A DNA stretch of 64,000 nucleotides, taken from Ideonella sp. GTDB taxonomy: Bacteria; Pseudomonadota; Gammaproteobacteria; Burkholderiales; Burkholderiaceae_C. Under the pieces are notes generated by a model, which had not been told where the DNA came from, did not search any database, and worked only from the letters and a program-made list of their open reading frames with translations. The stretch is taken from contig JABTUC010000003.1 of assembly GCA_015075545.1 (NCBI GenBank), positions 186,001 through 250,000 of the forward strand, written 5' to 3'. Shown in pieces: positions 1 to 64,000 of this stretch (position 1 is its first letter; each line of letters begins with the position of its first letter). Position numbers and translations under genes: made by a program.

Positions 1-1088
1 CAGGCGTTGACGGCACGGGCGCAGCGCCGCCGCCGTCGCCAACCCCGACGCCGACACCACCACCGCCACCGCCACCGTCGAGCGGCACCGCGATGCTCGG
101 CAGTTGCCCGGCGTTCCCCGCCAACGCGGTCTTCAACACCCGCATCGACGGCCTTCCGGCACACGCCAGCAGCAGCGCCTGGATCGCCGCGATCGGCGCG
201 ACGCGCGCGCTGCACGCCGACTGGGGCAGCAACGACAACCCGGCGGCCAGCGACTACTACGGCATCCCGATGAACCTGCTCGCGGCGAGCAACCCGCAGA
301 CCGACTGGCCTGCTATCTCGTTCACCGCCGACGGCGCGCCCGACGAAAGCGACTGCGCCATCGCCAACGGCAGCGGTGGCCACGATCTGATCCGCGACTG
401 CACCTCGCGCCCGGCGGCGTCGCTGCGCTTTCCGATGCCGCGCGACGCGGTGATCGCGCTCGAAGGCGGTACGTGCAACGACCCCGGCACCTGCGGCGAC
501 CGCCACGTGCTGGTGGTCGAGCAAGGTGCCTGCCGCCTGTGGGAGAGCTTCTATACCTACAAGGTCGCCGGCCAGTGGAGCGCGTACTCCACCGCCGCGT
601 GGGATCTGAACAGCAACGCGATGCGGCCCGCCGGCTGGACATCGGGCGACGCCGCGGGCCTGCCGATCGCGCCGCTGCTGGCACGAGCCAGCGAAGCCTC
701 CACCGGCGAGATCGCGCACGCGCTGCGCGTGACCTTCCGCGACGCGGTGCTGGCCAACACCTATGCCTGGCCCGCGCGCCACCGCGCGGGCAACAGCGCC
801 GGCAGCATTCCGTTCGGCGCGCTGCTGCGCCTGAAGGCGAGCTTCGCGATCCCCGCCAACTGGACCCCGCAGGCCAAGGCGCTCGCCACAGCGATGCAGC
901 GCTACGGCCTCTACGTGGCCGACATCGGCAGCGACCTCTACGTGCAGGGCGACCCGAGCGCGGCGTGGTCGTCGAGCACGGTGCCGCAGATCCAGACGCT
1001 GCGAATGAGCGACTTCGAGTTCGTCGAGCTCGGCCGCATCACGGGCGATTCGCGCTTCGACGGCAACTCGTACGCCGCGAGCTGGTAG
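1..1088 (+). CDS. Secreted/envelope protein of unknown function, 5' end missing
   Basis: The reading frame is open from the window edge (codons start at base 3), so the N-terminus lies outside. The visible part opens with a linker rich in Pro and Thr (about 30 residues) that leads into a globular domain of about 330 residues. Recognisable blocks are RHVLVVEQG, AGWTSGDAAGLPIAP, a segment with GEIAHALRVT, YAWPARH, and a C-terminal RYGLYVADIGSDLYVQG followed by MSDFEFV. From memory these blocks belong to a conserved family of exported proteins of unknown function. Several Cys could form disulfides. The Pro-rich linker suggests a domain tethered to the envelope. The first Met in the window (base 93) lies inside the linker and is not the start. 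No function is proposed. Confidence 0.7.
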   Translation, partial: GVDGTGAAPPPSPTPTPTPPPPPPPSSGTAMLGSCPAFPANAVFNTRIDGLPAHASSSAWIAAIGATRALHADWGSNDNPAASDYYGIPMNLLAASNPQTDWPAISFTADGAPDESDCAIANGSGGHDLIRDCTSRPAASLRFPMPRDAVIALEGGTCNDPGTCGDRHVLVVEQGACRLWESFYTYKVAGQWSAYSTAAWDLNSNAMRPAGWTSGDAAGLPIAPLLARASEASTGEIAHALRVTFRDAVLANTYAWPARHRAGNSAGSIPFGALLRLKASFAIPANWTPQAKALATAMQRYGLYVADIGSDLYVQGDPSAAWSSSTVPQIQTLRMSDFEFVELGRITGDSRFDGNSYAASW

Positions 1089-1232
1089 CGCATCCGATGC
1101 CGGGGCGCCGGCAGCGCGGCGCCTTGCGCGATCTGCCGCTGCGCGGCCACGCTGGCACACTTGCGGCAACGCCCCGCGCGCCCGCGCGCTCACCGTGCGC
1201 GCACCGATCAGCCCGAACCAAGGAACTCCTCG

Positions 1233-1655
1233 ATGGCTCTCACTCTGGACCAGGCCAACCGCATCATCGCCGCCGCACTGGCGCGCTCAGCGCAAGGCGG
1301 CTACAAACCGATGGCGGTGGTGGTGCTCGACGACGCCGGCCACGTCAAGTCGGTGCAGCGGCAAGACGGCGCCAGCATGCTGCGCGTCGACATCGCCACC
1401 GGCAAGGCGTGGGCCGCGGTGGGCATGGGTGCTGCGTCGCGCGTGCTGACGCAGCGCGCCAAGGATCTGCCGGCGTTCTTCAACGCCATCGCCGCCAGCG
1501 CGCAGGGCAAGTTCATCCCGCAGACCGGCGCGGTGCTGATCAAGGACGCTGCGGGCCTTGTGCTCGGTGCGGTTGGCGCCAGCGGCGGCACCGGCGACGA
1601 AGACGAGCTGATCTGCGCCGCGGGCGTCGAGTCGGTCGGGCTGGTCGTGGGGTAG
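1233..1655 (+). CDS. GlcG/HbpS (DUF336) family heme-binding-like protein
   Basis: 140-residue single-domain protein that begins MALTLDQANRIIAAAL. It has the family core PMAVVVLDDAGH, a central TGKAWAAVGMG block and the Gly-rich GAVGASGGTGDEDE C-terminal half typical of GlcG/HbpS proteins. Members bind heme or small ligands, and many sit beside oxidoreductases, so the ligand cannot be read from sequence. The start is ATG 1233, preceded by AAGGAAC at about -13 to -7; the longer frame upstream reads as low-complexity Arg/Pro and is not coding. It lies 38 bp before the aminotransferase on the same strand, so the two may be cotranscribed. Confidence 0.85.
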   Translation: MALTLDQANRIIAAALARSAQGGYKPMAVVVLDDAGHVKSVQRQDGASMLRVDIATGKAWAAVGMGAASRVLTQRAKDLPAFFNAIAASAQGKFIPQTGAVLIKDAAGLVLGAVGASGGTGDEDELICAAGVESVGLVVG

Positions 1656-1681
1656 CGACCTCGCAGCTCGCGGCAGCCGGG

Positions 1682-1687
1682 TACAGT
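1682..1687 (+). promoter_or_regulatory. -10 box placing transcription start at the aminotransferase ATG
   Basis: TACAGT lies exactly 6 nt before the ATG at 1694. A start 6-7 nt downstream of a -10 would fall on the initiation codon and give a leaderless mRNA. No Shine-Dalgarno sequence is present. The same geometry recurs at several other genes in this window. Confidence 0.4.
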
Positions 1688-1693
1688 GAGCGC

Positions 1694-2629
1694 ATGACGA
1701 GCACCGCTCCGATCGCAGTTCCGGCCCAGCCGCCCGTCGGTGCCTTCGACGGCGGTGCCGTCTTCGTCGAGGGTCGGTACGCGCCGCTGTCGGAGGGCAA
1801 GATCTCGCTGTTCGACTGGGGCTTCACGCGCTCGGACGCCACCTACGACGTGGCCAGCGCGCACAACGGCGCGTTCTTCCGCCTCGCCGACCACATCGAA
1901 CGCTTCTTCGCCAGCCTGGCCGAGCTGCGGCTGGCGATCCCGTACGACCGCGAGCAGCTGCGGCAGATCCTGCACGGCTGCGTGCGCGCCGGTGGCCTGA
2001 AGGACGCCTACGTGGCGATGGTGTGCACCCGCGGCGTGCCGCCGCGCGGCGCGCGCGACCCGCGGCTGGCCCAGAACCGCTTCTACGCCTACGCGCTTCC
2101 CTACGTGTGGATCGCACCGCCCGACAAGCAGCGCTCCGGCATCGACCTGCACATCAGCCAGCGCCGGCGCATTGCACCGGAGTCGGTGGACCCACGGGTC
2201 AAGAACTACCACTGGATCGACCTCGTGCAGTCGATGTTCGACGCCTACGACCGCGGCCACGACACGAGCTGCGTCGTCGACGCCGCCGGCCACGTCACCG
2301 AAGGCCCGGGCTTCAACGTGTTCATGGTCAAGGACGGCGTCGTGCGCACCGCCGACAGCGGCGTGCTCGAAGGCATCTCGCGGCGCACCGCGATCGAGCT
2401 GTGCGCTCGCCTGGGCATCGCGCTGCGCATCGAGCCGCTGCCGGCGGCCGCGGTGCGCGCTGCCGACGAGGTGTTCATCACCTCCACCGGCGGCGGCATC
2501 CTGCCGATCGCGCGCATCGACGGCGCGCCGCTGCCGCGCTTCCCCGGGCCGATCACGCAACGCCTGCACGACGCGTACTGGGCGATGCGCGAGGAGCCGG
2601 CGTATCGGGACCCGGTGGACTATCGGTAG
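1694..2629 (+). CDS. Class IV PLP-dependent aminotransferase
   Basis: 311 residues, the usual length for fold-type IV aminotransferases (branched-chain, D-amino-acid or (R)-amine type). The N-terminal block runs from VFVEGRYAPLSEGKISLFDWGFTRSD. The catalytic PLP lysine is in the motif DPRVKNYHW. The phosphate-binding region includes TEGPGFNVFMV, and the C-terminal VFITSTGGGILPIARIDG is also characteristic. The context DPRVKNYHW resembles (R)-selective amine transaminases from memory, so the substrate may be a D-amino acid or a simple amine. ATG 1694 fits a leaderless start. The stop overlaps the convergent nucleotidyltransferase gene by 10 bp. Confidence 0.88.
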   Translation: MTSTAPIAVPAQPPVGAFDGGAVFVEGRYAPLSEGKISLFDWGFTRSDATYDVASAHNGAFFRLADHIERFFASLAELRLAIPYDREQLRQILHGCVRAGGLKDAYVAMVCTRGVPPRGARDPRLAQNRFYAYALPYVWIAPPDKQRSGIDLHISQRRRIAPESVDPRVKNYHWIDLVQSMFDAYDRGHDTSCVVDAAGHVTEGPGFNVFMVKDGVVRTADSGVLEGISRRTAIELCARLGIALRIEPLPAAAVRAADEVFITSTGGGILPIARIDGAPLPRFPGPITQRLHDAYWAMREEPAYRDPVDYR

Positions 2630-3450
2630 AGATCGGCGGCATTGCCGCCTGGTCTGCGAACCGACAGCGCGCGCTCGATGGCGCGCAGCAGGGGCTCGTG
2701 CACCGGTGCAGCAGCCCGGATCTCCTCGATCGGCACCGCATCCATCACCTCGATGCCGTGATCGCGCAGGATCTGCCTGCCGGCGCGGCTGCGCGCCAGG
2801 TTGTGCACCCGGCGAATCAGCCTCCCCAGTCGCTCGCTCTCGTGGGGCTGTTGCAGCACGCGGCGGATCGCCTCGCGCGCGACGTCGACGGCCCAGATCG
2901 CCTGCGTGACGACGTGCGGGCCCTTGCTCTGCAGCAGACCCACGGCGTTCTGCACTCTCGAGTCCAGCACGTGCAGTGGATGCATGACGCGGATGCGGTG
3001 CCCCGGCTTCCATTCGATCTCTACGCTATCGCGCCACACCGCCTGCGTGAACTCGCGCGACTTGCGCAGCCCGCCGACGGTGTACAGAAGGTGCAGCACG
3101 TCGATGTTGCGCACCTTGCCCTGCGAGTCGAGCGGGATGCGGATCTGCGCCACCAGCGAGGTCAGTGCGCGGGCCTCCGGTGTGAGCAGCACCGCACGCA
3201 AGTGCGCGGCGATGCGCCGAGCGCCCTCCAGCCTGCCCAGCGCGTCGCCATCGTTGGTGATGATCGTGGCCGCCGCCGCGATGCCGTAACGGTCCATCCA
3301 AAAGGCGAGCGCCTGCCCTCCGACCAGGACCATGTCGGTGCCCATGTCCTCCAGAAAGGCCTCGAGCGTGGCCGCATCCAGCGGCGCTTCGCCTTCCGGC
3401 AGCACCGGCCGGGTGGCCGGCCCGCGCGGGCGCTGACGACGCTTGTTCAT
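2620..3450 (-). CDS. Nucleotidyltransferase-fold protein (AbiEii/MNT-like), candidate toxin
   Basis: 276 residues. The nucleotidyltransferase signature is visible: LVGGQALAFWMDRYG (the hG[G/S] motif), then ITNDGDALGRL, where the spaced acidic residues would bind metal. The rest is helical and ends VRRPGGNAADLYR. Proteins of this size and motif pattern are annotated as AbiEii/AbiGii-like nucleotidyltransferases, several of which are toxins that modify tRNA or other NMP acceptors. The gene lies 28 bp downstream of a ParD-like antitoxin gene on the same strand, which supports a toxin-antitoxin pair. ATG 3450 was chosen because the longer frame adds an Arg-rich, non-conserved leader. Its 3' end overlaps the aminotransferase gene. 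Confidence 0.65.
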   Translation of the reverse strand: MNKRRQRPRGPATRPVLPEGEAPLDAATLEAFLEDMGTDMVLVGGQALAFWMDRYGIAAAATIITNDGDALGRLEGARRIAAHLRAVLLTPEARALTSLVAQIRIPLDSQGKVRNIDVLHLLYTVGGLRKSREFTQAVWRDSVEIEWKPGHRIRVMHPLHVLDSRVQNAVGLLQSKGPHVVTQAIWAVDVAREAIRRVLQQPHESERLGRLIRRVHNLARSRAGRQILRDHGIEVMDAVPIEEIRAAAPVHEPLLRAIERALSVRRPGGNAADLYR

Positions 3451-3478
3451 CGCAAACCCGCGTCTGGCACGCGCAGGA

Positions 3479-3817
3479 TCACAGCGGCGAATCGATCGCC
3501 TTGGCGCGCCCCGCGCGGCCACCCGAGAACCAGCTCATCGACTCGTGGGCCGCCTTGCCGGACTCGACGGCCGCGATGTCACGTGCCTGCTGGGCGCGCT
3601 TGGCGGCCCACAGCGCGCGCTCGGTCGGATTGCGCAGCGCACTGTCGCCGCGCAACAGATCGACCAGTTCGGCAACCGACACGCCGCTTTGCTCGACCGC
3701 GGCTCCCAGGCGCGCCCAGTGCTCCACTTGCTGGGCAGCCGAGCGCGACAGGACTTCGCCCTGGCGCTGGGCCTGCTCGAACAGCTCGGCGGAGATACGG
3801 ATGGAGTTGCTGCTCAC
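3479..3817 (-). CDS. ParD-like antitoxin
   Basis: 112 residues from GTG 3817. The opening SSNSIRISAELFEQAQ, followed by LSRSAAQQVEHWARLG, matches the ParD-like antitoxin family (ribbon-helix-helix N-terminus, Pfam ParD_like) as I recall it. The remainder, with LRGDSALRNP and an Arg/Ala-rich tail, is probably the flexible toxin-binding part. A GTG at 3838 would add seven residues unlike the family, so 3817 is preferred. An extended -10 (TGGTAATCT, minus strand, 3837-3829) lies 11 nt before 3817. It is followed after 28 bp by the nucleotidyltransferase gene, the presumed toxin. Pairing with a nucleotidyltransferase rather than ParE is the unusual feature. Confidence 0.65.
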   Translation of the reverse strand: MSSNSIRISAELFEQAQRQGEVLSRSAAQQVEHWARLGAAVEQSGVSVAELVDLLRGDSALRNPTERALWAAKRAQQARDIAAVESGKAAHESMSWFSGGRAGRAKAIDSPL

Positions 3818-3966
3818 GATGGCGTGGCAGATTACCACACTGCACGGCGAACGCGCCTGCCTGGATCCGCGCCTTGCCTGTGGCAGCGCGGCACGAGGTA
3901 CCCTGAAGCGCGATCGAATCCGCAGGTCGCCACGGTCGGCTCAACCTCGCCGGGGACCGACCGGGC

Positions 3967-4395
3967 TCATCCGCCCCTGCGCGGCGCGAGTTGCCGCCGC
4001 CGACTCTCCAGAGCTCCGGCAGCGGCGGCCTTCAGCAGCCGCTGGAACGATGGGCACGCCGCGTGGCTCGGCGCGGGGCAGACCGCGGCGTGCCGCAAGC
4101 CTTCGATCATGGCCTTCAGCCGCTTGACCATCCGCTCGAGCTCGTCGGCCTTGGCGGTGAGCATGGCGCGGTCGATGTTCGGCTCGCCGCCGGGCGTGAA
4201 CATCGACCGGATCTCGTCGAGCGAGAACCCGGCCGCCTGCCCCAGCGCGATGAGCGCGAGCTGGTCGAGCACGGCCGGCGAGAACTTGCGCCGGGCGCCC
4301 GTTGACTCCAGCGAGCGGATGAGGCCCTTGCTTTCGTAGTAGCGCAGCGCCGAGGCTGCCACGCCCGACTTCTTGGCGACTTCGGAGATGTCCAT
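3967..4395 (-). CDS. MerR family transcriptional regulator
   Basis: 142 residues. The N-terminal winged helix begins MDISEVAKKSGVAASALRYYESKGLI, the MerR signature, and is followed by the dimerisation helix (AMLTAKADELERMVKRL). The C-terminal segment AVCPAPSHAACPSFQ contains two Cys that could sense redox or metal, as in SoxR-like relatives. It is divergent from the DUF2938 membrane protein gene, and a palindromic promoter with a 19-bp spacer lies between them. MerR proteins typically repress and then activate such promoters by DNA untwisting, so DUF2938 is the likely target. The inducer is not evident. Confidence 0.9.
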   Translation of the reverse strand: MDISEVAKKSGVAASALRYYESKGLIRSLESTGARRKFSPAVLDQLALIALGQAAGFSLDEIRSMFTPGGEPNIDRAMLTAKADELERMVKRLKAMIEGLRHAAVCPAPSHAACPSFQRLLKAAAAGALESRRRQLAPRRGG

Positions 4396-4405
4396 CGAAA
4401 ACCGC

Positions 4406-4436
4406 TTGACTTGAAGTTGACTTCAACTTCTATGAT
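4406..4436 (+). promoter_or_regulatory. MerR-type promoter with 19-bp spacer and palindrome
   Basis: A -35 TTGACT (4406-4411) and -10 TATGAT (4431-4436) are separated by 19 bp. That is too long for unaided sigma70 but is the hallmark of MerR-regulated promoters. The spacer holds the dyads TTGAAG/CTTCAA (4411-4416, 4421-4426) and GAAGTT/AACTTC (4413-4418, 4425-4430). The promoter points into the DUF2938 gene. Confidence 0.8.
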
Positions 4437-4479
4437 GCCTTTCAACAGCTCGGCAGTCAACGCGATCAAGGAGTCTTCG

Positions 4480-4974
4480 ATGCTCACTTTCCACCTCGTC
4501 GGAACCGTCGCCCTCATCGGAATCGGCGCCACCGCGGTGATGGACACCTGGCTCGCGCTCTTGTCGCGCCTGGGTGTGCCGACGACCGGGTTCACGATGG
4601 TCGGTCGATGGGTCGGCAACATGCCGCGTGGCCGGTTCACGTACGTCGCCATCGCCAAGGCGCCGCCGGTTCGCTTCGAAGTCGGCCTCGGCTGGCTGAC
4701 CCACTACGCGATCGGTGTCGTCTTTGCAGCGCTGCTGGTCGCCCTGCAGGGCGCGGCCTGGGTCGAGCAGCCCACCTTCATGCCCGCTGTGGCCTGCGGT
4801 GTCGCCACGGTGGCCGCGCCCTGGTTCGTGATGCAACCGGCGATGGGCTCGGGCTTCCTGGCCTCGAAGACGCCCTCGCCGCTGAAGAACAGCCTGCGCA
4901 ACCTGGCCAATCACGCGGTGTTCGGCGCCGGCCTGTACCTGGCGGCCGTCGCCCTGGCGGAGCTCACGGCGTGA
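4480..4974 (+). CDS. DUF2938 family membrane protein
   Basis: 164 residues with about four hydrophobic segments. The first (VALIGIGATAVMDTWLAL) carries the conserved GIGATAVMDTW, and RWVGNMPRGRF, LTHYAIGVVFA and the C-terminal ASKTPSPLKNSLRNLANHAVFG follow, as in DUF2938. The function of the family is unknown. ATG 4480 has a strong AAGGAG at 4468-4473. Its promoter is the MerR-type promoter at 4406-4436, so it is probably induced by the adjacent regulator. The stop codon overlaps a GTG that opens the short remnant frame downstream. Confidence 0.85.
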   Translation: MLTFHLVGTVALIGIGATAVMDTWLALLSRLGVPTTGFTMVGRWVGNMPRGRFTYVAIAKAPPVRFEVGLGWLTHYAIGVVFAALLVALQGAAWVEQPTFMPAVACGVATVAAPWFVMQPAMGSGFLASKTPSPLKNSLRNLANHAVFGAGLYLAAVALAELTA

Positions 4975-5153
4975 AGCGTTCGCCCTCCCTTGCCCCGACC
5001 TCGGACGCGATCTCCCGGCCCAGGTCGGGGCCGATGGCCCAGGCCGGGCACGCCGCGCCGGCCGACTCGTTCGTGCCGGGCGACGTCAAGACCGCACGTC
5101 TGTTCGGCCGACACTTCGCGCAGAGCCTGAGCCGCGTGATGGTTCTCGCTTGA
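4971..5153 (+). pseudogene. Possible remnant of a flavodoxin-fold NAD(P)H oxidoreductase (C-terminal end)
   Basis: A 60-codon frame starts at a GTG that overlaps the TGA of the DUF2938 gene. Its second half (GPMAQAG, then PGDVKTARLFGRHFAQSL) resembles, from memory, the C-terminal tail of flavodoxin-like quinone reductases, where an acidic/Pro segment is followed by a final TARLFG-type helix. The FMN-binding part is absent, so it is more likely a relic than a working gene. A translated peptide coupled to the upstream gene remains possible. Confidence 0.3.
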
Positions 5154-5176
5154 GCGAGACCGCAGGAGGATCGCTC

Positions 5177-5215
5177 ATGTTTCCCAAGAAGCTCGACGCC
5201 GAACCGTCGTCCTGA
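5177..5215 (+). other. 12-codon ORF with a strong ribosome binding site
   Basis: ATG TTT CCC AAG AAG begins a 12-residue frame (MFPKKLDAEPSS) preceded by AGGAGG at 5164-5169. It lies between the flavodoxin-like remnant and the DUF6622-like gene. It may be the decayed 5' end of a lost gene, a leader peptide or chance. There is no evidence of function beyond the good ribosome site. Confidence 0.25.
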
Positions 5216-5241
5216 AACCAAGAGAACTGGGGAATCCTTTG

Positions 5242-5730
5242 ATGGTTCAGATCCTTGCCCACACGCCGACCTGGGTGTTCGCACTGTTCTTCGTGCTACT
5301 GGTATTCGGCCTCATGCAGACGAGGACACGTAGCGTAGGAAGGTTTGCTGCGCTGCTGCTCCCCGCCGGCATGGTGGCCTTGTCGCTTGCGGGAATCGAT
5401 TCGAGCTTCGGCCTCACGCCCGTGCCTCTGGCTTCCTGGGCCATCGCACTGGCTGTCGCCATCGTCCTCGGCTACGCCGTGTTGCGCGACAAGCGAGTCG
5501 AGTACGACGCGAGCGCGCGCAAGTTCTTCGTTCCGGGCAGCTGGGTTCCGCTGGTCGTGATCATGGCCATCTTCTTCGCGAAGTACGTCTACGCGGTGAT
5601 GCACGCCTTCGATGCCAGCGTCATCACCACGCCGCTGTTCATCGTGGCCTTGTCCGCCGTCTACGGCCTTCTCAGCGGCTACTTCGCTGCCAGGGCGCTG
5701 AACTTGCTCAAGGTGGCAAGAGCCATATAA
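5242..5730 (+). CDS. Multi-pass membrane protein, DUF6622-like
   Basis: 162 residues, mostly hydrophobic, with about five transmembrane segments: residues ~5-25, ~33-52, ~60-82, ~100-120 and ~125-150. Features such as ILAHTPTWVFALFFVLLVFG at the N-terminus and VYGLLSGYFAARALNL near the end match the DUF6622 family as I recall it. No catalytic motif is visible. ATG 5242 follows GGGGA at 5229-5233; a TTG one codon earlier is less likely. It sits alone between the MerR/DUF2938 locus and an SDR gene. Confidence 0.75.
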   Translation: MVQILAHTPTWVFALFFVLLVFGLMQTRTRSVGRFAALLLPAGMVALSLAGIDSSFGLTPVPLASWAIALAVAIVLGYAVLRDKRVEYDASARKFFVPGSWVPLVVIMAIFFAKYVYAVMHAFDASVITTPLFIVALSAVYGLLSGYFAARALNLLKVARAI

Positions 5731-5767
5731 CCTTGCCCTCGAGCCGAACCTCCCATTGCATCCCGAC

Positions 5768-6547
5768 ATGTACACCCCCTTCGACCTCAGCAATCGCGGC
5801 ATCGTGATCACCGGCGGCAACGGCGGCATCGGCCTGGGCATGGCGCGCGCGCTGCTGGCCGCCGGCGCGCGCGTGGCCATCTGGGGCTCCAACCCCGACA
5901 AGACGCTGCGCGCCAAAGGCGAGCTGGCCGCGGCCTGCGGCGAGCCCGAGCGCGTGCACGCCTTCGTCTGCGACGTCGGCGACGAGGCGCAGGTCGACGC
6001 CACCTTCGCGGCGTCGGCCGATGCACTCGGCGGGCGCATCGACGCCTGCTTCGCCAACGCCGGTGTCGGCGGCGGCGCGGCACCGCTGGTCGAGATGAGC
6101 CTCGAGGAGTTCCGCCGCGTGCAGCGCATCAACGTCGAGGGTGTGTTTCTCACGTTTCGCGCGGCGGCGCGCCACATGGCCGCGCACGGCCGCGGCGGCT
6201 CGCTGGTGGCCACCGCCAGCACCGCGGCGATCGAAGGCGCCGCGCGCAACAGCCACTATGGCGCGAGCAAGGGCGCGGTCACCTCGTTCGTGCGCGCGCT
6301 GGCGGTGGAGCTGGCGCGGCACAGGATCCGCGTCAACTCGATCCTGCCGGGCTGGATCGTCACCGATATGACCGAGCGTTCGGTGCACAACGAAAAGTTC
6401 GCCGGCGCCGTGCTGCCGCGAATTCCGGCGCGGCGCTGGGGCGACATCGACGACTTCGGCGGCATCGCGGTCTACCTCGCCAGCGACGCCGCGGCCTACG
6501 CCACCGGCGAGCAGTTCGTGATCGACGGCGGCTATACCAAGTTCTGA
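5768..6547 (+). CDS. Short-chain dehydrogenase/reductase (SDR)
   Basis: 259 residues, the classical SDR length. It has the Rossmann motif TGGNGGIGLGMA (residues ~17-28), the FANAG segment in place of NNAG, a catalytic Ser region (VATASTAA), the active-site YGASK (HYGASKGAV) and the downstream RVNSILPGWI..DM. The C-terminal VIDGGYTKF is typical of FabG-like enzymes. NAD(P)-dependent oxidoreduction of an unknown alcohol or ketone is expected. ATG 5768 gives a canonical start; a TTG 12 nt earlier is possible. Confidence 0.9.
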   Translation: MYTPFDLSNRGIVITGGNGGIGLGMARALLAAGARVAIWGSNPDKTLRAKGELAAACGEPERVHAFVCDVGDEAQVDATFAASADALGGRIDACFANAGVGGGAAPLVEMSLEEFRRVQRINVEGVFLTFRAAARHMAAHGRGGSLVATASTAAIEGAARNSHYGASKGAVTSFVRALAVELARHRIRVNSILPGWIVTDMTERSVHNEKFAGAVLPRIPARRWGDIDDFGGIAVYLASDAAAYATGEQFVIDGGYTKF

Positions 6548-6569
6548 TCCGCTGTCACCGCCGATGTGC

Positions 6570-6601
6570 TTGTACCTTAAATGTGCGATTCAAGGTACAA
6601 T
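6570..6601 (+). promoter_or_regulatory. Operator (9-bp inverted repeat) overlapping a -10 box
   Basis: TTGTACCTT (6570-6578) and AAGGTACAA (6592-6600) form a perfect 9-bp inverted repeat around a 13-nt spacer. TACAAT (6596-6601) is an excellent -10 embedded in the right arm, 5 nt before the ATG at 6607. A repressor bound here would cover the promoter, and transcription would begin at or next to the start codon (leaderless). No standard -35 at 17 bp is obvious. Confidence 0.65.
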
Positions 6602-6606
6602 TTGGC

Positions 6607-7659
6607 ATGCCGCGCTCCGACGCCGTCGTTCCCCTGTACATCGCGTTCGAGGGGCCGGTGGGCTCGATGTACGCGGAACTGGTCGAACGCGCCCGGGCGC
6701 AAGGGAGCTTGCTGCCCGGCACGCCCGGATCGCTGGCGCTGCGCGAACGACCCGGGTTCGGCACCTACTGGTACAGGCGCTACTACGACTCGCCCGGAAT
6801 GCCGCAAGTCGAGGACTTCGTCTGCAGACAAGACGACCGGCGAGCCTACGAGGCCATGGAGCAGGCCATCGAAGCGGCCGCATGGGGCCAGGAGCAGGTG
6901 CGCCACCTTCGCCACCTGGGCATGCAGGTCGCCGACAAGGATGTGGCCCGAGTCCTGGTCGAGATGCACAACCGCGAGCTGTTCGGCGCCGGCCTCGTGC
7001 TGGTCGGAACGCTGGCCTACATGGCCTGGCTCAACGAGCTCGGCGTGCGGGCGGTCACCTCGCGCACACAAGACGTCGACCTCGCGGTTCGCAAGGCGCT
7101 GAAGCTGGCTGCGGCCGTGCCTTTCATCGAGGCCATGAAGGCCACCCGGCTCGACTTCTCGGCCATTCCGGGCATCTCCCCGAAAGCGCCCTCGACGTCG
7201 GTCAAGCGAGCCGGCAGAGCAGGCCTGCGCGTCGACTTGCTCACGGCGGGACCGCGCCTGGGCCAAGCGGTTCCGATGCGCGAGCTGCAGTGGCATGCAC
7301 AGGCCGTGCCTCATTTCGACTACGTGCTCGACTCGCCTCGGCGTGCGGCGGTGCTGGCCGGCGGGCACTGCGTGCCGGTGCGCTTGCCGGTACCCGAGCG
7401 CATGGCCTGGCACAAGCTGTATTCCAGCACGCGCCGCGCGGGCGAAGCCGCCAAGGCGGAGAAAGACCTGCTCCAGGCCGCCACCCTGCTGGCCGTCTTG
7501 GTGGAGCGCGACAACCTCGATGTCGCGCGCGCCGCGGCCGCGGCGCCGACGGCGGTGCTCGCCGCAGCGCGCCGGCGCCTGCCGTCGCTGCGCAGCCTGC
7601 TCGCGCCTCACCCTCAGGCGCTCGATCAGGTCATCCAGGCGCTGAGTGCCGCTCGGTGA
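6607..7659 (+). CDS. GSU2403-type nucleotidyltransferase-fold protein
   Basis: 350 residues. An N-terminal helical part (VGSMYAELVERARAQG, then RYYDSPGMPQ) precedes the nucleotidyltransferase core: GLVLVGTLAYMAWLNELG, then TSRTQDVDLAVRK, whose DVD would bind metal. The segment WHKLYSSTRRAGEAAKAEKDL resembles the family's basic helix. This matches the GSU2403 nucleotidyltransferase-fold family as I recall it; the function is unproven, though relatives occur in toxin-antitoxin and defence settings. ATG 6607 follows a -10 box with no room for a ribosome site. The operator just upstream implies tight control. Its 3' end overlaps the truncated darcynin frame on the other strand. Confidence 0.75.
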   Translation: MPRSDAVVPLYIAFEGPVGSMYAELVERARAQGSLLPGTPGSLALRERPGFGTYWYRRYYDSPGMPQVEDFVCRQDDRRAYEAMEQAIEAAAWGQEQVRHLRHLGMQVADKDVARVLVEMHNRELFGAGLVLVGTLAYMAWLNELGVRAVTSRTQDVDLAVRKALKLAAAVPFIEAMKATRLDFSAIPGISPKAPSTSVKRAGRAGLRVDLLTAGPRLGQAVPMRELQWHAQAVPHFDYVLDSPRRAAVLAGGHCVPVRLPVPERMAWHKLYSSTRRAGEAAKAEKDLLQAATLLAVLVERDNLDVARAAAAAPTAVLAAARRRLPSLRSLLAPHPQALDQVIQALSAAR

Positions 7660-7810
7660 GGCGGGTCCGCACGGCCGACAGCGGCTTCAGAGCCGGCTGG
7701 CCAGCCAGCAACGGCGTCAGGTGTTCGGCACCCAAGGCCCGACGACGTTCGCGCGTCAATCTCAGCCAAGCCGGGGTGGCCCGCAGCAGGACGATGAAGA
7801 CATACCTCAT
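7631..7810 (-). pseudogene. Truncated darcynin-family gene
   Basis: The frame from ATG 7810 opens MRYVFIVLLRATPAWLRL and continues RERRRALGAEHLTPLLA, which is the N-terminal signature of darcynin-family proteins (Pfam Darcynin, function unknown, usually over 100 residues). After about 40-45 residues the similarity ends and the frame runs into the antisense of the nucleotidyltransferase 3' end, stopping at residue 59. The conserved middle and C-terminal parts are missing. The upstream region retains the palindrome found before the neighbouring SDR gene, so the promoter part of the gene has survived its 3' loss. Confidence 0.6.
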
Positions 7811-7848
7811 GGCTTTGCTCTCAGAGTTCGAGCGATGAAGCTGCTCTT

Positions 7849-7862
7849 GGTTGAAATCAACC
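7849..7862 (-). promoter_or_regulatory. Palindrome GGTTGAAATCAACC upstream of the darcynin remnant
   Basis: Perfect dyad (GGTTGA/TCAACC, 2-nt centre), 38 bp upstream of the darcynin ATG. It overlaps the stop codon of the SDR gene. The same 13-mer GTTGAAATCAACC recurs at 8656-8668, before the SDR. It may be an operator for the divergent Crp/Fnr-family regulator, although the half-sites (TTGA, TCAA) are closer together than in a standard FNR box. Confidence 0.5.
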
Positions 7863-8624
7863 ACGCTGCAGAATTCGTGCGAGCACGCCGGGCGCCCAAC
7901 GCTGCAGCCAAGGCAACCACCGGGCCTTGCCGACGCGGATGTCGCGCCTTGCGGCGAGCAAACCCTCGATCAGTTGTTCGGCGGCCCGTGCTGCCGACAA
8001 CTTGCCGCTGCCGCGGCCCGCGGTCATCGGCGTGTCCACCAGCGGCATCACCACCTCCACCACGCGCACCGTTGCGGCTTCCATCTGCACCCGCAGCGCC
8101 TGGGTGAAGAGGCGCAGACCCGCCTTGGTCGCGCTGTAGACCGCCGCCGTGCGCTTGGGCGCGTACCCCAGGCCGGACGTGACATTGACGATCCACGACG
8201 TCCGCCTTGCCTGCAGATGCGGCAGCAAAGCGTGCGTGAGGACCATGGGTGCAACCAGATTGACATCGACCTCGTGGCGAATGCGTGCGGCGTCGCAACT
8301 CGCATCGTCCAGCCTCAGATCGCTCTGGATGCCGGCGTTGTTGATGAGGCACCCCACCTCCGGGTGATCCGAGACGATGCGTGCGATCAAGGCAGGCAAG
8401 GTGTCGATCTCGGCGAGGTCGGCGGCATAGGTCGTCACCAGAGCGCTGTGCGCGGCCAGCGCGCGCAAGGCGTCGCGATTGCGTCCGATGGCGATCACCG
8501 GGACACCGGCGCCGGCCAGTTGAAGCGTCAGCTCCCTGCCGATGCCCGAGGTGGCACCGGTCACAATCGTGCATGGCAGTCGGGCGCAGCGGCCGGGCGT
8601 TTGATCCGATGCTTGGGTACTCAT
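7857..8624 (-). CDS. Short-chain dehydrogenase/reductase, DltE-like
   Basis: 255 residues from ATG 8624. The SDR landmarks are TIVTGATSGIGRELT (cofactor loop), LINNAGIQSDL (NNAG), the Ser/Tyr/Lys active site with VNVTSGLGYAPKRTAAVYSATKAG, and VVMPLVDTPMT. The C-terminal RDIRVGKARWL..LQRWAPG resembles DltE-type SDRs. It is divergent from a Crp/Fnr regulator and upstream of the darcynin remnant on the same strand; both have the same palindrome 30-38 bp before their ATG. NAD(P)H-dependent reduction is expected, but the substrate cannot be told. Confidence 0.88.
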   Translation of the reverse strand: MSTQASDQTPGRCARLPCTIVTGATSGIGRELTLQLAGAGVPVIAIGRNRDALRALAAHSALVTTYAADLAEIDTLPALIARIVSDHPEVGCLINNAGIQSDLRLDDASCDAARIRHEVDVNLVAPMVLTHALLPHLQARRTSWIVNVTSGLGYAPKRTAAVYSATKAGLRLFTQALRVQMEAATVRVVEVVMPLVDTPMTAGRGSGKLSAARAAEQLIEGLLAARRDIRVGKARWLPWLQRWAPGVLARILQRG

Positions 8625-8654
8625 GGTGCAGCCCACTGTAGGCGGCGCCGTACC

Positions 8655-8668
8655 CGTTGAAATCAACC
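8655..8668 (-). promoter_or_regulatory. Palindrome CGTTGAAATCAACC in the SDR-Crp/Fnr intergenic region
   Basis: It carries the same 13-mer as the site at 7849-7862. It lies 30 bp before the SDR ATG and 16 bp before the ATG of the divergent regulator gene, an ideal place for joint control and autoregulation. Confidence 0.5.
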
Positions 8669-8684
8669 CAGGTTAATCGGGCGC

Positions 8685-9317
8685 ATGACCCAACACACCG
8701 TGTTCCGCGACCTGCTGCAGGCCGCTGCCGGCACCGAGTTGCCCCATTGGCCGCGCGTTGCCGATGCCTTGACGATGCGCCGCATCGAAGCCGGCGGCAC
8801 CGTGTTTCTTCAGGACGTCGAGCATCCCTTCGTGTACGCGGTAGAGACGGGCCTGCTGAAGCTTTGCTACCTGGCCGAAGACGGCACGGAGTGGATCAAG
8901 TCGTTCGCCAGCGAAGGCCGCTTCTTCGCGAGCATCGCCGCCTTGCAGCCGGGCGGGCACACGAGCTTCATGGTCACGGCGATCGAGGACTCGGTGCTCG
9001 AACGTCTGGACTATCGGCTGCTCGCAGACTTGGCGCGCAAGCACCTGGCCTGGTCGCATGCGCTGCACACGATGACCTTGGTTTTCGCGGCCAGGAAGGA
9101 GGCCCGCGAACGGGAGTTGCTGACACTCGACGCGCAGGATCGCTACCTGGCCTTCTGTGCAGCAAACCCCGATCTGTCGCGGCGCATACCGCAGAAGGAC
9201 CTGGCCCGCCACCTCGGGGTGACACCCGTCGGACTGAACCGCATCGTCATGCGCCTTCGACGGCTCGATGGAAGGCCCACGGTCGATGGCGACGCCGACC
9301 GGCCGAGGTCGAGCTGA
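8685..9317 (+). CDS. Crp/Fnr family transcriptional regulator
   Basis: 210 residues. The cyclic-nucleotide-binding-like beta-barrel spans ~25-125 (EAGGTVFLQDVEHPFVYAVETGLLKL). A long dimer helix is followed by a C-terminal winged HTH with RIPQKDLARHLGVTPVGLNRIVMRLRR. No N-terminal Cys cluster of the FNR type is present, so oxygen sensing by an iron-sulfur cluster is unlikely. The gene is divergent from the DltE-like SDR across a 60-bp gap that holds a TTGA/TCAA palindrome, and it probably controls the SDR and formerly the darcynin gene. Confidence 0.9.
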   Translation: MTQHTVFRDLLQAAAGTELPHWPRVADALTMRRIEAGGTVFLQDVEHPFVYAVETGLLKLCYLAEDGTEWIKSFASEGRFFASIAALQPGGHTSFMVTAIEDSVLERLDYRLLADLARKHLAWSHALHTMTLVFAARKEARERELLTLDAQDRYLAFCAANPDLSRRIPQKDLARHLGVTPVGLNRIVMRLRRLDGRPTVDGDADRPRSS

Positions 9318-9321
9318 TGCG

Positions 9322-9624
9322 TTACGGCGGCGACGGCAGCGGGCTCGCCTCGTACACCTCGATGCGCGGCGGCTCGCTCGCCAGCGCGCGCAGCGCGGCG
9401 ACGAAGGCGCGCGACGCGGGCACGCGAAAGTGCGCGGCCAGCGCCGCCCGATCGGCCCACTGCTCGACGAACACCAGCCGCAGCGCCTGCTCGGCGTCGC
9501 GGTGCACCGCGTGGGCGATGCACCCCGCCTCACCGCGCGAGCGCGCCACGTGCGCCTGGCTCAGCCGCCAGGCTTCGTCGATTGCGTCGGGCCGCACCGC
9601 CACGCTGCCGAGCACGATGATCAC
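9322..9624 (-). CDS. Antibiotic biosynthesis monooxygenase (ABM) domain protein
   Basis: 100 residues with a single dimeric alpha-beta-barrel ABM domain: IIVLGSVAVRPDAIDEA, then ARSRGEAGCIAHAVHRD and LVFVEQWADRAALAAHF. Such proteins act as cofactor-free monooxygenases or ligand-binding dimers. GTG 9624 overlaps the TGA of the upstream DUF2784 gene (GTGA), which suggests translational coupling. The convergent Crp/Fnr gene ends 4 bp away. Confidence 0.82.
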   Translation of the reverse strand: MIIVLGSVAVRPDAIDEAWRLSQAHVARSRGEAGCIAHAVHRDAEQALRLVFVEQWADRAALAAHFRVPASRAFVAALRALASEPPRIEVYEASPLPSPP

Positions 9625-10085
9625 AGCCGCGCTCTTTCCGCTACCGCGTCGGCGCCGCGCAGCGCCGGCGCATCGTGGGCGGCCGGCGAGCGAAACCGCG
9701 GCGGAAAGCGCCACCAGCCCAGCACCACCAGCACGGCGAATGCCGTATAGGCGAGCGTGAAGACCCACGGCGGCGCGTCGTAGTAGAGGATGCGCTGCAC
9801 CCAGGTCTCGACGAAGCTGCGCTGGTAGCCGGCCATGCCCGCCTGGGCGCGCAGCCACGACTCGAGCGCGGTCAACGGGCACACGCGGCCGAGCCAGGCC
9901 TGCAACACCACGATCGCGATCGCCAGCAGGTGCGCGGCGCGGAACCAGCCGTTGTCGACCCAGCGCCAGCGCGCGGCATGGCCCAGCAGCACGAGCGCAA
10001 GGCCGCCCACCACGAACAGCACGATCGCGAAGTGCAGCAGCAGCACCGCGTCGGCGAGCAAGCGATAGGGCAGCAGCGAGGCCAT
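9621..10085 (-). CDS. DUF2784 family membrane protein
   Basis: 154 residues with four hydrophobic helices: ~8-35 (ADAVLLLHFAIVLFVVGGLALV), ~45-65 (FRAAHLLAIAIVVLQAWLG), ~85-105 and ~105-127. The conserved features are the LHFAIVLFV helix, GRVCPLTALESWLR and SFVETWVQRILYYDAPPWVF, as in DUF2784. Function is unknown. It is coupled to the ABM gene downstream through a GTGA overlap. Confidence 0.85.
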   Translation of the reverse strand: MASLLPYRLLADAVLLLHFAIVLFVVGGLALVLLGHAARWRWVDNGWFRAAHLLAIAIVVLQAWLGRVCPLTALESWLRAQAGMAGYQRSFVETWVQRILYYDAPPWVFTLAYTAFAVLVVLGWWRFPPRFRSPAAHDAPALRGADAVAERARL

Positions 10086-10193
10086 GGCAGTGGCTGCCGA
10101 TTCTGCGCCTGCGGCCCGCCGCAGTGCTCGCGGCCCGCTCGTGCCGGCACCCTGCGCTTGCGGGCCCGCAGCGGGCCTGCCGGGACGGCGGGC

Positions 10194-10607
10194 TCAGGCC
10201 TTGCCGTACAGGATCATCTGCGTGCAGCGAAACAGCGCGATCGTCTTGCCGCTCTCGCGGTGCGACACCACCGCGTCCCACACCTGCGTGGTGCGGCCCA
10301 GGTGCACCGCGGTGGCCACGCACTCGACGGTGCCGTCGAGTGCGGTGCCGAGGTGGTTGGACTTCAGCTCCACCGTCGTGAAGCCGGTGGCGCCCGCGGG
10401 CAGGCTGGCCGCGCAGCCGTAGCCCGCCGAGGTGTCGGCCAGCGTGACCACGCTGCCGGCGTGCAGGTAGCCGTTGGACGCCATCAGCGCCTGGCGGATC
10501 GGCAGCTCGGCGCGCACCTGCTTCGCGCCGACGTGCGTGATGACGATGCCCAGGTGCCCCGGCAGATGGGAGGCACCGCGCTGGTTGAACTGCGAGGCGT
10601 TGGGCAT
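10194..10607 (-). CDS. PaaI-family hotdog thioesterase
   Basis: 137 residues forming one hotdog fold. The signature runs ALMASNGYLHAGSVVTLADTSAGYGC, with the HAG-x5-ADT arrangement in which Asp and neighbouring residues act on the acyl-CoA thioester. VELKSNHLGTALDG follows. It probably hydrolyses an acyl- or aryl-CoA, but the substrate is not visible. It stands 108 bp upstream of the DUF2784 gene on the same strand and 73 bp downstream of an alpha/beta hydrolase gene. Confidence 0.88.
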   Translation of the reverse strand: MPNASQFNQRGASHLPGHLGIVITHVGAKQVRAELPIRQALMASNGYLHAGSVVTLADTSAGYGCAASLPAGATGFTTVELKSNHLGTALDGTVECVATAVHLGRTTQVWDAVVSHRESGKTIALFRCTQMILYGKA

Positions 10608-10680
10608 CGATGCAGTCTACGGCAGGCATGCCCTCGAGCGACGGGATGCCTCGTGCGCCTGTCGGTGCAGCGCGCAGCGC

Positions 10681-11532
10681 CTACACCGCCGAGAACACCA
10701 GCGCGGCATCCACCGCGCACATCGGCGCCTCGTCGAGAAAATCGGCGATCAGGCGGTTGATCGCGTCAGCGTGCGTCAGCGGCGCCATGTGGCCGCCAGC
10801 CACCCGCGCGTGCTGCCAATGGCCGAAACGCGCGTGCAGCACATCGACCATCTCGATCAGCGCGCGCCGCGTTGCACGCCCGTGCATCAGCAGGCCGAGC
10901 GCGCTGACGCCGTCGAAGGCGTCGCCGCGCTGCACCGACATCGCCGCGTCCCACTCGTGCAGGTTGTGCGGCAGCGCGTCGGCGATCTGGCGCCGCTGCT
11001 CGGCGGGCAACGCAGCCCAAGCGCCATCGCCGCTGAAGTACTCGACGAAGCGCTCGGCCGCGGCGAGCCAGGCTCCGGCGCGGCCGAGGCGCCCGAGCTG
11101 CTGGTGCAGCGCCTGCGTTTCGGCGGCCGCCTCGCGGCGGCCGGCCCCTTGCAGCAGGCCGGGCAGCATCGGCTCGAAAAGCGCGAGCTTGGCCACCCGC
11201 TCGCCGAGCACCCGCGCCGCCTGCAGCGCCACCGCCGCGCCGAACGAGTGCCCCACCAGCCGCAGCGGCGCGCGCAGGTGCAGCCCGTCGACCAGCGCGA
11301 GCACCACCTCGGCGGCGTCGGCCAGCGTCTGCGGGCGTTGCGCGTGCCAGGCGGTGGTGTCACCGCAGCCGCGCAGGTTGGGCGCCACCACGCGGCAGCG
11401 CGGGCTCAGGCGCTCGGCCAGCTTGCGCCACTGGCGGTGGCTGCTGGCCGAGCTGTGCACCAGCAGCACCGGCGGGCCCTGGCCGGCATCGGCGTAGTCG
11501 ATGCGCAGGCCATCGCGCTGCAGGGTCGGCAT
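10681..11532 (-). CDS. Alpha/beta-fold hydrolase
   Basis: 283 residues. The nucleophile elbow GHSFGA (LRLVGHSFGAAVAL) carries Ser. The oxyanion region VLLVHSSASSHRQW, an NLRGCGDT segment and a C-terminal His in VAGGHMAPL complete the catalytic set typical of alpha/beta hydrolases; the Asp is likely in the LLMHGRATR region. It may be an esterase or C-C hydrolase. It starts 35 bp downstream of the methyltransferase gene stop, so the two are probably cotranscribed. Confidence 0.85.
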   Translation of the reverse strand: MPTLQRDGLRIDYADAGQGPPVLLVHSSASSHRQWRKLAERLSPRCRVVAPNLRGCGDTTAWHAQRPQTLADAAEVVLALVDGLHLRAPLRLVGHSFGAAVALQAARVLGERVAKLALFEPMLPGLLQGAGRREAAAETQALHQQLGRLGRAGAWLAAAERFVEYFSGDGAWAALPAEQRRQIADALPHNLHEWDAAMSVQRGDAFDGVSALGLLMHGRATRRALIEMVDVLHARFGHWQHARVAGGHMAPLTHADAINRLIADFLDEAPMCAVDAALVFSAV

Positions 11533-11567
11533 CGGCGGCTCCGTCTCGGGCGCGTCGTGGCGACGCG

Positions 11568-12410
11568 TCAGCGCTTGGTGATCACGATTTCGAGGTACTC
11601 GCTCGGCGCCACCAGCGTGCCGTCGCCGGCGCGGTTGAAGCGGCCGAGCAGCGCCAGCAGGTCGCGCGCCAACAGCGGCTGCACCGCCGGGTCGAGCGCG
11701 GCGAACGCCTTCAGCACCGGACCGTAGAAGCTGCGGAAGATCTCCAGCATGTGCTCGGCCGAGCGGTAACGGAACGCGAACTGCTTGGGCGTGACGTCGA
11801 TCGCGCTGGCCTGCGCGCCGAACAGCTCGTCGATGCGCTTGCGCGAGCCCCACAGCGCCGGCGACTCGATGCCTGCGGGCGGCTTGACGTGGCCGCCGAT
11901 GGTCTTGAAGAGCTGGCCGATCATGCCTTCGGGCGTCCAGTTGGCCATGCCGATCTTGCCGCCGCTCTTGCACACGCGCAGCATCTCGGCAGCGGTGCGC
12001 TGCGGGTTGGGCGCGAACATGCAACCGAAGGTCGACACCACGTTGTCGAAGCTGCCGTCGGCGAACGGCAGCGCCTCGACGTCGGCCTCGCGGAACTCGA
12101 TGTCGAGCCGCTCGGCGGCGGCGCGCTCGCGGCCGCGTGCCAGCAGCGCGCCCACATAGTCGGTGGAGGTCACGCGGCACCAGCGGCGCGCCGCGGCCAG
12201 CGTCACGTTGCCGTTGCCGGCGGCGACGTCGAGCACGGTCGAGCCGGCGCGCAGGTCGATCGCCTCGGCGAGCGATTCGCCGACGATCTGCAGCGTGGTG
12301 CCGACGACAGCGTAGTCGCCCGACGACCACGCCGCCTGTTGCTTGGACTTGACGGCGGCGAAGTCGGGCGTGGCCTGCGCGGGAGTTGCGGCGGCAGCCA
12401 GTGTGTTCAT
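11568..12410 (-). CDS. Class I SAM-dependent methyltransferase
   Basis: 280 residues. Motif I is VLDVAAGNGNVTLAAA, motif II includes SFDNVVSTFGCMFAPN, and motif III follows in LRVCKSGGKIGMANWTPEG. The N-terminal KQQAAWSSGDYAVVG is typical of the UbiE/Methyltransf_25-like group. It methylates an unknown small molecule. It is the first gene of a minus-strand run with the alpha/beta hydrolase and faces a DUF4242 gene across a 317-bp gap. Confidence 0.85.
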   Translation of the reverse strand: MNTLAAAATPAQATPDFAAVKSKQQAAWSSGDYAVVGTTLQIVGESLAEAIDLRAGSTVLDVAAGNGNVTLAAARRWCRVTSTDYVGALLARGRERAAAERLDIEFREADVEALPFADGSFDNVVSTFGCMFAPNPQRTAAEMLRVCKSGGKIGMANWTPEGMIGQLFKTIGGHVKPPAGIESPALWGSRKRIDELFGAQASAIDVTPKQFAFRYRSAEHMLEIFRSFYGPVLKAFAALDPAVQPLLARDLLALLGRFNRAGDGTLVAPSEYLEIVITKR

Positions 12411-12727
12411 GGGTGAGTCTCCAAGGGGTTTGGGTGGTCGGGGTCGAACCCGGATCGGCGGCGCCGGTGCATCGCGTCCAACCCCGATGCCCGCCGGCGT
12501 GCGCGTTGGTCGTTGCAGACCGCGTGGGATTCGCCGCGCGCCGCGCGGCGCGGATTACATCTGCAATGCTCGGCGCCGCTGGCGATGCGCCGCGGCGGCG
12601 AGACGCTCGCGCTGCCGCCGTCGCGGTTCGCACGAAAGCATCAGCGATCGATCAGGTCTCCAAGAGGACTGCGCGGCAGTCGCTGCCTACGCTTGAGCCC
12701 ACTGGTCCGACGCCCAAGGCCCCTTCG
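12411..12727. other. 317-bp divergent intergenic region
   Basis: This lies between the methyltransferase (minus) and the two-domain DUF4242 gene (plus). It is GC-rich with short palindromes such as CGCGCCGCGCGGCGCG near 12536, and has no credible ORF. A motif near 12450 resembles a tRNA T-arm but lacks the rest of a tRNA. Promoters for both genes should lie here, but I cannot assign clear -35/-10 pairs. Confidence 0.5.
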
Positions 12728-13327
12728 ATGACCCACACCTACCTCGTCTTGCGCGGCAGCGTGGCCGCCAGCGCCAGCGAACTCGACGCCGCACTGACGC
12801 GCCTGCGCTTGCTCGAGGAGCAGCCCCCCGCCGACCTCGATGCGCGCTGGCTGCACTCCTACGCGCTGCGCGAGGCCGACGGCCGCTTCGGCCTGGCCTG
12901 CGTCTTTCGCGCCGACACGATCGACACGGTGCGCCACCATGCCTTGCTGGCTGCCCTGCCGGCACGCGACATCGCGCAGGTGCATTCGACGCTGGTGCTG
13001 CGCCGCTTTGCGCCGACCAGGGTGTACCTGGTGCGGCGATGCGGGGTCGCCAGCGACGCGGCGCAACTCGAGCGGCGTCTGGCCAGCGCGCGTCGCATCG
13101 CCGAGGACATGCCGCGGCAGGCGAGCTGGCTGCACAGTTACGCGCTACACGAAGCCGGCGGGGCGCTCGGCACCGCCTGCCTCTACCAGGCCACGGATCC
13201 CGGCGCGCTGCGCGAGCACGCGTTGCGCGCCGGGCTGCCCGTCGACCAGATCGCACCGGTGTTCGGTCGTCTCGTCTTCCGCGAGAGCCCCTCGCACCCC
13301 GCGCCCGGCCGGGCCATGCCGGCCTGA
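12728..13327 (+). CDS. Two-domain DUF4242-type protein
   Basis: 199 residues made of two tandem copies of a small alpha-beta domain. Each copy holds the block WLHSYAL-x-EA followed by a Cys/Tyr-rich strand and an R-x-HAL helix (residues ~38-75 and ~133-170). The following gene encodes a single copy with WVHSYVV. The domain is the DUF4242 type (some members have been described as nickel-binding), with His as the obvious conserved ligand. The duplication within one chain would build the usual dimer intramolecularly. ATG 12728 was chosen at the start of similarity. Function unknown. Confidence 0.65.
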   Translation: MTHTYLVLRGSVAASASELDAALTRLRLLEEQPPADLDARWLHSYALREADGRFGLACVFRADTIDTVRHHALLAALPARDIAQVHSTLVLRRFAPTRVYLVRRCGVASDAAQLERRLASARRIAEDMPRQASWLHSYALHEAGGALGTACLYQATDPGALREHALRAGLPVDQIAPVFGRLVFRESPSHPAPGRAMPA

Positions 13328-13464
13328 CCTTCACCGCCATGGACTCCTCGGCGAACGGATTCCACAGGCGCTGCTTCGCAACCGTCGAACGATCGCTTTC
13401 CGCAGCGCGATCGCGAGACCTTCCTTGCCGCTGCGGCTCTTCCATTCACCGAAAGTCAATCACC

Positions 13465-13737
13465 ATGAAACGCTATGTGATCGAACGCAACATCCCCGGC
13501 GTCGGCGGCCTCAACGGCGCGCAACTCAAGGACGCCTGCGCCACCTCCAACGCCGCCCTGGCCAAGCTCGGCGGCAAGGTGCAGTGGGTGCATTCGTACG
13601 TCGTCGACGACAAGACCTTCTGCATCTACCTGGCCGACGACGAGGCGCAGGTGCAGGCGCACGCCGAGCTGAGTGGATTCCCCGCCAGCAAGGTGAGCGA
13701 AGTGCGCAGCGTCATCGAGCCGATGACCGCCATCTGA
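13465..13737 (+). CDS. DUF4242 domain protein
   Basis: 90 residues. It begins MKRYVIERNIPGVGGLN, the family N-terminus. WVHSYVVDDKTFCIYLADDE carries the conserved WVHSY and the Cys/Tyr strand, and FPASKVSEVRSVIEPMTA follows. It is a single-domain relative of the preceding two-domain protein, separated by 137 bp. It would act as a small dimer with the conserved His at the interface. A ligand such as Ni has been suggested for the family, but none can be deduced here. Confidence 0.8.
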   Translation: MKRYVIERNIPGVGGLNGAQLKDACATSNAALAKLGGKVQWVHSYVVDDKTFCIYLADDEAQVQAHAELSGFPASKVSEVRSVIEPMTAI

Positions 13738-13874
13738 GCGCTCGTCCGCTACCGCCCCGCGCCCGCAGGGCGGTCGACCGCAGATTCGGCGACCAGGTGG
13801 CCACGCTGCTGCCACACCTCGGACGCCGCCGCAGCGGTCGGCCTCTGGCAATCGCCGTCGCCGGGCCGCCTTGG

Positions 13875-13880
13875 CACAAT
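13875..13880 (+). promoter_or_regulatory. Weak -10 (CACAAT) before the winged-helix regulator
   Basis: CACAAT lies 6 nt before the GTG at 13887, the same leaderless spacing seen before other genes here. No ribosome site precedes the GTG, which is indirect support. Confidence 0.3.
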
Positions 13881-13886
13881 GCGGTC

Positions 13887-15656
13887 GTGACGACGGATGC
13901 CCTGACCTTCCGTTTCGGTCGTTGCGAGCTCGACCAGGCGCGCCGCTCGTTGTCCATCGATGGCCGCGAGCTGAAGGTGCAGCCGCTGGTCTTCGAGCTG
14001 CTGTGTCATCTGGTGCGCCACCGCGAGCGGGTGGTCACGAAGGAAGAACTGCTCGAAGCGCTCTGGCCGCGCACGATCGTGGTCGACAACGCGCTGCAGC
14101 GGGTGGTGAGCCTGCTGCGCAACGCCCTGGCCGAGGCGGGGCTCGCCGAAGTCGTCCGCACCTACCCGCGGCATGGCTACCGGTTCTGTCTCGACGGCAT
14201 CCAGAGCGCGACCGCGCCGTCGCCCGCCGACGATCGGCTGGCCGCTGCGCGGGCTGCCTGCGAGCGCAACGACTGGACGGCGGCTTGCGAGGCCTTCGCG
14301 GCGGCCGATGCGCAGGCGCCGCTGGCCAGCGCCGACATCGAGACCTGGGGCCGCGTCGCGATCTGCGGCGGGCAAGGGCCGGGGGCCGTGGGTGCGCTCG
14401 AGCGCCTGGTGGCCCAATGCAACCAGGCCGGCGACGCGCTGGGGGCCGTCCGCGCCACGCTGCTGCTGGTGCAGATCCGCACCGACCAGCGCCAGGGCGC
14501 CATCGCACGCGGCCTGATGCAGCGCACCTCGCGCTGGCTCGACGGCCACGCCGACACCGTCGAGCGCGGCCACTTCGCATGGATGTCGGCCCGCATGGCG
14601 CTGACCAGTGGCGACGCCGAAGGTGCCCTCGCGCACGCCAACGAGGCCTGCCGCATCGGCCGCGCGCTGCAGGATGCCGACGTCGAGTGCCTGGGGCTGG
14701 CCTACCGCGGGCATGGCCTGATGTCGCGTGGCGACGTGTCCGAGGGGCTCGCGCAACACGACGAGGCCGCGGCGATGATCCGCCTCGGCGGCGTCTGCCC
14801 CTGGGCCGCGGGCTGGTCGCTGTGCGTGATCCTCTACGCCGCGCGCTACCGCAGCGACTGGCTGCGCGCCGCGCAGTTCGCACAGGCCTACGAGGAGTGG
14901 AGCCTTGCGAACCGCATGCCCGCGTTTCCCGGCACCTGCCAGCTGCACCGGGCCGCAGTGCTCAACGTGCAGGGCGAGCTCGATCGGGCTGCGGCCGAGG
15001 CGCGTTCGGCGGCGGCACTGCTGGCGCAGGCGTCGCCCTGGGCCGAGGGCGACGCGTACTGCGTGCTGGGCGACGTCCAACTCAGCATCGGCGACTTGGA
15101 GGATGCCGAGGCCTCCTACCGCCAGGCGCACGCCCTGGGCTGGAATCCGCAGCCCGGCCTCGCTCGGCTGCACCTGCTGACCGGCCGCGCTGCGGACGCA
15201 CAGCGGGGACTCGAGCAGGCCCTCGAGACGCCCGACTTCACGCTCCGCGAGCGGCGCGACCAAGTGCTGTGCCTGCTGGTGCACGCCGCGGTGGCCGCCG
15301 GCGACGTGCCGCGCGCGCGCGAGGCGATGCACCTCCTCGACAACGACGCGCGCCGCCTGGACAACGAATCGCTGACCGCGATGCACAGCGCCGCGCAGGC
15401 CGAGCTCGCGCTGGCCGAGGGCCGCCCGAGGCTCGCCGCCTCGAAGCTGCGCCAGGCGATCCGCGACTGGCGCGAGGTGGGTTCGCCGGTGGGCGAAGTC
15501 GAAGCGCGATTGCGCCTCGCCGAGTGCCTGCTCGACGACGGCGACCGGCCCGGGGCCGAACTGGAATTGCACGCAGTGCAAACCACGCTGGCGTCGACTG
15601 CCGCCGCCCATCGCAAGCGGGTCGAGGCGCTTCGGTCGCGGCTGTCGGCGGCGTAA
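13887..15656 (+). CDS. OmpR-type winged-helix regulator with TPR-like repeats
   Basis: 589 residues. Residues ~5-100 form a winged helix of the OmpR/PhoB (Trans_reg_C) class: FRFGRCELDQARRSL, then LVTKEELLEALWP-like HTH and the wing YPRHGYRF. The remaining ~480 residues are helical repeats rich in Ala/Leu with alternating A-L-A patterns, matching TPR solenoids as in CadC-like or ATP-independent one-component regulators. No receiver domain, kinase, ATPase or membrane segment is present, so it is probably a soluble one-component regulator that reads a ligand or partner through the solenoid. It follows the DUF4242 genes on the same strand and may control them. Confidence 0.8.
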   Translation: MTTDALTFRFGRCELDQARRSLSIDGRELKVQPLVFELLCHLVRHRERVVTKEELLEALWPRTIVVDNALQRVVSLLRNALAEAGLAEVVRTYPRHGYRFCLDGIQSATAPSPADDRLAAARAACERNDWTAACEAFAAADAQAPLASADIETWGRVAICGGQGPGAVGALERLVAQCNQAGDALGAVRATLLLVQIRTDQRQGAIARGLMQRTSRWLDGHADTVERGHFAWMSARMALTSGDAEGALAHANEACRIGRALQDADVECLGLAYRGHGLMSRGDVSEGLAQHDEAAAMIRLGGVCPWAAGWSLCVILYAARYRSDWLRAAQFAQAYEEWSLANRMPAFPGTCQLHRAAVLNVQGELDRAAAEARSAAALLAQASPWAEGDAYCVLGDVQLSIGDLEDAEASYRQAHALGWNPQPGLARLHLLTGRAADAQRGLEQALETPDFTLRERRDQVLCLLVHAAVAAGDVPRAREAMHLLDNDARRLDNESLTAMHSAAQAELALAEGRPRLAASKLRQAIRDWREVGSPVGEVEARLRLAECLLDDGDRPGAELELHAVQTTLASTAAAHRKRVEALRSRLSAA

Positions 15657-15726
15657 TCGGTTCGCTCGACACACGGTGAACCCGCCATGCGGGCGCCGCC
15701 CCCACCATCGCCACCCGCAGCCCCGC

Positions 15727-17499
15727 TCAGCGCGGGCACTCGTCGAACAGCTTGACAGTGCAGCGCGCGCAGATGCCGGCGTCGAGCTTCGGCACGATGG
15801 TGGCGATCGCGGTGCGCTTGTCGGGAAAGATGTGGTCGCGGCCGATCTCGTCGACGAAGCCGCTGCGCTGCCACAGCGCCAGCACCGGCGGCCGCGGGCG
15901 GTGGAAGTACAGGTCGCCACCGGCCGCGCGGCGCAGCCGCAGCTCGTCGCGCCACAGCTCGTCGCCCGCGACGTCGACGAAGTTCATGCTCTTGGCCATC
16001 ACCAGCAGGTGCTCCTGCGGTGCCGGGGCCGCGCGCAGCTCGTGCAGGCGCTCGGCCACGTGCTGCGTGGCACCGAAGTAGACCGAACCTTCCATGCGCA
16101 GCAGCTTGAGCTGCGGGCACTCGGGCAGCGCGCGCGGGTTGTCGTCGGCGATCACGAGGTGGCGGCCGCTCTCGCGGCTGTCGAAACCCATCGTTCGCAT
16201 CGCCGGCCGCGCGGTGCGCCACAGGAAGTCGGCCAGCGACAGCAGCGTGCCGAAGCCGATCGCCAGCGCCAGCGGCACCGCGAGCGTGGCCACCAGCGTC
16301 GCCAGCGCGATGCCGAACTCGCGCCGCGACAGCGCGTGCAGGCGCCGCCACCGTGGCACGTCGAGCAGCGACCACGCCACCACCAGCAGCAGCCCGGCCA
16401 CCGCGGCCATCGGAATCGCCGCCAGCAGCGCCGCGCTCACGCCCACCAGCGCCAGCAGCCACAGCGCCGAGAACACGCTGGCCAGCGGCGTGCGTGCACC
16501 GCCTTCCAGGTTAGGCAGCGAGCGGTTCAGCGAGCCGCACGAGACGAAGCACGAGAACAGCCCGCCGGCCAGATTCGACAGGCCCTGGCCGACGAACTCG
16601 CGGTTGACGTCGACGTACTGCCCCGAGCGCTGCGACAACACCTTGGCGATCGAGTACGACTGGCCGAGCGCGATCACGGTCAGCGCCAGCGCCGAGCCCG
16701 CCAGCGACGGCAGATGGCTCCAGTGGATCTCGGGCGGCTGCCAGCGCGGCCACGCCTGCGGCACCACGCCGACCAGCTCCACCGCGGGCCAGGCGCGCAC
16801 GCCCCACGCCAGCGCGGCCGCGGCCAGCATGCCGGCGACCATGCCCAGCAGCAGGTGCGGCGAGCGCGGCCAGGCGCGGCGCGCCGCCAGCGCCGCCGCG
16901 ATCGTCAGCAGCCCCACCACCAGCGCCGCCGGGTTGGCCTGCGGCAGGTGCTGCGCCAGCGCCGCCAGCGTGGCCGCGGTCGACCCGCCGGCCGGCACCG
17001 CCACGCCGAGCAGATCCTTCAGCGAATGCAGCGCGATCAGCAGCGCGGCGCCGCCGGTGAAGCCGCGCAGCGCCGCCGGCGAGATGAAGTGCGCCAGCGC
17101 GCCCAGCCGCAGCGCGCCGACGGCCAGCTGCAGTGCGCCCACCAGCAGCGTCACCAGCAGCACGAGCTGGATGTACGCCGGGCTGCCCATCGCCGCCAGC
17201 GGCGCCAGCATCGCCGCCAGCGCCAGCGAGTTGGCGTTGGTCGGCCCCGACATCACGTGGCGGCTCGAGCCGGCGAGCGCCGCCACGATGCACGGCAGCA
17301 CCGCGGTGGCCAGGCCGTACGACGGCGGCAGCCCGAGCAGCGCCGCGAACGCGATCGCCTGCGGCAGCACCAGCACCGCGCCGAGCAGCCCGGCCAGCGC
17401 GTCGGCACGCAGCGTGCCGCGATCGACCTCGCGCACCCAGGGGCCGAACAGCTTCGCGAGCGCGCTGGTCGCGCGGTGGATGGTGGTGGTGGTCGTCAT
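15727..17499 (-). CDS. SulP family anion transporter with STAS domain
   Basis: 590 residues. About 10-12 hydrophobic helices cover residues ~30-440. The SulP signature is visible as DALAGLLGAVLVLPQAIAFA, LPPSYGLATAVLPCIVAALAGSS and SGPTNANSLALAAM. A C-terminal STAS domain (LLRMEGSVYFGATQHVAERL, then SMNFVDVAGDEL) ends with a Cys-containing tail CARCTVKLFDECPR. It carries sulfate, bicarbonate or an organic dianion, driven by a cation gradient. It is convergent with the winged-helix regulator gene. The following lipoprotein gene (33 bp upstream on the same strand) may be cotranscribed. Confidence 0.9.
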   Translation of the reverse strand: MTTTTTIHRATSALAKLFGPWVREVDRGTLRADALAGLLGAVLVLPQAIAFAALLGLPPSYGLATAVLPCIVAALAGSSRHVMSGPTNANSLALAAMLAPLAAMGSPAYIQLVLLVTLLVGALQLAVGALRLGALAHFISPAALRGFTGGAALLIALHSLKDLLGVAVPAGGSTAATLAALAQHLPQANPAALVVGLLTIAAALAARRAWPRSPHLLLGMVAGMLAAAALAWGVRAWPAVELVGVVPQAWPRWQPPEIHWSHLPSLAGSALALTVIALGQSYSIAKVLSQRSGQYVDVNREFVGQGLSNLAGGLFSCFVSCGSLNRSLPNLEGGARTPLASVFSALWLLALVGVSAALLAAIPMAAVAGLLLVVAWSLLDVPRWRRLHALSRREFGIALATLVATLAVPLALAIGFGTLLSLADFLWRTARPAMRTMGFDSRESGRHLVIADDNPRALPECPQLKLLRMEGSVYFGATQHVAERLHELRAAPAPQEHLLVMAKSMNFVDVAGDELWRDELRLRRAAGGDLYFHRPRPPVLALWQRSGFVDEIGRDHIFPDKRTAIATIVPKLDAGICARCTVKLFDECPR

Positions 17500-17532
17500 C
17501 GCCGGCGCGCGCAGGCGGCGGCCGGCACGGCC

Positions 17533-18066
17533 TCAGCGGCTGCGGTAGAAATAGTACGTTGCCTTGTACGGCACGCGCGCGAACTGGCGCGCGTTGGCCG
17601 CGCTGCACGGCTGCGCCGGCGCCAGGCCGCCCTCGGTGGCCACGCGCTGAATGCTCTTGGTTTGCGTCAGCACGCCCTGGCCGAAGGTGGCCTTCGCACC
17701 CAGCAGCAGCCACGGAATCGCATCGGGCGCACTCGCCGGTGCGCGCTCGAGCACCGCGCCGAGCACGCGGCTGCCGTCGTTCGCCTCCCAGGTCGGCCCG
17801 GCGTAGTGCTTGCCGAGGCTGCGACCGAGCGTGGTGCTGGTGAGCTGCGCCTCGGGGGCGCGCAGCATCCACTCGTACGCGCCGCCCGGCTTGGGCATGC
17901 ACTCGTAGACCTGATCGCCGCTGGCGCGCGCCTCGAGAAACAGCTCCTGCTGCGGCGGCGGCTTCAGCACGCCGGGCACCTGCGGCGGCTTCGGGCCCGC
18001 CATGCTCGAACAACCGGCAGCGCCGAGCAGCGCGAGCGAGAGCGAAAACACGGTGGTCCAGCGCAT
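17533..18066 (-). CDS. DUF3455-like lipoprotein
   Basis: 177 residues. The N-terminus MRWTTVFSLSLALLGAAGCSS is a lipoprotein signal peptide with lipobox LGAAGC, cleaved before Cys19. The mature part starts with a Pro-rich segment and carries the DUF3455 blocks QVYECMPKPGGAYEWMLRAPEA, GKHYAGPTWEANDGSRV and PYKATYYFYRS. DUF3455 proteins are exported and of unknown function. It is the gene immediately upstream of the SulP transporter. Confidence 0.82.
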   Translation of the reverse strand: MRWTTVFSLSLALLGAAGCSSMAGPKPPQVPGVLKPPPQQELFLEARASGDQVYECMPKPGGAYEWMLRAPEAQLTSTTLGRSLGKHYAGPTWEANDGSRVLGAVLERAPASAPDAIPWLLLGAKATFGQGVLTQTKSIQRVATEGGLAPAQPCSAANARQFARVPYKATYYFYRSR

Positions 18067-18170
18067 GACGAGGCCCTTCTCCGATGGGAGGCTGACTGAA
18101 GCGCGATGGCCGCGCTGCCGCCTGGGGATGGCGTCTGCGCAGCGTAGCGCCGGAACGCCGCATCGCGGTT

Positions 18171-18590
18171 TCAGGCGGTGTCGGGCGATGGCGGCCCCTT
18201 CAGCTCGACCACGTTGCCTTCGGGGTCGGCGACGTAGATCGACGGCCCCTCGCCCTCGGCGCCGTAGCGCGACTCGGCTGGGCCGGCGTCGACGCCGAAG
18301 CGCCGCAACTGCGCGCGGATCGCCGCCTCGTCGAAAGGCTCGACGCGGAAGCAGAAGTGGTCGAGGTTGCGCCCTTCGGGCCCGGGCGGCGCGCCGCCGG
18401 CGCGGCCGAGCGGCCCGTCGACCGGCACCAGGTCGAGCAGCGAGCGGCCGGCGCGCAACTGCACCAGGCCGATCGCGCCCTGCCGCTTCTCGACGCTGCA
18501 GCCGAGCGCGTCGCAGTAGAAGCGCTCCATCGCGGCGAGATCGACCACGCGCAGCACGAGGTGGTCGAGGTCGCGGATGCGGATGGCCAT
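18171..18590 (-). CDS. VOC (glyoxalase/bleomycin resistance) family protein
   Basis: 139 residues with two beta-alpha-beta-beta-beta repeats. LDHLVLRVVDLAAMERFYCDALG provides the first metal His, NLDHFCFRV the second, and IYVADPEGNVVELKG the Glu of the second half. This is the metal-binding set of a VOC dioxygenase or glyoxalase-like enzyme. The substrate is unknown. It is the last gene of the minus-strand set that includes the SulP transporter and lies downstream of nothing on its own strand until the deacetylase-like gene. Confidence 0.85.
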   Translation of the reverse strand: MAIRIRDLDHLVLRVVDLAAMERFYCDALGCSVEKRQGAIGLVQLRAGRSLLDLVPVDGPLGRAGGAPPGPEGRNLDHFCFRVEPFDEAAIRAQLRRFGVDAGPAESRYGAEGEGPSIYVADPEGNVVELKGPPSPDTA

Positions 18591-18619
18591 GGCGCGAGCT
18601 TACGCCGCGCGCCGGGGCT

Positions 18620-19522
18620 CTACGGCGCCAGCCCCAGCCGCTGCAGGCGCGGCCGCTCGTAGGCGGCGTCCTCGGGCGGCTGGCGCAGGCTGCCGGTGCC
18701 GCGCTCGCGCGCCAGCGCCCACACGATGCTGCCGCCGGCGGGCAGCACCATCGGCTGCATCGCGTACAGCGGATCTTCGTACGCGGTGCGCGCGGCCACG
18801 AAGTGCCAGCCCTTGTTGCGAAACGCCTCGATCACCTCGGGCAGCGCGGCCGCGTTCAGCGCGTTGACGTGCAGCCGCATCACGTGCGCGGGGCTGCGCC
18901 CGATCGTCTGGCGCGCCAGCAGGTCGTAGTAGGTGGCGCGCTCGAGCAGGTGGTGTGCGTAGGCGCGGCGCAGCTTCGCCAGCGGTTCGCCGCGGCCGGC
19001 GGCGCGCAAGGCGAGGTAGCGCTGGTTGTAGTAGCCGTCGCTGCAGTCGATCGACACCGCGGCGTTGCGGTAGCCGTGCTCGCGCAGCCACTGGCGCATG
19101 CCGTCGCGCTTGGCGCGCGTGTCGCCCTCGCGCAGGTAGGGGAATCGCAGCATCGGCGTCCAGGTGGCCAGGTCGTGCAGCGCGTCGTCGGCGCGCCTCA
19201 CGTCGGCGATGAACGACCCCAGCGTCACCCTGGCCGAGCCGAAGCTGCGCCCCGTGGCGGTGTGGTTGCCCACGCCGTGACCGGCGTCGACCCACTGCTG
19301 CACCAGCGGCAGGCCGGCTTCGCCGCCGATGCCGGCCAGCGACGGGAACAGGATGGCGTGCAACTGCTCCTGCCGCAGCGCATGCAGGATGCGCGCATTC
19401 CACGATTCGGCCCTCGGGTTGCGTGCCGGGTCGGGCCCGATTTCGAAGGTGAGGCCGACCACCTGCGCCGCCGCGGCCAACGGCAGCAGCCACAGCAGCC
19501 CGAGCGCGAACCAGCGGCGCAC
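18620..19522 (-). CDS. Degenerate polysaccharide deacetylase-like secreted protein
   Basis: 300 residues. MRRWFALGLLWLLPLAAAAQ is a clear signal peptide. The NodB-like order of blocks is preserved (residues 21-30 VVGLTFEIGP; GVGNHTATGRS at ~84-93; LRFPYLREGDT; LHVNALNA), but the catalytic set is not. The usual TFDD has become TFEI and the H-[ST]-x-x-H has become H87-T-A-T-G91, losing a metal-binding His. It is probably inactive, or acts by another chemistry. GTG 19522 gives the best signal peptide; a TTG at 19534 overlaps the TGA of the upstream response-regulator gene and would couple the two. Confidence 0.65.
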   Translation of the reverse strand: MRRWFALGLLWLLPLAAAAQVVGLTFEIGPDPARNPRAESWNARILHALRQEQLHAILFPSLAGIGGEAGLPLVQQWVDAGHGVGNHTATGRSFGSARVTLGSFIADVRRADDALHDLATWTPMLRFPYLREGDTRAKRDGMRQWLREHGYRNAAVSIDCSDGYYNQRYLALRAAGRGEPLAKLRRAYAHHLLERATYYDLLARQTIGRSPAHVMRLHVNALNAAALPEVIEAFRNKGWHFVAARTAYEDPLYAMQPMVLPAGGSIVWALARERGTGSLRQPPEDAAYERPRLQRLGLAP

Positions 19523-19530
19523 GGCAGCGA

Positions 19531-20172
19531 TCAATCGCCCACCAGGCCGTTGCGGATCGCGTAAACCGTGAGCTCCGAGTTGTTGGCCAGGCCGAGCTTC
19601 TCGAGCACCCGCGCGCGGTACACCGACACCGTCTTGGGCGACAGCTTCAGCTCCTCGGCGATGTCGGACAGCCGCTTGCCCGAGGCGATCATCAGCAGCG
19701 TCTGCAACTCGCGGTCGGACAGCCGCTCGTGCGGGCTCTCGCTCACCGGCGCGGTGAGGCTCTCGACCAGCATCTGCGCGATCTCGGGCGTCACGAACTT
19801 GCGACCCTGCGCCACCGTGCGCACCGCCTGCACCAGCAGCTGCGGATCGCCGCCCTTGTTGACGTAGCCGTGCGCGCCAGCGCGCAGTGCGCGCAGCGCG
19901 TACTGGTCTTCGGGATACATGCTGAGCACCAGCACCTTGACCGGCGAGCCCTCGTCCTTCAGCGCGTGCATCACGTCGAGGCCGCTGCGCCCGGGCAGGT
20001 GGATGTCGAGCAGCAGCACGTCGGCCGCACCGGCGGGCGTGCGCATCAGCGCGCGCAGCTCGCCGTAGTCGCCGGCCTCGCCCACCACCTCGATGTCGGC
20101 CGCATCCGACAGCGTGTCGCGGATGCCGCGCCGGATCAGCGCATGGTCGTCGCAGAGGATGACACGAATCAT
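19531..20172 (-). CDS. NarL/FixJ-type response regulator
   Basis: 213 residues. The receiver domain (~2-120) has CDDHALIRRG at the N-terminus and the phosphoacceptor Asp in VLLLDIHLPG, with Lys in VNKGG. The LuxR-type HTH (~145-210) has LSDRELQTLLMIASGKRLSDIAEELKLS and KTVSVYRARVLEKLGL. It overlaps the deacetylase-like gene start and lies 130 bp downstream of a histidine kinase gene in the same direction. The kinase is the likely partner; the deacetylase-like gene may be a target or share its transcript. Confidence 0.93.
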   Translation of the reverse strand: MIRVILCDDHALIRRGIRDTLSDAADIEVVGEAGDYGELRALMRTPAGAADVLLLDIHLPGRSGLDVMHALKDEGSPVKVLVLSMYPEDQYALRALRAGAHGYVNKGGDPQLLVQAVRTVAQGRKFVTPEIAQMLVESLTAPVSESPHERLSDRELQTLLMIASGKRLSDIAEELKLSPKTVSVYRARVLEKLGLANNSELTVYAIRNGLVGD

Positions 20173-20181
20173 CTCGACCCA

Positions 20182-20302
20182 CCCCCGAAGCGGCCTTGCG
20201 GCCGCTCCCCCCTCGAGGGGGCGCCGCCTGCGGCCTGGCAAAGCCAGATCCGCGGCGTCCGCTTGGGGATGCGCCGCTGGAGCGGCGCAGCCAGAAGCCA
20301 GG
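20182..20302. repeat. Intergenic palindromic repeat element
   Basis: This segment is built of hairpins: AGCGGCC/GGCCGCT (20189-20195, 20200-20206), CCCCC/GGGGG (20208-20212, 20217-20221) and TGCGCCGCT/AGCGGCGCA (20270-20278, 20281-20289). I recall similar runs (CCTGCGGCCTGGCAAAGCC) between genes of Burkholderiales genomes. It separates the response regulator from its kinase gene. Confidence 0.6.
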
Positions 20303-21469
20303 TCATAGCTCGCCCCATCCCGACGGATCGTGTTCGCGGTCGACCGGCTGTGTCAGCTCGGGCTCGTGTGCCCTCGCCTCGCGCAGCGGCACCGACAGCA
20401 GCAGCGTCGTGCCCTCGGGGCTGCTCGAGATGTCGACCCAGCCGCCGACCGTGCTCGCCCGCTGGTGCAGGCCGCGCAGCCCGAAGCTGCGCGCCTTGGA
20501 GAGGTCGGCCGCCGTCAGGCCGCGGCCGTTGTCGCTGACCTCGAGCGACAGCACGCCGGCCGACAGCGAGAGGTCGACCGTCACGCGGCTGGCGTGCGCG
20601 TGCTTGCTGATGTTGGTCAGCGCCTCCTGCGCGAAGCGGTACGCCACCAGCGGCACGCCCACCGGCAGGCTGATCGTCTCGTGCGTGGTGCGGAACTGGC
20701 AGGCCACGGCGTTGCGCCGCTCGAAGCGGCTGGTCAGCCATTGCAGCGCGGGCACCAGGCCCTGCTCGAGGATCGCCGGCCGCAGGTTGTGCATGATGCG
20801 CTGGCTGGCGCCGATCGCCTGGTCGAGCGTCTCCAGTGCGCTGGCCACGCGCATCTGCACCTCGGGCGGCGCCGCGTGGCGGCCGATCCACGCGAGGTCG
20901 AACTTCAGCGCCGTCAGCGAGCCGCCGACGTCGTCGTGGATCTCGCGCGCGATCGCCGCGCGCTCCATCTCGATGCTGGTCTGCAGGTGCTGCGCCAGCT
21001 CGGCCAGCCGCTGGCGCGACGCCGCGAGTTCGCTGTCGGCGTGCAGGCGCGCCTGGTGCTCGCGGTTGGCCTGGATCGCGTTGCGCACCGCCGGCGCCAG
21101 CCGCGCCAGGTTGTTCTTCAGCAGGTAGTCCGACGCGCCGTCGCGCATCGAGGCCACCGCGGTGTCCTCGCCGATCTCGCCCGACAGCAGCACGAACGGC
21201 AGCGGGTGGCCCTCGCGCTTGAGCAGGTCGAGCGCCTGCGCGCCGCTGAAGCCAGGCACGTTGAAGTCCGACAGCACCACGTCCCACGGGCCGGCGGCCA
21301 GCGCGCGCCGGAAGTCGTCTTCGGTGTCGACGCGCAGCGCGTGCACCTCGAAACCGGCGCGCCCCAGGTGGGCGCACGCCAGCTGGTGGTCGACCTCGGC
21401 GTCCTCCAGGTGCAGCAGGCGCAGCACCTCGAGCGAGTGGCGAGGGATGCGCTCGGTGCTCACGGACAT
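20303..21469 (-). CDS. Hybrid receiver-histidine kinase (NarX-like)
   Basis: 388 residues. An N-terminal receiver domain (~16-135) has Asp in VVLSDFNVPG and Lys in YLLKN. A coiled linker leads to a HisKA_3 dimerisation domain with the phosphorylated His in EREMERAAIAREIHDDVG, then an HATPase with the N box AYRFAQEALTNISKHA and G boxes DNGRGLTAADL, FGLRGLHQRAS. No membrane segment is seen, so the sensor is probably cytoplasmic, taking its input from the N-terminal receiver. It should phosphorylate the neighbouring NarL-type regulator. ATG 21469 was chosen; the long frame upstream is antisense to the che genes. Confidence 0.88.
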   Translation of the reverse strand: MSVSTERIPRHSLEVLRLLHLEDAEVDHQLACAHLGRAGFEVHALRVDTEDDFRRALAAGPWDVVLSDFNVPGFSGAQALDLLKREGHPLPFVLLSGEIGEDTAVASMRDGASDYLLKNNLARLAPAVRNAIQANREHQARLHADSELAASRQRLAELAQHLQTSIEMERAAIAREIHDDVGGSLTALKFDLAWIGRHAAPPEVQMRVASALETLDQAIGASQRIMHNLRPAILEQGLVPALQWLTSRFERRNAVACQFRTTHETISLPVGVPLVAYRFAQEALTNISKHAHASRVTVDLSLSAGVLSLEVSDNGRGLTAADLSKARSFGLRGLHQRASTVGGWVDISSSPEGTTLLLSVPLREARAHEPELTQPVDREHDPSGWGEL

Positions 21470-21649
21470 GCCGTGAGTATGGCAAACCGCACCGGAGCAC
21501 CCGCGCAGGGCGCGGCGCGCGCGCTTCGGCCGGCGCTCCCCGGCGTCGAAATGCACCCGCTTTCCCGGCGTCTTCGCGGCACTGCCGGCGGCGCGGCGGC
21601 CGAAGAATGACCGAGCCGGGTGCCTTGTCCCGGCGCCGACGCCCACACG

Positions 21650-22108
21650 ATGGTTGACCCCGACTCCGCAGCCGCGACGCCCGATGGCGCGTTGCCGACC
21701 CTGCTCGCCGCCGATCTGCAGGACCACCTGATGACGGCGTCGAACGACCTCGACCGCCTGCAGCACCTGCTGGCCGACGCCACTGCGAAGCTGCTGGGGC
21801 ATTTTCACGGCCTGTCGGAGCAGATCGCGCAACTGCGGCGGCCGCCCGACGGCGGCCGCATCGTCGACCCGCTGGCGTTCGAGCGGGCGCTGCGCTCGCT
21901 GCACGGTGCGGTCACCGCGCTGCAGTTCCAGGACATGGCCTCGCAACTGATCACCCACACCGACCGCCGGCTGCGCAGTTGCGCCGATCGCTTGGCGCGC
22001 GATGCGCTGGTCGACGACGACGGCGAGCCGCTGACGCTGCCCGCCCCGCTGCGCCCCAACCCGGTGGTCCAGCACGAGATCGACGCCGGTTCGATCGAGC
22101 TGTTCTGA
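21650..22108 (+). CDS. CheZ-like chemotaxis phosphatase
   Basis: 152 residues, mostly helical. Residues ~90-100 (TALQFQDMASQLI) match the CheZ catalytic motif, with Asp95 and Gln99 in the D-x3-Q spacing of CheZ Asp143/Gln147. The C-terminus EIDAGSIELF is acidic and amphipathic, like the CheZ tail that binds CheY. It lies immediately upstream of the CheY gene. The protein is shorter than enterobacterial CheZ. ATG 21650 opens a soluble protein; an in-frame GTG at 21620 is possible. Confidence 0.6.
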   Translation: MVDPDSAAATPDGALPTLLAADLQDHLMTASNDLDRLQHLLADATAKLLGHFHGLSEQIAQLRRPPDGGRIVDPLAFERALRSLHGAVTALQFQDMASQLITHTDRRLRSCADRLARDALVDDDGEPLTLPAPLRPNPVVQHEIDAGSIELF

Positions 22109-22139
22109 AGCACCGACCCTCTTCCCCGGAGACCCCGAC

Positions 22140-22502
22140 ATGCACTCGATTCTCGCCGTCGACGATTCGGCCTCGATGCGCCAGATGGTCAGCTTCACGC
22201 TCAAGAACGCCGGATTCACGGTGGTCGAGGCGGTCGACGGGCAGGACGCCTGGGACAAGGCCAACGCGCGCGACTTCAGCCTCGTGCTCACCGACCAGAA
22301 CATGCCGCGCATGGACGGCATCACGTTGACGCGCAAGCTGCGCGAGTCGCCGCGCTTCAAGACGACGCCGATCCTGATCCTGACCACCGAATCGAGCGAC
22401 GAGATGAAGCAGAAGGGCCGCGCCGCCGGCGCCACCGGCTGGCTCGTCAAGCCGTTCGACCCTGCCAAGCTGATCGAAGTGATCGGCAAGGTGATCCGCT
22501 GA
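22140..22502 (+). CDS. cheY: CheY-like chemotaxis response regulator
   Basis: 120 residues, a single receiver domain. LAVDDSASMRQMV has the acidic pair, Asp is in LVLTDQNMPRMDG, Thr in LILTTESS and Lys in WLVKPFDP. Single-domain receivers in this context act on the flagellar switch. It lies between the CheZ-like gene (31 bp) and cheA (29 bp) on the same strand. Confidence 0.93.
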   Translation: MHSILAVDDSASMRQMVSFTLKNAGFTVVEAVDGQDAWDKANARDFSLVLTDQNMPRMDGITLTRKLRESPRFKTTPILILTTESSDEMKQKGRAAGATGWLVKPFDPAKLIEVIGKVIR

Positions 22503-22531
22503 GCCGTCGCGGCGCAACCAAGAGGGCCGCG

Positions 22532-24574
22532 ATGGCCGACACGCGATCCACGGGCGCCGCCGCCGGCGGCATCGATCTGACGCAGTTCTACCAGGTCTTC
22601 TTCGAGGAGGCCGGCGAGAACCTCGCCCAGATGGAGCAGATGCTGCTCGGGCTCGACCTCGCGCACGCCGAGGACGACGAACTCAACGCAATCTTCCGCT
22701 GCGCGCATTCGGTCAAGGGCGGCGCCGCGACCTTCGGCTTCGCCGACGTCGCCGAGCTGACGCACTGCATGGAGACGCTGCTCGACAAGCTGCGCCGCCA
22801 TGAGCTCGCCGCGCAGCCGCGCATGGTCGACGTGCTGCTGGCCGCCGGCGACGCGCTGAAGGCACAACTGGCGCGCCACCAGGGCGCCGGCGGCAACGCC
22901 GTCGACACGCGAGCGCTGATCGCCGACATCGAACAGCTTGCCGCCGGTGCCGCCCCCGCGGCGTCCGTCGAATGCGGCGTCGAGGTCGCGAACGCGGGCG
23001 AACGCCAGCTCGAGCTGACGGTGGGGCCGCTGCCCGACCCCGGCGTCGCCGACAACCTGCTCGAGCTGTTCCGCGAGATCGCCGAACTCGGCCGCATGGA
23101 GCCGCTGGACGCCGGCCTCAGCGCCGACGGCATGCGCCGCTTCAAGATCACCACCCGCAGCAGCGACAGCGACCTGCTCGATCTTTTCACCTTCCACGTG
23201 CCGCGCGAAACGCTGGCGATCGGGCCGCTGACGCCGGGCTACGGCTTCCACCCCGACGCCCCGGGCGCCCCGCGGGATCAGGCCGAGCAGGGCTACGGCT
23301 TCTTCGCCGACGCGCCGGGTGCGCCGGTGGTCGAGTCGCAGACCCGTCGCGAGCCCGCGCGGCCCGAGGCGCAGCGCCCCGGCAAGGCCGCCGAGCGCAG
23401 CGCCGCGCTCGAGTCGTCGACGCTGCGGGTGTCGATCGACAAGGTCGACCAGTTGATCAACCTGGTGGGCGAACTCGTGATCACGCAGGCGGTGCTGGCG
23501 CAGGCCGGCGCGCAACTCGACACCGGCGCTCACCAGTCGCTCGCCGCCGCGCTGGCCGATCTGCAGCGCCACACGCGCGACCTGCAGGAAGCGGTGATGT
23601 CGATCCGCATGATCCCGATGTCGGTGATCTTCAACCGCTATCCGCGCATGCTGCGCGACCTGGCGACCACGCTGGACAAGAAGATCGAGCTCGTGATGAG
23701 CGGCGAGGCCACCGAACTCGACAAGGGCCTGGTCGAGAAGATCACCGACCCGCTGACCCACCTCGTGCGCAATGCCTGCGACCACGGCATCGAGCCGCCG
23801 CACGAGCGCCTCGCCAAGGGCAAGCCCGCGCACGGCACGGTGACGCTGGCGGCGTCGCACCAGGGCGGCAGCATCCTGATCGAGGTGCGCGACGACGGCT
23901 GCGGCCTGTCGCGCGCGAAGCTGCTGGCCAAGGCGCGCGAGCGTGGCCTCGATGCGCCCGACTCGCTGAGCGACGCCGAGGTCTGGAACCTGATCTTCGC
24001 GCCGGGCTTCTCCACCGCGGAGATGGTCACCACGCTCTCGGGCCGCGGCGTCGGCATGGACGTGGTGAAGAAGAACATCACCGCGCTCGCCGGCCAGGTC
24101 GAGATCGACTCGGCCGAAGGCTACGGCATGAACGTCAAGGTGCGCCTGCCGCTGACGCTGGCGATCATGGACGGCATGAGCGTCGGCGTGGCCGCCGAGT
24201 GCTACGTGCTGCCGCTGTCGTCGGTGGTCGAGTCGTTCCAGGTCGAGCCGGGAACGATCCGCACCGTCGGCGCCGCCAGCCGCGTGGTGCAGGTGCGCGA
24301 GCAGTACATGCCGGTGATCGACCTCGAGGGCGTGTTCGGCGTGCCGCGCGAGGCGGGCAGCCCCGGCAACTCGATCATGGTGGTCGTCGAGTCCGAGGGC
24401 GGGCGCGTGGCGCTGCTGGTCGACGAACTGCTCGGCCAGCAACAGGTGGTGGTGAAGAACCTGGAGTCCAACTACCGCAAGGTCGCCAACGTCTCGGGCG
24501 CCACCATCATGGGCGACGGCCGCGTCGCGCTGATTCTCGACATCGGCGCGCTGGTGCGCCTGTCGCGCCACTGA
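22532..24574 (+). CDS. cheA: Chemotaxis histidine kinase CheA
   Basis: 680 residues. The N-terminal HPt domain has the phosphorylated His in [17 protein letters not shown] (~50). A CheY-binding-like segment follows (~150-235), then the dimerisation helices ([24 protein letters not shown]), the ATPase with [21 protein letters not shown] and [13 protein letters not shown], and a C-terminal CheW-like domain ([21 protein letters not shown]). It is complete. No cheW, cheR or cheB gene lies in this cluster, so those partners must be elsewhere. The translation start ATG 22532 is preceded by AGAGGG. Confidence 0.95.
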
Positions 24575-24621
24575 AGCCGCTGCGCCGCCGTGCAGCAGAC
24601 CCTGGATCGAGGCTGTCGAAC

Positions 24622-26379
24622 ATGAAACTCAAACACAAACTGATGATCGGCCCGTACATCGCCGCGGCGATGCTGCTGGCCGCCGTGGGCGCCTGCATCG
24701 GCGTCTCCAGCCACTACAGCCAGGCCATCAACGCGCAGCAGCAGGAGGCGCGCGCCGGCGAGTCGACACTGCAGCAGGCCGGCGAACAGCTCAACGCCGA
24801 GCTGACGAGCCTGTACCGCACGATGTCGACCCCCGACGCGGTGACGGCCGAGGCGCGGCAGCAGCAGCGCGACCAGATGGACCTGCGCGTGCAGGCGCGC
24901 ATCAAGCGCGTGGCGCAGATCGCCTCGGCATCGGGCGACCCGTCGGCCATCGCCTCGGCCGAGGCGATCGAGCAGATGTCCGCCAGTTTCGTCGAGGCGG
25001 CCCGCACGGCACTCGACGCCGGCAGCGTGCGCGCCGCCGCCGGCGTCGCCGCGCTGGGCAACGCCGACTCCGAGTATCGGCAGCTCGCAGGGGCGATCGA
25101 GAGCGTGCTGCTGTCGGTGCGCGACCGCCACCAGAGCGACGACCAGACCATGCGCGCCCGGGCGCAGCAGGTGGCGCTGGGCTTCGGTGCACTGGCGTTC
25201 GTGGCCGCCGCCGGCGCCATCGGCCTGGCCTGGCGCGTGCAGCGCCGCGTGCTGGCCGATCTGCAGCAGGTGGCCGGCTGTGCCGCGCGCGTGGCCGATG
25301 GCGTGCTCGATGCCGTGGCGCACGACCAGCGCGACGACGAGCTGGGCGACGTGCTGCGCGCGCAGGCGACGATGGTCGAGCGCCTGCGCGCCATGGTGCG
25401 CCAGGTCAGCGAGAGCTCCGATTCGATCCGCGTGGCCAGCACCGAAGTGGCCAGCGGCAACGCCGACTTGAGCCAGCGCACCGAGCAGGCGGCCGCCAGC
25501 CTGCAGCGCAGCGCCAGCTCGATGGAGCAGCTCACCGGCACCGTGCGCCAGAGCGCGGACTCCGCCGCCCAGGCCAACCAGCTCGCCGCCTCGGCCTCCG
25601 GCGCGGCCACCCGCGGCGGCGCGGTCATGCAGCAGGTGGTCTCCAACATGAACGACATCGCCGCCGCCTCGCGGCGCATCGCCGACATCATCGGCACCAT
25701 CGACGGCATCGCCTTCCAGACCAACATCCTGGCGCTCAACGCCGCCGTCGAAGCCGCCCGCGCCGGCGAGCAGGGCCGCGGCTTCGCCGTCGTCGCCGGC
25801 GAGGTGCGCAACCTCGCACAGCGCTCGGCCGAGGCGGCCAAGGAAATCAAGTCGCTCATCGGCGACTCGGTGCACAAGGTCGACTCCGGGGCCAAGCTCG
25901 TGCGCGACGCCGGCACCGCCATGGACGAGATCGTCTCGGGCGTCAAGCGCGTCACCGACATCATCGGCGAGATCTCCGCGGCCGCCGCCGAGCAGCGCTC
26001 GGGCATCGAGCAGGTCAACGGCTCGGTCAGCGAACTCGAACAGATGACGCAGCAGAACGCCGCCCTCGTCGAGCAGTCCGCCGCCGCCGCCGAAAGCCTG
26101 CGCGAACAAGCCCACAAACTCGCCGCCGCCGTCGCCGGGTTCAAACTCGACGGCAACGCGGCGATCGTCGAGACGCTGACACCAGCCGCGTCGTCCCTTG
26201 GTGCACCCCTGTCGCACGCAGCGCCGAGCGCTGCGGCCGAGTACGGCCAGTCGGCCAGCCAGCCGTGGAATGGCGCCGAGCGGCGCGGCCCGCGGCGCGC
26301 CACCAACGTCACCCGCCTGCCGGCCGCCCCGCCTGCCGCTGCGGCCACCGGTACCGACGACGAGTGGGAGTCGTTCTGA
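24622..26379 (+). CDS. Methyl-accepting chemotaxis protein
   Basis: 585 residues. A TM helix (~7-29) begins the protein, then a periplasmic helical domain (~30-180), TM2 (~186-208), a HAMP (~210-262), and the signalling hairpin with [41 protein letters not shown] (~360-400). The C-terminal DEWESF resembles the xWxxF pentapeptide that docks CheR/CheB. Heptad-rich helices flank the hairpin. The ligand domain is a four-helix type. It is downstream of cheA (47 bp). Confidence 0.93.
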
Positions 26380-26400
26380 CGGCCGCGCGCCGGCGGCGCC

Positions 26401-28962
26401 TCACTCCGGCGCGCGGCGCAGCGTCTCGATGACCGGGCGGCGCAGCACGCCGCGCAGCCCCAGCCAGCCGGCGGCCAGCGCCAGCAGCGCACCGGCTGCG
26501 GCACCGGCCAGCGGCACCCACGGCGAGGCGCGCCAGGCGAACTCGAACACGTAGCGCGCCAGCAGCGCGCCGACGATCACCGCGGCGCCCGCGGCCAGCA
26601 GCCCGGCTAGCGCACCGACGCCCAGCAGCTCGGCGCGCTGCACGCGCGCCAGCAGGCGCGCACCGGCGCCGAGCGCGCGCATCACCGCGTACTCGCGTTC
26701 GCGCGCCTCGCGCGTGGCGCTCACCGCAGCGAACAGCACTGCCAGCCCGGCGGCGAGCGTGAAGCCGAACAGGAACTCCACCGCGCGCACCACCTGGTCG
26801 AGCACCCGCTGCACCTGCGCGATCGACGCCGAGACGTCGATGGCGGTGATGTTGGGGAAATCACGCACCAGTGCGTTGTCGAAGCCCGGCGTGGCCGGCG
26901 CCCTGAACGCGCTGATGAAAGTGACCGGCAGGTCGTCGGCCATGTTCGCCAGCGGGAACAGCACGAAGAAGTTGACGCGCATCGAAGCCCAGTCGACCTT
27001 GCGCACGCTGGTGATGCGGCCTTCGACGGTGCGGCCGGCGATGTCGAATGCCAGGCGGTCGCCCAAGTGCAGGCCGAGCGTCTGCATCAGGCCCTGCTCG
27101 ACGCTCAGCGCGTCGGGTTCGCCGGCACGCCATTGTCCACCGACGATCGTGTTGTAGTCGGGTGCCTGCGCCTGGTGGCTGAGATTGAATTCGCGCTCGA
27201 CCAGGCGCTTGGCGCGATCGTCGCCGTACGAGTCCGGGTTCACCGGCTTGCCGTTCACGCTGACCAGGCGGCCGCGGATCATCGGGTACCAGTCGTAGCG
27301 TTCGACGCCGGCCGCGCGCAGCCGCTCGCGAAACGGCTGCGCCTGATCGGGCTGCAGGTTGATCACGAAGCGGTTGGGCGCATCGGCCGGCGTGGCGGCG
27401 CGCCAGCTCGCGATGAGGTCGGTGCGCAGCAGCACCAGCAGCGCCAGCGCCAGCAGCCCCACGCCGAGCGCCGACACCTGCAGCATCGCGAACGCCGGAC
27501 GGGCGGCCACCTGCCGCGTCGCCAGCAGCAGCCAGCGCGGCGCGCGCTCCTCGGGCACCGCCGCCTTCAGCGCGCGCACCGCCAGCCACGACAGCGCCGC
27601 CAGCACCAACACGGCGGCGGCGAAGCCGCCGACCGCCAGCGCCCCGAGCACCATGTCCGACGACACCGCGAGCAGCAACGCGGCGAAACCCGCGATGCCG
27701 GCGGCCAGCACCGCGATCGACGCCGGCCGCAGCGCGCCGACATCGCGACGGATCACGCGCAGCGGCGGCACCCGCGCCAGTTGCAGCACCGGTGGCAGGC
27801 CAAACGACGCCAGCAGCGTGACGCCGACGCCGAGCCCGAACCAGGCCGGCATCGCGCCGGGTGCGGGCAGCCGTGCGCCGTCGATCAGGCTGCCGAGCAG
27901 GTCGACGAACAACTGCTGCACGCCCAGGCCGAGCCCGACCCCGAGCACGCTGGCGATCACCGCGACGGCGCCGAACTCGAGCGCGTAGGCCCAGGCGATC
28001 GCGCGCTGCGGCGCACCGAGCACGCGCAGGATCGCGCAATCGTCGAGCCGGCGCTGCGCGAAGCTGCGTGCCGCGATGGCCACTGCCACCGCGGCCAGCA
28101 GTGCGGCCAGCAGCGCCACCAGGTTGAGGAACTTCTCGGCGCGGTCGAGCGTCTGCCGCATTCCTGGCCGACCGTCGGCGAGCGACTCGACGCGCAGGCC
28201 GCGAATCGCGTCGGCCTTCTGCGTGGCCTCGGCCCACGCCACGAACGCGGCCACCTGCGCGTCGCCGCGCGCGCCGTCGCCGGCCACCGCGAGGCGGTAG
28301 GTGATGCGGCTGCCGGGCTGCACGAGGCCGGTGGCGTCGAGGTCGGCCTGCGCGATCAGCACGCGCGGCGCGAAGGCCGAGAAGCCCGCGCCGCGATCGG
28401 GCTCGAGCGCGATCACGCGGTCGATCGTGAACTGCGCATCGCCGAGCAGCAGCGCGTCGCCGATCGACAACTGCAGCGCCGACAGCAGCGCCTCGTCGAC
28501 CCACGCGTGGCCGCGCGGCGGCGCCGCGGCCACCGAATGCTCGACGCCGTCGGCGCCGCGCAAGACGAGCTGGCCGCGCAACGGATAGGCCTCGCTTACC
28601 GCCTTCAGCGACACCAGCCGCGCCGCGCCGCCGCGCTGCTCGGCGGCGCGCGCCATGCTCGGAAACACCGCCGTCGTGGCGGTGCGCAGCCCGAGCGCCA
28701 CGGCGTGCGCGGCAAACGCCGGCGGCGCCGGCAGGTCGCTGGCGACGATGGCATCGCCGCCGAGCAGTGCGCGCGCGTCGCGCTGCAACGCGCCGTTGAG
28801 CCGGTCGGCGAGGAACGCCACCGCGGTCAGCGCGGCCACCGCGAGCATCACTGCCACCACCAGCAGCCGCAGTTCGCCGGCGCGCAGGTCGCGACGCAGC
28901 TGGCGCCCCGCCAGCGCGACGATGCCGACGTCGAGCCGGGGGCCCGGGTTGGGCTGAGTCAT
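26401..28962 (-). CDS. FtsX-like ABC transporter permease (YbbP-type)
   Basis: 853 residues, with two FtsX/MacB-type halves and about ten TM helices. Visible elements are the long extracytoplasmic loop between the first two TMs, LILRVLGAPQRAIAWAYALEFGAVAVIASVLG, and the C-terminal REREYAVMRALGAGARLL. Proteins of this type pair with a YbbA-like ATPase to form a lipid or lipoprotein exporter, or act as a regulator. No ATPase gene is present on either side, which is unusual since they are generally adjacent. The start ATG 28962 precedes a short hydrophilic segment and TM1. Confidence 0.88.
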   Translation of the reverse strand: MTQPNPGPRLDVGIVALAGRQLRRDLRAGELRLLVVAVMLAVAALTAVAFLADRLNGALQRDARALLGGDAIVASDLPAPPAFAAHAVALGLRTATTAVFPSMARAAEQRGGAARLVSLKAVSEAYPLRGQLVLRGADGVEHSVAAAPPRGHAWVDEALLSALQLSIGDALLLGDAQFTIDRVIALEPDRGAGFSAFAPRVLIAQADLDATGLVQPGSRITYRLAVAGDGARGDAQVAAFVAWAEATQKADAIRGLRVESLADGRPGMRQTLDRAEKFLNLVALLAALLAAVAVAIAARSFAQRRLDDCAILRVLGAPQRAIAWAYALEFGAVAVIASVLGVGLGLGVQQLFVDLLGSLIDGARLPAPGAMPAWFGLGVGVTLLASFGLPPVLQLARVPPLRVIRRDVGALRPASIAVLAAGIAGFAALLLAVSSDMVLGALAVGGFAAAVLVLAALSWLAVRALKAAVPEERAPRWLLLATRQVAARPAFAMLQVSALGVGLLALALLVLLRTDLIASWRAATPADAPNRFVINLQPDQAQPFRERLRAAGVERYDWYPMIRGRLVSVNGKPVNPDSYGDDRAKRLVEREFNLSHQAQAPDYNTIVGGQWRAGEPDALSVEQGLMQTLGLHLGDRLAFDIAGRTVEGRITSVRKVDWASMRVNFFVLFPLANMADDLPVTFISAFRAPATPGFDNALVRDFPNITAIDVSASIAQVQRVLDQVVRAVEFLFGFTLAAGLAVLFAAVSATREAREREYAVMRALGAGARLLARVQRAELLGVGALAGLLAAGAAVIVGALLARYVFEFAWRASPWVPLAGAAAGALLALAAGWLGLRGVLRRPVIETLRRAPE

Positions 28963-29010
28963 GGCCGCACGGTACACCAGCGCCGGCAGCCCTGACCCGC
29001 GCCCGACAAA

Positions 29011-29034
29011 GGCTTGCAACCCAGCGTGCAAGCC
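29011..29034. promoter_or_regulatory. 8-bp inverted repeat upstream of the dioxygenase gene
   Basis: GGCTTGCA (29011-29018) and TGCAAGCC (29027-29034), separated by 8 nt, form a perfect dyad in the divergent gap between the FtsX-type permease and the dioxygenase gene. It is a candidate operator for either gene. Confidence 0.4.
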
Positions 29035-29063
29035 GACTCAATGCGCGTCGTGGCGGCCGGTGC

Positions 29064-29069
29064 TGTAAT
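29064..29069 (+). promoter_or_regulatory. -10 box (TGTAAT) before the dioxygenase gene
   Basis: TGTAAT, with TG at the extended position (TGCTGTAAT), lies 6 nt before the ATG at 29076. This implies transcription starts at the initiation codon (leaderless). Confidence 0.45.
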
Positions 29070-29075
29070 GGCTGC

Positions 29076-29945
29076 ATGAACATGCTGCCTTCGCTGTTCG
29101 TTTCGCACGGCTCGCCGATGCTCGCGCTCGAGCCGGGCGCGGCCGGCGCCTTCATGCGGCAACTCGGACCGGCGCTCGACGCCGCGTTCGGGCGGCCGCG
29201 CGCGATCGTCGTCGCGTCGGCGCACTCGCTGACCCGCGAGCCGGTGCTGCTGGCCGCGCCGCACCACGACACGGTGCACGACTTCGGCGGCTTCCCGCCG
29301 GCGCTGTACGAACTGCGCTACGACGCGCCGGGCGCGCCCGCGCTGGCGCCGCGCGTGGCGCAGCTCGTGCGCGAAGCCGGGCTGCCGGTGCACACGGTGA
29401 ACGAAGGCGGCCTCGACCACGGCATCTGGGTGCCGCTGCGCTACGCGTACCCGCAGGCCGACGTGGCGGTGCTGCCGCTGGCGTTTGCGCCCGATTGGTC
29501 GCCGCAGAAGCTGTTCGCGCTCGGCCGTGCGCTCGCGCCGCTGCGCAGCGAAGGCATCCTGGTGATGGGCAGCGGCAGCATCACGCACAACCTGCGGCTG
29601 GTGTTCTCGCGCCGGCCGCACGCCGAGACCGCGCGCGACGACGACGAGCCCGAGATGCCCGAGAGCGCGGCGTTTCGCCGCTGGTTCGCCGAGCGCAGCG
29701 CCGCGCACGACACCGCGGCGCTGTTCGACTACCGCCAGCAGGCGCCGCACGCCGCGCTGATGCACCCCACCGACGAGCACCTGCTGCCTTGGTTCGTGGC
29801 CGCCGGCGCCGGCAGCGAAGGCCCGGCGCTGCGCGTGCACGACAGCGTGAGCGTGGGCTGCCTCGGCATGGACGCCTATGCGTTCGGCGCCGGCGCGCAG
29901 GCGCTGGCGCAGCGGCTCGCGGAGCCCGCCACCGCGCCGGCCTAG
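29076..29945 (+). CDS. Class III extradiol ring-cleavage dioxygenase (DODA/YgiD-like)
   Basis: 289 residues. The LigB-superfamily signature is SHGSPMLALEPG at the N-terminus, then VVASAHSLTREPVLL and HDFGGFPPALYELRYDAPG. ILVMGSGSITHNL and HPTDEHLLPWFVAAGAG add further metal-binding His and Glu. It is a 4,5-DOPA-dioxygenase-like or related catechol enzyme; the substrate may be an aromatic diol. It stands divergent from the permease gene. Confidence 0.9.
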   Translation: MNMLPSLFVSHGSPMLALEPGAAGAFMRQLGPALDAAFGRPRAIVVASAHSLTREPVLLAAPHHDTVHDFGGFPPALYELRYDAPGAPALAPRVAQLVREAGLPVHTVNEGGLDHGIWVPLRYAYPQADVAVLPLAFAPDWSPQKLFALGRALAPLRSEGILVMGSGSITHNLRLVFSRRPHAETARDDDEPEMPESAAFRRWFAERSAAHDTAALFDYRQQAPHAALMHPTDEHLLPWFVAAGAGSEGPALRVHDSVSVGCLGMDAYAFGAGAQALAQRLAEPATAPA

Positions 29946-29999
29946 GGCCCGCTCACACGACGGACAGGCTTCGGCGCCGAGGCGAGCGGCGCCGGCGCT

Positions 30000-31355
30000 T
30001 CACACCGGCGCCCCCGCCATCTGCACCCGAGGCAGGTCGGCGCGCACGCGCGGCAGGCTCGCGGGATGCCGATCGCGGATGAACGCGAGAAACCTCTCGC
30101 GGATGTCGCAGCGCAGATCCCACTCCGTCGAAGAATCCTTCGCGGTGGCGAGAACGCGAAGTTGGATCGTCCGTTCGGTGGCATCGCTCACCTGAAGATT
30201 CCAGAAGCTGCCGTCCCACAACGGATTGCCCTCGATGATGCGCTTGAGCGCATCGCGCCCCTCCTCCACGGGGAACGTGTAGTCGACCCAGATGTAGACC
30301 GACCCCAGGCGGTCGGCGGATGCGCGCGTCCAGTTCTGGAACGGCTTCTCGATGAAGTAGGTGACGGGCAGCACGAGCCGTCGCAGATCCCAGATGCGCA
30401 CCACCACATAGGTCAGCGTGATCTCCTCGACGCGGCCCCACTCGCCTTCGACGATGACGACGTCGTCGATGCGGATCGGCTGGGTGACGGCGATCTGGAA
30501 GCCGGCGACCAGCGTGGCGATGCTGCGCTGCGCGGCGAAGCCGAGGATCACGCCCGCAACGCCCGCCGAGGCGAGGATGCTGGTGCCGAAATGCCGCACC
30601 GAGTCGAACACCATCAGCATCGAGGCGGCGGTGAAGACCACGATGGCAGCGACCGCGACCTTCTTCAGCACCGTCACTTGCGTGTGCACCGCGCGCGCCT
30701 GCAGGTTGTCGCTGGCGTCGATGCGATAGCGCGCGAGGATCAGCGTCGAGAGCTGGTTCACGAGCTGCAGCACGATCGCGGCGACCGTGCCGATGAGCAG
30801 GATCGTCACCACGCGGCTGAACACCACCTGCAGATTCGACGACACCTCCAGCAGCGGCGCGTAGAGGATGACGGCCATCAGCGGCAGCGCGAGGCGGACG
30901 GCTCTGCCGGCAACCGGTAGCGCGAGGTCGTCCCAGCGGTTGTCGCTTCGCCCCGCCATGCCCGTGAGGCGCCGCTCGACGACCCGGCCGATGCGCGCGA
31001 GCAGCCACCACAGCGCGGCGATCGTCGTCAGGTCGCGCAGCCAAACCAGGGCCTGTATGGCCGGCGCCACCTGAGCGCCGGAAGCGGCCGCGTCGGCAAG
31101 CAGCAGCGAGATGGCCACGTACGGGCCGTAGATCCAGAGCAGGAATGCCCACTGCCCCAGCGACGCGGCGAGCAGGTGATCGATCCAGTGGCGCAGCGAC
31201 CACACCCCGGCGTCCGGCGGCGCTTCGGCGATGTGCGCAGCGCGCCGCTGCGTCCAGGCACGCAGCGCGAGGTAGCCCAGGGCAGTGACCACCAGTACGA
31301 CAGCCGCCTCCAGCCAGGTGCGCAGGTGAACTCCCAGGAACATGTCGTCGCTCAT
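30000..31355 (-). CDS. MscS-family mechanosensitive ion channel
   Basis: 451 residues. Several TM helices in the first 200 residues are followed by the pore helix region (ASAGVAGVILGFAAQRSIATLVAGFQIAVTQPIRIDD) and the MscS beta domain with VEGEWGRVEEITLTYVVVRIWDLRRLVLPVTYFIEKPFQNW. These are diagnostic of the MscS family, larger N-terminal variety. The C-terminal domain extends to residue 451. ATG 31355 was chosen; a GTG one codon earlier is also possible. It is convergent with the dioxygenase gene. Confidence 0.9.
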   Translation of the reverse strand: MSDDMFLGVHLRTWLEAAVVLVVTALGYLALRAWTQRRAAHIAEAPPDAGVWSLRHWIDHLLAASLGQWAFLLWIYGPYVAISLLLADAAASGAQVAPAIQALVWLRDLTTIAALWWLLARIGRVVERRLTGMAGRSDNRWDDLALPVAGRAVRLALPLMAVILYAPLLEVSSNLQVVFSRVVTILLIGTVAAIVLQLVNQLSTLILARYRIDASDNLQARAVHTQVTVLKKVAVAAIVVFTAASMLMVFDSVRHFGTSILASAGVAGVILGFAAQRSIATLVAGFQIAVTQPIRIDDVVIVEGEWGRVEEITLTYVVVRIWDLRRLVLPVTYFIEKPFQNWTRASADRLGSVYIWVDYTFPVEEGRDALKRIIEGNPLWDGSFWNLQVSDATERTIQLRVLATAKDSSTEWDLRCDIRERFLAFIRDRHPASLPRVRADLPRVQMAGAPV

Positions 31356-31512
31356 CACTCGTGACTCCTCTTTTCAGGATGACGGCGGCCGCGGGCGCGA
31401 CGCCTGTGGAAGGGTGTGGACCGCGTCCACGGGCGAAAGTGCCCGCATCGAAACCCCGCCATGCGTGCGTGGTGGACACGCGCGCCACAATGCGAGGCAC
31501 GGAGGCTGCCTC

Positions 31513-32022
31513 ATGAGCGTCGCGATCGATCGCTTCGGCCTGACCGCGCCGCAACCGGCGCCGGCCTGGTCGGTGAGCGAGTGGCTCAACACCACGCCGG
31601 CGCTGCCGGCGCCGACGCTCGAGCAACTGCGCGGCCGCGTGGTGGTGCTGCACGCGTTCCAGATGCTGTGCCCGGGCTGCGTGCTGCATGGGCTGCCGCA
31701 GGCCAAGCGCGTGCACGCGGCGTTCGACGCCGGCGAGGTCGCGGTGATCGGCCTGCACAGCGTGTTCGAGCACCACGAAGCGATGACGCGCACCTCGCTG
31801 GAGGCGTTTCTGTACGAGTTCCGCATCGGCTTCCCGGTGGCGATCGACGCCCCGGGCCGCGATGGCCCGATCCCGCAGACGATGAGCGCCTATGCGTTGC
31901 AGGGCACGCCGAGCCTGCTGCTGTTCGACCGCCGCGGCCGCCTGCGCCGCCACGGCTTCGGCGCCGAGGACGAGCTGATGCTCGGCGCCGCGATCGCCGC
32001 GCTGCTGGCCGAGCCGGCGTGA
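31513..32022 (+). CDS. Thioredoxin-fold redoxin
   Basis: 169 residues in a thioredoxin/peroxiredoxin-like fold. VVVLHAFQMLCPGCVLHGLPQAKRV holds the CPGC redox motif at ~53-56. PVAIDAPGRDG and YALQGTPSLLLFDRRGRLRRHG follow, with the TP cis-Pro. It resembles redoxins that lack a resolving Cys elsewhere, so the two Cys in CPGC are probably the active pair. It stands alone on the plus strand between the channel gene and the convergent Bug receptor gene. Confidence 0.82.
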   Translation: MSVAIDRFGLTAPQPAPAWSVSEWLNTTPALPAPTLEQLRGRVVVLHAFQMLCPGCVLHGLPQAKRVHAAFDAGEVAVIGLHSVFEHHEAMTRTSLEAFLYEFRIGFPVAIDAPGRDGPIPQTMSAYALQGTPSLLLFDRRGRLRRHGFGAEDELMLGAAIAALLAEPA

Positions 32023-32056
32023 GCGCCGGCCGGCAACGGACCCCGCTACAGCGCGT

Positions 32057-33040
32057 TCAGTCGTTGGCCTTGAAGCCGGTGGCCTTGACCAGCTTGGCCC
32101 AGCGCGCGCTCTCCTGCGCGATCGACGCCGCGAACGCGGCGCCCGATTCGGTGGGCACGTCGAAGCCCTGCTGCTCGAGCTTGGCGCGGTAGCCCGGGTC
32201 GGCCTGCGCCTTCACCGCCGCCGCGCCGATCGCGTCGAGCAGCGGCGCGGGCGTCGCCGCCGGTGCGAACAGGCCGAACCAGATGGTGGTGTCGAGCGCG
32301 GGGTAGCCCAGCTCGTGCAGTGTGGGCACCTGCGGCAGGAAGCGCGAGCGCTGCGCGCTGGTGACCGCGATCGCATGCAGCTTGCCGGCCTTGATGTGCT
32401 GGATAGAGGTCTGGATCTGTGTGAAGCCCAGCAGCACCTGCCCGCCGACGAGGTCGGTCACCTGCGGGGCCGAGCCCTTGTAGGGGATGTGCACCATGTC
32501 GAGCTTGAGCAGCTCGTTGAGCTGGAAGCCGAGAAACTGCGACGGCGTGCCCGGGCTGAACGACGCGTACGCCGCCTTCTGCGGGTTGGCCTTGGCCCAG
32601 GCCGCCAGCTCCGACAGCGTGCGTGCCGGCACCGACGGGTGCGTCACCAGCACCAGCGGCGCCTCGACGCCCTTGACGATGGGCTTGAAGTCCGAGGGCT
32701 TCCAGCGCAGCCTGTCGTACGCCGAGGGGTTGATGGTGACCATGCTCTGCGTGCCGATCCACAGCGTGGCGCCGTCGGCCGGTGCGTGCAGCACGGCCTC
32801 GGCGCTGATGTTGCCGTTGGCGCCGGGCTTGTTCTCGATCAGGAAGGTGCCGCCCGTCTGCTTGCCCAGTTGCTCGGCGAACGCGCGTGCATAGGCATCG
32901 ACTGCGCCGCCGGCCGGCGTGCCGACGACGAGGGTCACCGGCTTGGCGGGCCACGCCTGCGCCAGCGCGCCGGAGGCGGCGAGCCCCAGCGCCAGAAAAG
33001 CCGCCACCAAGCAGGCGGCCCGACGATTCGAGTGGTTCAT
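32057..33040 (-). CDS. Bug-family tricarboxylate-type periplasmic receptor (TctC-like)
   Basis: 327 residues with a signal peptide (MNHSNRRAACLVAAFLALGLAASGALAQ). The mature protein opens AWPAKPVTLVVGTPAGGAVD and has VIENKPGANGNISAEAV-type ligand loops and PYKGSAPQVTDLVGGQVLL. These are the Bug signature. The receptor would deliver an organic acid to a TctAB permease; no tctAB lies beside it, although the end of a TctA gene occurs at 63.8 kb. It is downstream of the sulfatase gene by 13 bp on the same strand. Confidence 0.92.
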   Translation of the reverse strand: MNHSNRRAACLVAAFLALGLAASGALAQAWPAKPVTLVVGTPAGGAVDAYARAFAEQLGKQTGGTFLIENKPGANGNISAEAVLHAPADGATLWIGTQSMVTINPSAYDRLRWKPSDFKPIVKGVEAPLVLVTHPSVPARTLSELAAWAKANPQKAAYASFSPGTPSQFLGFQLNELLKLDMVHIPYKGSAPQVTDLVGGQVLLGFTQIQTSIQHIKAGKLHAIAVTSAQRSRFLPQVPTLHELGYPALDTTIWFGLFAPAATPAPLLDAIGAAAVKAQADPGYRAKLEQQGFDVPTESGAAFAASIAQESARWAKLVKATGFKAND

Positions 33041-33053
33041 TTCGATCTCCTGG

Positions 33054-34346
33054 TCAGTTGGTCGGCCGCGGCATGTCGCGCTCGTCCCACAGCAGATGCA
33101 CCTGCGCTTCGGGCGGGATCGCGGGCATCGTCTGCTCCCACTGCTGCCACTGCGCGCGCATGGCAGCCAGCCGCTCGGGGTGGCGGCGGGCGAGGTTGGC
33201 GCGCTCGCGGCCGTCGGTGACCACCTCGAACAGATACTCGTGACCATCGACGCGCAGGTACTTCCACGGCCCTTGCACGCACGCCGCCTGCTGGCGGTGC
33301 TTCATGCGCCAGTACAGCGTGCGCTCGGGCGACCAGGCGGCGTCGGCCAGCAGCGGCGAGAGATCGACGCCGTCGGGCGGGTACTGCGCATCCGGCGCCA
33401 CGCCGGCTGCGGCCAGCATCGTCGGCATCCAGTCCATCGTCAGCGTCGGCCACTGGCTGTGGCCGCCAGCGGCAATGCGCGCCGGCCACCACGCGATCTG
33501 CGGCACGCGGATGCCGCCTTCGAGCAGATCCATCTTGCCGCCGACGAACGGCCAGTTGTTCGAGAAGCGCTCGCCGCCGTTGTCGCTGAGAAACACGATC
33601 ATCGTGTTCGCGCGCTGCGCCGGCGGCAGCGCCGCGACGATGCGGCCGATGCCTTCGTCCATGTGCTGGATCATGCGGCGGTAGATGTCGACCGAGCCGC
33701 CGTCGAGGTGCGCGATCGCCGAGCCGATGCGCGCCGATTCGGCGGCGTCGTCGCGCGTCTCCCACGGCCAGTGCGGCGACGTGTAGTGCACGCTCATGAA
33801 GAACGGCCGCGTGCCGCGATCGCGCGCCACGTACTCGACCGCACGCTCGGTGATGAGGTCGGTGAGGTAGCCCTGCTGGCGCGCCTCGCGCTCGCCGTCC
33901 CACAGGTCGTGCGCCCCGCCTGGCCCCACGTGCGAGAAGTAGTCGACCGCGCCGCCGAGCGGGCCGAAGAACTCGGCGTAGCCGCTGCGCAGCGGGCCGA
34001 AGTTCGGCGGCGCGCCGAGGTGCCACTTGCCGACCAGCGCGGTGTCGTAGCCCGCCGCGCGCAGCAGCGACGGCAGCGTCGGGTGCTCGGGCGGCAGCCC
34101 GAGCACGGCCGAGCGCCGGCCCAGCGGCTCTTCGGCGGCGCCGCGCAACCGGTACTGCCAGCGGCCGGTGATCAGCGCGAAGCGCGCCGGCGAGCACACC
34201 GGCGAGTTGGAATACGCGCGCGTGAAGCGCAGCCCCTCGCACGCCAGCCGGTCGAGCTGCGGCGACACGTCCGCCTCGCCGCCGTAGCAGCCGAGGTCGT
34301 GCGCGCCGAGATCGTCGGCGACGATGTAGATGAAGTTGGGCTGCAC
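33054..34346 (-). CDS. Sulfatase (formylglycine type)
   Basis: 430 residues from GTG 34346, which has GGAGGA 8-13 nt upstream. The N-terminal metal Asp pair is in IYIVADDLGAHDLG, and the formylglycine motif CSPAR (residues 51-55) follows in SNSPVCSPARFALITGR, so the Cys would be converted by a formylglycine-generating enzyme. ALVGKWHLG, PFFMSVHYTSPHWPW and FLSDNGGE provide the remaining active-site elements. It hydrolyses a sulfate ester of unknown kind. No signal peptide is visible. It precedes the Bug receptor gene in an apparent two-gene operon. Confidence 0.9.
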   Translation of the reverse strand: MQPNFIYIVADDLGAHDLGCYGGEADVSPQLDRLACEGLRFTRAYSNSPVCSPARFALITGRWQYRLRGAAEEPLGRRSAVLGLPPEHPTLPSLLRAAGYDTALVGKWHLGAPPNFGPLRSGYAEFFGPLGGAVDYFSHVGPGGAHDLWDGEREARQQGYLTDLITERAVEYVARDRGTRPFFMSVHYTSPHWPWETRDDAAESARIGSAIAHLDGGSVDIYRRMIQHMDEGIGRIVAALPPAQRANTMIVFLSDNGGERFSNNWPFVGGKMDLLEGGIRVPQIAWWPARIAAGGHSQWPTLTMDWMPTMLAAAGVAPDAQYPPDGVDLSPLLADAAWSPERTLYWRMKHRQQAACVQGPWKYLRVDGHEYLFEVVTDGRERANLARRHPERLAAMRAQWQQWEQTMPAIPPEAQVHLLWDERDMPRPTN

Positions 34347-34446
34347 CGGGGCGTCCTCCGATCGGGTCGAGACTGTGTCGCGCAGTATCGACGACGCTGC
34401 GATACCGCGCATCCGCGGCGGCCAGCCGCCTATTGCCGGGGCGGCG

Positions 34447-35241
34447 TCAACCCGCGCGCCGCAGCACGACGTTGCTGAGGCCGCGCGCATCGGCCCCGAG
34501 CGCGTACAGGTAGGGGCCGATCACCGCCTCGGGCGACGGCAGCACGTTCGTCGGCTCGGCCGGGTAGTGCAGGTGTCGCCCGGGTGTCTCGACCGCGCCG
34601 GGATCGATGCCCAGGACGCGAACCGGTGACGAGCCGAGCGCGTGATACTCGTCGGCCACGATGTGCATCAGCGCCTCCTGGCCGGCCTTGGCCACGCCGT
34701 AGCTGCCCCAGAACGCGCGCTCGGTGCGATCCAGCGAGAACAGCAGCACCGGATCGGGCGAGCGCCGCAGCACGGGCATGCACCACTGGGTCAGGAAGAA
34801 CGGCGCGATCAGGTTGACCGCCATCACCTGGCGCCACACCGCGGGGTCGATGTGCTCGAACGGCGACAGCGCGCCGATCAAGCCGGCGTTGTTCACCAGG
34901 CCATCGAGGCGCCCGTACTGCCTGCCGAGCCGCTCGGCCAGCGAGCGATAGTCCGTCAGGGTCGCGAAAGCGAGATCGATGACGACGATGTCGGGTGGCG
35001 GCGCGCGCCGCTCGAGCAGCGTCGTGCGCAAGCTCTCGAGGGCGTCGTCGTCGCGGTCGAGCGCGATCACGGTCGCGCCGAGCGCGGACGCCGCCAGGGC
35101 GAGCGCGCGGCCGATGCCCGAGGCGGCCCCCGTGATGGCGATCACGCGCTCGGCCAGCAAGCCGGCCCTGGGCACATAGCCGAGCAGGGCCTCGAAGTCG
35201 GGTGCGGCCGGTGCAACGTGTTCTGCACACCGGCCGCTCAT
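34447..35241 (-). CDS. SDR of the bc1 operon (YciK/SdrA-like)
   Basis: 264 residues. RVIAITGAASGIGRALA is the cofactor loop, LVNNAGLIGALSPFEHI the NNAG block, and LLFSLDRTERAFWGSYGVAKAG the active site with Ser, Tyr and Lys (Y-x3-K). It overlaps the upstream membrane-protein gene by ATGA, so translation is coupled and it belongs to the pet operon. In Acidithiobacillus, pet operons include an SDR (sdrA) beside cycA and petABC, as I recall. The role in the complex is not known. Confidence 0.85.
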   Translation of the reverse strand: MSGRCAEHVAPAAPDFEALLGYVPRAGLLAERVIAITGAASGIGRALALAASALGATVIALDRDDDALESLRTTLLERRAPPPDIVVIDLAFATLTDYRSLAERLGRQYGRLDGLVNNAGLIGALSPFEHIDPAVWRQVMAVNLIAPFFLTQWCMPVLRRSPDPVLLFSLDRTERAFWGSYGVAKAGQEALMHIVADEYHALGSSPVRVLGIDPGAVETPGRHLHYPAEPTNVLPSPEAVIGPYLYALGADARGLSNVVLRRAG

Positions 35242-35651
35242 GACTGCACGCCCCGCATCATGCGTTCGGCGTGTCGCAGGTAGCGCGCACCGATCGGCTG
35301 GCCGCGCGCGAACCAGATGGCGCCGCGGATCACGCGCACCGCATACCAGAGGTAAGCCGCGATCACCACGAACCAGCCGATCACCAGCGGCGTGGTGATC
35401 AGGCCGAGAACCGACCACAGCAGAAACAGCAGCGTCGAGCGCAGGCGCCAGAGGCGATGGCTTTCCGCCGTCAGATCGGGCGTGGGCACAGCGAGCTTGC
35501 GCGTGTCGATGACGACCTGCAGCCAGATCGCCGCGACGTAGAGCAGCAGCCCCGCCAGCAGCGCGGCGTAAGCCCAGGCAGCCAACCGCCTCGCGTTGGC
35601 CGGTGCAACGCAGCGCGCGGGCGGCGTTCGATCGGCGGCGGTGTCGTCCAC
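35238..35651 (-). CDS. Small membrane protein of the bc1 operon
   Basis: 137 residues. Two or three TM helices (WAYAALLAGLLLYVAAIWLQ; TLLFLLWSVLGLITTPLVIG; FVVIAAYLWYAVRVI) separated by a charged loop. The C-terminus RYLRHAERMMRGVQS is basic. I do not recognise a family. It lies between the cytochrome c1 gene (3-bp gap) and the SDR gene (ATGA overlap), so it is part of the same transcript and may be a small subunit or assembly factor of the complex. Confidence 0.65.
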   Translation of the reverse strand: MDDTAADRTPPARCVAPANARRLAAWAYAALLAGLLLYVAAIWLQVVIDTRKLAVPTPDLTAESHRLWRLRSTLLFLLWSVLGLITTPLVIGWFVVIAAYLWYAVRVIRGAIWFARGQPIGARYLRHAERMMRGVQS

Positions 35652-35654
35652 GGC

Positions 35655-36470
35655 TCAGCGCTTCAGGTACGACCACCAGCGCGGCCCGTGGGGCCTGACG
35701 ACGTCGCGCCAGTAGAGCCGATAGACGACGTACATGAGGATGGTCCAGAGCGCCGTGATGACCAGCACCCAGCGCCCGATGGCGTGGCGCTCGAACTGGT
35801 GCGGCTCGCCGACGTACTCGATGAAGGTCACCAGATCCCTGGCGACGGCGTCGAACTGTTGCGGCGACAGGCTGCCGCGGGTGAGCGGCTTCACGCCCAC
35901 CGCAATGGGCATGCGCTGGCCCTGGCGGAAGCCTTCTTGCGTGACCGGCTGCTGCAGCCCCTGCATGGCGGCGAAGACGTTGGGCATCGCGACGTTGTGG
36001 AACACGACGTTGTTGGCGCCGCTCGGCCGCTCGGGGTCGACGTAGAACGACGAGAAGTAGGTATAGAGCCAGTCCGCGCCGCGCAAGTGGATCTCGTACG
36101 TCAGATCGGGCGGCGTCACGCCGAAGTAGCTCTTGGCAAGCGCGGCGGGCATCGGGGTCTCGATGGTGTCGAGCATCGAGCGGCTGCTGATCTTCAGGGT
36201 CCGTGCGACTTCCTGCTGACTCAGGCCGGTGAGCTTGGCGAGCCCTTCGAAGCGCTCGCCCTGCAGGCTGTGGCAGGCCAGACATTGGTTCATGAAGACC
36301 AACGCGCCGGTGCGCACGGCCTGCACATCGTGAACGTCGATCTGCACGTGCGCCAACGGTGGCTGCGTGTCGGCGGGCTGTGCCAACGCGTTGCCGGCGA
36401 ACATCAGCGCTGCCAGCGTCAGCGAGGCCGCAGCCAGAAGATCGGTCGGGCGTCGGCTCGGTCGTTGCAT
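35655..36470 (-). CDS. petC: Cytochrome c1 subunit
   Basis: 271 residues. The N-terminus carries a signal peptide. The heme c motif CLACH is at 63-67, within MNQCLACHSLQGERFEGL. PPDLTYEIHLRGADWLYTYFSSFY and NNVVFHNVAMPNVF are cytochrome c1 blocks; RMPIAVGVKPLTRG probably provides the axial Met. A C-terminal TM anchor (RWVLVITALWTILMYVVYRLYW) fixes it to the membrane. It lies 12 bp downstream of cytochrome b and completes the catalytic core with the Rieske and cytochrome b genes. Confidence 0.92.
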   Translation of the reverse strand: MQRPSRRPTDLLAAASLTLAALMFAGNALAQPADTQPPLAHVQIDVHDVQAVRTGALVFMNQCLACHSLQGERFEGLAKLTGLSQQEVARTLKISSRSMLDTIETPMPAALAKSYFGVTPPDLTYEIHLRGADWLYTYFSSFYVDPERPSGANNVVFHNVAMPNVFAAMQGLQQPVTQEGFRQGQRMPIAVGVKPLTRGSLSPQQFDAVARDLVTFIEYVGEPHQFERHAIGRWVLVITALWTILMYVVYRLYWRDVVRPHGPRWWSYLKR

Positions 36471-36482
36471 CGCATGGCCCTT

Positions 36483-37898
36483 TCAATGGAGCAAGCCGCC
36501 CGCGGTCAGGCGCTCGGGCAGCCGCGGTGCGTCGTGCGCCAGGCGCGGCCAGGCGAGAGCCGACAGCATCACGATCGCCACGTACAGCGCCGGGATCCAG
36601 GTCGTGCGCACCATCAGCGGCCAGCCGTGCGCGTGGGTGGCGAACATCCAGAAATCGATCAGCCAGATCAGCGCCTCGAACACCACGAACCACGCCACGG
36701 TGACCCAGCGCGGCCGCGGCTTGTTGAAGTACGGCAGGAACCAGAACGTGCAGTACAGCACTTCGGTCACGTGCATGCCGTAGACCATGTTCTGCTCGGT
36801 GGCGCTGCCCGATGCGATGAAGCCCATCCACACGAAGACCAGCGGCAGCACGACGACATTGAGCTTGTACAGCGCCGAGCGGTAGCGAATCGATCGGATC
36901 GGATTGCGATCGAGCAGCGGCAGCGCGAACAGCATCACGAAGACGAAGGCGAACGCCAGCACGCCGTAGAACTTCTCGGGAATGCCGCGCAGCACCGCGT
37001 AGTACGGCAGGAAGTACCACAGCGGGTGGATGTCGGGCGGCGTCTGGATCGGGTTGGCCGGCGTGTAGTTGAGCTTGTCGATCAGGACGCCGCCGCCTTG
37101 CGGCGCGAAGAACACGAACCAGAAGAAGATCAGCAGGAAGACGCCGACGCCGACCGAATCCTTGACGGTGAAGTACGGCTGAAAGGGCACCGCGTCGACC
37201 GGCCACCCGCTCTTGCCGCGGTGGTCGTGGATCTCGATGCCGTCGGGGTTGTTCGACCCCACCTGATGCAGCGCGATCATGTGCAGCAGGATCACCGCGA
37301 TCAGGACGAACGGGATCAGGAAGACGTGGAAGACGAAGAAGCGGTTCAGCGTCGGCAGGCCGACCACGAACGAGCCGCGCAGCCAGGTCGCGATGTCGTT
37401 GCCGATGCCGGGGATCGCGGTGGCGAAGTTCATCACCGCGGTCGATCCCCAGTACGACATCTGCCCCCAGGGCAGCAGGTAGCCCAGCACCGACTCGGCC
37501 GAGAGCACCAGGTAGATGGTGACGCCGAAGATCCACACCAGTTCGCGCGGACGCTTGTACGAGCCGTACATGATGCCGCGGTACATGTGCAGGTAGAGCA
37601 GCACGAAGAACGCCGTGGCGCCGGTGGTGTGGATGTAGCGGATCAGCCAGCCCCAGTGCGTATCGCGCATCATGGTGAGCAGCACCGACCAGTACGCCAG
37701 ATCGGGGTTGGGCTGGTAGTGGATCGCGAGGAACACGCCGCTCGCCAACTGCGTGGCCAGCACCAGCAGCAGCAAGGAGCCGAAGAAGTACCAGAAGTTG
37801 AAGTTCTTGGGCGCCGGATAGTTCGTCAACTGCGAGCGCCAGGCCGCGCGGATCGGCAGTCGATCGTTCCACCAGGAGCCTGTGGTCTGCGATGCCAT
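36483..37898 (-). CDS. petB: Cytochrome b of a bc1 complex
   Basis: 471 residues with about eight TM helices. The heme ligands are seen as His90/His191 and His104/His206, in HTTGATAFFVLLYLHMYRG and FHVFLIPFVLIAVILLHMIALH. The Qo-site motif, usually PEWY or PVWY, reads PLWY here (292-295, HPLWYFLPYY). MNF-type WGQMSYWGSTAVMNFATAIPGIG and SNNPDGIEIHDHRGK follow the betaproteobacterial pattern. The protein oxidises quinol and feeds electrons to the Rieske and c1 subunits. It follows the cytochrome c4 gene (39 bp). Confidence 0.94.
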   Translation of the reverse strand: MASQTTGSWWNDRLPIRAAWRSQLTNYPAPKNFNFWYFFGSLLLLVLATQLASGVFLAIHYQPNPDLAYWSVLLTMMRDTHWGWLIRYIHTTGATAFFVLLYLHMYRGIMYGSYKRPRELVWIFGVTIYLVLSAESVLGYLLPWGQMSYWGSTAVMNFATAIPGIGNDIATWLRGSFVVGLPTLNRFFVFHVFLIPFVLIAVILLHMIALHQVGSNNPDGIEIHDHRGKSGWPVDAVPFQPYFTVKDSVGVGVFLLIFFWFVFFAPQGGGVLIDKLNYTPANPIQTPPDIHPLWYFLPYYAVLRGIPEKFYGVLAFAFVFVMLFALPLLDRNPIRSIRYRSALYKLNVVVLPLVFVWMGFIASGSATEQNMVYGMHVTEVLYCTFWFLPYFNKPRPRWVTVAWFVVFEALIWLIDFWMFATHAHGWPLMVRTTWIPALYVAIVMLSALAWPRLAHDAPRLPERLTAGGLLH

Positions 37899-37937
37899 CG
37901 CTACCTTCGCCTTTCGCTGCAGCGCCGCGGTTCGTGG

Positions 37938-38717
37938 CTACTTGGTGGCCGCGATCTCGGCGGGCGGGATCCCGGGCACGCCGCCACTGGGATTGGCCTG
38001 GACGAACTGCGCGTAGGACGTCGGGCCGCCGCCCGGCAGCAGGCTCGGGCGCATGTGCTCCAGGTAGGCCGAGACGTTCTGCATCTCGGGTGCGGTCAGC
38101 CGCTTGGCGATCTTGGCCATCACGTGGTCGGGCGCCGTGGCGCGCGACCCGGCGGCGAACTGCTGGAGCTGCGAGACCAGATACGCGGCGTTCTGCCCCG
38201 CCAGGCGCGGCACCGCCATCGAAGGATCGCCTTCGCCGCTCATCGAGTGACAGGCCACGCAAGACGGTACGTCGGCCTTCGCGTTGCCCTGGAAGTAGAG
38301 CTGGTAGCCCGCCTGCGCCTGTTCCAGGGTGAGCGGTCCGGCGGCCACACCCGGGGTCTTGGCTTCATCGAGCCGCTGCGCGGAGAAGTACGCCGCGAGC
38401 TGCTTCAGATTCGCGTTGTCGGGCGCCACGGGGACCGTCGCGATCATCGGCGTCATGGTCGCGTTCTTGCGTTGGCCGGTGCGGAAGTCCTCGAGCGTCT
38501 TCAGCAGATAGCTGTAGTTCTGCCCCGCGAGGTTCGGAAACGTCGGCGCGATCGCGGTTCCGGTGGCGCCATGGCAGGCCGCGCAGGTTGCCACCGCAGC
38601 CGGCGGCTGCACTGCCTTGGGAGGCACGACGCCCAGATAGTCGGTGGCCGCCAGCGCAGCCGCTGCCGGCGCAAACCAAGCCAGCAGAGTGAGGAATCCG
38701 GTGCGACCGCGCGGCAT
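37938..38717 (-). CDS. Diheme cytochrome c4-like protein
   Basis: 259 residues. A signal peptide (ends ALAATDYL) is followed by two cytochrome c domains with CAACH (45-49) and CVACH (153-157), the c4 arrangement. Axial Met candidates are in ATMTPMIATV and RLTAPEMQNVSAYL. Cytochromes c4 shuttle electrons between bc1 and terminal oxidases or nitrite/iron systems. Its gene lies between the Rieske (4 bp) and cytochrome b genes, so it is a dedicated electron carrier of this complex. The C-terminus extends beyond the usual c4 end by about 30 residues. Confidence 0.88.
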   Translation of the reverse strand: MPRGRTGFLTLLAWFAPAAAALAATDYLGVVPPKAVQPPAAVATCAACHGATGTAIAPTFPNLAGQNYSYLLKTLEDFRTGQRKNATMTPMIATVPVAPDNANLKQLAAYFSAQRLDEAKTPGVAAGPLTLEQAQAGYQLYFQGNAKADVPSCVACHSMSGEGDPSMAVPRLAGQNAAYLVSQLQQFAAGSRATAPDHVMAKIAKRLTAPEMQNVSAYLEHMRPSLLPGGGPTSYAQFVQANPSGGVPGIPPAEIAATK

Positions 38718-38721
38718 GGTT

Positions 38722-39399
38722 TCACCAGATCGAGGGTTCCCAGTCCTGCAGCGCGCCGTGCTCATCGCCCAGGCCGACGCGCGCGACGGTCTTGCTGACC
38801 CAGTAGTACGGCGGAATCGGCATGTTTAGCGGCGCCGGCGATCCTTCGATGACGCGCGCCGCGAGGTCGTACAGCGAGCCGTGGCAAGCGCAGTGAAAGC
38901 CGCCGAACCACCACGGCGTCACCGTGTGCGGCGTCGGGCGGTAGCTCGGGATGCACTGCAAGTGCGTGCACAGCGCGACCGCGATGAAGTACTCGGGGTC
39001 GAGCGCGCGGAAGTTGCCGTTGACGAACGCCTCGCCCGGCTGCTGTGCGTGGCGGCTTTCCGGGTCTTTCAGGCGCCGCAGCAGGTCGGGGTCGGACAGC
39101 GTGTCCAGCGCGCGCTTGTCGCGTCGCAGCACCCAGACCGGCTTCTTCTTCCACTCGATCAGGATCAGTTGCCCCGGCTCCATCTTGCTGACGTCGACAT
39201 CGACCGGCGCGCCCATCGCCGCGACGGCCTTGCCGGGGTTCATGTTGTCGACCACGATGTAGGCAAACAGCGCGGCCGCCGCCACGCCGGCCGCACCGCC
39301 CACCGCGCCGAGGAACTGGCGCCGCCGCGGATCGTCGGGCAGCGCGATCGAATCCATCGCGCTCAGCGGCACCTGGAGCAGGTCGGTCGAATCGCTCAT
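38722..39399 (-). CDS. petA: Rieske iron-sulfur subunit
   Basis: 225 residues. RRRQFLGAVGG near the start is a Tat-type twin-arginine motif in a hydrophobic anchor. The Rieske cluster sites are CTHLQC (Cys144, His146, Cys149) and CACHGS (Cys170, Cys172, His173), which supply two Cys and two His ligands and a disulfide. It heads the operon with cytochrome c4, b and c1 genes. The ATG is 39399. Confidence 0.94.
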   Translation of the reverse strand: MSDSTDLLQVPLSAMDSIALPDDPRRRQFLGAVGGAAGVAAAALFAYIVVDNMNPGKAVAAMGAPVDVDVSKMEPGQLILIEWKKKPVWVLRRDKRALDTLSDPDLLRRLKDPESRHAQQPGEAFVNGNFRALDPEYFIAVALCTHLQCIPSYRPTPHTVTPWWFGGFHCACHGSLYDLAARVIEGSPAPLNMPIPPYYWVSKTVARVGLGDEHGALQDWEPSIW

Positions 39400-39805
39400 G
39401 ACTGCACAGTCTCGCGTGTCCTTGCTCGATCAGCGGCCGCACAGCGGCGTTGCTGCTGCGCCTGCGTCTGCCTTCGACGAATACCCGAATCTCCGACGCA
39501 AACGCGCCGATCGAGCTGCGCGTGCGAGCAGCTCGTGACTCGTCATTCAGGAGTCAAGAGTCAGGACGAACGCAATCCGGAGCCGATTCTTCGTTGGCGC
39601 CAGGCGCGCAGCGCGGTCGTGTCGCGCCACCTCGAAAGCCTGAGAGCGGTTTCGGCGTCGCTCAGTTCCGCACTGCTCGGGCTGCGCAATGCGCTTTTCG
39701 CGCCCCGGCGCAACGAAGTTGCCGGATCGTCTGCTTCACTGCCTCGGTCGGCGCCACGTCGACGCGAAGACCGCGCGGCTCGTTCGAGCCTCCGCCGGCG
39801 GCGCC
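39400..39805. other. 406-bp intergenic region upstream of the bc1 operon
   Basis: No credible ORF. Upstream of the Rieske gene (minus strand). A 5-bp dyad GACTC/GAGTC (39537-39541, 39551-39555) overlaps direct repeats of GAGTCA. It probably holds the operon promoter, but I cannot define a clear -35/-10 pair. The rest is GC-rich without marked structure. Confidence 0.5.
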
Positions 39806-40153
39806 TCAGCCGCCGTGCCGCGCGCGCGAATCGGCGGGCGCCTCCGCGCGCTCGTTCATGCCGTAATCGCGCAGCACCTGCGCCACGCGCAACCGGTAGT
39901 CGGCGAAGTGCTCGCTGCGGCCGGCATGCTGCGCGGCGCGGTGCACTTCGAGCTCGCGCCAGCGCTTCACCGCGGCCTCGTCGCGCCAGATCGACAGCGA
40001 CAGGATCTTGTTCGGGTGAGTCAGGCTGCGGAAGCGCTCGACCGAGACGAAGCCGTCGATGGTCTCCAGGTGCTGGCGCAGGCCCGCCGCGATCTGCAGG
40101 TAGGCATCGGTGTGGCCGTCGCGCGGCATCACCTCGAAGATGACGGCAATCAT
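39806..40153 (-). CDS. Antibiotic biosynthesis monooxygenase domain protein
   Basis: 115 residues. MIAVIFEVMPRDGHTDAYLQIAAGL begins an ABM (dimeric alpha-beta barrel) domain; ETIDGFVSVERFRSLTHPNKILSLSIWRDEAAVKRW and FADYRLRVAQVLRDYG follow. It may be a cofactor-free monooxygenase or a ligand-binding dimer. It lies 13 bp downstream of a NIPSNAP-family gene on the same strand, and both belong to an operon facing an HTH regulator gene. Confidence 0.85.
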   Translation of the reverse strand: MIAVIFEVMPRDGHTDAYLQIAAGLRQHLETIDGFVSVERFRSLTHPNKILSLSIWRDEAAVKRWRELEVHRAAQHAGRSEHFADYRLRVAQVLRDYGMNERAEAPADSRARHGG

Positions 40154-40166
40154 CGCTGTCTCCCGC

Positions 40167-40502
40167 TCAGGCGCGCAGCGGCGCCAGGTTCAAGGTGCCT
40201 TCGACGCCCTCGACGAAGGTGCGCTGCTCGCGCAGGATGAAGCGCTTGTCCTGCGCGAACTCGAAGTTGGCGCGCCCTTCGGCATCGGCCTTGATGCGCT
40301 GGCGGTAGGCCTCGTAGGCGGCCAGCGAGTCGAACGAGACCAGGCCCCAGGCCTCGTCGTTGGTGCCCTCGTGCGGCACGAAGTATCCGATCAGGTGGCC
40401 GCCGCAACGCGGAATGATGCGGCCCCAGCGTTCGGCGTAGAGCTTGAACGCGTCGCGCTGGAACGGATCGATCTGGTAGCGGATGAAGCAGGCGATCGTC
40501 AT
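40167..40502 (-). CDS. NIPSNAP-family protein
   Basis: 111 residues. The NIPSNAP dimeric alpha-beta fold is shown by [37 protein letters not shown] and [32 protein letters not shown] proteins form small beta-barrel dimers; the activity is not established. ATG 40502 is chosen (RBS AGGAG 9 nt upstream on the minus strand). It is cotranscribed with the ABM gene, and the regulator gene is divergent across 107 bp containing a strong palindrome. Confidence 0.85.
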
Positions 40503-40552
40503 GAAGGCTCCTGGTGGGCTGCGCCGCCATCGTACGCGCCGGCACCGTCGCG

Positions 40553-40576
40553 ACGGTTCGACCCCGGTCGAACCGT
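40553..40576. promoter_or_regulatory. 10-bp-arm operator in the NIPSNAP/regulator gap
   Basis: ACGGTTCGAC (40553-40562) and GTCGAACCGT (40567-40576) are a perfect inverted repeat with a 4-nt centre (CCCG). It lies in the 107-bp gap between the divergent NIPSNAP and HTH regulator genes. The downstream edge is 17 nt before the -10 box TACGAT (40594-40599), so the operator covers the -35 region of the regulator promoter. Confidence 0.75.
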
Positions 40577-40593
40577 GGTCGGTGCCCAATCGC

Positions 40594-40599
40594 TACGAT
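40594..40599 (+). promoter_or_regulatory. -10 box of the HTH regulator gene
   Basis: TACGAT lies 10 nt before the ATG at 40610, giving a 5' leader of a few nt at most. The -35 region (about 40571-40576) is the right arm of the operator. Confidence 0.4.
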
Positions 40600-40609
40600 T
40601 GGCCGCACC

Positions 40610-41332
40610 ATGCGCGACGGACCCCACATCGCCGGCATCGCCTCGCTGATCGGCGAGCCGGCGCGCGCCGAGATGCTAAGCGCGCTGCTGGCCGACCGCG
40701 CGCTCACTGCGACCGAGCTGGCCACCATCGCCGGCGTCGGCAAGGCCACTGCCAGCAGCCACCTGGCCAAGCTGCGCGCCGCCGGCCTGCTCGCGGTGCA
40801 AGACCAGGGGCGGCACCGCTACTTCCGCCTCGCCGACCGCGACGTCGCGCAACTGCTCGAGTCGCTGATGGGCGTGGCGTTCCGCACCGGCGCGCTGCGC
40901 CTGCGCGCGGGGCCGCGCGAGCCCGCGCTACGGCGCGCGCGCGTCTGCTACGACCACCTCGCCGGCGAACTCGGCGTGCAGGCGTTCGAGGCGCTGCTCG
41001 CGCGCGGGCTGTTCGAGGCCGATGCCACGGGCCTGCGTATCACGCCGGCCGGCCTCGCCTGGTTCGCCGCGCTCGGCGTCGACGTGGCCGCGGTGAGCGC
41101 GCAGCGCCGCATGATGTGCAAGGCCTGTCTCGACTGGAGCGAGCGCCGCCACCACCTCGCCGGCGCCTGGGGCGCGGCGCTGCTGCAGCGCCTGTTCGCG
41201 CTCGGCTGGGTGCGCCGCATCGCGGGCACGCGCGTCCTGCAGTTCACGCCGCCGGGCGAGCGTGCGTTCGAGGCGGCGCTCGCGGTGCCGGTGATGGCCG
41301 AGCGCGCAGTGACGCAGTTCGTGTCGTCGTAA
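40610..41332 (+). CDS. ArsR-family HTH regulator
   Basis: 240 residues. The N-terminal winged helix has IASLIGEPARAEMLSALLADRALTATELATIAGVGKATASSHLAKLRAAGLLAV and YFRLAD, the ArsR/SmtB-like fold. The C-terminal half (~100-240) forms a second region with RITPAGLAWFAALGVD and a His/Cys-rich stretch, MMCKACLDWSERRHHLAGAWG. The Cys-rich segment may be an effector or metal site. It is divergent from NIPSNAP/ABM with a palindrome between, so it probably represses that operon and itself. Confidence 0.85.
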   Translation: MRDGPHIAGIASLIGEPARAEMLSALLADRALTATELATIAGVGKATASSHLAKLRAAGLLAVQDQGRHRYFRLADRDVAQLLESLMGVAFRTGALRLRAGPREPALRRARVCYDHLAGELGVQAFEALLARGLFEADATGLRITPAGLAWFAALGVDVAAVSAQRRMMCKACLDWSERRHHLAGAWGAALLQRLFALGWVRRIAGTRVLQFTPPGERAFEAALAVPVMAERAVTQFVSS

Positions 41333-41383
41333 CGCCCGCTCCTGCCTTTGCGACGGCTCCGGCGAGCGTCGCCAAATCCGCCG

Positions 41384-42139
41384 CTAGAGCGCCCGAACGA
41401 GCGAGTAGAGCACGATCGCCGTACCGCCGCCGCCGATGCCCGCCATCAGGAAGCCCGCGACCATGCCCCTGCCGAAGCCACGGGTGTCCCGGGCATAGAC
41501 GTCGCCGAATCTGCGCATCACATACGAAAAGGCGGCCATCGCCGGAAGTTGCAGGACAGCCATTGTCCAGACGATCGCACGCCCCGACACGTAGCCGACC
41601 GGGTAAGTGTCGATCATCGCGCCGAAGACGCGGGCGAAATCGCTCGTCCACGAATGCGACGCGACGTTGCCGAGCCATGCGAACGCGGCGAACAGGCCGA
41701 AGAACATCAATCCGTAGGCCAAGAGGCAGCCGAGCATCAGGACGTATCTGGCCTTGAAGCCGTCCGAACGGTCTGTGCCGCCGGTGATGCGCGCAACCGC
41801 CGGCAGCAGCGGCGCCGTCCAGAGGGCCGTCACGGCGCTGACCACACCCACCACCAGCGCCAGCAGCAAGAAGGGCAGGAGCAGGACGACACCCCCCACG
41901 ACCGCCAGCACGACAAAGTTGCCCAGCCCACCGCCACCGCCGGGTGCGACAGGCCCGCTGTAATCGGGCGCGCGCTTGCCCGCCTGCGGCATCATGCTTT
42001 CGCGCAGTTGCTCTTCATTGCGCTGCTTTTGCGCATTGCCCTGCTGCCAGCCCGCCCAGTCGGCATGACTGCCGCTTCCGCTGTAGCTGCTTTCCTGCAG
42101 GCCGCGCCGATGGCCCTCGTCGTACTCGGATCCGGACAT
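41384..42139 (-). CDS. Membrane protein of unknown function
   Basis: 251 residues. The first ~80 residues are hydrophilic and Gly/Ser/Gln-rich, with YDEGHRRGLQESSYSGSG and GGGGGLG; about four to five TM helices follow, from LGNFVVLAVVGGVVLLLPFLLLALV to the C-terminal FGRGMVAGFLMAGIGGGGTAIVLYSLVRAL. I do not recognise a family. It is the last of three unassigned envelope genes on this strand. ATG 42139 is preceded by AGGAGA. Confidence 0.6.
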   Translation of the reverse strand: MSGSEYDEGHRRGLQESSYSGSGSHADWAGWQQGNAQKQRNEEQLRESMMPQAGKRAPDYSGPVAPGGGGGLGNFVVLAVVGGVVLLLPFLLLALVVGVVSAVTALWTAPLLPAVARITGGTDRSDGFKARYVLMLGCLLAYGLMFFGLFAAFAWLGNVASHSWTSDFARVFGAMIDTYPVGYVSGRAIVWTMAVLQLPAMAAFSYVMRRFGDVYARDTRGFGRGMVAGFLMAGIGGGGTAIVLYSLVRAL

Positions 42140-42192
42140 CGAGACTTCTCCTGCTGCTGGTTGATGAAAAACGGGGCGTATCCGCGTGCCCG

Positions 42193-43587
42193 TCAGTAGC
42201 GGTAGCAACGCGCCAGCGCCGCGCGTGTCGCCGCGGCCGAGTCTTTCAGCGACACCTGCCCCTGCATCTCGCCGTTCAGGCGCAGGGTCGACTCGGTGGC
42301 GGCGCGCGCCAGTTCCTGCGCGGTGCGGGTCTTGCCGCGCTGCGCCAACCATTCGGGCAGGTCGGAGCGCGACAGGTTGCTCATCCACAAGGTTCCGTCG
42401 CGGTTGGCCGGGCTCATGGCCACGTTCACGGTCCAGCCGCGGAACACCCACGTCATCGTGGTCGGCTGCGCCGGCCGCGGCATCTTCAGCAGCAGCGCCA
42501 GCACCGGCTGGCCCTGGTCGCAGAACAGGCTCACCGACTTGATCACCGAGTCGATCGGCACCACCAGCGCCAGCGTGCGGCCGGCCGCGGCGCGCGTTTC
42601 CCACGCCGGCGCGTACGACTGCGGCAGGTCGGCCTGCGGAATGGCGTAGGCCTTGCCGTTCCATTGCCAGATCGGGCTGTCGCCGTCGAATTGCAGGTCG
42701 TGCATGCCGTCGTGCATCGTGGGCAGCACCGCGAGCGTTGTGAAGTTCGGCAACCCGATCTGCTTGTCGGTGTAGCCCTGCGCGGTCGCCATCACGATGA
42801 TCCCGCTGCAGCCCGCCGAGCCGCAGGCGCCCGCGGCGTAGCTGTACTGGACGATGAGATCGGTGCGTCCGTCGTCGTTGAGGTCGGCCAGTGCCAGTGC
42901 GTACAGTGGCTTGCCCTCCCACCCGGGCAGCGTTTGCGAGATGTCGCTCCCGGCCGCGCGCCGTATCGCGGCGTCTTGCGCGGACGTGGGTTTGATGGCG
43001 TCCTTGTCGAAGTCGATCTGCGGGGCCTTGCCTGTCGCTTTCGGTGCCGGGGCGGCGGAAGCCGCGACGGGTGGCGGTGCATGCAGGCGCACACTGCCCG
43101 GCTGCGCGAGGTCTTGCGGCTGCTGTCGCGGGAAACCCATGTCGGCGCGCACTGCCCATGCGCGCATGGCGTGCGGCAGCGCGTCCCAGCGCGGCGCGGT
43201 CGGCGCGTCGGCGAGCACATAGATGTCGATGCGCCCGCCGCCGTGGATCGCGGCGATCACGGTGCCGGAGGCGAGATCCACGTCGAGCATCGCATCCTGC
43301 TCGGTGCCCATGTGCGGCGCGTTGCCAACCACGGTGAGATGGCAGGCGTTCAACTCGACCGGGCCCGAGACGTGCAAGTTGCGCTCGAGGTGCAGGTGCT
43401 CGTTGCCGGGCAGGCGGTCGAGGCGCGCCTCGATCGCGGGCGCGGCGAGCAGATCGTGATCGGCGCGGTACTTGCCGGCGTACGACTGCAGACTCGCGAG
43501 CTTGCCGGCGCAGGATGCAGATGCGGCGAGCGGCAGGCCCGCGAGCACCAGCAGCATGAGCCCCATCCATGCGGCGCGCGCATTCAT
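42193..43587 (-). CDS. Exported protein with an FG-GAP-like calcium loop
   Basis: 464 residues. A signal peptide (MNARAAWMGLMLLVLAGLPLAASASC) precedes a secreted protein. LADLNDDGRTDLIVQYSY (about two-thirds of the way to the middle) is an FG-GAP/VCBS-like D-x-[ND]-x-D calcium-binding loop, embedded in a beta-propeller-like region. Further parts, such as RFIDIYVLADAPTAPRWD-like and HVSGPVELNACHLTVVGNA, look like beta structure. Cys residues in CGSAGCSG suggest disulfides. The function is unknown; it lies upstream of the membrane protein gene and downstream of another unassigned gene. Confidence 0.6.
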   Translation of the reverse strand: MNARAAWMGLMLLVLAGLPLAASASCAGKLASLQSYAGKYRADHDLLAAPAIEARLDRLPGNEHLHLERNLHVSGPVELNACHLTVVGNAPHMGTEQDAMLDVDLASGTVIAAIHGGGRIDIYVLADAPTAPRWDALPHAMRAWAVRADMGFPRQQPQDLAQPGSVRLHAPPPVAASAAPAPKATGKAPQIDFDKDAIKPTSAQDAAIRRAAGSDISQTLPGWEGKPLYALALADLNDDGRTDLIVQYSYAAGACGSAGCSGIIVMATAQGYTDKQIGLPNFTTLAVLPTMHDGMHDLQFDGDSPIWQWNGKAYAIPQADLPQSYAPAWETRAAAGRTLALVVPIDSVIKSVSLFCDQGQPVLALLLKMPRPAQPTTMTWVFRGWTVNVAMSPANRDGTLWMSNLSRSDLPEWLAQRGKTRTAQELARAATESTLRLNGEMQGQVSLKDSAAATRAALARCYRY

Positions 43588-43685
43588 GGGGCAACGCTTC
43601 AGCGCGCGCCCGCAGCCATCATTGCGATCGATCCACGCCACGCAGAACAGGTAGACGGCGGGCAGGGCACGCGCGATGGGCGCGC

Positions 43686-44759
43686 CTACAGCTTGGGCCC
43701 GCCGCGCTGCTTGGCATTCTCGATCTGCTGCTGGGTCTGCTGGTTCAGGCCACGTACCGCGACCTCGTGACTGACCACAGCGGCATTGACGGCCAGCGCA
43801 TGGTCGTAGATGTCGACTTGCACTTCCTGGATCACGCCGTTGGCAACCGCATCCCAGACGCGATCGCCGGCCGTGCCGGGCAAGTTGGCGCGAGAGTAGT
43901 CGTGGTCGACGTCGCGAATCGAGCTCAGGTTGCTGCCGGGAACAGCGAAATTGATCCGCGCGGCGATGGTCACGACGTCGCGGCAGGCTGCATTGTTCTT
44001 GACGTCAGCGAACGTGCCAATGCCCATCGTGACTTGCGGTGCCACGTTGCGCGGCCTGTACCCCATGATCTCCTCACAGAGGCCCGGACCGTGGAGATAG
44101 TCGCGCACCTTTTCCGCTGACCACGGATGGCCTCGAGAATCGAGCACCCAATGCATCTTGTTGGTCGTGAGGTCGGTGTAGCTCTCGTGGCCGTACTTCT
44201 TGCGCAGCGCCGCGACCGTCGCGCCGACGGTGGGACCCTGATCGGGGAGAAAACGCAGGACCCGATCGATGTACGTCACCACGCTCGGGTTCGGATACAT
44301 GGCGAACCCCATTTCAACGCCCTCGCTGCCTCGGGACGTGTCCACGCTCGATCCCTGGGTACCGCTGACATACGTCTGATTCGGTACCTGGCGGACCTGG
44401 AACATATAAGGCTGCCGCTCGTTGTCGGAATTGACCGTCAGACCCGAGGCCTTCATTTGTGCCAGGGCCTTGTCGGCCGGCATGCCGAGGTAGAACGGGC
44501 CGGCGCTGATGGCCGGGGTCGCCGCGATCAGCGCCTTGACACCCTCGGGGGTGGCGCTGGCCGCTGGTGCCTGCGCCGACATCGCCGTGTTCACCGGTGC
44601 GGACGAGGTTGCGGCTTGCGTGGCTGCAGGCGGCTTGGGCAGATGCTGCAGCGCCTTGTTCAGCTTGTCGAGCACGCTCTCCGCGCCGGCCAGGCCAGGC
44701 ACGCTGAGTGCTGCACAGATCGTCAGCATCCGGATTGCGTCAATTCGCCCGCGGTCCAT
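43686..44759 (-). CDS. Exported protein of unknown function
   Basis: 357 residues. A signal peptide-like start (MDRGRIDAIRMLTICAALSVPGLAGAES) is followed by an Ala/Pro-rich region, then FYLGMPADKALAQMKASGLTVNS and a large globular part containing KYGHESYTDLTTNKMHWVLDSRGHPWS. Two Cys (GPGLCEEIMGY, NNAACRDVV) may form a disulfide. I do not recognise a family. ATG 44759 has AAGGAG 8-13 nt upstream. It heads a three-gene minus-strand set with the two following genes. Confidence 0.6.
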   Translation of the reverse strand: MDRGRIDAIRMLTICAALSVPGLAGAESVLDKLNKALQHLPKPPAATQAATSSAPVNTAMSAQAPAASATPEGVKALIAATPAISAGPFYLGMPADKALAQMKASGLTVNSDNERQPYMFQVRQVPNQTYVSGTQGSSVDTSRGSEGVEMGFAMYPNPSVVTYIDRVLRFLPDQGPTVGATVAALRKKYGHESYTDLTTNKMHWVLDSRGHPWSAEKVRDYLHGPGLCEEIMGYRPRNVAPQVTMGIGTFADVKNNAACRDVVTIAARINFAVPGSNLSSIRDVDHDYSRANLPGTAGDRVWDAVANGVIQEVQVDIYDHALAVNAAVVSHEVAVRGLNQQTQQQIENAKQRGGPKL

Positions 44760-44916
44760 CTCGAATCTCCTTTGTTGTTGCTTCACGGCCTGACGCCGCA
44801 CATTGATTGCGCCCGTGCGCGACGGACAGCGCACCTTACGCGCTTCCAGTATGCGCTGAGGTCTCAGGGTGATCTGCGATGCGGCCCGCTGCTGCGCCGC
44901 GGGCGGCGCGAGCCGC

Positions 44917-46071
44917 TCACTGCGTCGGCATGCTGCCCGCCACCCCTTGCACCAGCCAATCGAGCCTGGCGATCGCGTCGTCGTCGAGGGTGCCGTGCGC
45001 CAGCCGCGTGCGGCCCCGGTTGTCGACCAGCGGCGCGACAAAGACACTGGCGCGGCCGTCGACCAGTGAGCGCCGCGCGGCGTCGAGCGCGCGCACCTGC
45101 GCAGCCGGCAACGCGGGGTCGAGCGCCACCAGATCCACCATGCCCGAGCGCACGCCGCCCCACACCGACCCGCTCTTCCACCGCCCGGCGATCACGTCGC
45201 GCGCCACCTGCGTGTAGTAGGCACCCCACGACGGGACCACCGCCGCCAGTTGTGCGTGCGGCGCCAGCGCGCGCATGTCGCTCTGGTTGGCGATGAAGCG
45301 CACACCCTTCTCCTCGGCGGCCAGCGCCACCGCCGGCGACGCGGTGTGATTCGCCAGCACGTCGGCGCCCTGGTCGACCAGCACGCGCGCCGCTTCGCGC
45401 TCGCGCGCGGGGTCGAACCAGGTGTTGAGCCACAACACGCGCACCGTGGCCCGCGGGTTCACCGCTCGCATGCCGAGCGCGAAGGCGTCGATGCCCTGCA
45501 CCACCTCGGGCACCGCAAACCCCGCCACGTAGCCGGCAATGCCGCTCCTGCTCGCCATCGCCGCCAGCCGCCCGGCGAGCCAGCGCGCCTCGTAGGCGCG
45601 CACGTTGTAGGTGCCCAGGTTGGGCGCGGTCTTGTAGCCACCGGCGTGCTCGAACTTGACATCGGGGAACTCGGCGGCCACGCGCAGCGCGCCTTCGAGG
45701 TAGCCGAAGCTGGTGGCGAAGATGAGGCGGTTGCCCTGGCGCGCGAGGTCGCGCATCACACGCTCGGCGTCGGGGCCTTCGGCGACGTCTTCGACCACCG
45801 TGGTCTTCACCGCGGGCCCGAGCGCGCGCTCCATCTCCTGGCGGCCGAGGTCGTGCTGGTAGGTCCAGCCGGCCTGGCCGACCGGGGTCACGTAGACGAA
45901 GGCCACCTTCAGCGGCGTGGCCGCCGCTGAAGCGGGCAGCGGCGCATCCGCCGCGGCGGCGGGCAGCGCCGGCGCCAGGACGGCCAGCGCCAGCAGCGCG
46001 CGCCGCGCGGGCACGAAGGACGATGGGTTGGGCAGGCGCGACGGGCGCGCCTGCGTGAGGTTTTGCGTCAT
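44917..46071 (-). CDS. BMP-family ABC-type substrate-binding protein
   Basis: 384 residues. The N-terminus contains a long signal/leader (RRALLALAVLAPALPAAAADA), then the BMP fold: KVAFVYVTPVGQAGWTYQHDLGRQ, FATSFGYLEGALRVAAEFPDVKFEHAGGYKTAPNLGTY, and IAGYVAGFAVPEVVQGIDAFALGMRAVNP. These proteins bind nucleosides, lipids or related ligands for ABC transporters. No permease or ATPase gene is adjacent, so the transporter must be elsewhere. The chosen ATG 46071 follows GAGGAC; in-frame alternatives lie a few codons upstream. Confidence 0.82.
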   Translation of the reverse strand: MTQNLTQARPSRLPNPSSFVPARRALLALAVLAPALPAAAADAPLPASAAATPLKVAFVYVTPVGQAGWTYQHDLGRQEMERALGPAVKTTVVEDVAEGPDAERVMRDLARQGNRLIFATSFGYLEGALRVAAEFPDVKFEHAGGYKTAPNLGTYNVRAYEARWLAGRLAAMASRSGIAGYVAGFAVPEVVQGIDAFALGMRAVNPRATVRVLWLNTWFDPAREREAARVLVDQGADVLANHTASPAVALAAEEKGVRFIANQSDMRALAPHAQLAAVVPSWGAYYTQVARDVIAGRWKSGSVWGGVRSGMVDLVALDPALPAAQVRALDAARRSLVDGRASVFVAPLVDNRGRTRLAHGTLDDDAIARLDWLVQGVAGSMPTQ

Positions 46072-46230
46072 GGTTGTCCTCGACATGGCCACCCGGAGCG
46101 CGGCGGTGGCGACCGCTGCGCAAATTCTAGGTCCGGGTTCCGGGCACCGCGTGCCGCGGCGATCGCCCCCGGGGTCGCTGCCGCAACGGCTGTGGCATCA
46201 TGATGCCTTCCCTGTTGATGCCTTGCCGTC

Positions 46231-46494
46231 ATGCGCACCACCGTCACCCTCGATGCCGACGTGCAGCGCCTGCTGAAGGACGCCGAACACCGCACCGGCC
46301 GGCCGTTCAAGCAGGTGCTCAACGATGCCGTGCGCGCCGGCCTCGGTCGCGGCAGTGCGCGCGCGCCGGCATTCCGGCAGCAGGTGTTCTCGCTGGGCCG
46401 CAGCCGGGTGGACCTGACCAAGGCCACCGCCTTGGCCGGTGAGCTCGAAGACCACGACGCCATCGCCCGAACGCTCAGGAAGCCGCGCCGGTGA
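46231..46494 (+). CDS. vapB: VapB-type ribbon-helix-helix antitoxin
   Basis: 87 residues. MRTTVTLDADVQRLLKDAEHRTG is the RHH strand and first helix; FKQVLNDAVRAGLGRG the second helix. The C-terminal AFRQQVFSLGRSRVDLTKA and a basic end are the probable toxin-binding tail. Its TGA overlaps the GTG of the downstream PIN-domain gene (GTGA), typical of TA operons. It is expected to autorepress the operon together with VapC. Confidence 0.8.
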   Translation: MRTTVTLDADVQRLLKDAEHRTGRPFKQVLNDAVRAGLGRGSARAPAFRQQVFSLGRSRVDLTKATALAGELEDHDAIARTLRKPRR

Positions 46495-46916
46495 GAACAC
46501 CCGACGTGAACGTGCTGCTGTACGCCGTCAATGCCGACAGCCCGCAGCACGCCGGAGCCCGCTCGTGGATCGAGGCCTCGTTCGCGCGGCCGCAGGGCAT
46601 CGCCTTCGCCTGGCCGGCGCTGCTGGGCTTCCTGCGCTTGGCCACGCGCAGCGGCATCTTCGCCCGGCCGCTCTCGGTGGACGATGCGCTCGGAGTCGTC
46701 GATGCCTGGCTGGGACATCCGCGCGCGCAAGTCATCGTTCCGACGCCGCGCCACGCGGCCGTGCTGTCGGGGCTGCTCATCGGCGCCGGTGCGGGCGGCA
46801 ACCTCGTCTCCGACGCCCACCTGGCCGCGCTGGCAATCGAGCATGGGGCCGAACTCGGCACCTTCGACCGCGATTTCGCGCGCTTTGCCGGCCTGCGCGT
46901 GTCAGTGCTGAAATAA
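46491..46916 (+). CDS. vapC: VapC-type PIN-domain toxin
   Basis: 141 residues. The PIN domain has an N-terminal Asp in [13 protein letters not shown] and the C-terminal acidic pair in [50 protein letters not shown] fits the family middle. VapC toxins are RNases that cleave tRNA or rRNA. The start GTG overlaps the antitoxin stop. The next gene, metG, begins 10 bp after the stop, so the TA pair might be read through into it. Confidence 0.85.
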
Positions 46917-46926
46917 TCCCCGCACC

Positions 46927-48969
46927 GTGCCGCAAAAACTGTTCGTCACCACCGCCTTGCCGTACGCCAACGCGGCGTTCCACATCGGCCACATGATGGA
47001 GTACATCCAGGCCGACATCTGGGTGCGGTTCCAGCGCATGCGCGGGGCGCAAGTGAACTTCGTCTGCGCCGACGACGCGCACGGCGCGCCGATCATGATC
47101 GCCGCCGAGAAGGCGGGCAAGACGCCGCAGGCTTTCGTGGCCGAAATCGCGGCCGGCCGCAAGCCGTACCTCGACGGCTTCCACATCGGCTTCGACCACT
47201 GGCACTCGACCGACGCGCCCGAAAACCACGCGCTGGCGCGCGAGATCTACCTCGCGCTGCGCCGCAACGAGCTGATCGACGTGCGCACGATCGAGCAGTT
47301 CTTCGACCCGGTGAAGGGCATGTTCCTGCCCGACCGGTACATCTTGGGCGAGTGCCCGCGCTGCGGCGCCAAGGATCAGTACGGCGACAACTGCGAGGTG
47401 TGCGGTGCCGTGTACTCGCCCACCGAGCTGAAGAACCCGTACTCGGCGCTGAGCGGCGCCAAGCCCGAGCTGCGCTCGAGCGAGCACTACTTCTTTCGCC
47501 TGTCCGACCCGCGCTGCGTCGAGTACCTGCGCACCTGGACGCAGGACGGCAAGCTGCAAAGCGAGGTGGCCAACAAGGTCAAGGAGTGGTTCGCCGAAGG
47601 GCCCGACGGCAAGATCCAGCTCGGCGACTGGGACATCAGCCGCGACGCGCCGTACTTCGGCATCGAGATCCCCGACGCGCCGGGCAAGTACTTCTACGTC
47701 TGGCTCGACGCGCCGGTGGGCTACCTCGCCTCGCTGAAGCACCTGCTCGAGCGGCGCGGCGAAGACTTCGAGGCCTACCTCGCCGACCCGATGCTCCGCC
47801 AGGTGCACTTCATCGGCAAGGACATCGTCACCTTCCACACGCTGTTCTGGCCGGCGATGCTGCACTTCTCGGGCCGCAAGGTGCCCGACAACGTGTACGT
47901 GCACGGCTTCATCACCGTGGGCGGCGACAAGATGAGCAAGAGCCGCGGCACCGGCATCAGCCCGCTGCGCTACCTCGAGCTCGGGCTCGACGCGCAGTGG
48001 CTGCGTTACTACATCGCCGCCAAGCTCAACGCGCGCGTCGAAGACATCGAGTTCAACCCCGAGGACTTCGTCGCCCGCGTCAACGCCGACCTGGTGGGCA
48101 AGTACGTCAACATCGCCAGCCGCGCGGCGGGCTTCCTCGCCAAGCGCTTCGACGGCCGGCTGTCGGCCGACGTCGGCGTCGAGGGCCGCGCGCTGCTCGA
48201 CGCGCTGCGCGCGCACAGCGCTACCGTGCAGCAGCTCTACGACGAGCGCGAGTACGGCAAGGCGGTGCGCGAGATCATGCTGCTGGCCGACCGCGTGAAC
48301 GAGTACGTCGATGCGCACAAGCCGTGGGAACTGGTCAAGCACGAGTCGCAACGCGCTGCACTGCACGACGTGTGCACCGTGTGCATCGAGGCGTTCCGCG
48401 TGCTGACGGTGTACTTGAAGCCGATCCTGCCGGCGCTGGCGCAGCAGGTCGAGGCGTTCCTCGACGTGCCGCCGCTCGACTTCGCCGCCGCGCAGCGCGC
48501 GCTCGGCGGCCACCGCATCGGCGCCTACAAGCACCTGATGCAGCGCGTCGACACCGAGCGGCTCGACAAGCTGTTCGAAGCCCCCGCGCCGCCGCCGCCC
48601 GCCGCGCCCGGCGGCGAGGCGATCGCGCCCGAGATCGCGATCGGCGACTTCGCGAAGATCGACCTGCGCATCGCGAAGATCGTGCTGGCCGAAGCCGTGG
48701 ACGGCAGCGACAAGCTGCTCAAGCTCACGCTCGACGTCGGCGAGGGCCGCCACCGCACGGTGTTCTCGGGCATCAAGAGCGCCTACAAGCCGGAGGATCT
48801 GACCGGCAAGCTCACCGTCGTGGTGGCCAACCTGGCGCCGCGCAAGATGAAGTTCGGCGTCTCCGAAGGCATGGTGCTCGCCGCCAGCCACGCCGACGAG
48901 GGTGCGCAGCCCGGGCTCTACGTGCTCGAGCCGTGGCCCGGCGCCACGCCGGGGCTGCGCGTGCGCTAG
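46927..48969 (+). CDS. metG: Methionyl-tRNA synthetase
   Basis: 680 residues from GTG 46927. The class I motifs are FHIGH at 18-22 (HIGH 19-22) and KMSKS at 335-339 ([10 protein letters not shown]). A zinc knuckle is visible in [18 protein letters not shown] (~142-160). The C-terminal ~110 residues ([22 protein letters not shown]) are an EMAPII/Trbp111-like tRNA-binding domain, giving the dimeric long form. It charges tRNA-Met and initiator tRNA. It starts 10 bp after the vapC stop, with little room for its own promoter. Confidence 0.97.
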
Positions 48970-49086
48970 AGGCGCCGCGCGCCGCTTCCCCTTCCCGCCA
49001 CCGGCGGTGCCCTCGTACAGCGGCATCGCCGTCGTGCATTCTTTCGCGCCTCGTGCCGGGTGACCCGCGCCGCAGGGGCATTGCGT

Positions 49087-49114
49087 TTGCTTTCGATGCA
49101 CATGGCATTAACAT
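49087..49114 (+). promoter_or_regulatory. Putative promoter of the RHH gene
   Basis: A -35 candidate TTGCTT (49087-49092) and a -10 candidate TAACAT (49109-49114) are 16 bp apart. Transcription would begin only a few nt before the ATG at 49124. Confidence 0.3.
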
Positions 49115-49123
49115 GCGATCCGC

Positions 49124-49354
49124 ATGGAGCTGAAGACCGCGCGCCTGACCCTGCTGGTCGACCCGGCCAAGAAAGCCGCCTTCGAGCGGCTGTGCGCGCA
49201 GCAAGACCTCACGCCGTCGCAGGTGGTGCGCCAGTTGATCCGCGACTACCTCGCGGCGCACGGCGTCAGCTACGTGCCCAGCGGCACGCCCGCCGCCGCC
49301 AAGCCCGCCGCGCGGCCCGCCAAGGCGCGGCCGCGGCGCCGCGCGAAGGGCTGA
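49124..49354 (+). CDS. Small CopG/RHH-like DNA-binding protein
   Basis: 76 residues. MELKTARLTLLVDPAKKAAFERLCAQQDLTPSQVVRQLIRDYL is an RHH-type strand-helix-helix. The remainder is an Ala/Lys/Arg-rich basic tail (PAAKPAARPAKARPRRRAKG). It may be a small DNA- or RNA-binding regulator. It lies alone, followed by a palindromic repeat element and the hyf-like genes. Confidence 0.7.
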   Translation: MELKTARLTLLVDPAKKAAFERLCAQQDLTPSQVVRQLIRDYLAAHGVSYVPSGTPAAAKPAARPAKARPRRRAKG

Positions 49355-49355
49355 G

Positions 49356-49513
49356 AAGCTGTGAACGAACCCACCACGCCCGCTCGTGGCGCCCAAACGG
49401 GCCCACTCGTCGTTGCAAATGCTCGCCGTAGCTCGAGCTACGGCTGCGCTTTGCGCCTTGATTGGACCCGCCTGGACGCGCGCGCTCGGACGCGCCGGGT
49501 TCATTCACAGCTT
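49356..49513. repeat. 158-bp palindromic repeat element
   Basis: The ends AAGCTGTGAACGAACCC (49356-49372) and GGGTTCATTCACAGCTT (49497-49513) are inverted repeats with one mismatch in 17. Inside is a long imperfect hairpin centred on the perfect 20-bp palindrome GCCGTAGCTCGAGCTACGGC (49425-49444), extended by GCAAA/TTTGC and GGG/CCC outer arms. This resembles a MITE/REP-type element; I recall similar sequence in Burkholderiales genomes. No ORF is present. Confidence 0.7.
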
Positions 49514-49524
49514 CTGACGCCGCG

Positions 49525-51545
49525 ATGCAGACCGACCCCACGCAGTGGTTGCTGCTCGACTGGGCCATGGTGCTGCTCGGCGCGTGGCTCGTCATCGGCG
49601 CGGCCGGCGCGCGCTGGCGCTGCGGCGGCTGGCGTTCGTGTCGCACGTGCTGTTCCCGCTCGGCGGCGCGGTGGGCGTGCTGCTGGCCGCGCTCGCGCTG
49701 GCGGCGCTGTTCGTGCCGCCGCAGGTGGCGGTGCTGGCGATCGGGCTGCCGACGCTGCCGTTTCACCTGCGGCTCGACGCGCTGTCGGCGTTCTTCCTGC
49801 TGGTGATCGGCGCCACCGCGGCCGGCGTGTCGGTCTTCGCCGCCGGCTACTTCCGCCACGGCGAGGCACGCCGCCCGGGCTGATGTGCCTGCAGTACCAC
49901 CTGTTCCTCGCCAGCATGGCCGGCGTGGTGCTGGCCGACGACGCCTACGCCTTCATGGTGATGTGGGAGACGATGGCGCTGTCGTCGTTCTTCCTCGTCA
50001 CCTCCAACCATCAGGTGGCCGAGATCCGGCGCGCCGGCTACCTCTACCTGCTGGTGGCACGTCGGCGCGATCGGCATCCTGCTGTGCTTCGGCGTACTGC
50101 AGGCGAACACCGGCGACTACAGCTTCGCCAACATGCGCGCGCAGGCCTGTCGCCGCTGTGGGCGTCGATCGCGTTCGCGCTCGCGCTGTTCGGCTTCGGC
50201 GCCAAGGCGGGATGCTGCCGCCGCTGCATCTGGCTGCCCGAGGCGCACCCGGCGCGCGCCGTCGCCGGTGTCGGCGCTGATGAGCGCGGTGATGCTCAAG
50301 ACCGCGATCTACGGCCTGCTGCGCGTGCTGTTCGACCTGCTGTCCGCGCAGCAGTGGTGGTGGTGGTGGCGCGATGCTCGCGCTCGGCCTCCTCACGGCG
50401 CTGTTCGGCGTGGTGTTCGCCGCGGTGCAGACCGACATGAAGCGGCTGCTCGCCTATTCGTCGATCGAGAACATCGGCCTGATCGCCACCGGCATCGGCC
50501 TGGCGCTGCTGTTCTCGGCCTACGCGATGAAGCCGCTGGCCGCGCTGGCACTCACCGCGAGCCTGATCCACGTCGCCAGCCACGCGCTGTTCAAGAGCCT
50601 GCTGTTCCTGGGCACCGGCTGCGTGCTGCACGCCACCGGCGAGCGCAGCCTCGGCCGCCTGGGCGGCCTGATGCGCGCGATGCCGTGGGTGGCGTGGGTC
50701 ACGCTGGCGGGCACGCTGGCCAGCGCCGGCCTGCCGCCGACCAGCGGCTTCGTTTCAGGTGGCTGCTGCTGCAGAGCTTTCTGTTCACGCCGGGGCTGCC
50801 GACTCGTTCCTGAACATGCTGATCCGGTGGTGGCCGCGCTGATCGCGCTGGTGACGGCGCTGGCCGGCTACACGATGGTCAAGTTCTTCGGCGTCATCTT
50901 CCTCGGCCAGCCGCGCGAGCCAGCGCGCGCTGCTGAAGGCGCACGACGCCAACGCCTGGCAGCGCGCCGGCATGGCCTGGCTGCTGGCGGGCGGCGTGCT
51001 GCTCGGCCTGCTGCCGATCCAGTTCATCCAGTGGGTCGACCCGGTGACGCGCACGCTGGTCGGCGCGGGGCTCGGGCCCACCGTCGCGCAACACGGCTGG
51101 CTGCTCGCCCCACCGCGATCGAGCGCGCGAGCTACGGGCCGGTGTTCTTCCTGCTCGGCGTGGCGGCGTGCTTCAGGCTCGCCTTCGTGTGCTGGTGCGC
51201 CAGCTCTACCACGGCCGCATCCGTCGCGCGCCGCCGTGGGATTGCGGCTTCCCGTGGCAGGGCGCGCGCATGCAGGACACGGCCGAGGGCCGCTGGCCAG
51301 CCGATCCGCCAGATCTTCGAGCCATTCTTCCGCATGCAGCGCGAACTGCCGGCGCCGTCGGACGCCGCGCGCGCTACCACGTGACGGTGGAGGATCACTT
51401 CTGGCACCTGTTGTACCGCCCGATCGCCGACGCGGCCGCGCGCGTGGCACGGCTGGTGGGCCTGCTGCAGCAGGGGCGCATCGCGGTCTACCTGCTGTTC
51501 AGCTTCGTCACGCTGATCGCGCTGCTGCTGGTGGTGCGCCAATGA
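49525..51545 (+). pseudogene. hyfB: HyfB-like proton-translocating subunit, heavily frameshifted
   Basis: Reading through at least twelve frame changes gives one continuous NuoL/HyfB-like protein: MQTDPTQWLLLDWAMVLLGAW, HLRLDALSAFFLLVIG, YLYLLVA then HVGAIGILLCFG, LWLPEAHPAAPSPVSALMS, MKRLLAYSSIENIGLIATG, HALFKSLLFLGTG, GYTMVKFFGVIFLGQP and a C-terminal DHFWHLLYRPIADAA with last TM VYLLFSFVTLIALLLVVRQ. Each break is an indel of 1-2 bases in a G+C run, and protein similarity resumes at once. The gene may be intact in reality (sequence error) or recently decayed. It heads the hyf-like cluster. Confidence 0.75.
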
Positions 51546-51563
51546 ACGGGCACGGGGTGAGCG

Positions 51564-52516
51564 ATGACCGGCTGGACCGGCGCGTTGTCGCAGTTGCTCG
51601 AGATCGCGCTCGCGCTGGCGCTGGCGCCGCTGCTCACCGGCTGGGTCAACCAGTGCCGCGCCTGGCTGCAGAACAAGTCGGCGCCGCCGCTGCTGCAGCC
51701 GTACTTCCTGCTGCACAAGCTGTTCAACAAGGAGTCGGTGGTGGCCGATCGGGCGTCGCCGCTGTTTCGCGGCACGCCGTACATCGTGTTCGGCTGCATG
51801 ACGCTCGCCTGCTCGATCATCCCGACGCTGTCGACCGACCTGCCGCTCACGCTGGCCGCCGACGCGATCGCGCTGGTGGGGCTGTTCGCGCTGGCACGCG
51901 TGTTCATCTCGCTGGCCGCGATGGACGTCGGCACCGCGTTCGGCACCATGGGCGCACGGCGCGAGATGCTGATCGGCTTCCTGGCCGAGCCGGCGCTGCT
52001 GATGGTGCTGTTCTGCGCCTCGCTGATCTCGACCTCGACCTCGCTGGCCACCATCGTCGAGACGCTGGCGCACCGCGAGCTGGCGATCTACCCGAGCCTG
52101 GCGCTGGCCGGGGTGGCGTTCACCATTGTCTCGCTGGCCGAGAACGCGCGCATCGGTGGACAACCCCGCCACGCACCTCGAGCTGACGATGATCCACGAG
52201 GCGCTGATCCTCGAGTACTCAGGGCGCCACCTCGCGCTGCTGGGAGTGGGCCGCCAGCCTCAAGCTGTTCGCCTATTCGTGCGCCGGGCTGGCGCTGTTC
52301 TTCCGTGGGGCGTGGCCGAGGCCGGCTCGCCGCTCGAGATGCTGCTCGCGCTGCCCACACTGGTGCTCAAGCTGGCCATCGGCGGCGCGGCGCTCGCCGC
52401 GCTCGAGACCTTCAGCGCCAAGATGCGGATCTTCCGCGTGCCCGAGTTCCTGGCCACCGCGTTCCTGCTGGCGGTGATCGGGCTGCTGGTGCGCATCCTG
52501 CTGGGGGCGTGCGGTG
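51564..52516 (+). pseudogene. hyfC: HyfC/NuoH-like membrane subunit, frameshifted
   Basis: About 310 residues if the frames are joined. The first 200 residues are intact: MTGWTGALSQLLEIALALALAPLLTGWVNQCRAWLQNKSAPPLLQPYF, LLHKLFNKESVVADRASPLFRGTPYI and the conserved GTAFGTMGARREMLIGFLAEPALL. Frame changes occur near 52160, 52250, 52305 and at the end. VDNPATHLELTMIHEALILEYSGRHLAL is the HyfC/HycD motif with the conserved Glu. This subunit anchors the soluble arm to the membrane. Its stop overlaps the hyfE GTG. Confidence 0.75.
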
Positions 52517-53170
52517 AATCCGCTCGTCGGCGAGTTCATCAACCTGCTCGGCGCGATGCTGCTGATGCTGGCGTTCGCGATGCTGTCGCAGCGCGCGCGC
52601 TGTCGCTGGTAAACCTATTCACGCTGCAGGGCGCGGTGCTGGTGGTGGCCACCGCGGTGGTGGGTTATGCGACGCGGCAGCCGCACCTGTTCGTGTCGGC
52701 CACGCTGACGCATGCTCAAGGTGGTGCTGATCCCGAAGCTGCTGCACCGGTGATCGACCGCCTCGAGGTGCGCTGGGACACCGAGCCGCTGATCAACATC
52801 CGACCACGATGCTGGTGGGCATCCTGCTGGTGATCTTCGCCTTCAACCTGGGGCTGCCGATCGCGCGCTTCTCGTCGACCATCTCGCGCGGCACGCTGGG
52901 CATCGCGCGCTGGCGTGCGTGCTGCTGTCGTTCATGATGATGATCACCCGCACGCGGGCGATTCCGCAGGTGGTGGGCTTCCCGTCGATGGAGAACGGCC
53001 TGTTCTTCGCCGCCACCTCGGCGACCTACGGCATGCCGATGGTGGTGGAACTCGGCATCGCGCTCGACGTGCTGATCGGCGTGCTGATCCTCGGCGTCTT
53101 CATGTTCCAGATCCGCGAGCAGTTCGACAGCCTCGACATCCGCCACCTCGAGCGGTTGAAGGAGGACTAG
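52513..53170 (+). pseudogene. hyfE: HyfE-like membrane subunit, frameshifted
   Basis: About 218 residues if joined. NPLVGEFINLLGAMLLMLAFAMLSQ, LSLVNLFTLQGAVLVVATAVVGYATRQPHLFVSA, LVGILLVIFAFNLGLPIARF, AIPQVVGFPSMENGLFFAATSATYGMPMVVELG and IREQFDSLDIRHLERLKED read as an HyfE/NuoK-like protein. At least five indels (near 52597, 52713, 52755, 52802 and 52915) break it. GTG 52513 opens the frame. It is followed by a 638-bp gap before hyfF. Confidence 0.7.
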
Positions 53171-53242
53171 GGTGGCACCGGTTGCTTTAGTTGTTCATGG
53201 ATGCGCGCGCACCGTGCGGTGCGGTGGGCGGTGGCTTCAGCG

Positions 53243-53478
53243 GCGCGGTGGGCGGTGCCCGGTGGAGGCTCTACTGTGGCGGTCGGCGCTGCGCGCCGAC
53301 TTCGCTGCGATGCTCGCGCCACGAGGGCGGCTGCGGTACCGCCGTTCGCGGCGCTGCACGCGCCGCGAACTTCACGGCGTCCTCGCCGGTCCGTCGCCTG
53401 CGGCGCCGGACTCCCCCTCATGCCGCTGCGCTTCTCGCCGCCCCACAAGTCGCCCCCACCGGGCACCGCCCACCGCGC
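53243..53478. repeat. Inverted-repeat element (23-bp perfect arms)
   Basis: GCGCGGTGGGCGGTGCCCGG plus TGG (53243-53265) is repeated in inverted orientation at 53456-53478, perfectly over 23 bp, enclosing 190 bp. A shorter related copy, GCGGTGGGCGGTG, lies at 53221-53233. This geometry matches a small non-autonomous element, but no target-site duplication is obvious. Confidence 0.6.
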
Positions 53479-53521
53479 AGCGATGCTCGTGGTGTTTGCC
53501 GACGCATGCCACGGTGGTGCT

Positions 53522-53767
53522 GGCAAAGCCGTGGTCGGGTGTGCGCCGGCAGCGACATTGCGCGGCGCCGAGCAGCGCAGAGCGCATGGCCGCGCGCGCG
53601 CAGCGCGCGCATCCACATCTGACTCGCGGCGATTGTTCGAGCGCAGCGAACGCAGTGAGCGAAGCGAGTTTCGCCGCGGGCCATGCGATCGAGCAGCACA
53701 GGGGAGTCGGCCCGCAGGGCCGACCGCCGTGCACGAGCGCCGGCGCATACCCGGCCGCGGCTTTGCC
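53522..53767. repeat. Second inverted-repeat element (28-bp imperfect arms)
   Basis: The left arm at 53522-53549 and the right arm at 53740-53767 are complementary with about three mismatches in 28 bp (key parts GGCAAAGCC and GGCTTTGCC at the ends). The enclosed 190 bp include the hairpin GTCGGCCC/GGGCCGAC and GAGCG/CGAAGCGAG repeats. Its size is close to the first element, suggesting related insertions. Confidence 0.55.
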
Positions 53768-53808
53768 TCGCTCGAATCCGCGCATGCGGCGATGGCTGTA
53801 ACGCCCCG

Positions 53809-55260
53809 ATGAACGCCCTCTTCTTCGTGCTCGGAATCCCGCTGGCCGGTGGTGCGGTGCTTGCGCTGGTGGGGCACCGCGATCGTGCGATGGAGATCAA
53901 CGTCGCGTTCAGCGCCGCCACGTTCCTCGCCGCCTGCGTGCTGACCGCCGAGGTGATCGCCGGCGGGCCGCTGTTCGCGTGGGAGCGCGAGTTCTTCATC
54001 GACCCGCTCAACGTGTTTCTGGTCGCGCTCACCTCGTTCGTCGGCATGACGACCGCCCTCTTCTCGCGGCCGTACATGCGCGTGGAGCGCGACCACGGCA
54101 AGATGACGCCGCCGCGGCTGCGGCTGTACCACAGCATGTACCAGTTGTTCGGCTTCACGATGCTGGTGGCGCTGACGACCAACAACCTGGGCATCCTGTG
54201 GGTGGCGATGGAGGCCGCCACGCTGACCACCGTGCTGCTGGTCAGCGTGTACCGCACGGCAGCCAGCCTGGAGGCGGCGTGGAAGTACTTCATCCTGTGC
54301 GGCGTGGGCATCGCGCAGGCGCTGTTCGGCACCGTGATGCTCTACATGGCCGCCGAGAAGGTGGTGGGCGCCGAGGGCGCGCTGCTGTGGACCAACCTCG
54401 ACGCGGTGAAGGATCTGCTCGACCCGCGCATCATCACGCTGGCGTTCGCCTTCCTGTTCATCGGCTACGGCACCAAGGTGGGGCTGGTGCCGGTGCACAA
54501 CTGGCTGCCCGACGCGCACGCCGAGGGCCCGACGCCGGTCTCGGCCGTGCTGTCGGGCCTGCTGCTGAACGTGGCGCTGTACGCCGTACTGCGCTGCAAG
54601 GTGCTGACCGACGGCGCGCTGGGCTCGCCGCTGGCCGGCCACATGATGATCGGCTTCGGCCTGCTCTCGGTGGTGGCGGCGGCGTTCCTGCTGATGCGCC
54701 AGCGCGACATCAAGCGCATGTTCGCCTACTCGTCGATCGAGCACATGGGCCTGATGACGTTCGCCTTCGGCCTCGGCGGCCCCGTGGCCACGTTTGCCGG
54801 GCTGCTGCACATGACGGTGCACTCGCTCACCAAGTCGGCGATCTTCTTCACCGTGGGCCATGCCGCGCAGAAGGCCGGCACGCAGGTGATGGACGAGATC
54901 CGCGGCCTGGTGAAGGTCAATCCGCCGGTGGGCTGGGGGCTGATGCTGGGGTCGCTGGCGATTCTCGGAATGCCGCCGTTCGGCGTGTTCGCCAGCGAGT
55001 TCCTGATCATCACCACCGCGATGCGCGAGCAGCCGTGGACCACGCCGTTCCTGCTGCTGGCGCTCGGCGTGGCGTTCGCATCGATGTTCGGCCGCGTGCA
55101 GCCGATGGTGTTCGGCGACACCACGCTCGAGCGGCTGGCGCATCCGCCGGCGCTGGCGCCGGTGTTCGTGCACCTGGCGCTGAGCCTGATGCTCGGCCTG
55201 TACGTGCCGCCGTACCTCGACGGCTGGTTCCGCCAGGCTGCGCGCATGGTGGGCGGCTGA
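53809..55260 (+). CDS. hyfF: HyfF-like proton-translocating subunit
   Basis: 483 residues, intact. About 13 TM helices of the NuoN/HyfF type: NALFFVLGIPLAGGAVLALVG, KYFILCGVGIAQALFGTVMLYMA, then FIGYGTKVGLVPVHNWLPDAHAEGPTPVSAVLSGLL with the conserved Lys and His of the proton path, and IKRMFAYSSIEHMGLMTFAFG. It pumps protons in the membrane arm. It lies at the start of the intact second half of the cluster, 4-10 bp before hyfG. Confidence 0.93.
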   Translation: MNALFFVLGIPLAGGAVLALVGHRDRAMEINVAFSAATFLAACVLTAEVIAGGPLFAWEREFFIDPLNVFLVALTSFVGMTTALFSRPYMRVERDHGKMTPPRLRLYHSMYQLFGFTMLVALTTNNLGILWVAMEAATLTTVLLVSVYRTAASLEAAWKYFILCGVGIAQALFGTVMLYMAAEKVVGAEGALLWTNLDAVKDLLDPRIITLAFAFLFIGYGTKVGLVPVHNWLPDAHAEGPTPVSAVLSGLLLNVALYAVLRCKVLTDGALGSPLAGHMMIGFGLLSVVAAAFLLMRQRDIKRMFAYSSIEHMGLMTFAFGLGGPVATFAGLLHMTVHSLTKSAIFFTVGHAAQKAGTQVMDEIRGLVKVNPPVGWGLMLGSLAILGMPPFGVFASEFLIITTAMREQPWTTPFLLLALGVAFASMFGRVQPMVFGDTTLERLAHPPALAPVFVHLALSLMLGLYVPPYLDGWFRQAARMVGG

Positions 55261-55270
55261 GGGCGTGACG

Positions 55271-56851
55271 ATGCCGATCTCCGGGGTCGAGCTTGCCGCG
55301 CAGCGGTTGAACGCGCCGCTGCCGATCTGGCACGCGCCGGTCGACGCCGCCACCTGGAGTGCCCTGGCACGCGCCGTGGCGCGCGACCAGGGGCGGCTGC
55401 TGGCGCTGTGGGCCACGGGCCGCACCGCGGTGCACGCGGCCTACGCGCTGGCCGGTGGCGCGCTCTGGGCCGAGTTGTCGCTCGACGCCGACGCGGCCTA
55501 CCCCGACCTCGGCGCCACTTTCCCGTGCGCGCAGCGCATGCAGCGCGCCGCGGCCGACCTGTGCGGCGTGCACGCGATCGGCGCGACCGACGAGCGGCCG
55601 TGGCTCGACCACGGCGCGTGGACCACGGCGCAGCCGCTTAGCGACGCGCGGCGCGACGCCACGGCGCGGCTGCCAGCCGACGCCGCGGCGCAGGCGCCGG
55701 ACGGCACCCCCGATGCGCCCGCGCACGCCGGCAACTATCCGTTCGTCCGCGTCGAAGGCGACGGCGTGCACGAGGTCGCGGTGGGGCCGGTGCACGCAGG
55801 CACGATCGAGCCGGGGCACTTCCGCTTCTCGGTGGTCGGCGAGAAGGTACTGCGCCTCGAAGAGCGACTGGGCTACACGCACAAGGGCATCGAGCGCCGC
55901 TTCACCGAGCTGCCGCCGCTGCAGGCGCACCGGCTGGCCGGCCGCGTGTCGGGCGATTCGACGGTGGCCTTCGGCTGGGCCTACTGCATGGCGCTGGAGT
56001 CGGCGCTCGGCGTCGAGCTGCCGGCGCGGGCGCGCTGGCTGCGCGCGCTGCTGCTCGAGCGCGAGCGCGTGGCCAACCACCTCGGCGACCTGGGCGCGCT
56101 CGGCAACGACGCGGCGCTCGGCTTCGGCCTGGCGCAGTTCTCGCGCCTGCGCGAAGACTGGCTGCGCGAATCGCTGGCCACCTTCGCGCACCGCCTGCTG
56201 ATGGACGCCGTGGTGCCGGGCGGCGTGGCCGCCGACATCGACGCCGCGCAGGTACAAAGCATGAGCGCGCATGGCGACGCGGTGGCCGCCGAGGCGCGCA
56301 CGCTGCGCGCGATCTACGACGAGCACGCCGGCGTGCAGGATCGCTTCATCGGCACCGGCCGCGCCAGCCCCGAGCTGGCGCGCGAGCTGGGGCTCACCGG
56401 GCTGGCGGGTCGCGCCAGCGGGCAGCCGCAGGATCTGCGCTGCGACCATGCCTGGGCGCCGTACGACACGCTGCAACCCAGGCGTGCGCTGTCGCAGCAG
56501 GGCGACGTGGCCGCGCGCGTGGCGGTGCGCTTCGACGAGCTGTTGGAGTCGCTGCGGCTGATGCGCGAGCTGCTGGCCGCATTGCCCGCCGGCGCGGTGC
56601 GTGCACCGGTCGAGATGCCGGCCGCGAAGGCGCACGGCAGCGCGCGCGGCGCCGGCTGGGTCGAGGGCTGGCGCGGCGAGGTGTTCGTCGCGCTCGAGCT
56701 GCGCGATGGCGCCATTCAGCGCTGCCATTGCCACGACCCGTCGTGGCAGAACTGGCCGGTGATCGAACACGCGGTGATCGGCAACATCGTGCCGGACTTC
56801 CCGCTCATCAACAAATCGTTCAACCTCGGCTACTCGGCGCAGGACCTGTAG
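55271..56851 (+). CDS. hyfG: HyfG-like large subunit lacking the NiFe ligands
   Basis: 526 residues, intact. The N-terminal ~150 residues match the NuoC-like 30-kDa domain; the rest is the NuoD/HyfG large subunit (YTHKGIERRFTELPPLQAHRLAGRVSGDSTVAFGWAYC, LLLERERVANHLGDLGALGNDAALGFG). In NiFe hydrogenases the corresponding motifs are CxxC near the N-terminus and DPCxxC near the C-terminus. Here they read RVSGDS (~225-230) and DPSWQNW (~490), so all four Cys are gone. The protein cannot hold a NiFe centre. ATG 55271 has GAGGG 8 nt upstream; a GTG at 55265 is a less likely start. It is part of an Ehr-type complex. Confidence 0.93.
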   Translation: MPISGVELAAQRLNAPLPIWHAPVDAATWSALARAVARDQGRLLALWATGRTAVHAAYALAGGALWAELSLDADAAYPDLGATFPCAQRMQRAAADLCGVHAIGATDERPWLDHGAWTTAQPLSDARRDATARLPADAAAQAPDGTPDAPAHAGNYPFVRVEGDGVHEVAVGPVHAGTIEPGHFRFSVVGEKVLRLEERLGYTHKGIERRFTELPPLQAHRLAGRVSGDSTVAFGWAYCMALESALGVELPARARWLRALLLERERVANHLGDLGALGNDAALGFGLAQFSRLREDWLRESLATFAHRLLMDAVVPGGVAADIDAAQVQSMSAHGDAVAAEARTLRAIYDEHAGVQDRFIGTGRASPELARELGLTGLAGRASGQPQDLRCDHAWAPYDTLQPRRALSQQGDVAARVAVRFDELLESLRLMRELLAALPAGAVRAPVEMPAAKAHGSARGAGWVEGWRGEVFVALELRDGAIQRCHCHDPSWQNWPVIEHAVIGNIVPDFPLINKSFNLGYSAQDL

Positions 56852-57388
56852 ATGCTCAAGCTGATGCGACAGATCGCGCGGGTGGGCATCGCCACCGAGC
56901 CCGTGCCGGCCGACGCCGGCGCGGCGAGCGCCGCCGCGGCGACGATCCACGACGAGATCCTGGCCATCCTCGGCAAGGCGCTGGCGATCCGGCAGGTGGA
57001 TGCCGGCTCGTGCAACGGCTGCGAACTCGAGATCCAGGCGCTCGGCAACCCGTACTACAACCTCGAAGGCCACGGCATCCGCTTCGTCGCCAGCCCGCGC
57101 CACGCCGACCTGCTGCTGGTCACCGGCCCGGTGTCGCGCAACATGGCGCAGGCGCTGCAGCGCACCTACGACGCCACGCCCGCGCCCAAGCTGGTGGTGG
57201 CGGTGGGCGACTGCGGCTGCGACGGCGGCATCTTCGGCGAGAGCTACGCGAGCTGCGGGCCGGTGTCGCGCGTGATCCCGGTCGACGTGTCGGTGCCAGG
57301 CTGCCCGCCGCAGCCGCTCGATATCCTGCGCGGCATCCTGCTGGCGGTGCGCCGGCTGCCCGCGCGCGCGGCGGCGCCCAGCGCATAG
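56852..57388 (+). CDS. hyfI: HyfI/NuoB-like iron-sulfur subunit
   Basis: 178 residues, intact, starting 1 bp after the hyfG stop. The cluster motif QVDAGSCNGCELE has Cys54 and Cys57, VAVGDCGCDGG Cys121 (or 123) and SVPGCPPQPLDIL Cys151, which is the ligand pattern of the proximal 4Fe-4S cluster. It carries electrons to the site formed with HyfG and is the last gene of the cluster. No ferredoxin-like (HyfA/HyfH) gene and no hyp maturation genes are nearby, in keeping with the loss of the NiFe site. Confidence 0.93.
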   Translation: MLKLMRQIARVGIATEPVPADAGAASAAAATIHDEILAILGKALAIRQVDAGSCNGCELEIQALGNPYYNLEGHGIRFVASPRHADLLLVTGPVSRNMAQALQRTYDATPAPKLVVAVGDCGCDGGIFGESYASCGPVSRVIPVDVSVPGCPPQPLDILRGILLAVRRLPARAAAPSA

Positions 57389-57430
57389 GCGAGCGCCGCG
57401 TCGCGCCGTCGGAGCGCGTGGCCTGCTCGG

Positions 57431-57436
57431 TAGAAT
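57431..57436 (+). promoter_or_regulatory. -10 box of the DUF3460 gene
   Basis: TAGAAT lies 32 nt before the ATG at 57469. Transcription would start near 57443 and leave a leader of about 26 nt with weak GCAGG as ribosome site. Confidence 0.45.
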
Positions 57437-57468
57437 GCACGGGTCGTTCAAGTCGCGCGTCGCAGGCC

Positions 57469-57690
57469 ATGCCGCTGTTCTGGAAGCCCTACAAGTCCGA
57501 AGCCACGCAGTTCATCGAGCAGATGAAGGCCAAGAAGCCCACGCTCGAGGCCGAGCAGCGGGCGGGCCGCGGCCGGCTGTGGGATCGCGAGATCGACCGC
57601 GACGCGCAGGCACGCTGGCGCAGCGCGCGCGTGCCGATGCGGCCCTACGTCTACTACGACAACGCGCGCATCGGCTCCGGCGGCAAGTAG
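57469..57690 (+). CDS. DUF3460 family protein
   Basis: 73 residues. The family signature FWKPYKSEATQFIEQMKAKKPTLE is followed by AEQRAGRGRLWDREIDRDAQARWRSARVPMRPYVYYDN. DUF3460 is small, conserved in Burkholderiales and of unknown function. It lies 8 bp before scpA on the same strand, so the two are probably cotranscribed. Confidence 0.88.
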   Translation: MPLFWKPYKSEATQFIEQMKAKKPTLEAEQRAGRGRLWDREIDRDAQARWRSARVPMRPYVYYDNARIGSGGK

Positions 57691-57698
57691 GGCAGCGC

Positions 57699-58550
57699 GT
57701 GAGCGACACCGCTGCGCTCGAAGACAGCGTCGCATCGAGCACCGAGGCGGCGGCGATGCCGGTCGACGGCATCGCGGTGGCGCGCCTGTACGGCGAGCCG
57801 CTGTTCACGCTGCCGCAGGACCTGTACATCCCGCCCGACGCGCTCGAGGTGTTCCTCGAGGCGTTCGAGGGCCCGCTCGACCTGCTGCTGTACCTGATCC
57901 GGCGCCAGAACTTCAACATCCTCGACATCCCGCTGGCCGACGTGACGAGGCAGTACCTCGAGTACGTCGAGCAGATCCGCTCGCGCAACCTCGAGCTGGC
58001 CGCCGAGTACCTGCTGATGGCGGCGATGCTGATCGAGATCAAGTCGCGCATGCTGCTGCCGGTGCGCAAGACCGAGGCCGGCGCCGAGGCCGAGGACCCG
58101 CGCGCCGAACTCGTGCGCCGCCTGTTGGAGTACGAGCAGATCAAGCTTGCCGCCGCGCGGCTCGACGCGCTGCCGCTGCTCGGCCGCGACTTCCAGCGCG
58201 TGCAGGTGGCGCAAGGCACCGTGCCGCAGGAGGCGCGGCTGCCGCAGGTGACGCCCGACGACCTGCGCCAGGCGTGGGCAGACATCGTGCGCCGCGCCAC
58301 GCTGAAGGCGCACCACCACATCACGCGCGAGCAGCTCTCGGTGCGCGAGCACATGAGCCTGGTGCTGCGCAAGCTGCAGGGCCGGCGCTTCGTCGAGTTT
58401 CTCGACCTGATCGACGCCCACGCGCCGTCGCCGGTGGTGGTGGTGACCTTCATCGCGCTGCTCGAGCTGGCGCGCGAGAGCCTGCTCGAGGTGACGCAGG
58501 CCGAGGCCTTTGCGCCGATCTACGTGCGGCTGGCGTATCAGCCGAGTTGA
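57699..58550 (+). CDS. scpA: Segregation and condensation protein A (ScpA)
   Basis: 283 residues from GTG 57699. The ScpA signature FEGPLDLLLYLIRRQNFNILDIPLADVTRQYLEYVE is at ~52-90, followed by YLLMAAMLIEIKSRMLLP, and the C-terminal winged helix has VVTFIALLELARESLLEVTQAEAFAPIYV. It bridges SMC heads in the condensin complex and supports chromosome segregation. An N-terminal Ala/Glu extension of ~45 residues precedes the domain. No scpB or smc gene is adjacent. Confidence 0.94.
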   Translation: MSDTAALEDSVASSTEAAAMPVDGIAVARLYGEPLFTLPQDLYIPPDALEVFLEAFEGPLDLLLYLIRRQNFNILDIPLADVTRQYLEYVEQIRSRNLELAAEYLLMAAMLIEIKSRMLLPVRKTEAGAEAEDPRAELVRRLLEYEQIKLAAARLDALPLLGRDFQRVQVAQGTVPQEARLPQVTPDDLRQAWADIVRRATLKAHHHITREQLSVREHMSLVLRKLQGRRFVEFLDLIDAHAPSPVVVVTFIALLELARESLLEVTQAEAFAPIYVRLAYQPS

Positions 58551-58641
58551 GAGGGCGCGTCCGCTGCCCGAACGGCCGCTTTCGACCCATTGGCGCCGTT
58601 CGATCGGTCAAACTGCGCGGCCCGGGCCCTCGCAATGCCAT

Positions 58642-58647
58642 TATCCT
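58642..58647 (+). promoter_or_regulatory. -10 box (TATCCT) before the M23 peptidase gene
   Basis: TATCCT lies 6 nt before the ATG at 58654, again the leaderless geometry. No ribosome site is present. Confidence 0.35.
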
Positions 58648-58653
58648 TGCGCG

Positions 58654-59955
58654 ATGCGACGCCACCTTGTGCTGGCCCTGCCCGTCGTCCTCGTGTTGTC
58701 CGTGCTCGCTGCACGGTGGATCCCCCGCGACGGCACAACACCGCCTCTTGCACCCGAGCCGGCCGAAGCCAGCGCAGTCGCCGCGCCGATTGCTGCACCC
58801 GCTTCGCCGGCGCGCGTGTCCGAAATCGTGCACGTGCAGCCGCGCGAGACCCTGCTGACGTTGCTGCGGCGCGTTGGACTCGACGGACGCAGCGCGCACG
58901 CGCTGGTGCAGCGCCTGAAAGACGCGGGCCTGAAGCCGCGCGCGATCCGCGCTCGTGACCCCGTCGAACTGCAGCGCGATGCGGCTGGCGCCATCGTCGC
59001 GCTGAACTACGCGCCGAGCGCGTGGCAGCGCTTCGAGGGCCGTGCGGTCAACGGCGAGTGGCGCGCGCAGCGTGTCGACGTGCAGCCCGAGATTCGAGTG
59101 GAACTGCGCGAAGGAAGGATCGAGCAATCCCTTTGGGATGCCGTCGAGAGCGGTGCGGTCGATGCACAGACGATTCTCGATCTCGTAGGCATCTTCGAGT
59201 CCGACTTCGACTTCGCCAGCGACGCTCAGCCCGGCGACAGCTTCCGGTTGCTGGTGGAGTCGCGCTACGCCGACGGCAAGTTCGTCGAGGTCGGGCGCAT
59301 CCTGGCGGCCCGCTATGCGGCCGGCGACGAGCGCCTGATCGGGGTCGCCTTCGAGGTCGGCGGGCGGCTGAACTACTACGGACCCGAGGGCGAGTCGCTG
59401 AAGAAGACGTTCTTGCGCTCGCCGCTTCAGTTCACGCGCATCAGTTCGGGCTTCACCCATCGGCGTCCCCACCCGGTATTGGGCGGCGTGCGCCCACATC
59501 TTGCGATCGACTACGCGGCGCCGACCGGTACGCCGGTGTGGGCGGTCGCCGACGCCACGGTGGAGTCCGCGGGACGCAAGGGCGGCAACGGCATCCAGAT
59601 TCGGCTGCGCCACCGCAGCGGCTACAAGACCTACTACAACCATCTATCGCGCGTGGCACGCGGCATCCGGCCGGGCGTTCGCGTGCAGCAGAAGGCGGTG
59701 ATCGGCTACGTCGGGTCGACTGGCCTGTCGACCGGCCCGCATCTCGACTACCGCGTTTCGGTCAACGGCCGCTTCGTCAATCCGCTGGGCGAAAGATTCC
59801 TGCCGGGCGATCCCGTTCCGGCGGCACGGCGCGCCGAGTTCAGTAGCCACGCGCAGCGGCTGCTCGCGCAGCTCGATGCGATGGCCGCACCGGCCGCACC
59901 GGCCGCACCGGCCGCACCGACCGCGAGCATGAGTACGTCGCAGGCCGAGCGCTAG
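58654..59955 (+). CDS. M23-family metallopeptidase, envelope
   Basis: 433 residues. An N-terminal TM/signal segment (VLALPVVLVLSVLAARW) anchors it. An OapA/LysM-like part (EIVHVQPRETLLTLLRRVGLDGRSAHALVQRLK) leads to the LytM domain with HLAIDYAAPTGTPVWAVADATV. The first zinc His and Asp are in HLAID, and the HxH motif reads HLD (GPHLDYRVS), so the usual second His is Asp. An Ala/Pro-rich tail ends the protein. It may be a peptidoglycan hydrolase or, as an anchored LytM protein, an activator of amidases. Confidence 0.88.
   Translation: MRRHLVLALPVVLVLSVLAARWIPRDGTTPPLAPEPAEASAVAAPIAAPASPARVSEIVHVQPRETLLTLLRRVGLDGRSAHALVQRLKDAGLKPRAIRARDPVELQRDAAGAIVALNYAPSAWQRFEGRAVNGEWRAQRVDVQPEIRVELREGRIEQSLWDAVESGAVDAQTILDLVGIFESDFDFASDAQPGDSFRLLVESRYADGKFVEVGRILAARYAAGDERLIGVAFEVGGRLNYYGPEGESLKKTFLRSPLQFTRISSGFTHRRPHPVLGGVRPHLAIDYAAPTGTPVWAVADATVESAGRKGGNGIQIRLRHRSGYKTYYNHLSRVARGIRPGVRVQQKAVIGYVGSTGLSTGPHLDYRVSVNGRFVNPLGERFLPGDPVPAARRAEFSSHAQRLLAQLDAMAAPAAPAAPAAPTASMSTSQAER
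59884..59919 (+). repeat. 9-bp tandem repeat in the M23 tail
   Basis: Four exact copies of GCCGCACCG encode AAP repeats near the C-terminus of the peptidase. The number of units may vary by slippage. Confidence 0.75.
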
Positions 59956-59971
59956 GGCCCGGCGTTGCCCT

Positions 59972-61240
59972 CTATGCCTTCTTCGGCGGGTTGCTGAACG
60001 CGCCGGCGGCCCTCATGGCCGCGATCTTGTCGGCCTTGTAGCCGAGCACGTCGCGCAGCACCTCGTCGGTGTGCTCGCCGAGCGTCGGCGAGCGCTTGAT
60101 TACCGCCTTGGATGCCGACAGCTTGATCGGCATGCCGACGTTGAACCAGGTGCCGCGCTGCGGATGATCGAGCTCGACCCACATGTCACGGCCCTTGACG
60201 TGCTCGTCGGTGGCCAGATCCTGCGTCGACATGATCGGGCCGCACGGCACGTCGAGCTGATTGAGGATCGCCATCAGCTCGCGCTTGGTGTACTTCTCGG
60301 CGAACTTGTTGAGCAGCGTCCATACGAGCTGCTGGTTCTTGCGCCGCTCGGCGATGGTGGCCACGCGCGCGTCGGTGGCCAGCTCGGGGTAGCCGACCTC
60401 GGGGCCGATGCGGCTGGCGAGGTCGTGCCACACGGCCTCCTGCACCACCACGTAGAGCCAGTCGTTGGCGCCGTGCGGCTTGCAGTGGATCGCGTTGCCG
60501 AGCTGGCCGCCGCCCGAGTCGTTGCCCGCGCGCGGCACGTCGCCCATGTTGTGGTAGGTCGGCACCGAATACTCGGCCAGCTCGCCGCGCGTCAGGCGCT
60601 GGTGGTCGCGGAACTTCACGCGGCACAGGTTCATCACGCCGTCCATCATCGCCACCTCGACGTACTGGCCCTCGCCCGTGCGACGTGCCTGGTGCAGCGC
60701 CGCCAGCAGGCCGATCGCCAGGTGCAGCCCGGTGCCGGTGTCGCCGATCTGCGCGCCGGTGACGAACGGCGGGCCGTCGGGCACGCCGGTGGTGCTCATC
60801 GCGCCGCCCATCGCCTGCGCCACGTTCTCGTAGGCCTTGAACTCGGCGTACGGGCCGCTGGACCCGAAGCCCTTGATCGAGCCGACCACGATCTTGGGGT
60901 TGATCTCGTGGATCTTCTCCCACGTGAAGCCGAACCGCTCGAGCACGCCGGGGCCGAAGTTCTCCATCATGATGTCGCAGGTCTTCAGCAGGTCGACGAA
61001 CACCTGCTTGCCCTGCTCGTTCTTCATGTTCACGGTGATCGACCGCTTGTTGCAGTTGAGCATCGTGAAGTACAGGCTGTCGGCGTTGGGCACGTCGCGC
61101 AGCTGGCCGCGCGTGGCGTCGCCCTGCGGGTTCTCGAACTTGATGACGTCGGCGCCCATCCACGCCAGCAACTGCGAGCAGGTGGGCCCCGCCTGCACGT
61201 GGGTCATGTCGAGGATGCGGACATCCTTCAGTGCTTCCAT
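59972..61240 (-). CDS. frc: Formyl-CoA:oxalate CoA-transferase
   Basis: 422 residues, class III CoA-transferase. MEALKDVRILDMTHVQAGPTCSQLLAWMGADVIKFE is the family N-terminus; catalytic Asp167 is in GAQIGDTGTG, the equivalent of Frc Asp169. TGEGQYVEVAMMDGVMNL follows. Adjacent to oxalyl-CoA decarboxylase, so it would convert formyl-CoA and oxalate to oxalyl-CoA and formate. It ends the operon. The two genes together consume oxalate. Confidence 0.92.
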   Translation of the reverse strand: MEALKDVRILDMTHVQAGPTCSQLLAWMGADVIKFENPQGDATRGQLRDVPNADSLYFTMLNCNKRSITVNMKNEQGKQVFVDLLKTCDIMMENFGPGVLERFGFTWEKIHEINPKIVVGSIKGFGSSGPYAEFKAYENVAQAMGGAMSTTGVPDGPPFVTGAQIGDTGTGLHLAIGLLAALHQARRTGEGQYVEVAMMDGVMNLCRVKFRDHQRLTRGELAEYSVPTYHNMGDVPRAGNDSGGGQLGNAIHCKPHGANDWLYVVVQEAVWHDLASRIGPEVGYPELATDARVATIAERRKNQQLVWTLLNKFAEKYTKRELMAILNQLDVPCGPIMSTQDLATDEHVKGRDMWVELDHPQRGTWFNVGMPIKLSASKAVIKRSPTLGEHTDEVLRDVLGYKADKIAAMRAAGAFSNPPKKA

Positions 61241-61282
61241 CTTCGCTACTCCGACAGTCTCAGATTCGTTGCCGCGGCTGCG

Positions 61283-63049
61283 CTACTTCTTCTTCGCCGA
61301 CGGGTTCAAGCTCGTGATGCGGCCGCTTTCGGTGCCGGCGGTCTCGTCGATCACCGCGTTGATCAGCGTCGGCTTGCGCGAGGCGAGCGCGGCTTCCATC
61401 GCGGCGCGCAGCTCGGCCGGCGTGGTCACGTGCGCGCCGACGCCGCCGAACGCCTCGATGATCTTGTCGTAGCGCGCGCCCTTCACGAACTGGGTCGGCG
61501 CCGGATCGCGGCCGGTGGGGTCGAGGTCGGTGCCTTTGTAGACGCCGTTGTTGTTGAGCACCACGATGCACACCGGCAGGTCGTAGCGGCAGATCGTCTC
61601 GACCTCCATGCCCGAGAAGCCGAACGCGCTGTCGCCCTCGATGGCGATCACCTGCTGCTTGGTCGTCACCGCGGCGGCGATGCAGTAGCCCATGCCGATG
61701 CCCATGATGCCCCAGGTGCCGACGTCGATGCGCTTGCGCGGCTTGTGCATGTCGACGATCGAGCGCGTGAAGTCGAGCGCGTTGGCGCCTTCGTTGACCA
61801 GCATCGCGTCGGGGTTCGCCTTCACGATGTCGCGCACCACGGCCAGCGCGCTGTGGAAGTTCATCGGGCTCGGGTTCTTCGCCAGTGTTTCGGCCATCTT
61901 GGCGATATTGGCGCTCTTCTTCCCGTGCACCGCGCTCAGCCACTGCGCCGGTGGCTTGGCCCAGCCGCTGCCCATGCCCGCCAGCAGCGCCGTGACGCAC
62001 GAGCCGACGTCGCCCACCAGCGGCGCGTCGATGCGCACGTTGCTGTCGGCCTCCTGCGGCGAGATGTCGATCTGGATGAACTTCTGCGCGCCCCAGGCCT
62101 TGGACGCGCCGGCGCCCCAGGTCTTGCCCTTGCCGTGCGACAGCAGCCAGTTCAGGCGTGCGCCGACCAGCATCACCACGTCGGCCGCCGGCAGCACGAA
62201 CGAGCGTGCCGCCGCTGCGCACAGCTCGTGCGTGTCGGGCAGCAGGCCCTTGGCCATCGACATCGGCAGGTAGGGAATGCCGCTGGTCTCGACCAGCGCG
62301 CGGATCTCGGAGTCGACCTGCGCGTAGGCCGCGCCCTTGCCGAGGATGATGAGCGGCTTCTTCGCACTCTTCAGCAGATCGAGCGCGCGCTGCACCGCCT
62401 CGGGCGCCGGCATCTGCCTGGGCGCCGGGTCGACCACCTGGATCAGCGACGCGCGGCCGGCCGCGGCGTCGATGGTCTGCGCGAACAGCTTGGCCGGCAG
62501 GTCGAGGTAGACGCCACCGGGCCGCCCCGACACCGCCGCGCGGATCGCACGCGCGATGCCGACGCCGATGTCTTCGGCGTGCAGCACGCGGTACGCCGCC
62601 TTGGCCACCGGCCGCGCAATGGCGAGCTGATCCATCTCTTCGTAGTCGCCTTGCTGCAGGTCGACCACCTCGCGCTCGCTCGAGCCGCTGATCAGGATCA
62701 TCGGGAAGCAGTTGACGGTAGCGTGCGCCAGCGCGTTCAGCCCGTTCAGGAAGCCCGGTGCCGACACCGTGATGCAGACGCCGGGCCTGCCCGTCAGGAA
62801 GCCGGCGATCGACGCCGCGTAGCCCGCGTTCTGCTCGTGGCGGAACGCCAGCACGCGCAGGCCGCTGGCCTGCGCGCGGCGCGTGAGGTCGGTGATCGGG
62901 ATGCCGGGCAGGCTGTACAGCGTGTCGAGGCCGTTGAGCGCGAGCGCATCGATCACCAACTGGAAGCCGTCGATCGACTCGGGTGCCGCCGCGGCGGCCT
63001 GGGCGCTAACAGCGGCGCCGGCGGGACGGTGTTCGGTGGTGACGGCCAT
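61283..63049 (-). CDS. oxc: Oxalyl-CoA decarboxylase
   Basis: 588 residues, thiamine-diphosphate enzyme. [37 protein letters not shown] has the ThDP-activating Glu; the C-terminal ThDP/Mg motif is [64 protein letters not shown] is typical of Oxc. It releases CO2 from oxalyl-CoA to give formyl-CoA, recycled by Frc. ATG 63049 has GGAGG 11 nt upstream. An Ala-rich N-terminal extension precedes the core. Confidence 0.95.
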
Positions 63050-63103
63050 GCGTTGAGCCTCCGCTTGTCCGGAAAATTCGCCCGCGGCGAATAGGTGAAA
63101 ATC

Positions 63104-63109
63104 ATCATA
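63104..63109 (-). promoter_or_regulatory. -10 box of the oxc-frc operon
   Basis: TATGAT on the minus strand (63109 to 63104). The -35 position 17 bp upstream is poor (TCGAGG), suggesting an activator is required. The ATTCGC/GCGAAT dyad at 63076-63092 lies in the predicted 5' leader. Confidence 0.5.
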
Positions 63110-63132
63110 GGTTCAGCCGCTTCGCGCCTCGA

Positions 63133-63146
63133 TTGACCGTGGTCAA
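63133..63146. promoter_or_regulatory. FNR/CRP-type box TTGA-N6-TCAA
   Basis: TTGACCGTGGTCAA is a perfect FNR-like dyad (TTGAC/GTCAA). Its centre is about 42 bp upstream of the predicted oxc start (TSS near 63097), the class II activator position. It also spans the start codon of the divergent regulator (GTG 63139-63141), so binding would autorepress that gene. Confidence 0.7.
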
Positions 63147-63780
63147 TTATCCGAAAACGCACTCGTCGCAGTGGCCGTCGATCGCCGAGCACGCCGAGCG
63201 CAACGTGATCCGGCTGCAGCTCGCGCAGAACATCGTGCTCAAGCTGCTGGCCAAGCCGGCGCTGGCCGAACTCGAGGCGCAGCTAGTGGTGCAGGACCTC
63301 GCCAAGGGCGACACCCTGGTGCGGCAGGGCGACCACGACATGGCGCAGTGCTTCATCCTCGACGGCATCTTGAAGCGCGTGGTCGCCAGCCCGAGCGCCA
63401 AGGAGATGATCCTGCGCTTCGCCTTCGAGCGCGACCTCGAGACCAGCTACGCCGCGTGGCGGCTGCACACGCCCACGCCGTACAGCATCGTCACCGTCAC
63501 CAAGGCGCGCGTGGCGACGCTGCCGCTGCCCGACTGGGTGGCGTTCATGCAGTCGCGCCCCGAGCTGAAGGCGGCGTTCGAGTACGAGGTGATGAGCCTG
63601 ATGAGCGACGTGATGGCGCACACCATCACGCTGCACCTGCTCGATGCGCCGGGGCGCGTGCACCGCTTCATGCGCAAGCATGCCGAGCTGGCCGAGCGGC
63701 TGCCGAAGAAGGAACTCGCCGCCTATCTGAACATCTCGCCCGAGACGCTGTCGCGGCTGAAGCAGAAGGGCAAGATCTAG
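63139..63780 (+). CDS. Crp/Fnr-family regulator of the oxalate operon
   Basis: 213 residues from GTG 63139 (a TTG two codons earlier is possible). The beta-barrel domain with GDTLVRQGDHDMAQCFILDGILKRVV (~55-85) precedes a dimer helix and a C-terminal HTH with LPKKELAAYLNISPETLSRLKQKGKI. No FNR-type Cys cluster is visible. It is divergent from oxc, with an FNR-like box between and across its start codon, and probably activates oxc-frc and represses itself. The signal may be oxalate-derived or related to redox. Confidence 0.9.
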   Translation: MVNYPKTHSSQWPSIAEHAERNVIRLQLAQNIVLKLLAKPALAELEAQLVVQDLAKGDTLVRQGDHDMAQCFILDGILKRVVASPSAKEMILRFAFERDLETSYAAWRLHTPTPYSIVTVTKARVATLPLPDWVAFMQSRPELKAAFEYEVMSLMSDVMAHTITLHLLDAPGRVHRFMRKHAELAERLPKKELAAYLNISPETLSRLKQKGKI

Positions 63781-63807
63781 CGCCGCCGAACGGCGCCGCC
63801 ACGCGCC

Positions 63808-64000
63808 TCAGCCGCCGCGCGCGGCGGCGCTCGAACCGCCGGCCAGGCTCTTCAGCCGGCGCACGCCGCCGGCCAGCAGCGGCCACACCAGCAGCAGCAG
63901 CGCCAGCGTGGTGATCGAGCCGACCAGCCAGTTCGACCACAGGATGCCGAGGCTGCCCTGCGACAGCAGCATCGACTGGCGAAACGAATCCTCGGCGCGG
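63808..64000 (-). CDS. tctA: Tripartite tricarboxylate transporter permease TctA, C-terminal end
   Basis: 63 residues before the stop, continuing beyond the window edge. RAEDSFRQSMLLSQGSLGILWSNWLVGSITTLALLLLVWPLLAG resembles the last TM and C-terminus of TctA permeases. It is convergent with the Crp/Fnr gene (27 bp apart). TctA forms the large membrane subunit of Bug-receptor-dependent uptake systems; the rest of the operon would lie to the right. An oxalate transporter role is a possibility from location only. Confidence 0.65.
   Translation of the reverse strand, partial: RAEDSFRQSMLLSQGSLGILWSNWLVGSITTLALLLLVWPLLAGGVRRLKSLAGGSSAAARGG

Follow-up and report, generated by a model that had tools for sequence, protein, structure and literature searches.

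The hyfBCEFGI operon at positions 49525-57388 of the window, as we call the whole 64,000-nucleotide stretch of Ideonella sp. DNA analysed here, encodes what is, judged on its sequence, an energy-converting hydrogenase-related (Ehr) complex, and alignments of its HyfG subunit show that a near-invariant set of polar residues replaces the NiFe site. The best lead to the function of this complex is a role in inorganic-carbon supply, to which we assign a probability of roughly 0.35. The conserved replacement residues of HyfG and the inorganic-carbon neighbourhood of Ehr operons are what is new here; Ehr-like HyfG is widespread and its function is described as unknown, and these two features make its role testable.

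The gene order hyfB-C-E-F-G-I, proposed in an earlier note on this DNA, was borne out by homology, with all six genes on the forward strand. The antiporter-like subunit gene hyfB (49525..51545) is frame-broken, one piece matching hydrogenase 4 subunit B (E=2.5e-87); the NuoH-like hyfC (51564..52509; PF00146, E=8.7e-22) was recovered as tblastn pieces in two frames; and hyfE (52517..53170), also frame-broken, was located by tblastn of the HyfE of a congener (53% identity including gaps). The antiporter-like hyfF (53809..55260; NF005045, hydrogenase 4 subunit F, E=2.3e-270) is intact and most likely starts at 53809. It is followed by hyfG (55265..56851), an intact catalytic-subunit homologue without NiFe cysteines that has a GTG start and matches HycE chain 7z0s_E (E=3.8e-49), and by the NuoB-like hyfI (56852..57388; PF01058, E=5.5e-32), in which four cluster cysteines are present. 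In contrast to the E. coli hyfABCDEFGHIJR, hyfA, hyfD, hyfH and hyfJ are absent beside the operon. Immediately 5' of hyfB lies a gene for an RHH_9 ribbon-helix-helix protein (49112..49354, forward strand; PF19839, E=2.5e-21), possibly a regulator of the operon; 37 of the 148 loci surveyed for neighbours have an RHH_9 homologue no farther than 10 kb from hyfG.

For a frame check, the proteins of the congener were cut into 20-residue pieces and matched to the window genes. Frame changes numbered 11 in hyfB, 3 in hyfC (all in its last third) and 5 in hyfE, 19 in total, and zero in hyfF, hyfG and hyfI in the same comparison. In hyfB, 31 of the 33 congener pieces matched at 50% identity or more (mean 80%), and all pieces were matched in hyfC (15/15, mean 86%) and hyfE (10/10, mean 77%). 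The 19 changes could mean that the operon in this genome is decaying and inactive, as could a Gly in the window HyfG that no other relative shares, the residue at this position being Ser in 111 of the 135. We nevertheless consider decay unlikely: since the broken pieces keep 77-86% identity, near the 83-89% of hyfF, hyfG and hyfI, which are free of any frame change, poor sequence fits better than old decay, and the breaks in hyfB, hyfC and hyfE are probably sequencing errors.

Aligned with E. coli HyfG, the window HyfG reads S, S, G and A at the four NiFe cysteines, and its only cysteines (88, 100, 241, 393, 487 and 489) exclude a CxxC motif elsewhere in the protein. All four NiFe cysteines are kept in none of 135 HyfG relatives and one is kept in 8 (4 of 148 loci were excluded from this alignment as too short or containing a stop). 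These data uphold the earlier note in its claims that HyfG has lost both cysteine pairs, cannot hold NiFe and is not part of a hydrogenase, though not in its choice of DPSWQNW as the second site, as the counterpart of DPCxxC in the alignment is the C-terminal NLGYSAQD and DPSWQNW is a family signature. The tail past the last cysteine measures 3 amino acids in the window HyfG versus 35 in that of E. coli. The lack of hyp maturation genes, also claimed before, was seen again: HypA was not found in the window's genome (85% complete), where the sole match to a NiFe-large-subunit profile was the window hyfG, below the cut-off, and tblastn detected HypA, HypB and a HycI-type protease in none of 148 loci and short HypF-like matches in 3. 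This set of 148, also used in the formate dehydrogenase and ferredoxin searches, includes 9 loci of the distant clade C and excludes 9 plasmid loci. A genuine group 4 [NiFe] hydrogenase (hydrogenase-4/FHL) was rejected, the cysteine, Hyp and tail tests all having failed.

The residues that replace the site are D231, found in 135 of 135 HyfG proteins, D491 (133), K517 (134) and N520 (133), the exceptions at the last three being one E, one S and otherwise gaps. All four sit at, or near in sequence, the lost metal site, and E. coli HyfG and a true hydrogenase among our loci (L038) carry I, A, G and D at these positions. The predicted structure of HyfG, which drew on 44 of the 80 named loci, had a pLDDT of 80.9, with residues 112-207 poor, and matched HycE chain 7z0s_E by fold (E=1.1e-27); the fold also resembles complex I subunits, and 6u8y_L, which we take to be part of the MBS complex, was among the PDB matches by sequence (E=1.7e-17). 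In an alignment to 2fug_4, I181 and G230 occupy what we presume to be the places of the quinone-site His and Tyr of the complex I 49 kDa subunit, and HyfG, not keeping these two residues, does not group with NuoD in this respect. That the former NiFe pocket has become a new catalytic site, in which D231, D491, K517 and N520 would bind or hydrate CO2/HCO3- itself, we consider doubtful; if it had, Ehr would be a third complex-I-type inorganic-carbon pump, independently evolved, beside NDH-1MS and DAB.

The four cluster cysteines of HyfI named in the earlier note (54, 57, 121 and 151) align with the E. coli HyfI ligands, and further cysteines lie at 123 and 135. HyfF and E. coli HyfF share 45% identity across 357 amino acids, the acidic and lysine residues of HyfF and HyfC are retained, and the window F, G and I subunits and the B, C and E subunits of a relative (L026) show 21-45% identity to their E. 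coli Hyf counterparts. Group 4/complex I-type large and small subunits thus occur together with antiporter-like membrane subunits and no CxxC, which supports the Ehr name given to the complex before. In a tree that included no published Ehr sequence, all 70 Cys-less HyfG rows were separated from E. coli HyfG and L038 (support 97); support for the main family was 100.

The suggestion that the six-gene operon is a minimal Burkholderiales form proved wrong. Of the 139 main-family loci, 115 show the complete set of genes, and the remaining 24 are mostly cut short by a contig end. These loci belong to Burkholderiales, Gallionellales, Thiobacillus and MAGs labelled Acidobacteria; alphaproteobacterial plasmids have the same hyfBCEFGI order, and heterotrophs such as Burkholderia and Rhizobium carry the family too. 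Nor is the six-gene form new: hyfBCEFGI of Acidithiobacillus ferrooxidans has already been published, according to the relevant part of PMC7735108. Ehr-like HyfG was present in 45 of 369 genomes of the class at E<=1e-60, the window's genome included, and in 61 plasmid records. In 9 of these records the annotation was read (3 of the 9 are unannotated), and the annotated ones label the protein hydrogenase-4 or formate hydrogenlyase, labels that call for caution against inferring H2 metabolism. The named relatives are 80 among at least 577, and one relative search yielded 73 genomes, ten of which score only 1e-78 to 1e-87. A single conserved partner gene outside the six hyf genes was sought across loci (a set that leaves out L024, L037 and L038) and none was found. 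Among 98 loci, metG recurs as a neighbour in 20 and scpA in 14, which we read as ordinary chromosomal order.

Neighbouring genes were counted by tblastn, high-GC ORF picks often being in the wrong frame, in a different set of 148 loci that leaves out the 9 clade C loci. SulP, carbonic anhydrase (CA), RuBisCO or DabA genes lay within 10 kb of hyfG in 19 loci, with SulP in 16, gamma-CA in 7 (the L033 match being partial), cbbL in 4, a CsoSCA-like CA in 3 and DabA in 1. The CsoSCA-like CA retains C-x-D-x-R, H and C, a motif seen by a six-frame regex scan (beta-CA regex matches were mostly wrong-frame and otherwise unused), and is matched by PF20686 in L033 and L085. It is rare: at 1e-8, 7 genomes out of the 369 in the class gave a match, 5 of them strong and 2 weak. 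It nevertheless adjoins Ehr in two distant clades, A (loci L033 and L085) and B (L164), 3 cases versus a rough expectation of about 0.014 from the 5 strong genes. In genome G388 the same CA stands beside a DabA/antiporter cluster (L211), and in Accumulibacter (L048) a DabA operon begins 1.5 kb past hyfI, with two opposite-strand genes intervening. Among 57 genomes, SulP within 10 kb was found in 5, versus 0.62 expected, three of the five being one genus. On the trees, the carbon-neighbour labels, borne by 18 rows, required 8 changes among 69 hand-chosen rows, which hold every labelled locus of the larger tree, and 10 among the 144 rows of that larger tree, whose outgroup row was in a wrong frame and was corrected in the smaller one; the linkage to carbon genes is so not one event. 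The substrate, which the earlier note called open, is better constrained than that, since the genes beside hyf in several lineages suggest inorganic carbon.

Judged by sequence, the complex has retained its ion-pumping membrane arm and the HyfI/HyfG pair, has lost NiFe and has acquired the new polar set in HyfG. The retained residues suggest that a reaction at the HyfG/HyfI interface is most likely still coupled to ion movement via HyfB/C/F. Since the main family has no adjacent ferredoxin-like subunit, a soluble low-potential carrier may give electrons straight to the HyfI cluster. In the inorganic-carbon reading, the complex would, in several lineages at least, energise inorganic-carbon supply, as NDH-1MS and DAB complexes do, alongside a separate CA or a putative SulP-type bicarbonate transporter of its neighbourhood; in the window's own organism, where RuBisCO was not found, the bicarbonate might, speculatively, feed ordinary carboxylations. 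If true, this would give bacteria without carboxysomes an extra route to concentrate inorganic carbon.

Several observations stand against a carbon link. Across 369 genomes, with overlaps read by hand, Ehr was not enriched with RuBisCO (22 of 43 Ehr-positive genomes versus 153 of 326 others, p=0.63) or with DabA (11 of 43 versus 71 of 326, p=0.56), and a split by motif group was suggestive only (2 of the 12 clade A genomes have RuBisCO versus 20 of 31 others, among them two with an intermediate motif and one lacking the C-terminal part; p=0.06). None of the carbon genes lies within 10 kb in 129 of the 148 loci, many with short flanks, and spermidine-synthase-like genes are as common (near 22 loci), with YoaK near 13. 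Neither SulP nor CA is close to the window operon, the window's SulP being 38 kb away; the SulP of its genus had its best score with the DauA model, short of that model's threshold, and the BicA cut-off was reached by none of four SulP proteins examined. Of the five strong CsoSCA-like CA genes, three adjoin neither hyf nor antiporter genes, and the retained cluster cysteines suggest redox work, needless for plain CO2 hydration. One may just as tentatively propose a general redox-driven ion pump with no special carbon link, in which a soluble donor such as ferredoxin reduces the HyfI cluster, and a quinone or other carrier near HyfG/HyfC accepts the electrons. Such a pump would agree with the absent RuBisCO/DabA co-occurrence and the loci without carbon neighbours, and also with the retained HyfI ligands and HyfF/HyfC residues, the heterotrophic hosts and the complex I-like fold of HyfG. 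However, an adjacent ferredoxin-like HyfH gene occurs only in clade C (L196-L198), with tblastn matches to HyfH elsewhere in the locus in four main-family loci, HyfG lacks the presumed quinone-binding residues, and the CA, SulP and DabA neighbours would be left unexplained.

Two further proposals carry less weight. Formate oxidation by an FDH-Ehr complex, suggested for Margulisbacteria, Geobacter and Acidithiobacillus in the pertinent parts of PMC6349859, PMC7894505 and PMC2621215, is quite improbable here, as only 2 of 148 loci gave a formate-dehydrogenase-like match, each of them weak (23-24% identity), and the six-gene operon is without HyfA/HyfH-type linker subunits. It is very improbable that the complex reduces or oxidises sulfur species like the archaeal MBS, with SulP proteins as sulfate carriers; the 6u8y_L match and several SulP-linked loci in sulfur oxidisers (e.g. 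Thiobacillus, Sulfuriferula) would fit, whereas the family is widespread beyond sulfur bacteria and the neighbouring carbonic anhydrases and DabA have no known sulfur function.

Among known systems, hyfBCEFGI of At. ferrooxidans has the same six genes in the same order as the window and, in the part of PMC7735108 that treats it, is classed as non-hydrogenase by HydDB; we liken the two by description, not by sequence. In A. caldus, as the corresponding section of PMC3826726 has it, one hyf cluster adjoins a beta-CA and another occurs with carbon fixation genes, and the authors, who use the name HyfBCEFG, interpreted the complex as an H2-evolving hydrogenase, unlike our reading of the window. 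The Ehr complexes of comammox Nitrospira, ammonia-oxidising archaea, Geobacter (whose subunits bear the names EhrA-1, EhrC, EhrL and EhrS) and Margulisbacteria are presented, in the relevant portions of the literature, as group 4 relatives without NiFe-binding residues and of unknown function, a loss shared with the window complex, again by description and not by sequence. The closest solved structure by sequence and fold is E. coli Hyf/FHL (HycE, 7z0s), from which the window complex differs in having no NiFe cysteines, C-terminal processing tail, HyfA, D, H or J. Ehr differs from DAB and the cyanobacterial NDH-1MS in having no carbonic-anhydrase-like subunit (none is among the six window subunits, CA being a neighbour in some loci only), in retaining NuoB/NuoD-like subunits and in that its CO2 activity is putative. 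Antiporter-like proton modules are nevertheless common to all three, and with DAB, Ehr further shares a CsoSCA-like CA neighbour, one Ehr operon lying near a DAB operon.

Homologues of all six genes hyfB, hyfC, hyfE, hyfF, hyfG and hyfI were found at 49525-57388 of the window, as the earlier note had described, with a ribbon-helix-helix gene and metG upstream and scpA downstream. The best solved relative of HyfG was HycE of the E. coli formate hydrogenlyase (7z0s_E), both by sequence (E=3.8e-49) and as the top fold match (E=1.1e-27, TM 0.77, rmsd 6.5). Alignment with E. coli HyfG placed S229, S232, G522 and A525 at the four NiFe cysteine positions, and so the replacement of both cysteine pairs claimed in the earlier note stood, but the motif assigned to the second pair did not: DPSWQNW aligns upstream of the hydrogenase DPCxxC site, whose real counterpart is the C-terminal NLGYSAQD. 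None of the 135 HyfG sequences of the main cysteine-less family carries all four NiFe cysteines, and 8 carry one. In E. coli HyfG, 35 residues follow the last metal cysteine and form a C-terminal tail that is removed during nickel insertion; only 3 follow that position in the window HyfG. On our reading of the alignment, HyfG lacks the His and Tyr found at the quinone site of complex I, at the positions assumed for this comparison.

Within the main family, four polar residues located at the former cysteine positions, or near them in sequence, are almost invariant: D231 (135/135), D491 (133/135), K517 (134/135) and N520 (133/135), where E. coli HyfG and a true hydrogenase among the compared loci (L038) carry I, A, G and D. 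Position 229 is variable (S in 117, A in 11, C in 6 and V in 1 of 135 sequences). The near-invariance of the four residues, which may meet in space, indicates that selection is shaping the former metal region for some new chemistry or ligand and that it is not eroding. HyfI retains the four cluster cysteines previously ascribed to it (54, 57, 121 and 151), alignment to E. coli HyfF shows the channel-motif Glu and Lys of HyfF to be kept, and in a congener (L026) HyfC retains acidic residues in the corresponding loop; in complex I, such channel and loop residues carry protons. Judged by sequence, this is a NiFe-free group 4 relative that keeps its cluster ligands and channel residues and has gained a near-invariant polar set, and we infer that the complex still moves ions.

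The window lies on contig 7 of a 3.69 Mb genome (85% complete, 13 contigs). Whereas hyfF (probable start 53809), hyfG and hyfI are intact, comparison with a congener in 20-residue pieces revealed 11 frame changes in hyfB, 3 in hyfC and 5 in hyfE, that is, 19 over about 3.6 kb (49525-53170) against none in the next 3.6 kb. Since the matched pieces retain a mean identity of 80%, 86% and 77%, respectively (83-89% for hyfF, hyfG and hyfI), and unbroken copies of hyfB, hyfC and hyfE occur in congeners L023 and L026, we read this stretch as poorly sequenced, consistent with a long-read assembly of locally low quality, rather than as old decay. Other stretches, such as the overlapping long ORFs at 43686-46092, may be similarly affected. 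A 4836-base contig of a congener assembly (L024, G005:C16) encodes a HyfG 100% identical to that of the window, while its genome has its own copy (L023, 82%); this contig was probably cross-assigned between assemblies.

A scan of named genomes returned at least 577 relatives. The 80 of them that were retained belonged mostly to Burkholderiales, Gallionellales and Thiobacillus, and a small number to metagenome-assembled genomes labelled Acidobacteria, Terriglobia and Myxococcaceae (such labels may err). At E<=1e-60, HyfG matched 45 of 369 class genomes (a count that takes in the window genome and the distant G187), 73 of 398 phylum-sample genomes, where ten weaker matches may be true hydrogenases, and 61 plasmid records. 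A HyfG tree of 73 rows, built by a quick method (node values in brackets), set two true hydrogenases apart from all 70 cysteine-less rows (97), which comprised clade C, a distant group with 8 rows (96), and the main family with 62 (100); the latter contained clade B (17 rows, 99) and clade A (44 rows, 99), where the window falls. All six genes were present in 115 of 139 main-family loci, and most of the other 24 end at a contig edge. Exceptions of other kinds included L174, with hyfG alone, and L181 and L189, where no hyfI was found. In L172 (173-5484, G216), a SulP transporter gene lies directly behind hyfG-hyfF, where hyfE-C-B would be expected, and in a single 3.6 Mb contig (G022) hyfG is split, its first half accompanying hyfB-C-E-F and its second half hyfI at a separate place (L029/L030), by either rearrangement or misassembly. 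Locus L047 (4792-19528) holds two tandem Ehr operons, a clade A one followed by one with clade B-like HyfF and HyfI, and is cut at the contig end.

Across 148 loci, clade C included, tblastn found no HypA, HypB or HycI-type protease, short HypF-like matches in three, a weak formate-dehydrogenase-like match in two and a HyfH-like match in seven. The ferredoxin-like HyfH is directly adjacent only in the cysteine-less clade C operons L196, L197 and L198, unlike in the main family.

Neighbours within 10 kb of hyfG were counted in 148 loci, with plasmid loci included and clade C left out. Inorganic-carbon genes, namely SulP (16 loci), gamma-carbonic-anhydrase-like (7, one partial), CsoSCA-like carbonic anhydrase (3), cbbL (4) and the carbon-pump gene dabA (1), occurred in 19 loci overall. 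Other neighbours were ribbon-helix-helix (37), spermidine-synthase-like (22), XRE-type (15) and YoaK (13) genes. The spermidine-synthase-like protein is short and lies on either side of the operons (L248 5816-6550, L026 16951-17754 and 20 more); the Variovorax plasmid L248 also bears, about 3.4 kb upstream of its operon, a second complex-I-like set (1-3485: antiporter-like subunit, NuoC-like and 4Fe-4S proteins).

The SulP neighbours differ in type and in position. In three congeners of the window (L025, L026, L028) the gene follows hyfI on the same strand after about 20-40 bp; Thiobacillus and L033 carry it upstream of hyfB, whereas in Gallionella (L109) and Sulfuriferula (L091) it is found downstream. 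In Thiobacillus L088, SulP genes stand on both sides and a gamma-carbonic anhydrase, retaining its three histidines, begins about 31 bp after hyfI. The CsoSCA-like enzyme is a stand-alone protein of 353 residues with C-x-D-x-R, His and Cys at the zinc positions; it matches PF20686 in L033 and L085, and the L164 copy has no Pfam match yet is 73% identical to that of L033. It thereby flanks the complex in both clade A (L033, L085) and clade B (rough expectation 0.014 for 148 loci). At 1e-8 it was found in 7 of 369 class genomes, with five strong matches (37-73% identity) and two weak ones, the latter taken for putative carboxysomal CsoSCA; of the strong five, one adjoins an Ehr operon (G121), one a DabA/antiporter cluster (G388, L211) and three (L212, L213, L214) have no hyf or antiporter genes nearby. 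In Accumulibacter L048, a DAB-type operon of antiporter-like, DabA and further antiporter-like genes (13565-21340) comes next after the Ehr operon, from which it is separated by 1.5 kb with two genes on the opposite strand.

These neighbours make inorganic carbon the best functional lead, at a probability of roughly one in three, and we give a general redox pump the same weight. SulP lay within 10 kb in 5 of 57 genomes against 0.62 expected; three of the five are one genus, and the Poisson P, with places compared by hand, is 0.0005 for five and 0.025 for three. On the tree, carbon neighbours (18 of 69 hand-chosen rows, the DabA of L048 left unlabelled) required 8 changes against 12-18 in 50 shuffles, and 10 on all 144 rows, and so the trait is clustered but does not go back to a single event. 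Ehr-positive genomes showed no co-occurrence with RuBisCO (22/43 against 153/326 others) or DabA (11/43 against 71/326), with overlaps read by hand and G000 and G187 counted among the others. In the window genome, RuBisCO was not found (at 85% completeness), and the sole SulP/STAS transporter found lies at 15727-17499 on the minus strand, 38 kb from hyfG.

As far as the accessible text of the sources goes, Ehr complexes of Nitrospira and ammonia-oxidising archaea lack CxxC and have no known function (PMC10284858, PMC10432482), that of Margulisbacteria is possibly formate-dehydrogenase-linked (PMC6349859), and that of Geobacter is more abundant on formate (PMC7894505). The hyfBCEFGI of At. ferrooxidans has been placed among non-hydrogenases, and in H2-grown cells its subunits were not identified (PMC7735108). 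A. caldus has one hyf cluster next to a beta-carbonic anhydrase and a second in the company of carbon fixation genes, but its authors proposed hydrogen evolution (PMC3826726); beyond that paper, we found no link of such a complex with carbonic anhydrase in the accessible open-access literature, and none with SulP, DabA or CsoSCA-like genes. An inorganic-carbon toolkit review mentions neither hyf nor hydrogenase (PMC10880623), and DAB2 and NDH-1MS are described as vectorial CO2 hydration machines (PMC13144422). The window complex belongs to a kind already known, and its conserved HyfG site and neighbourhood evidence merit follow-up.
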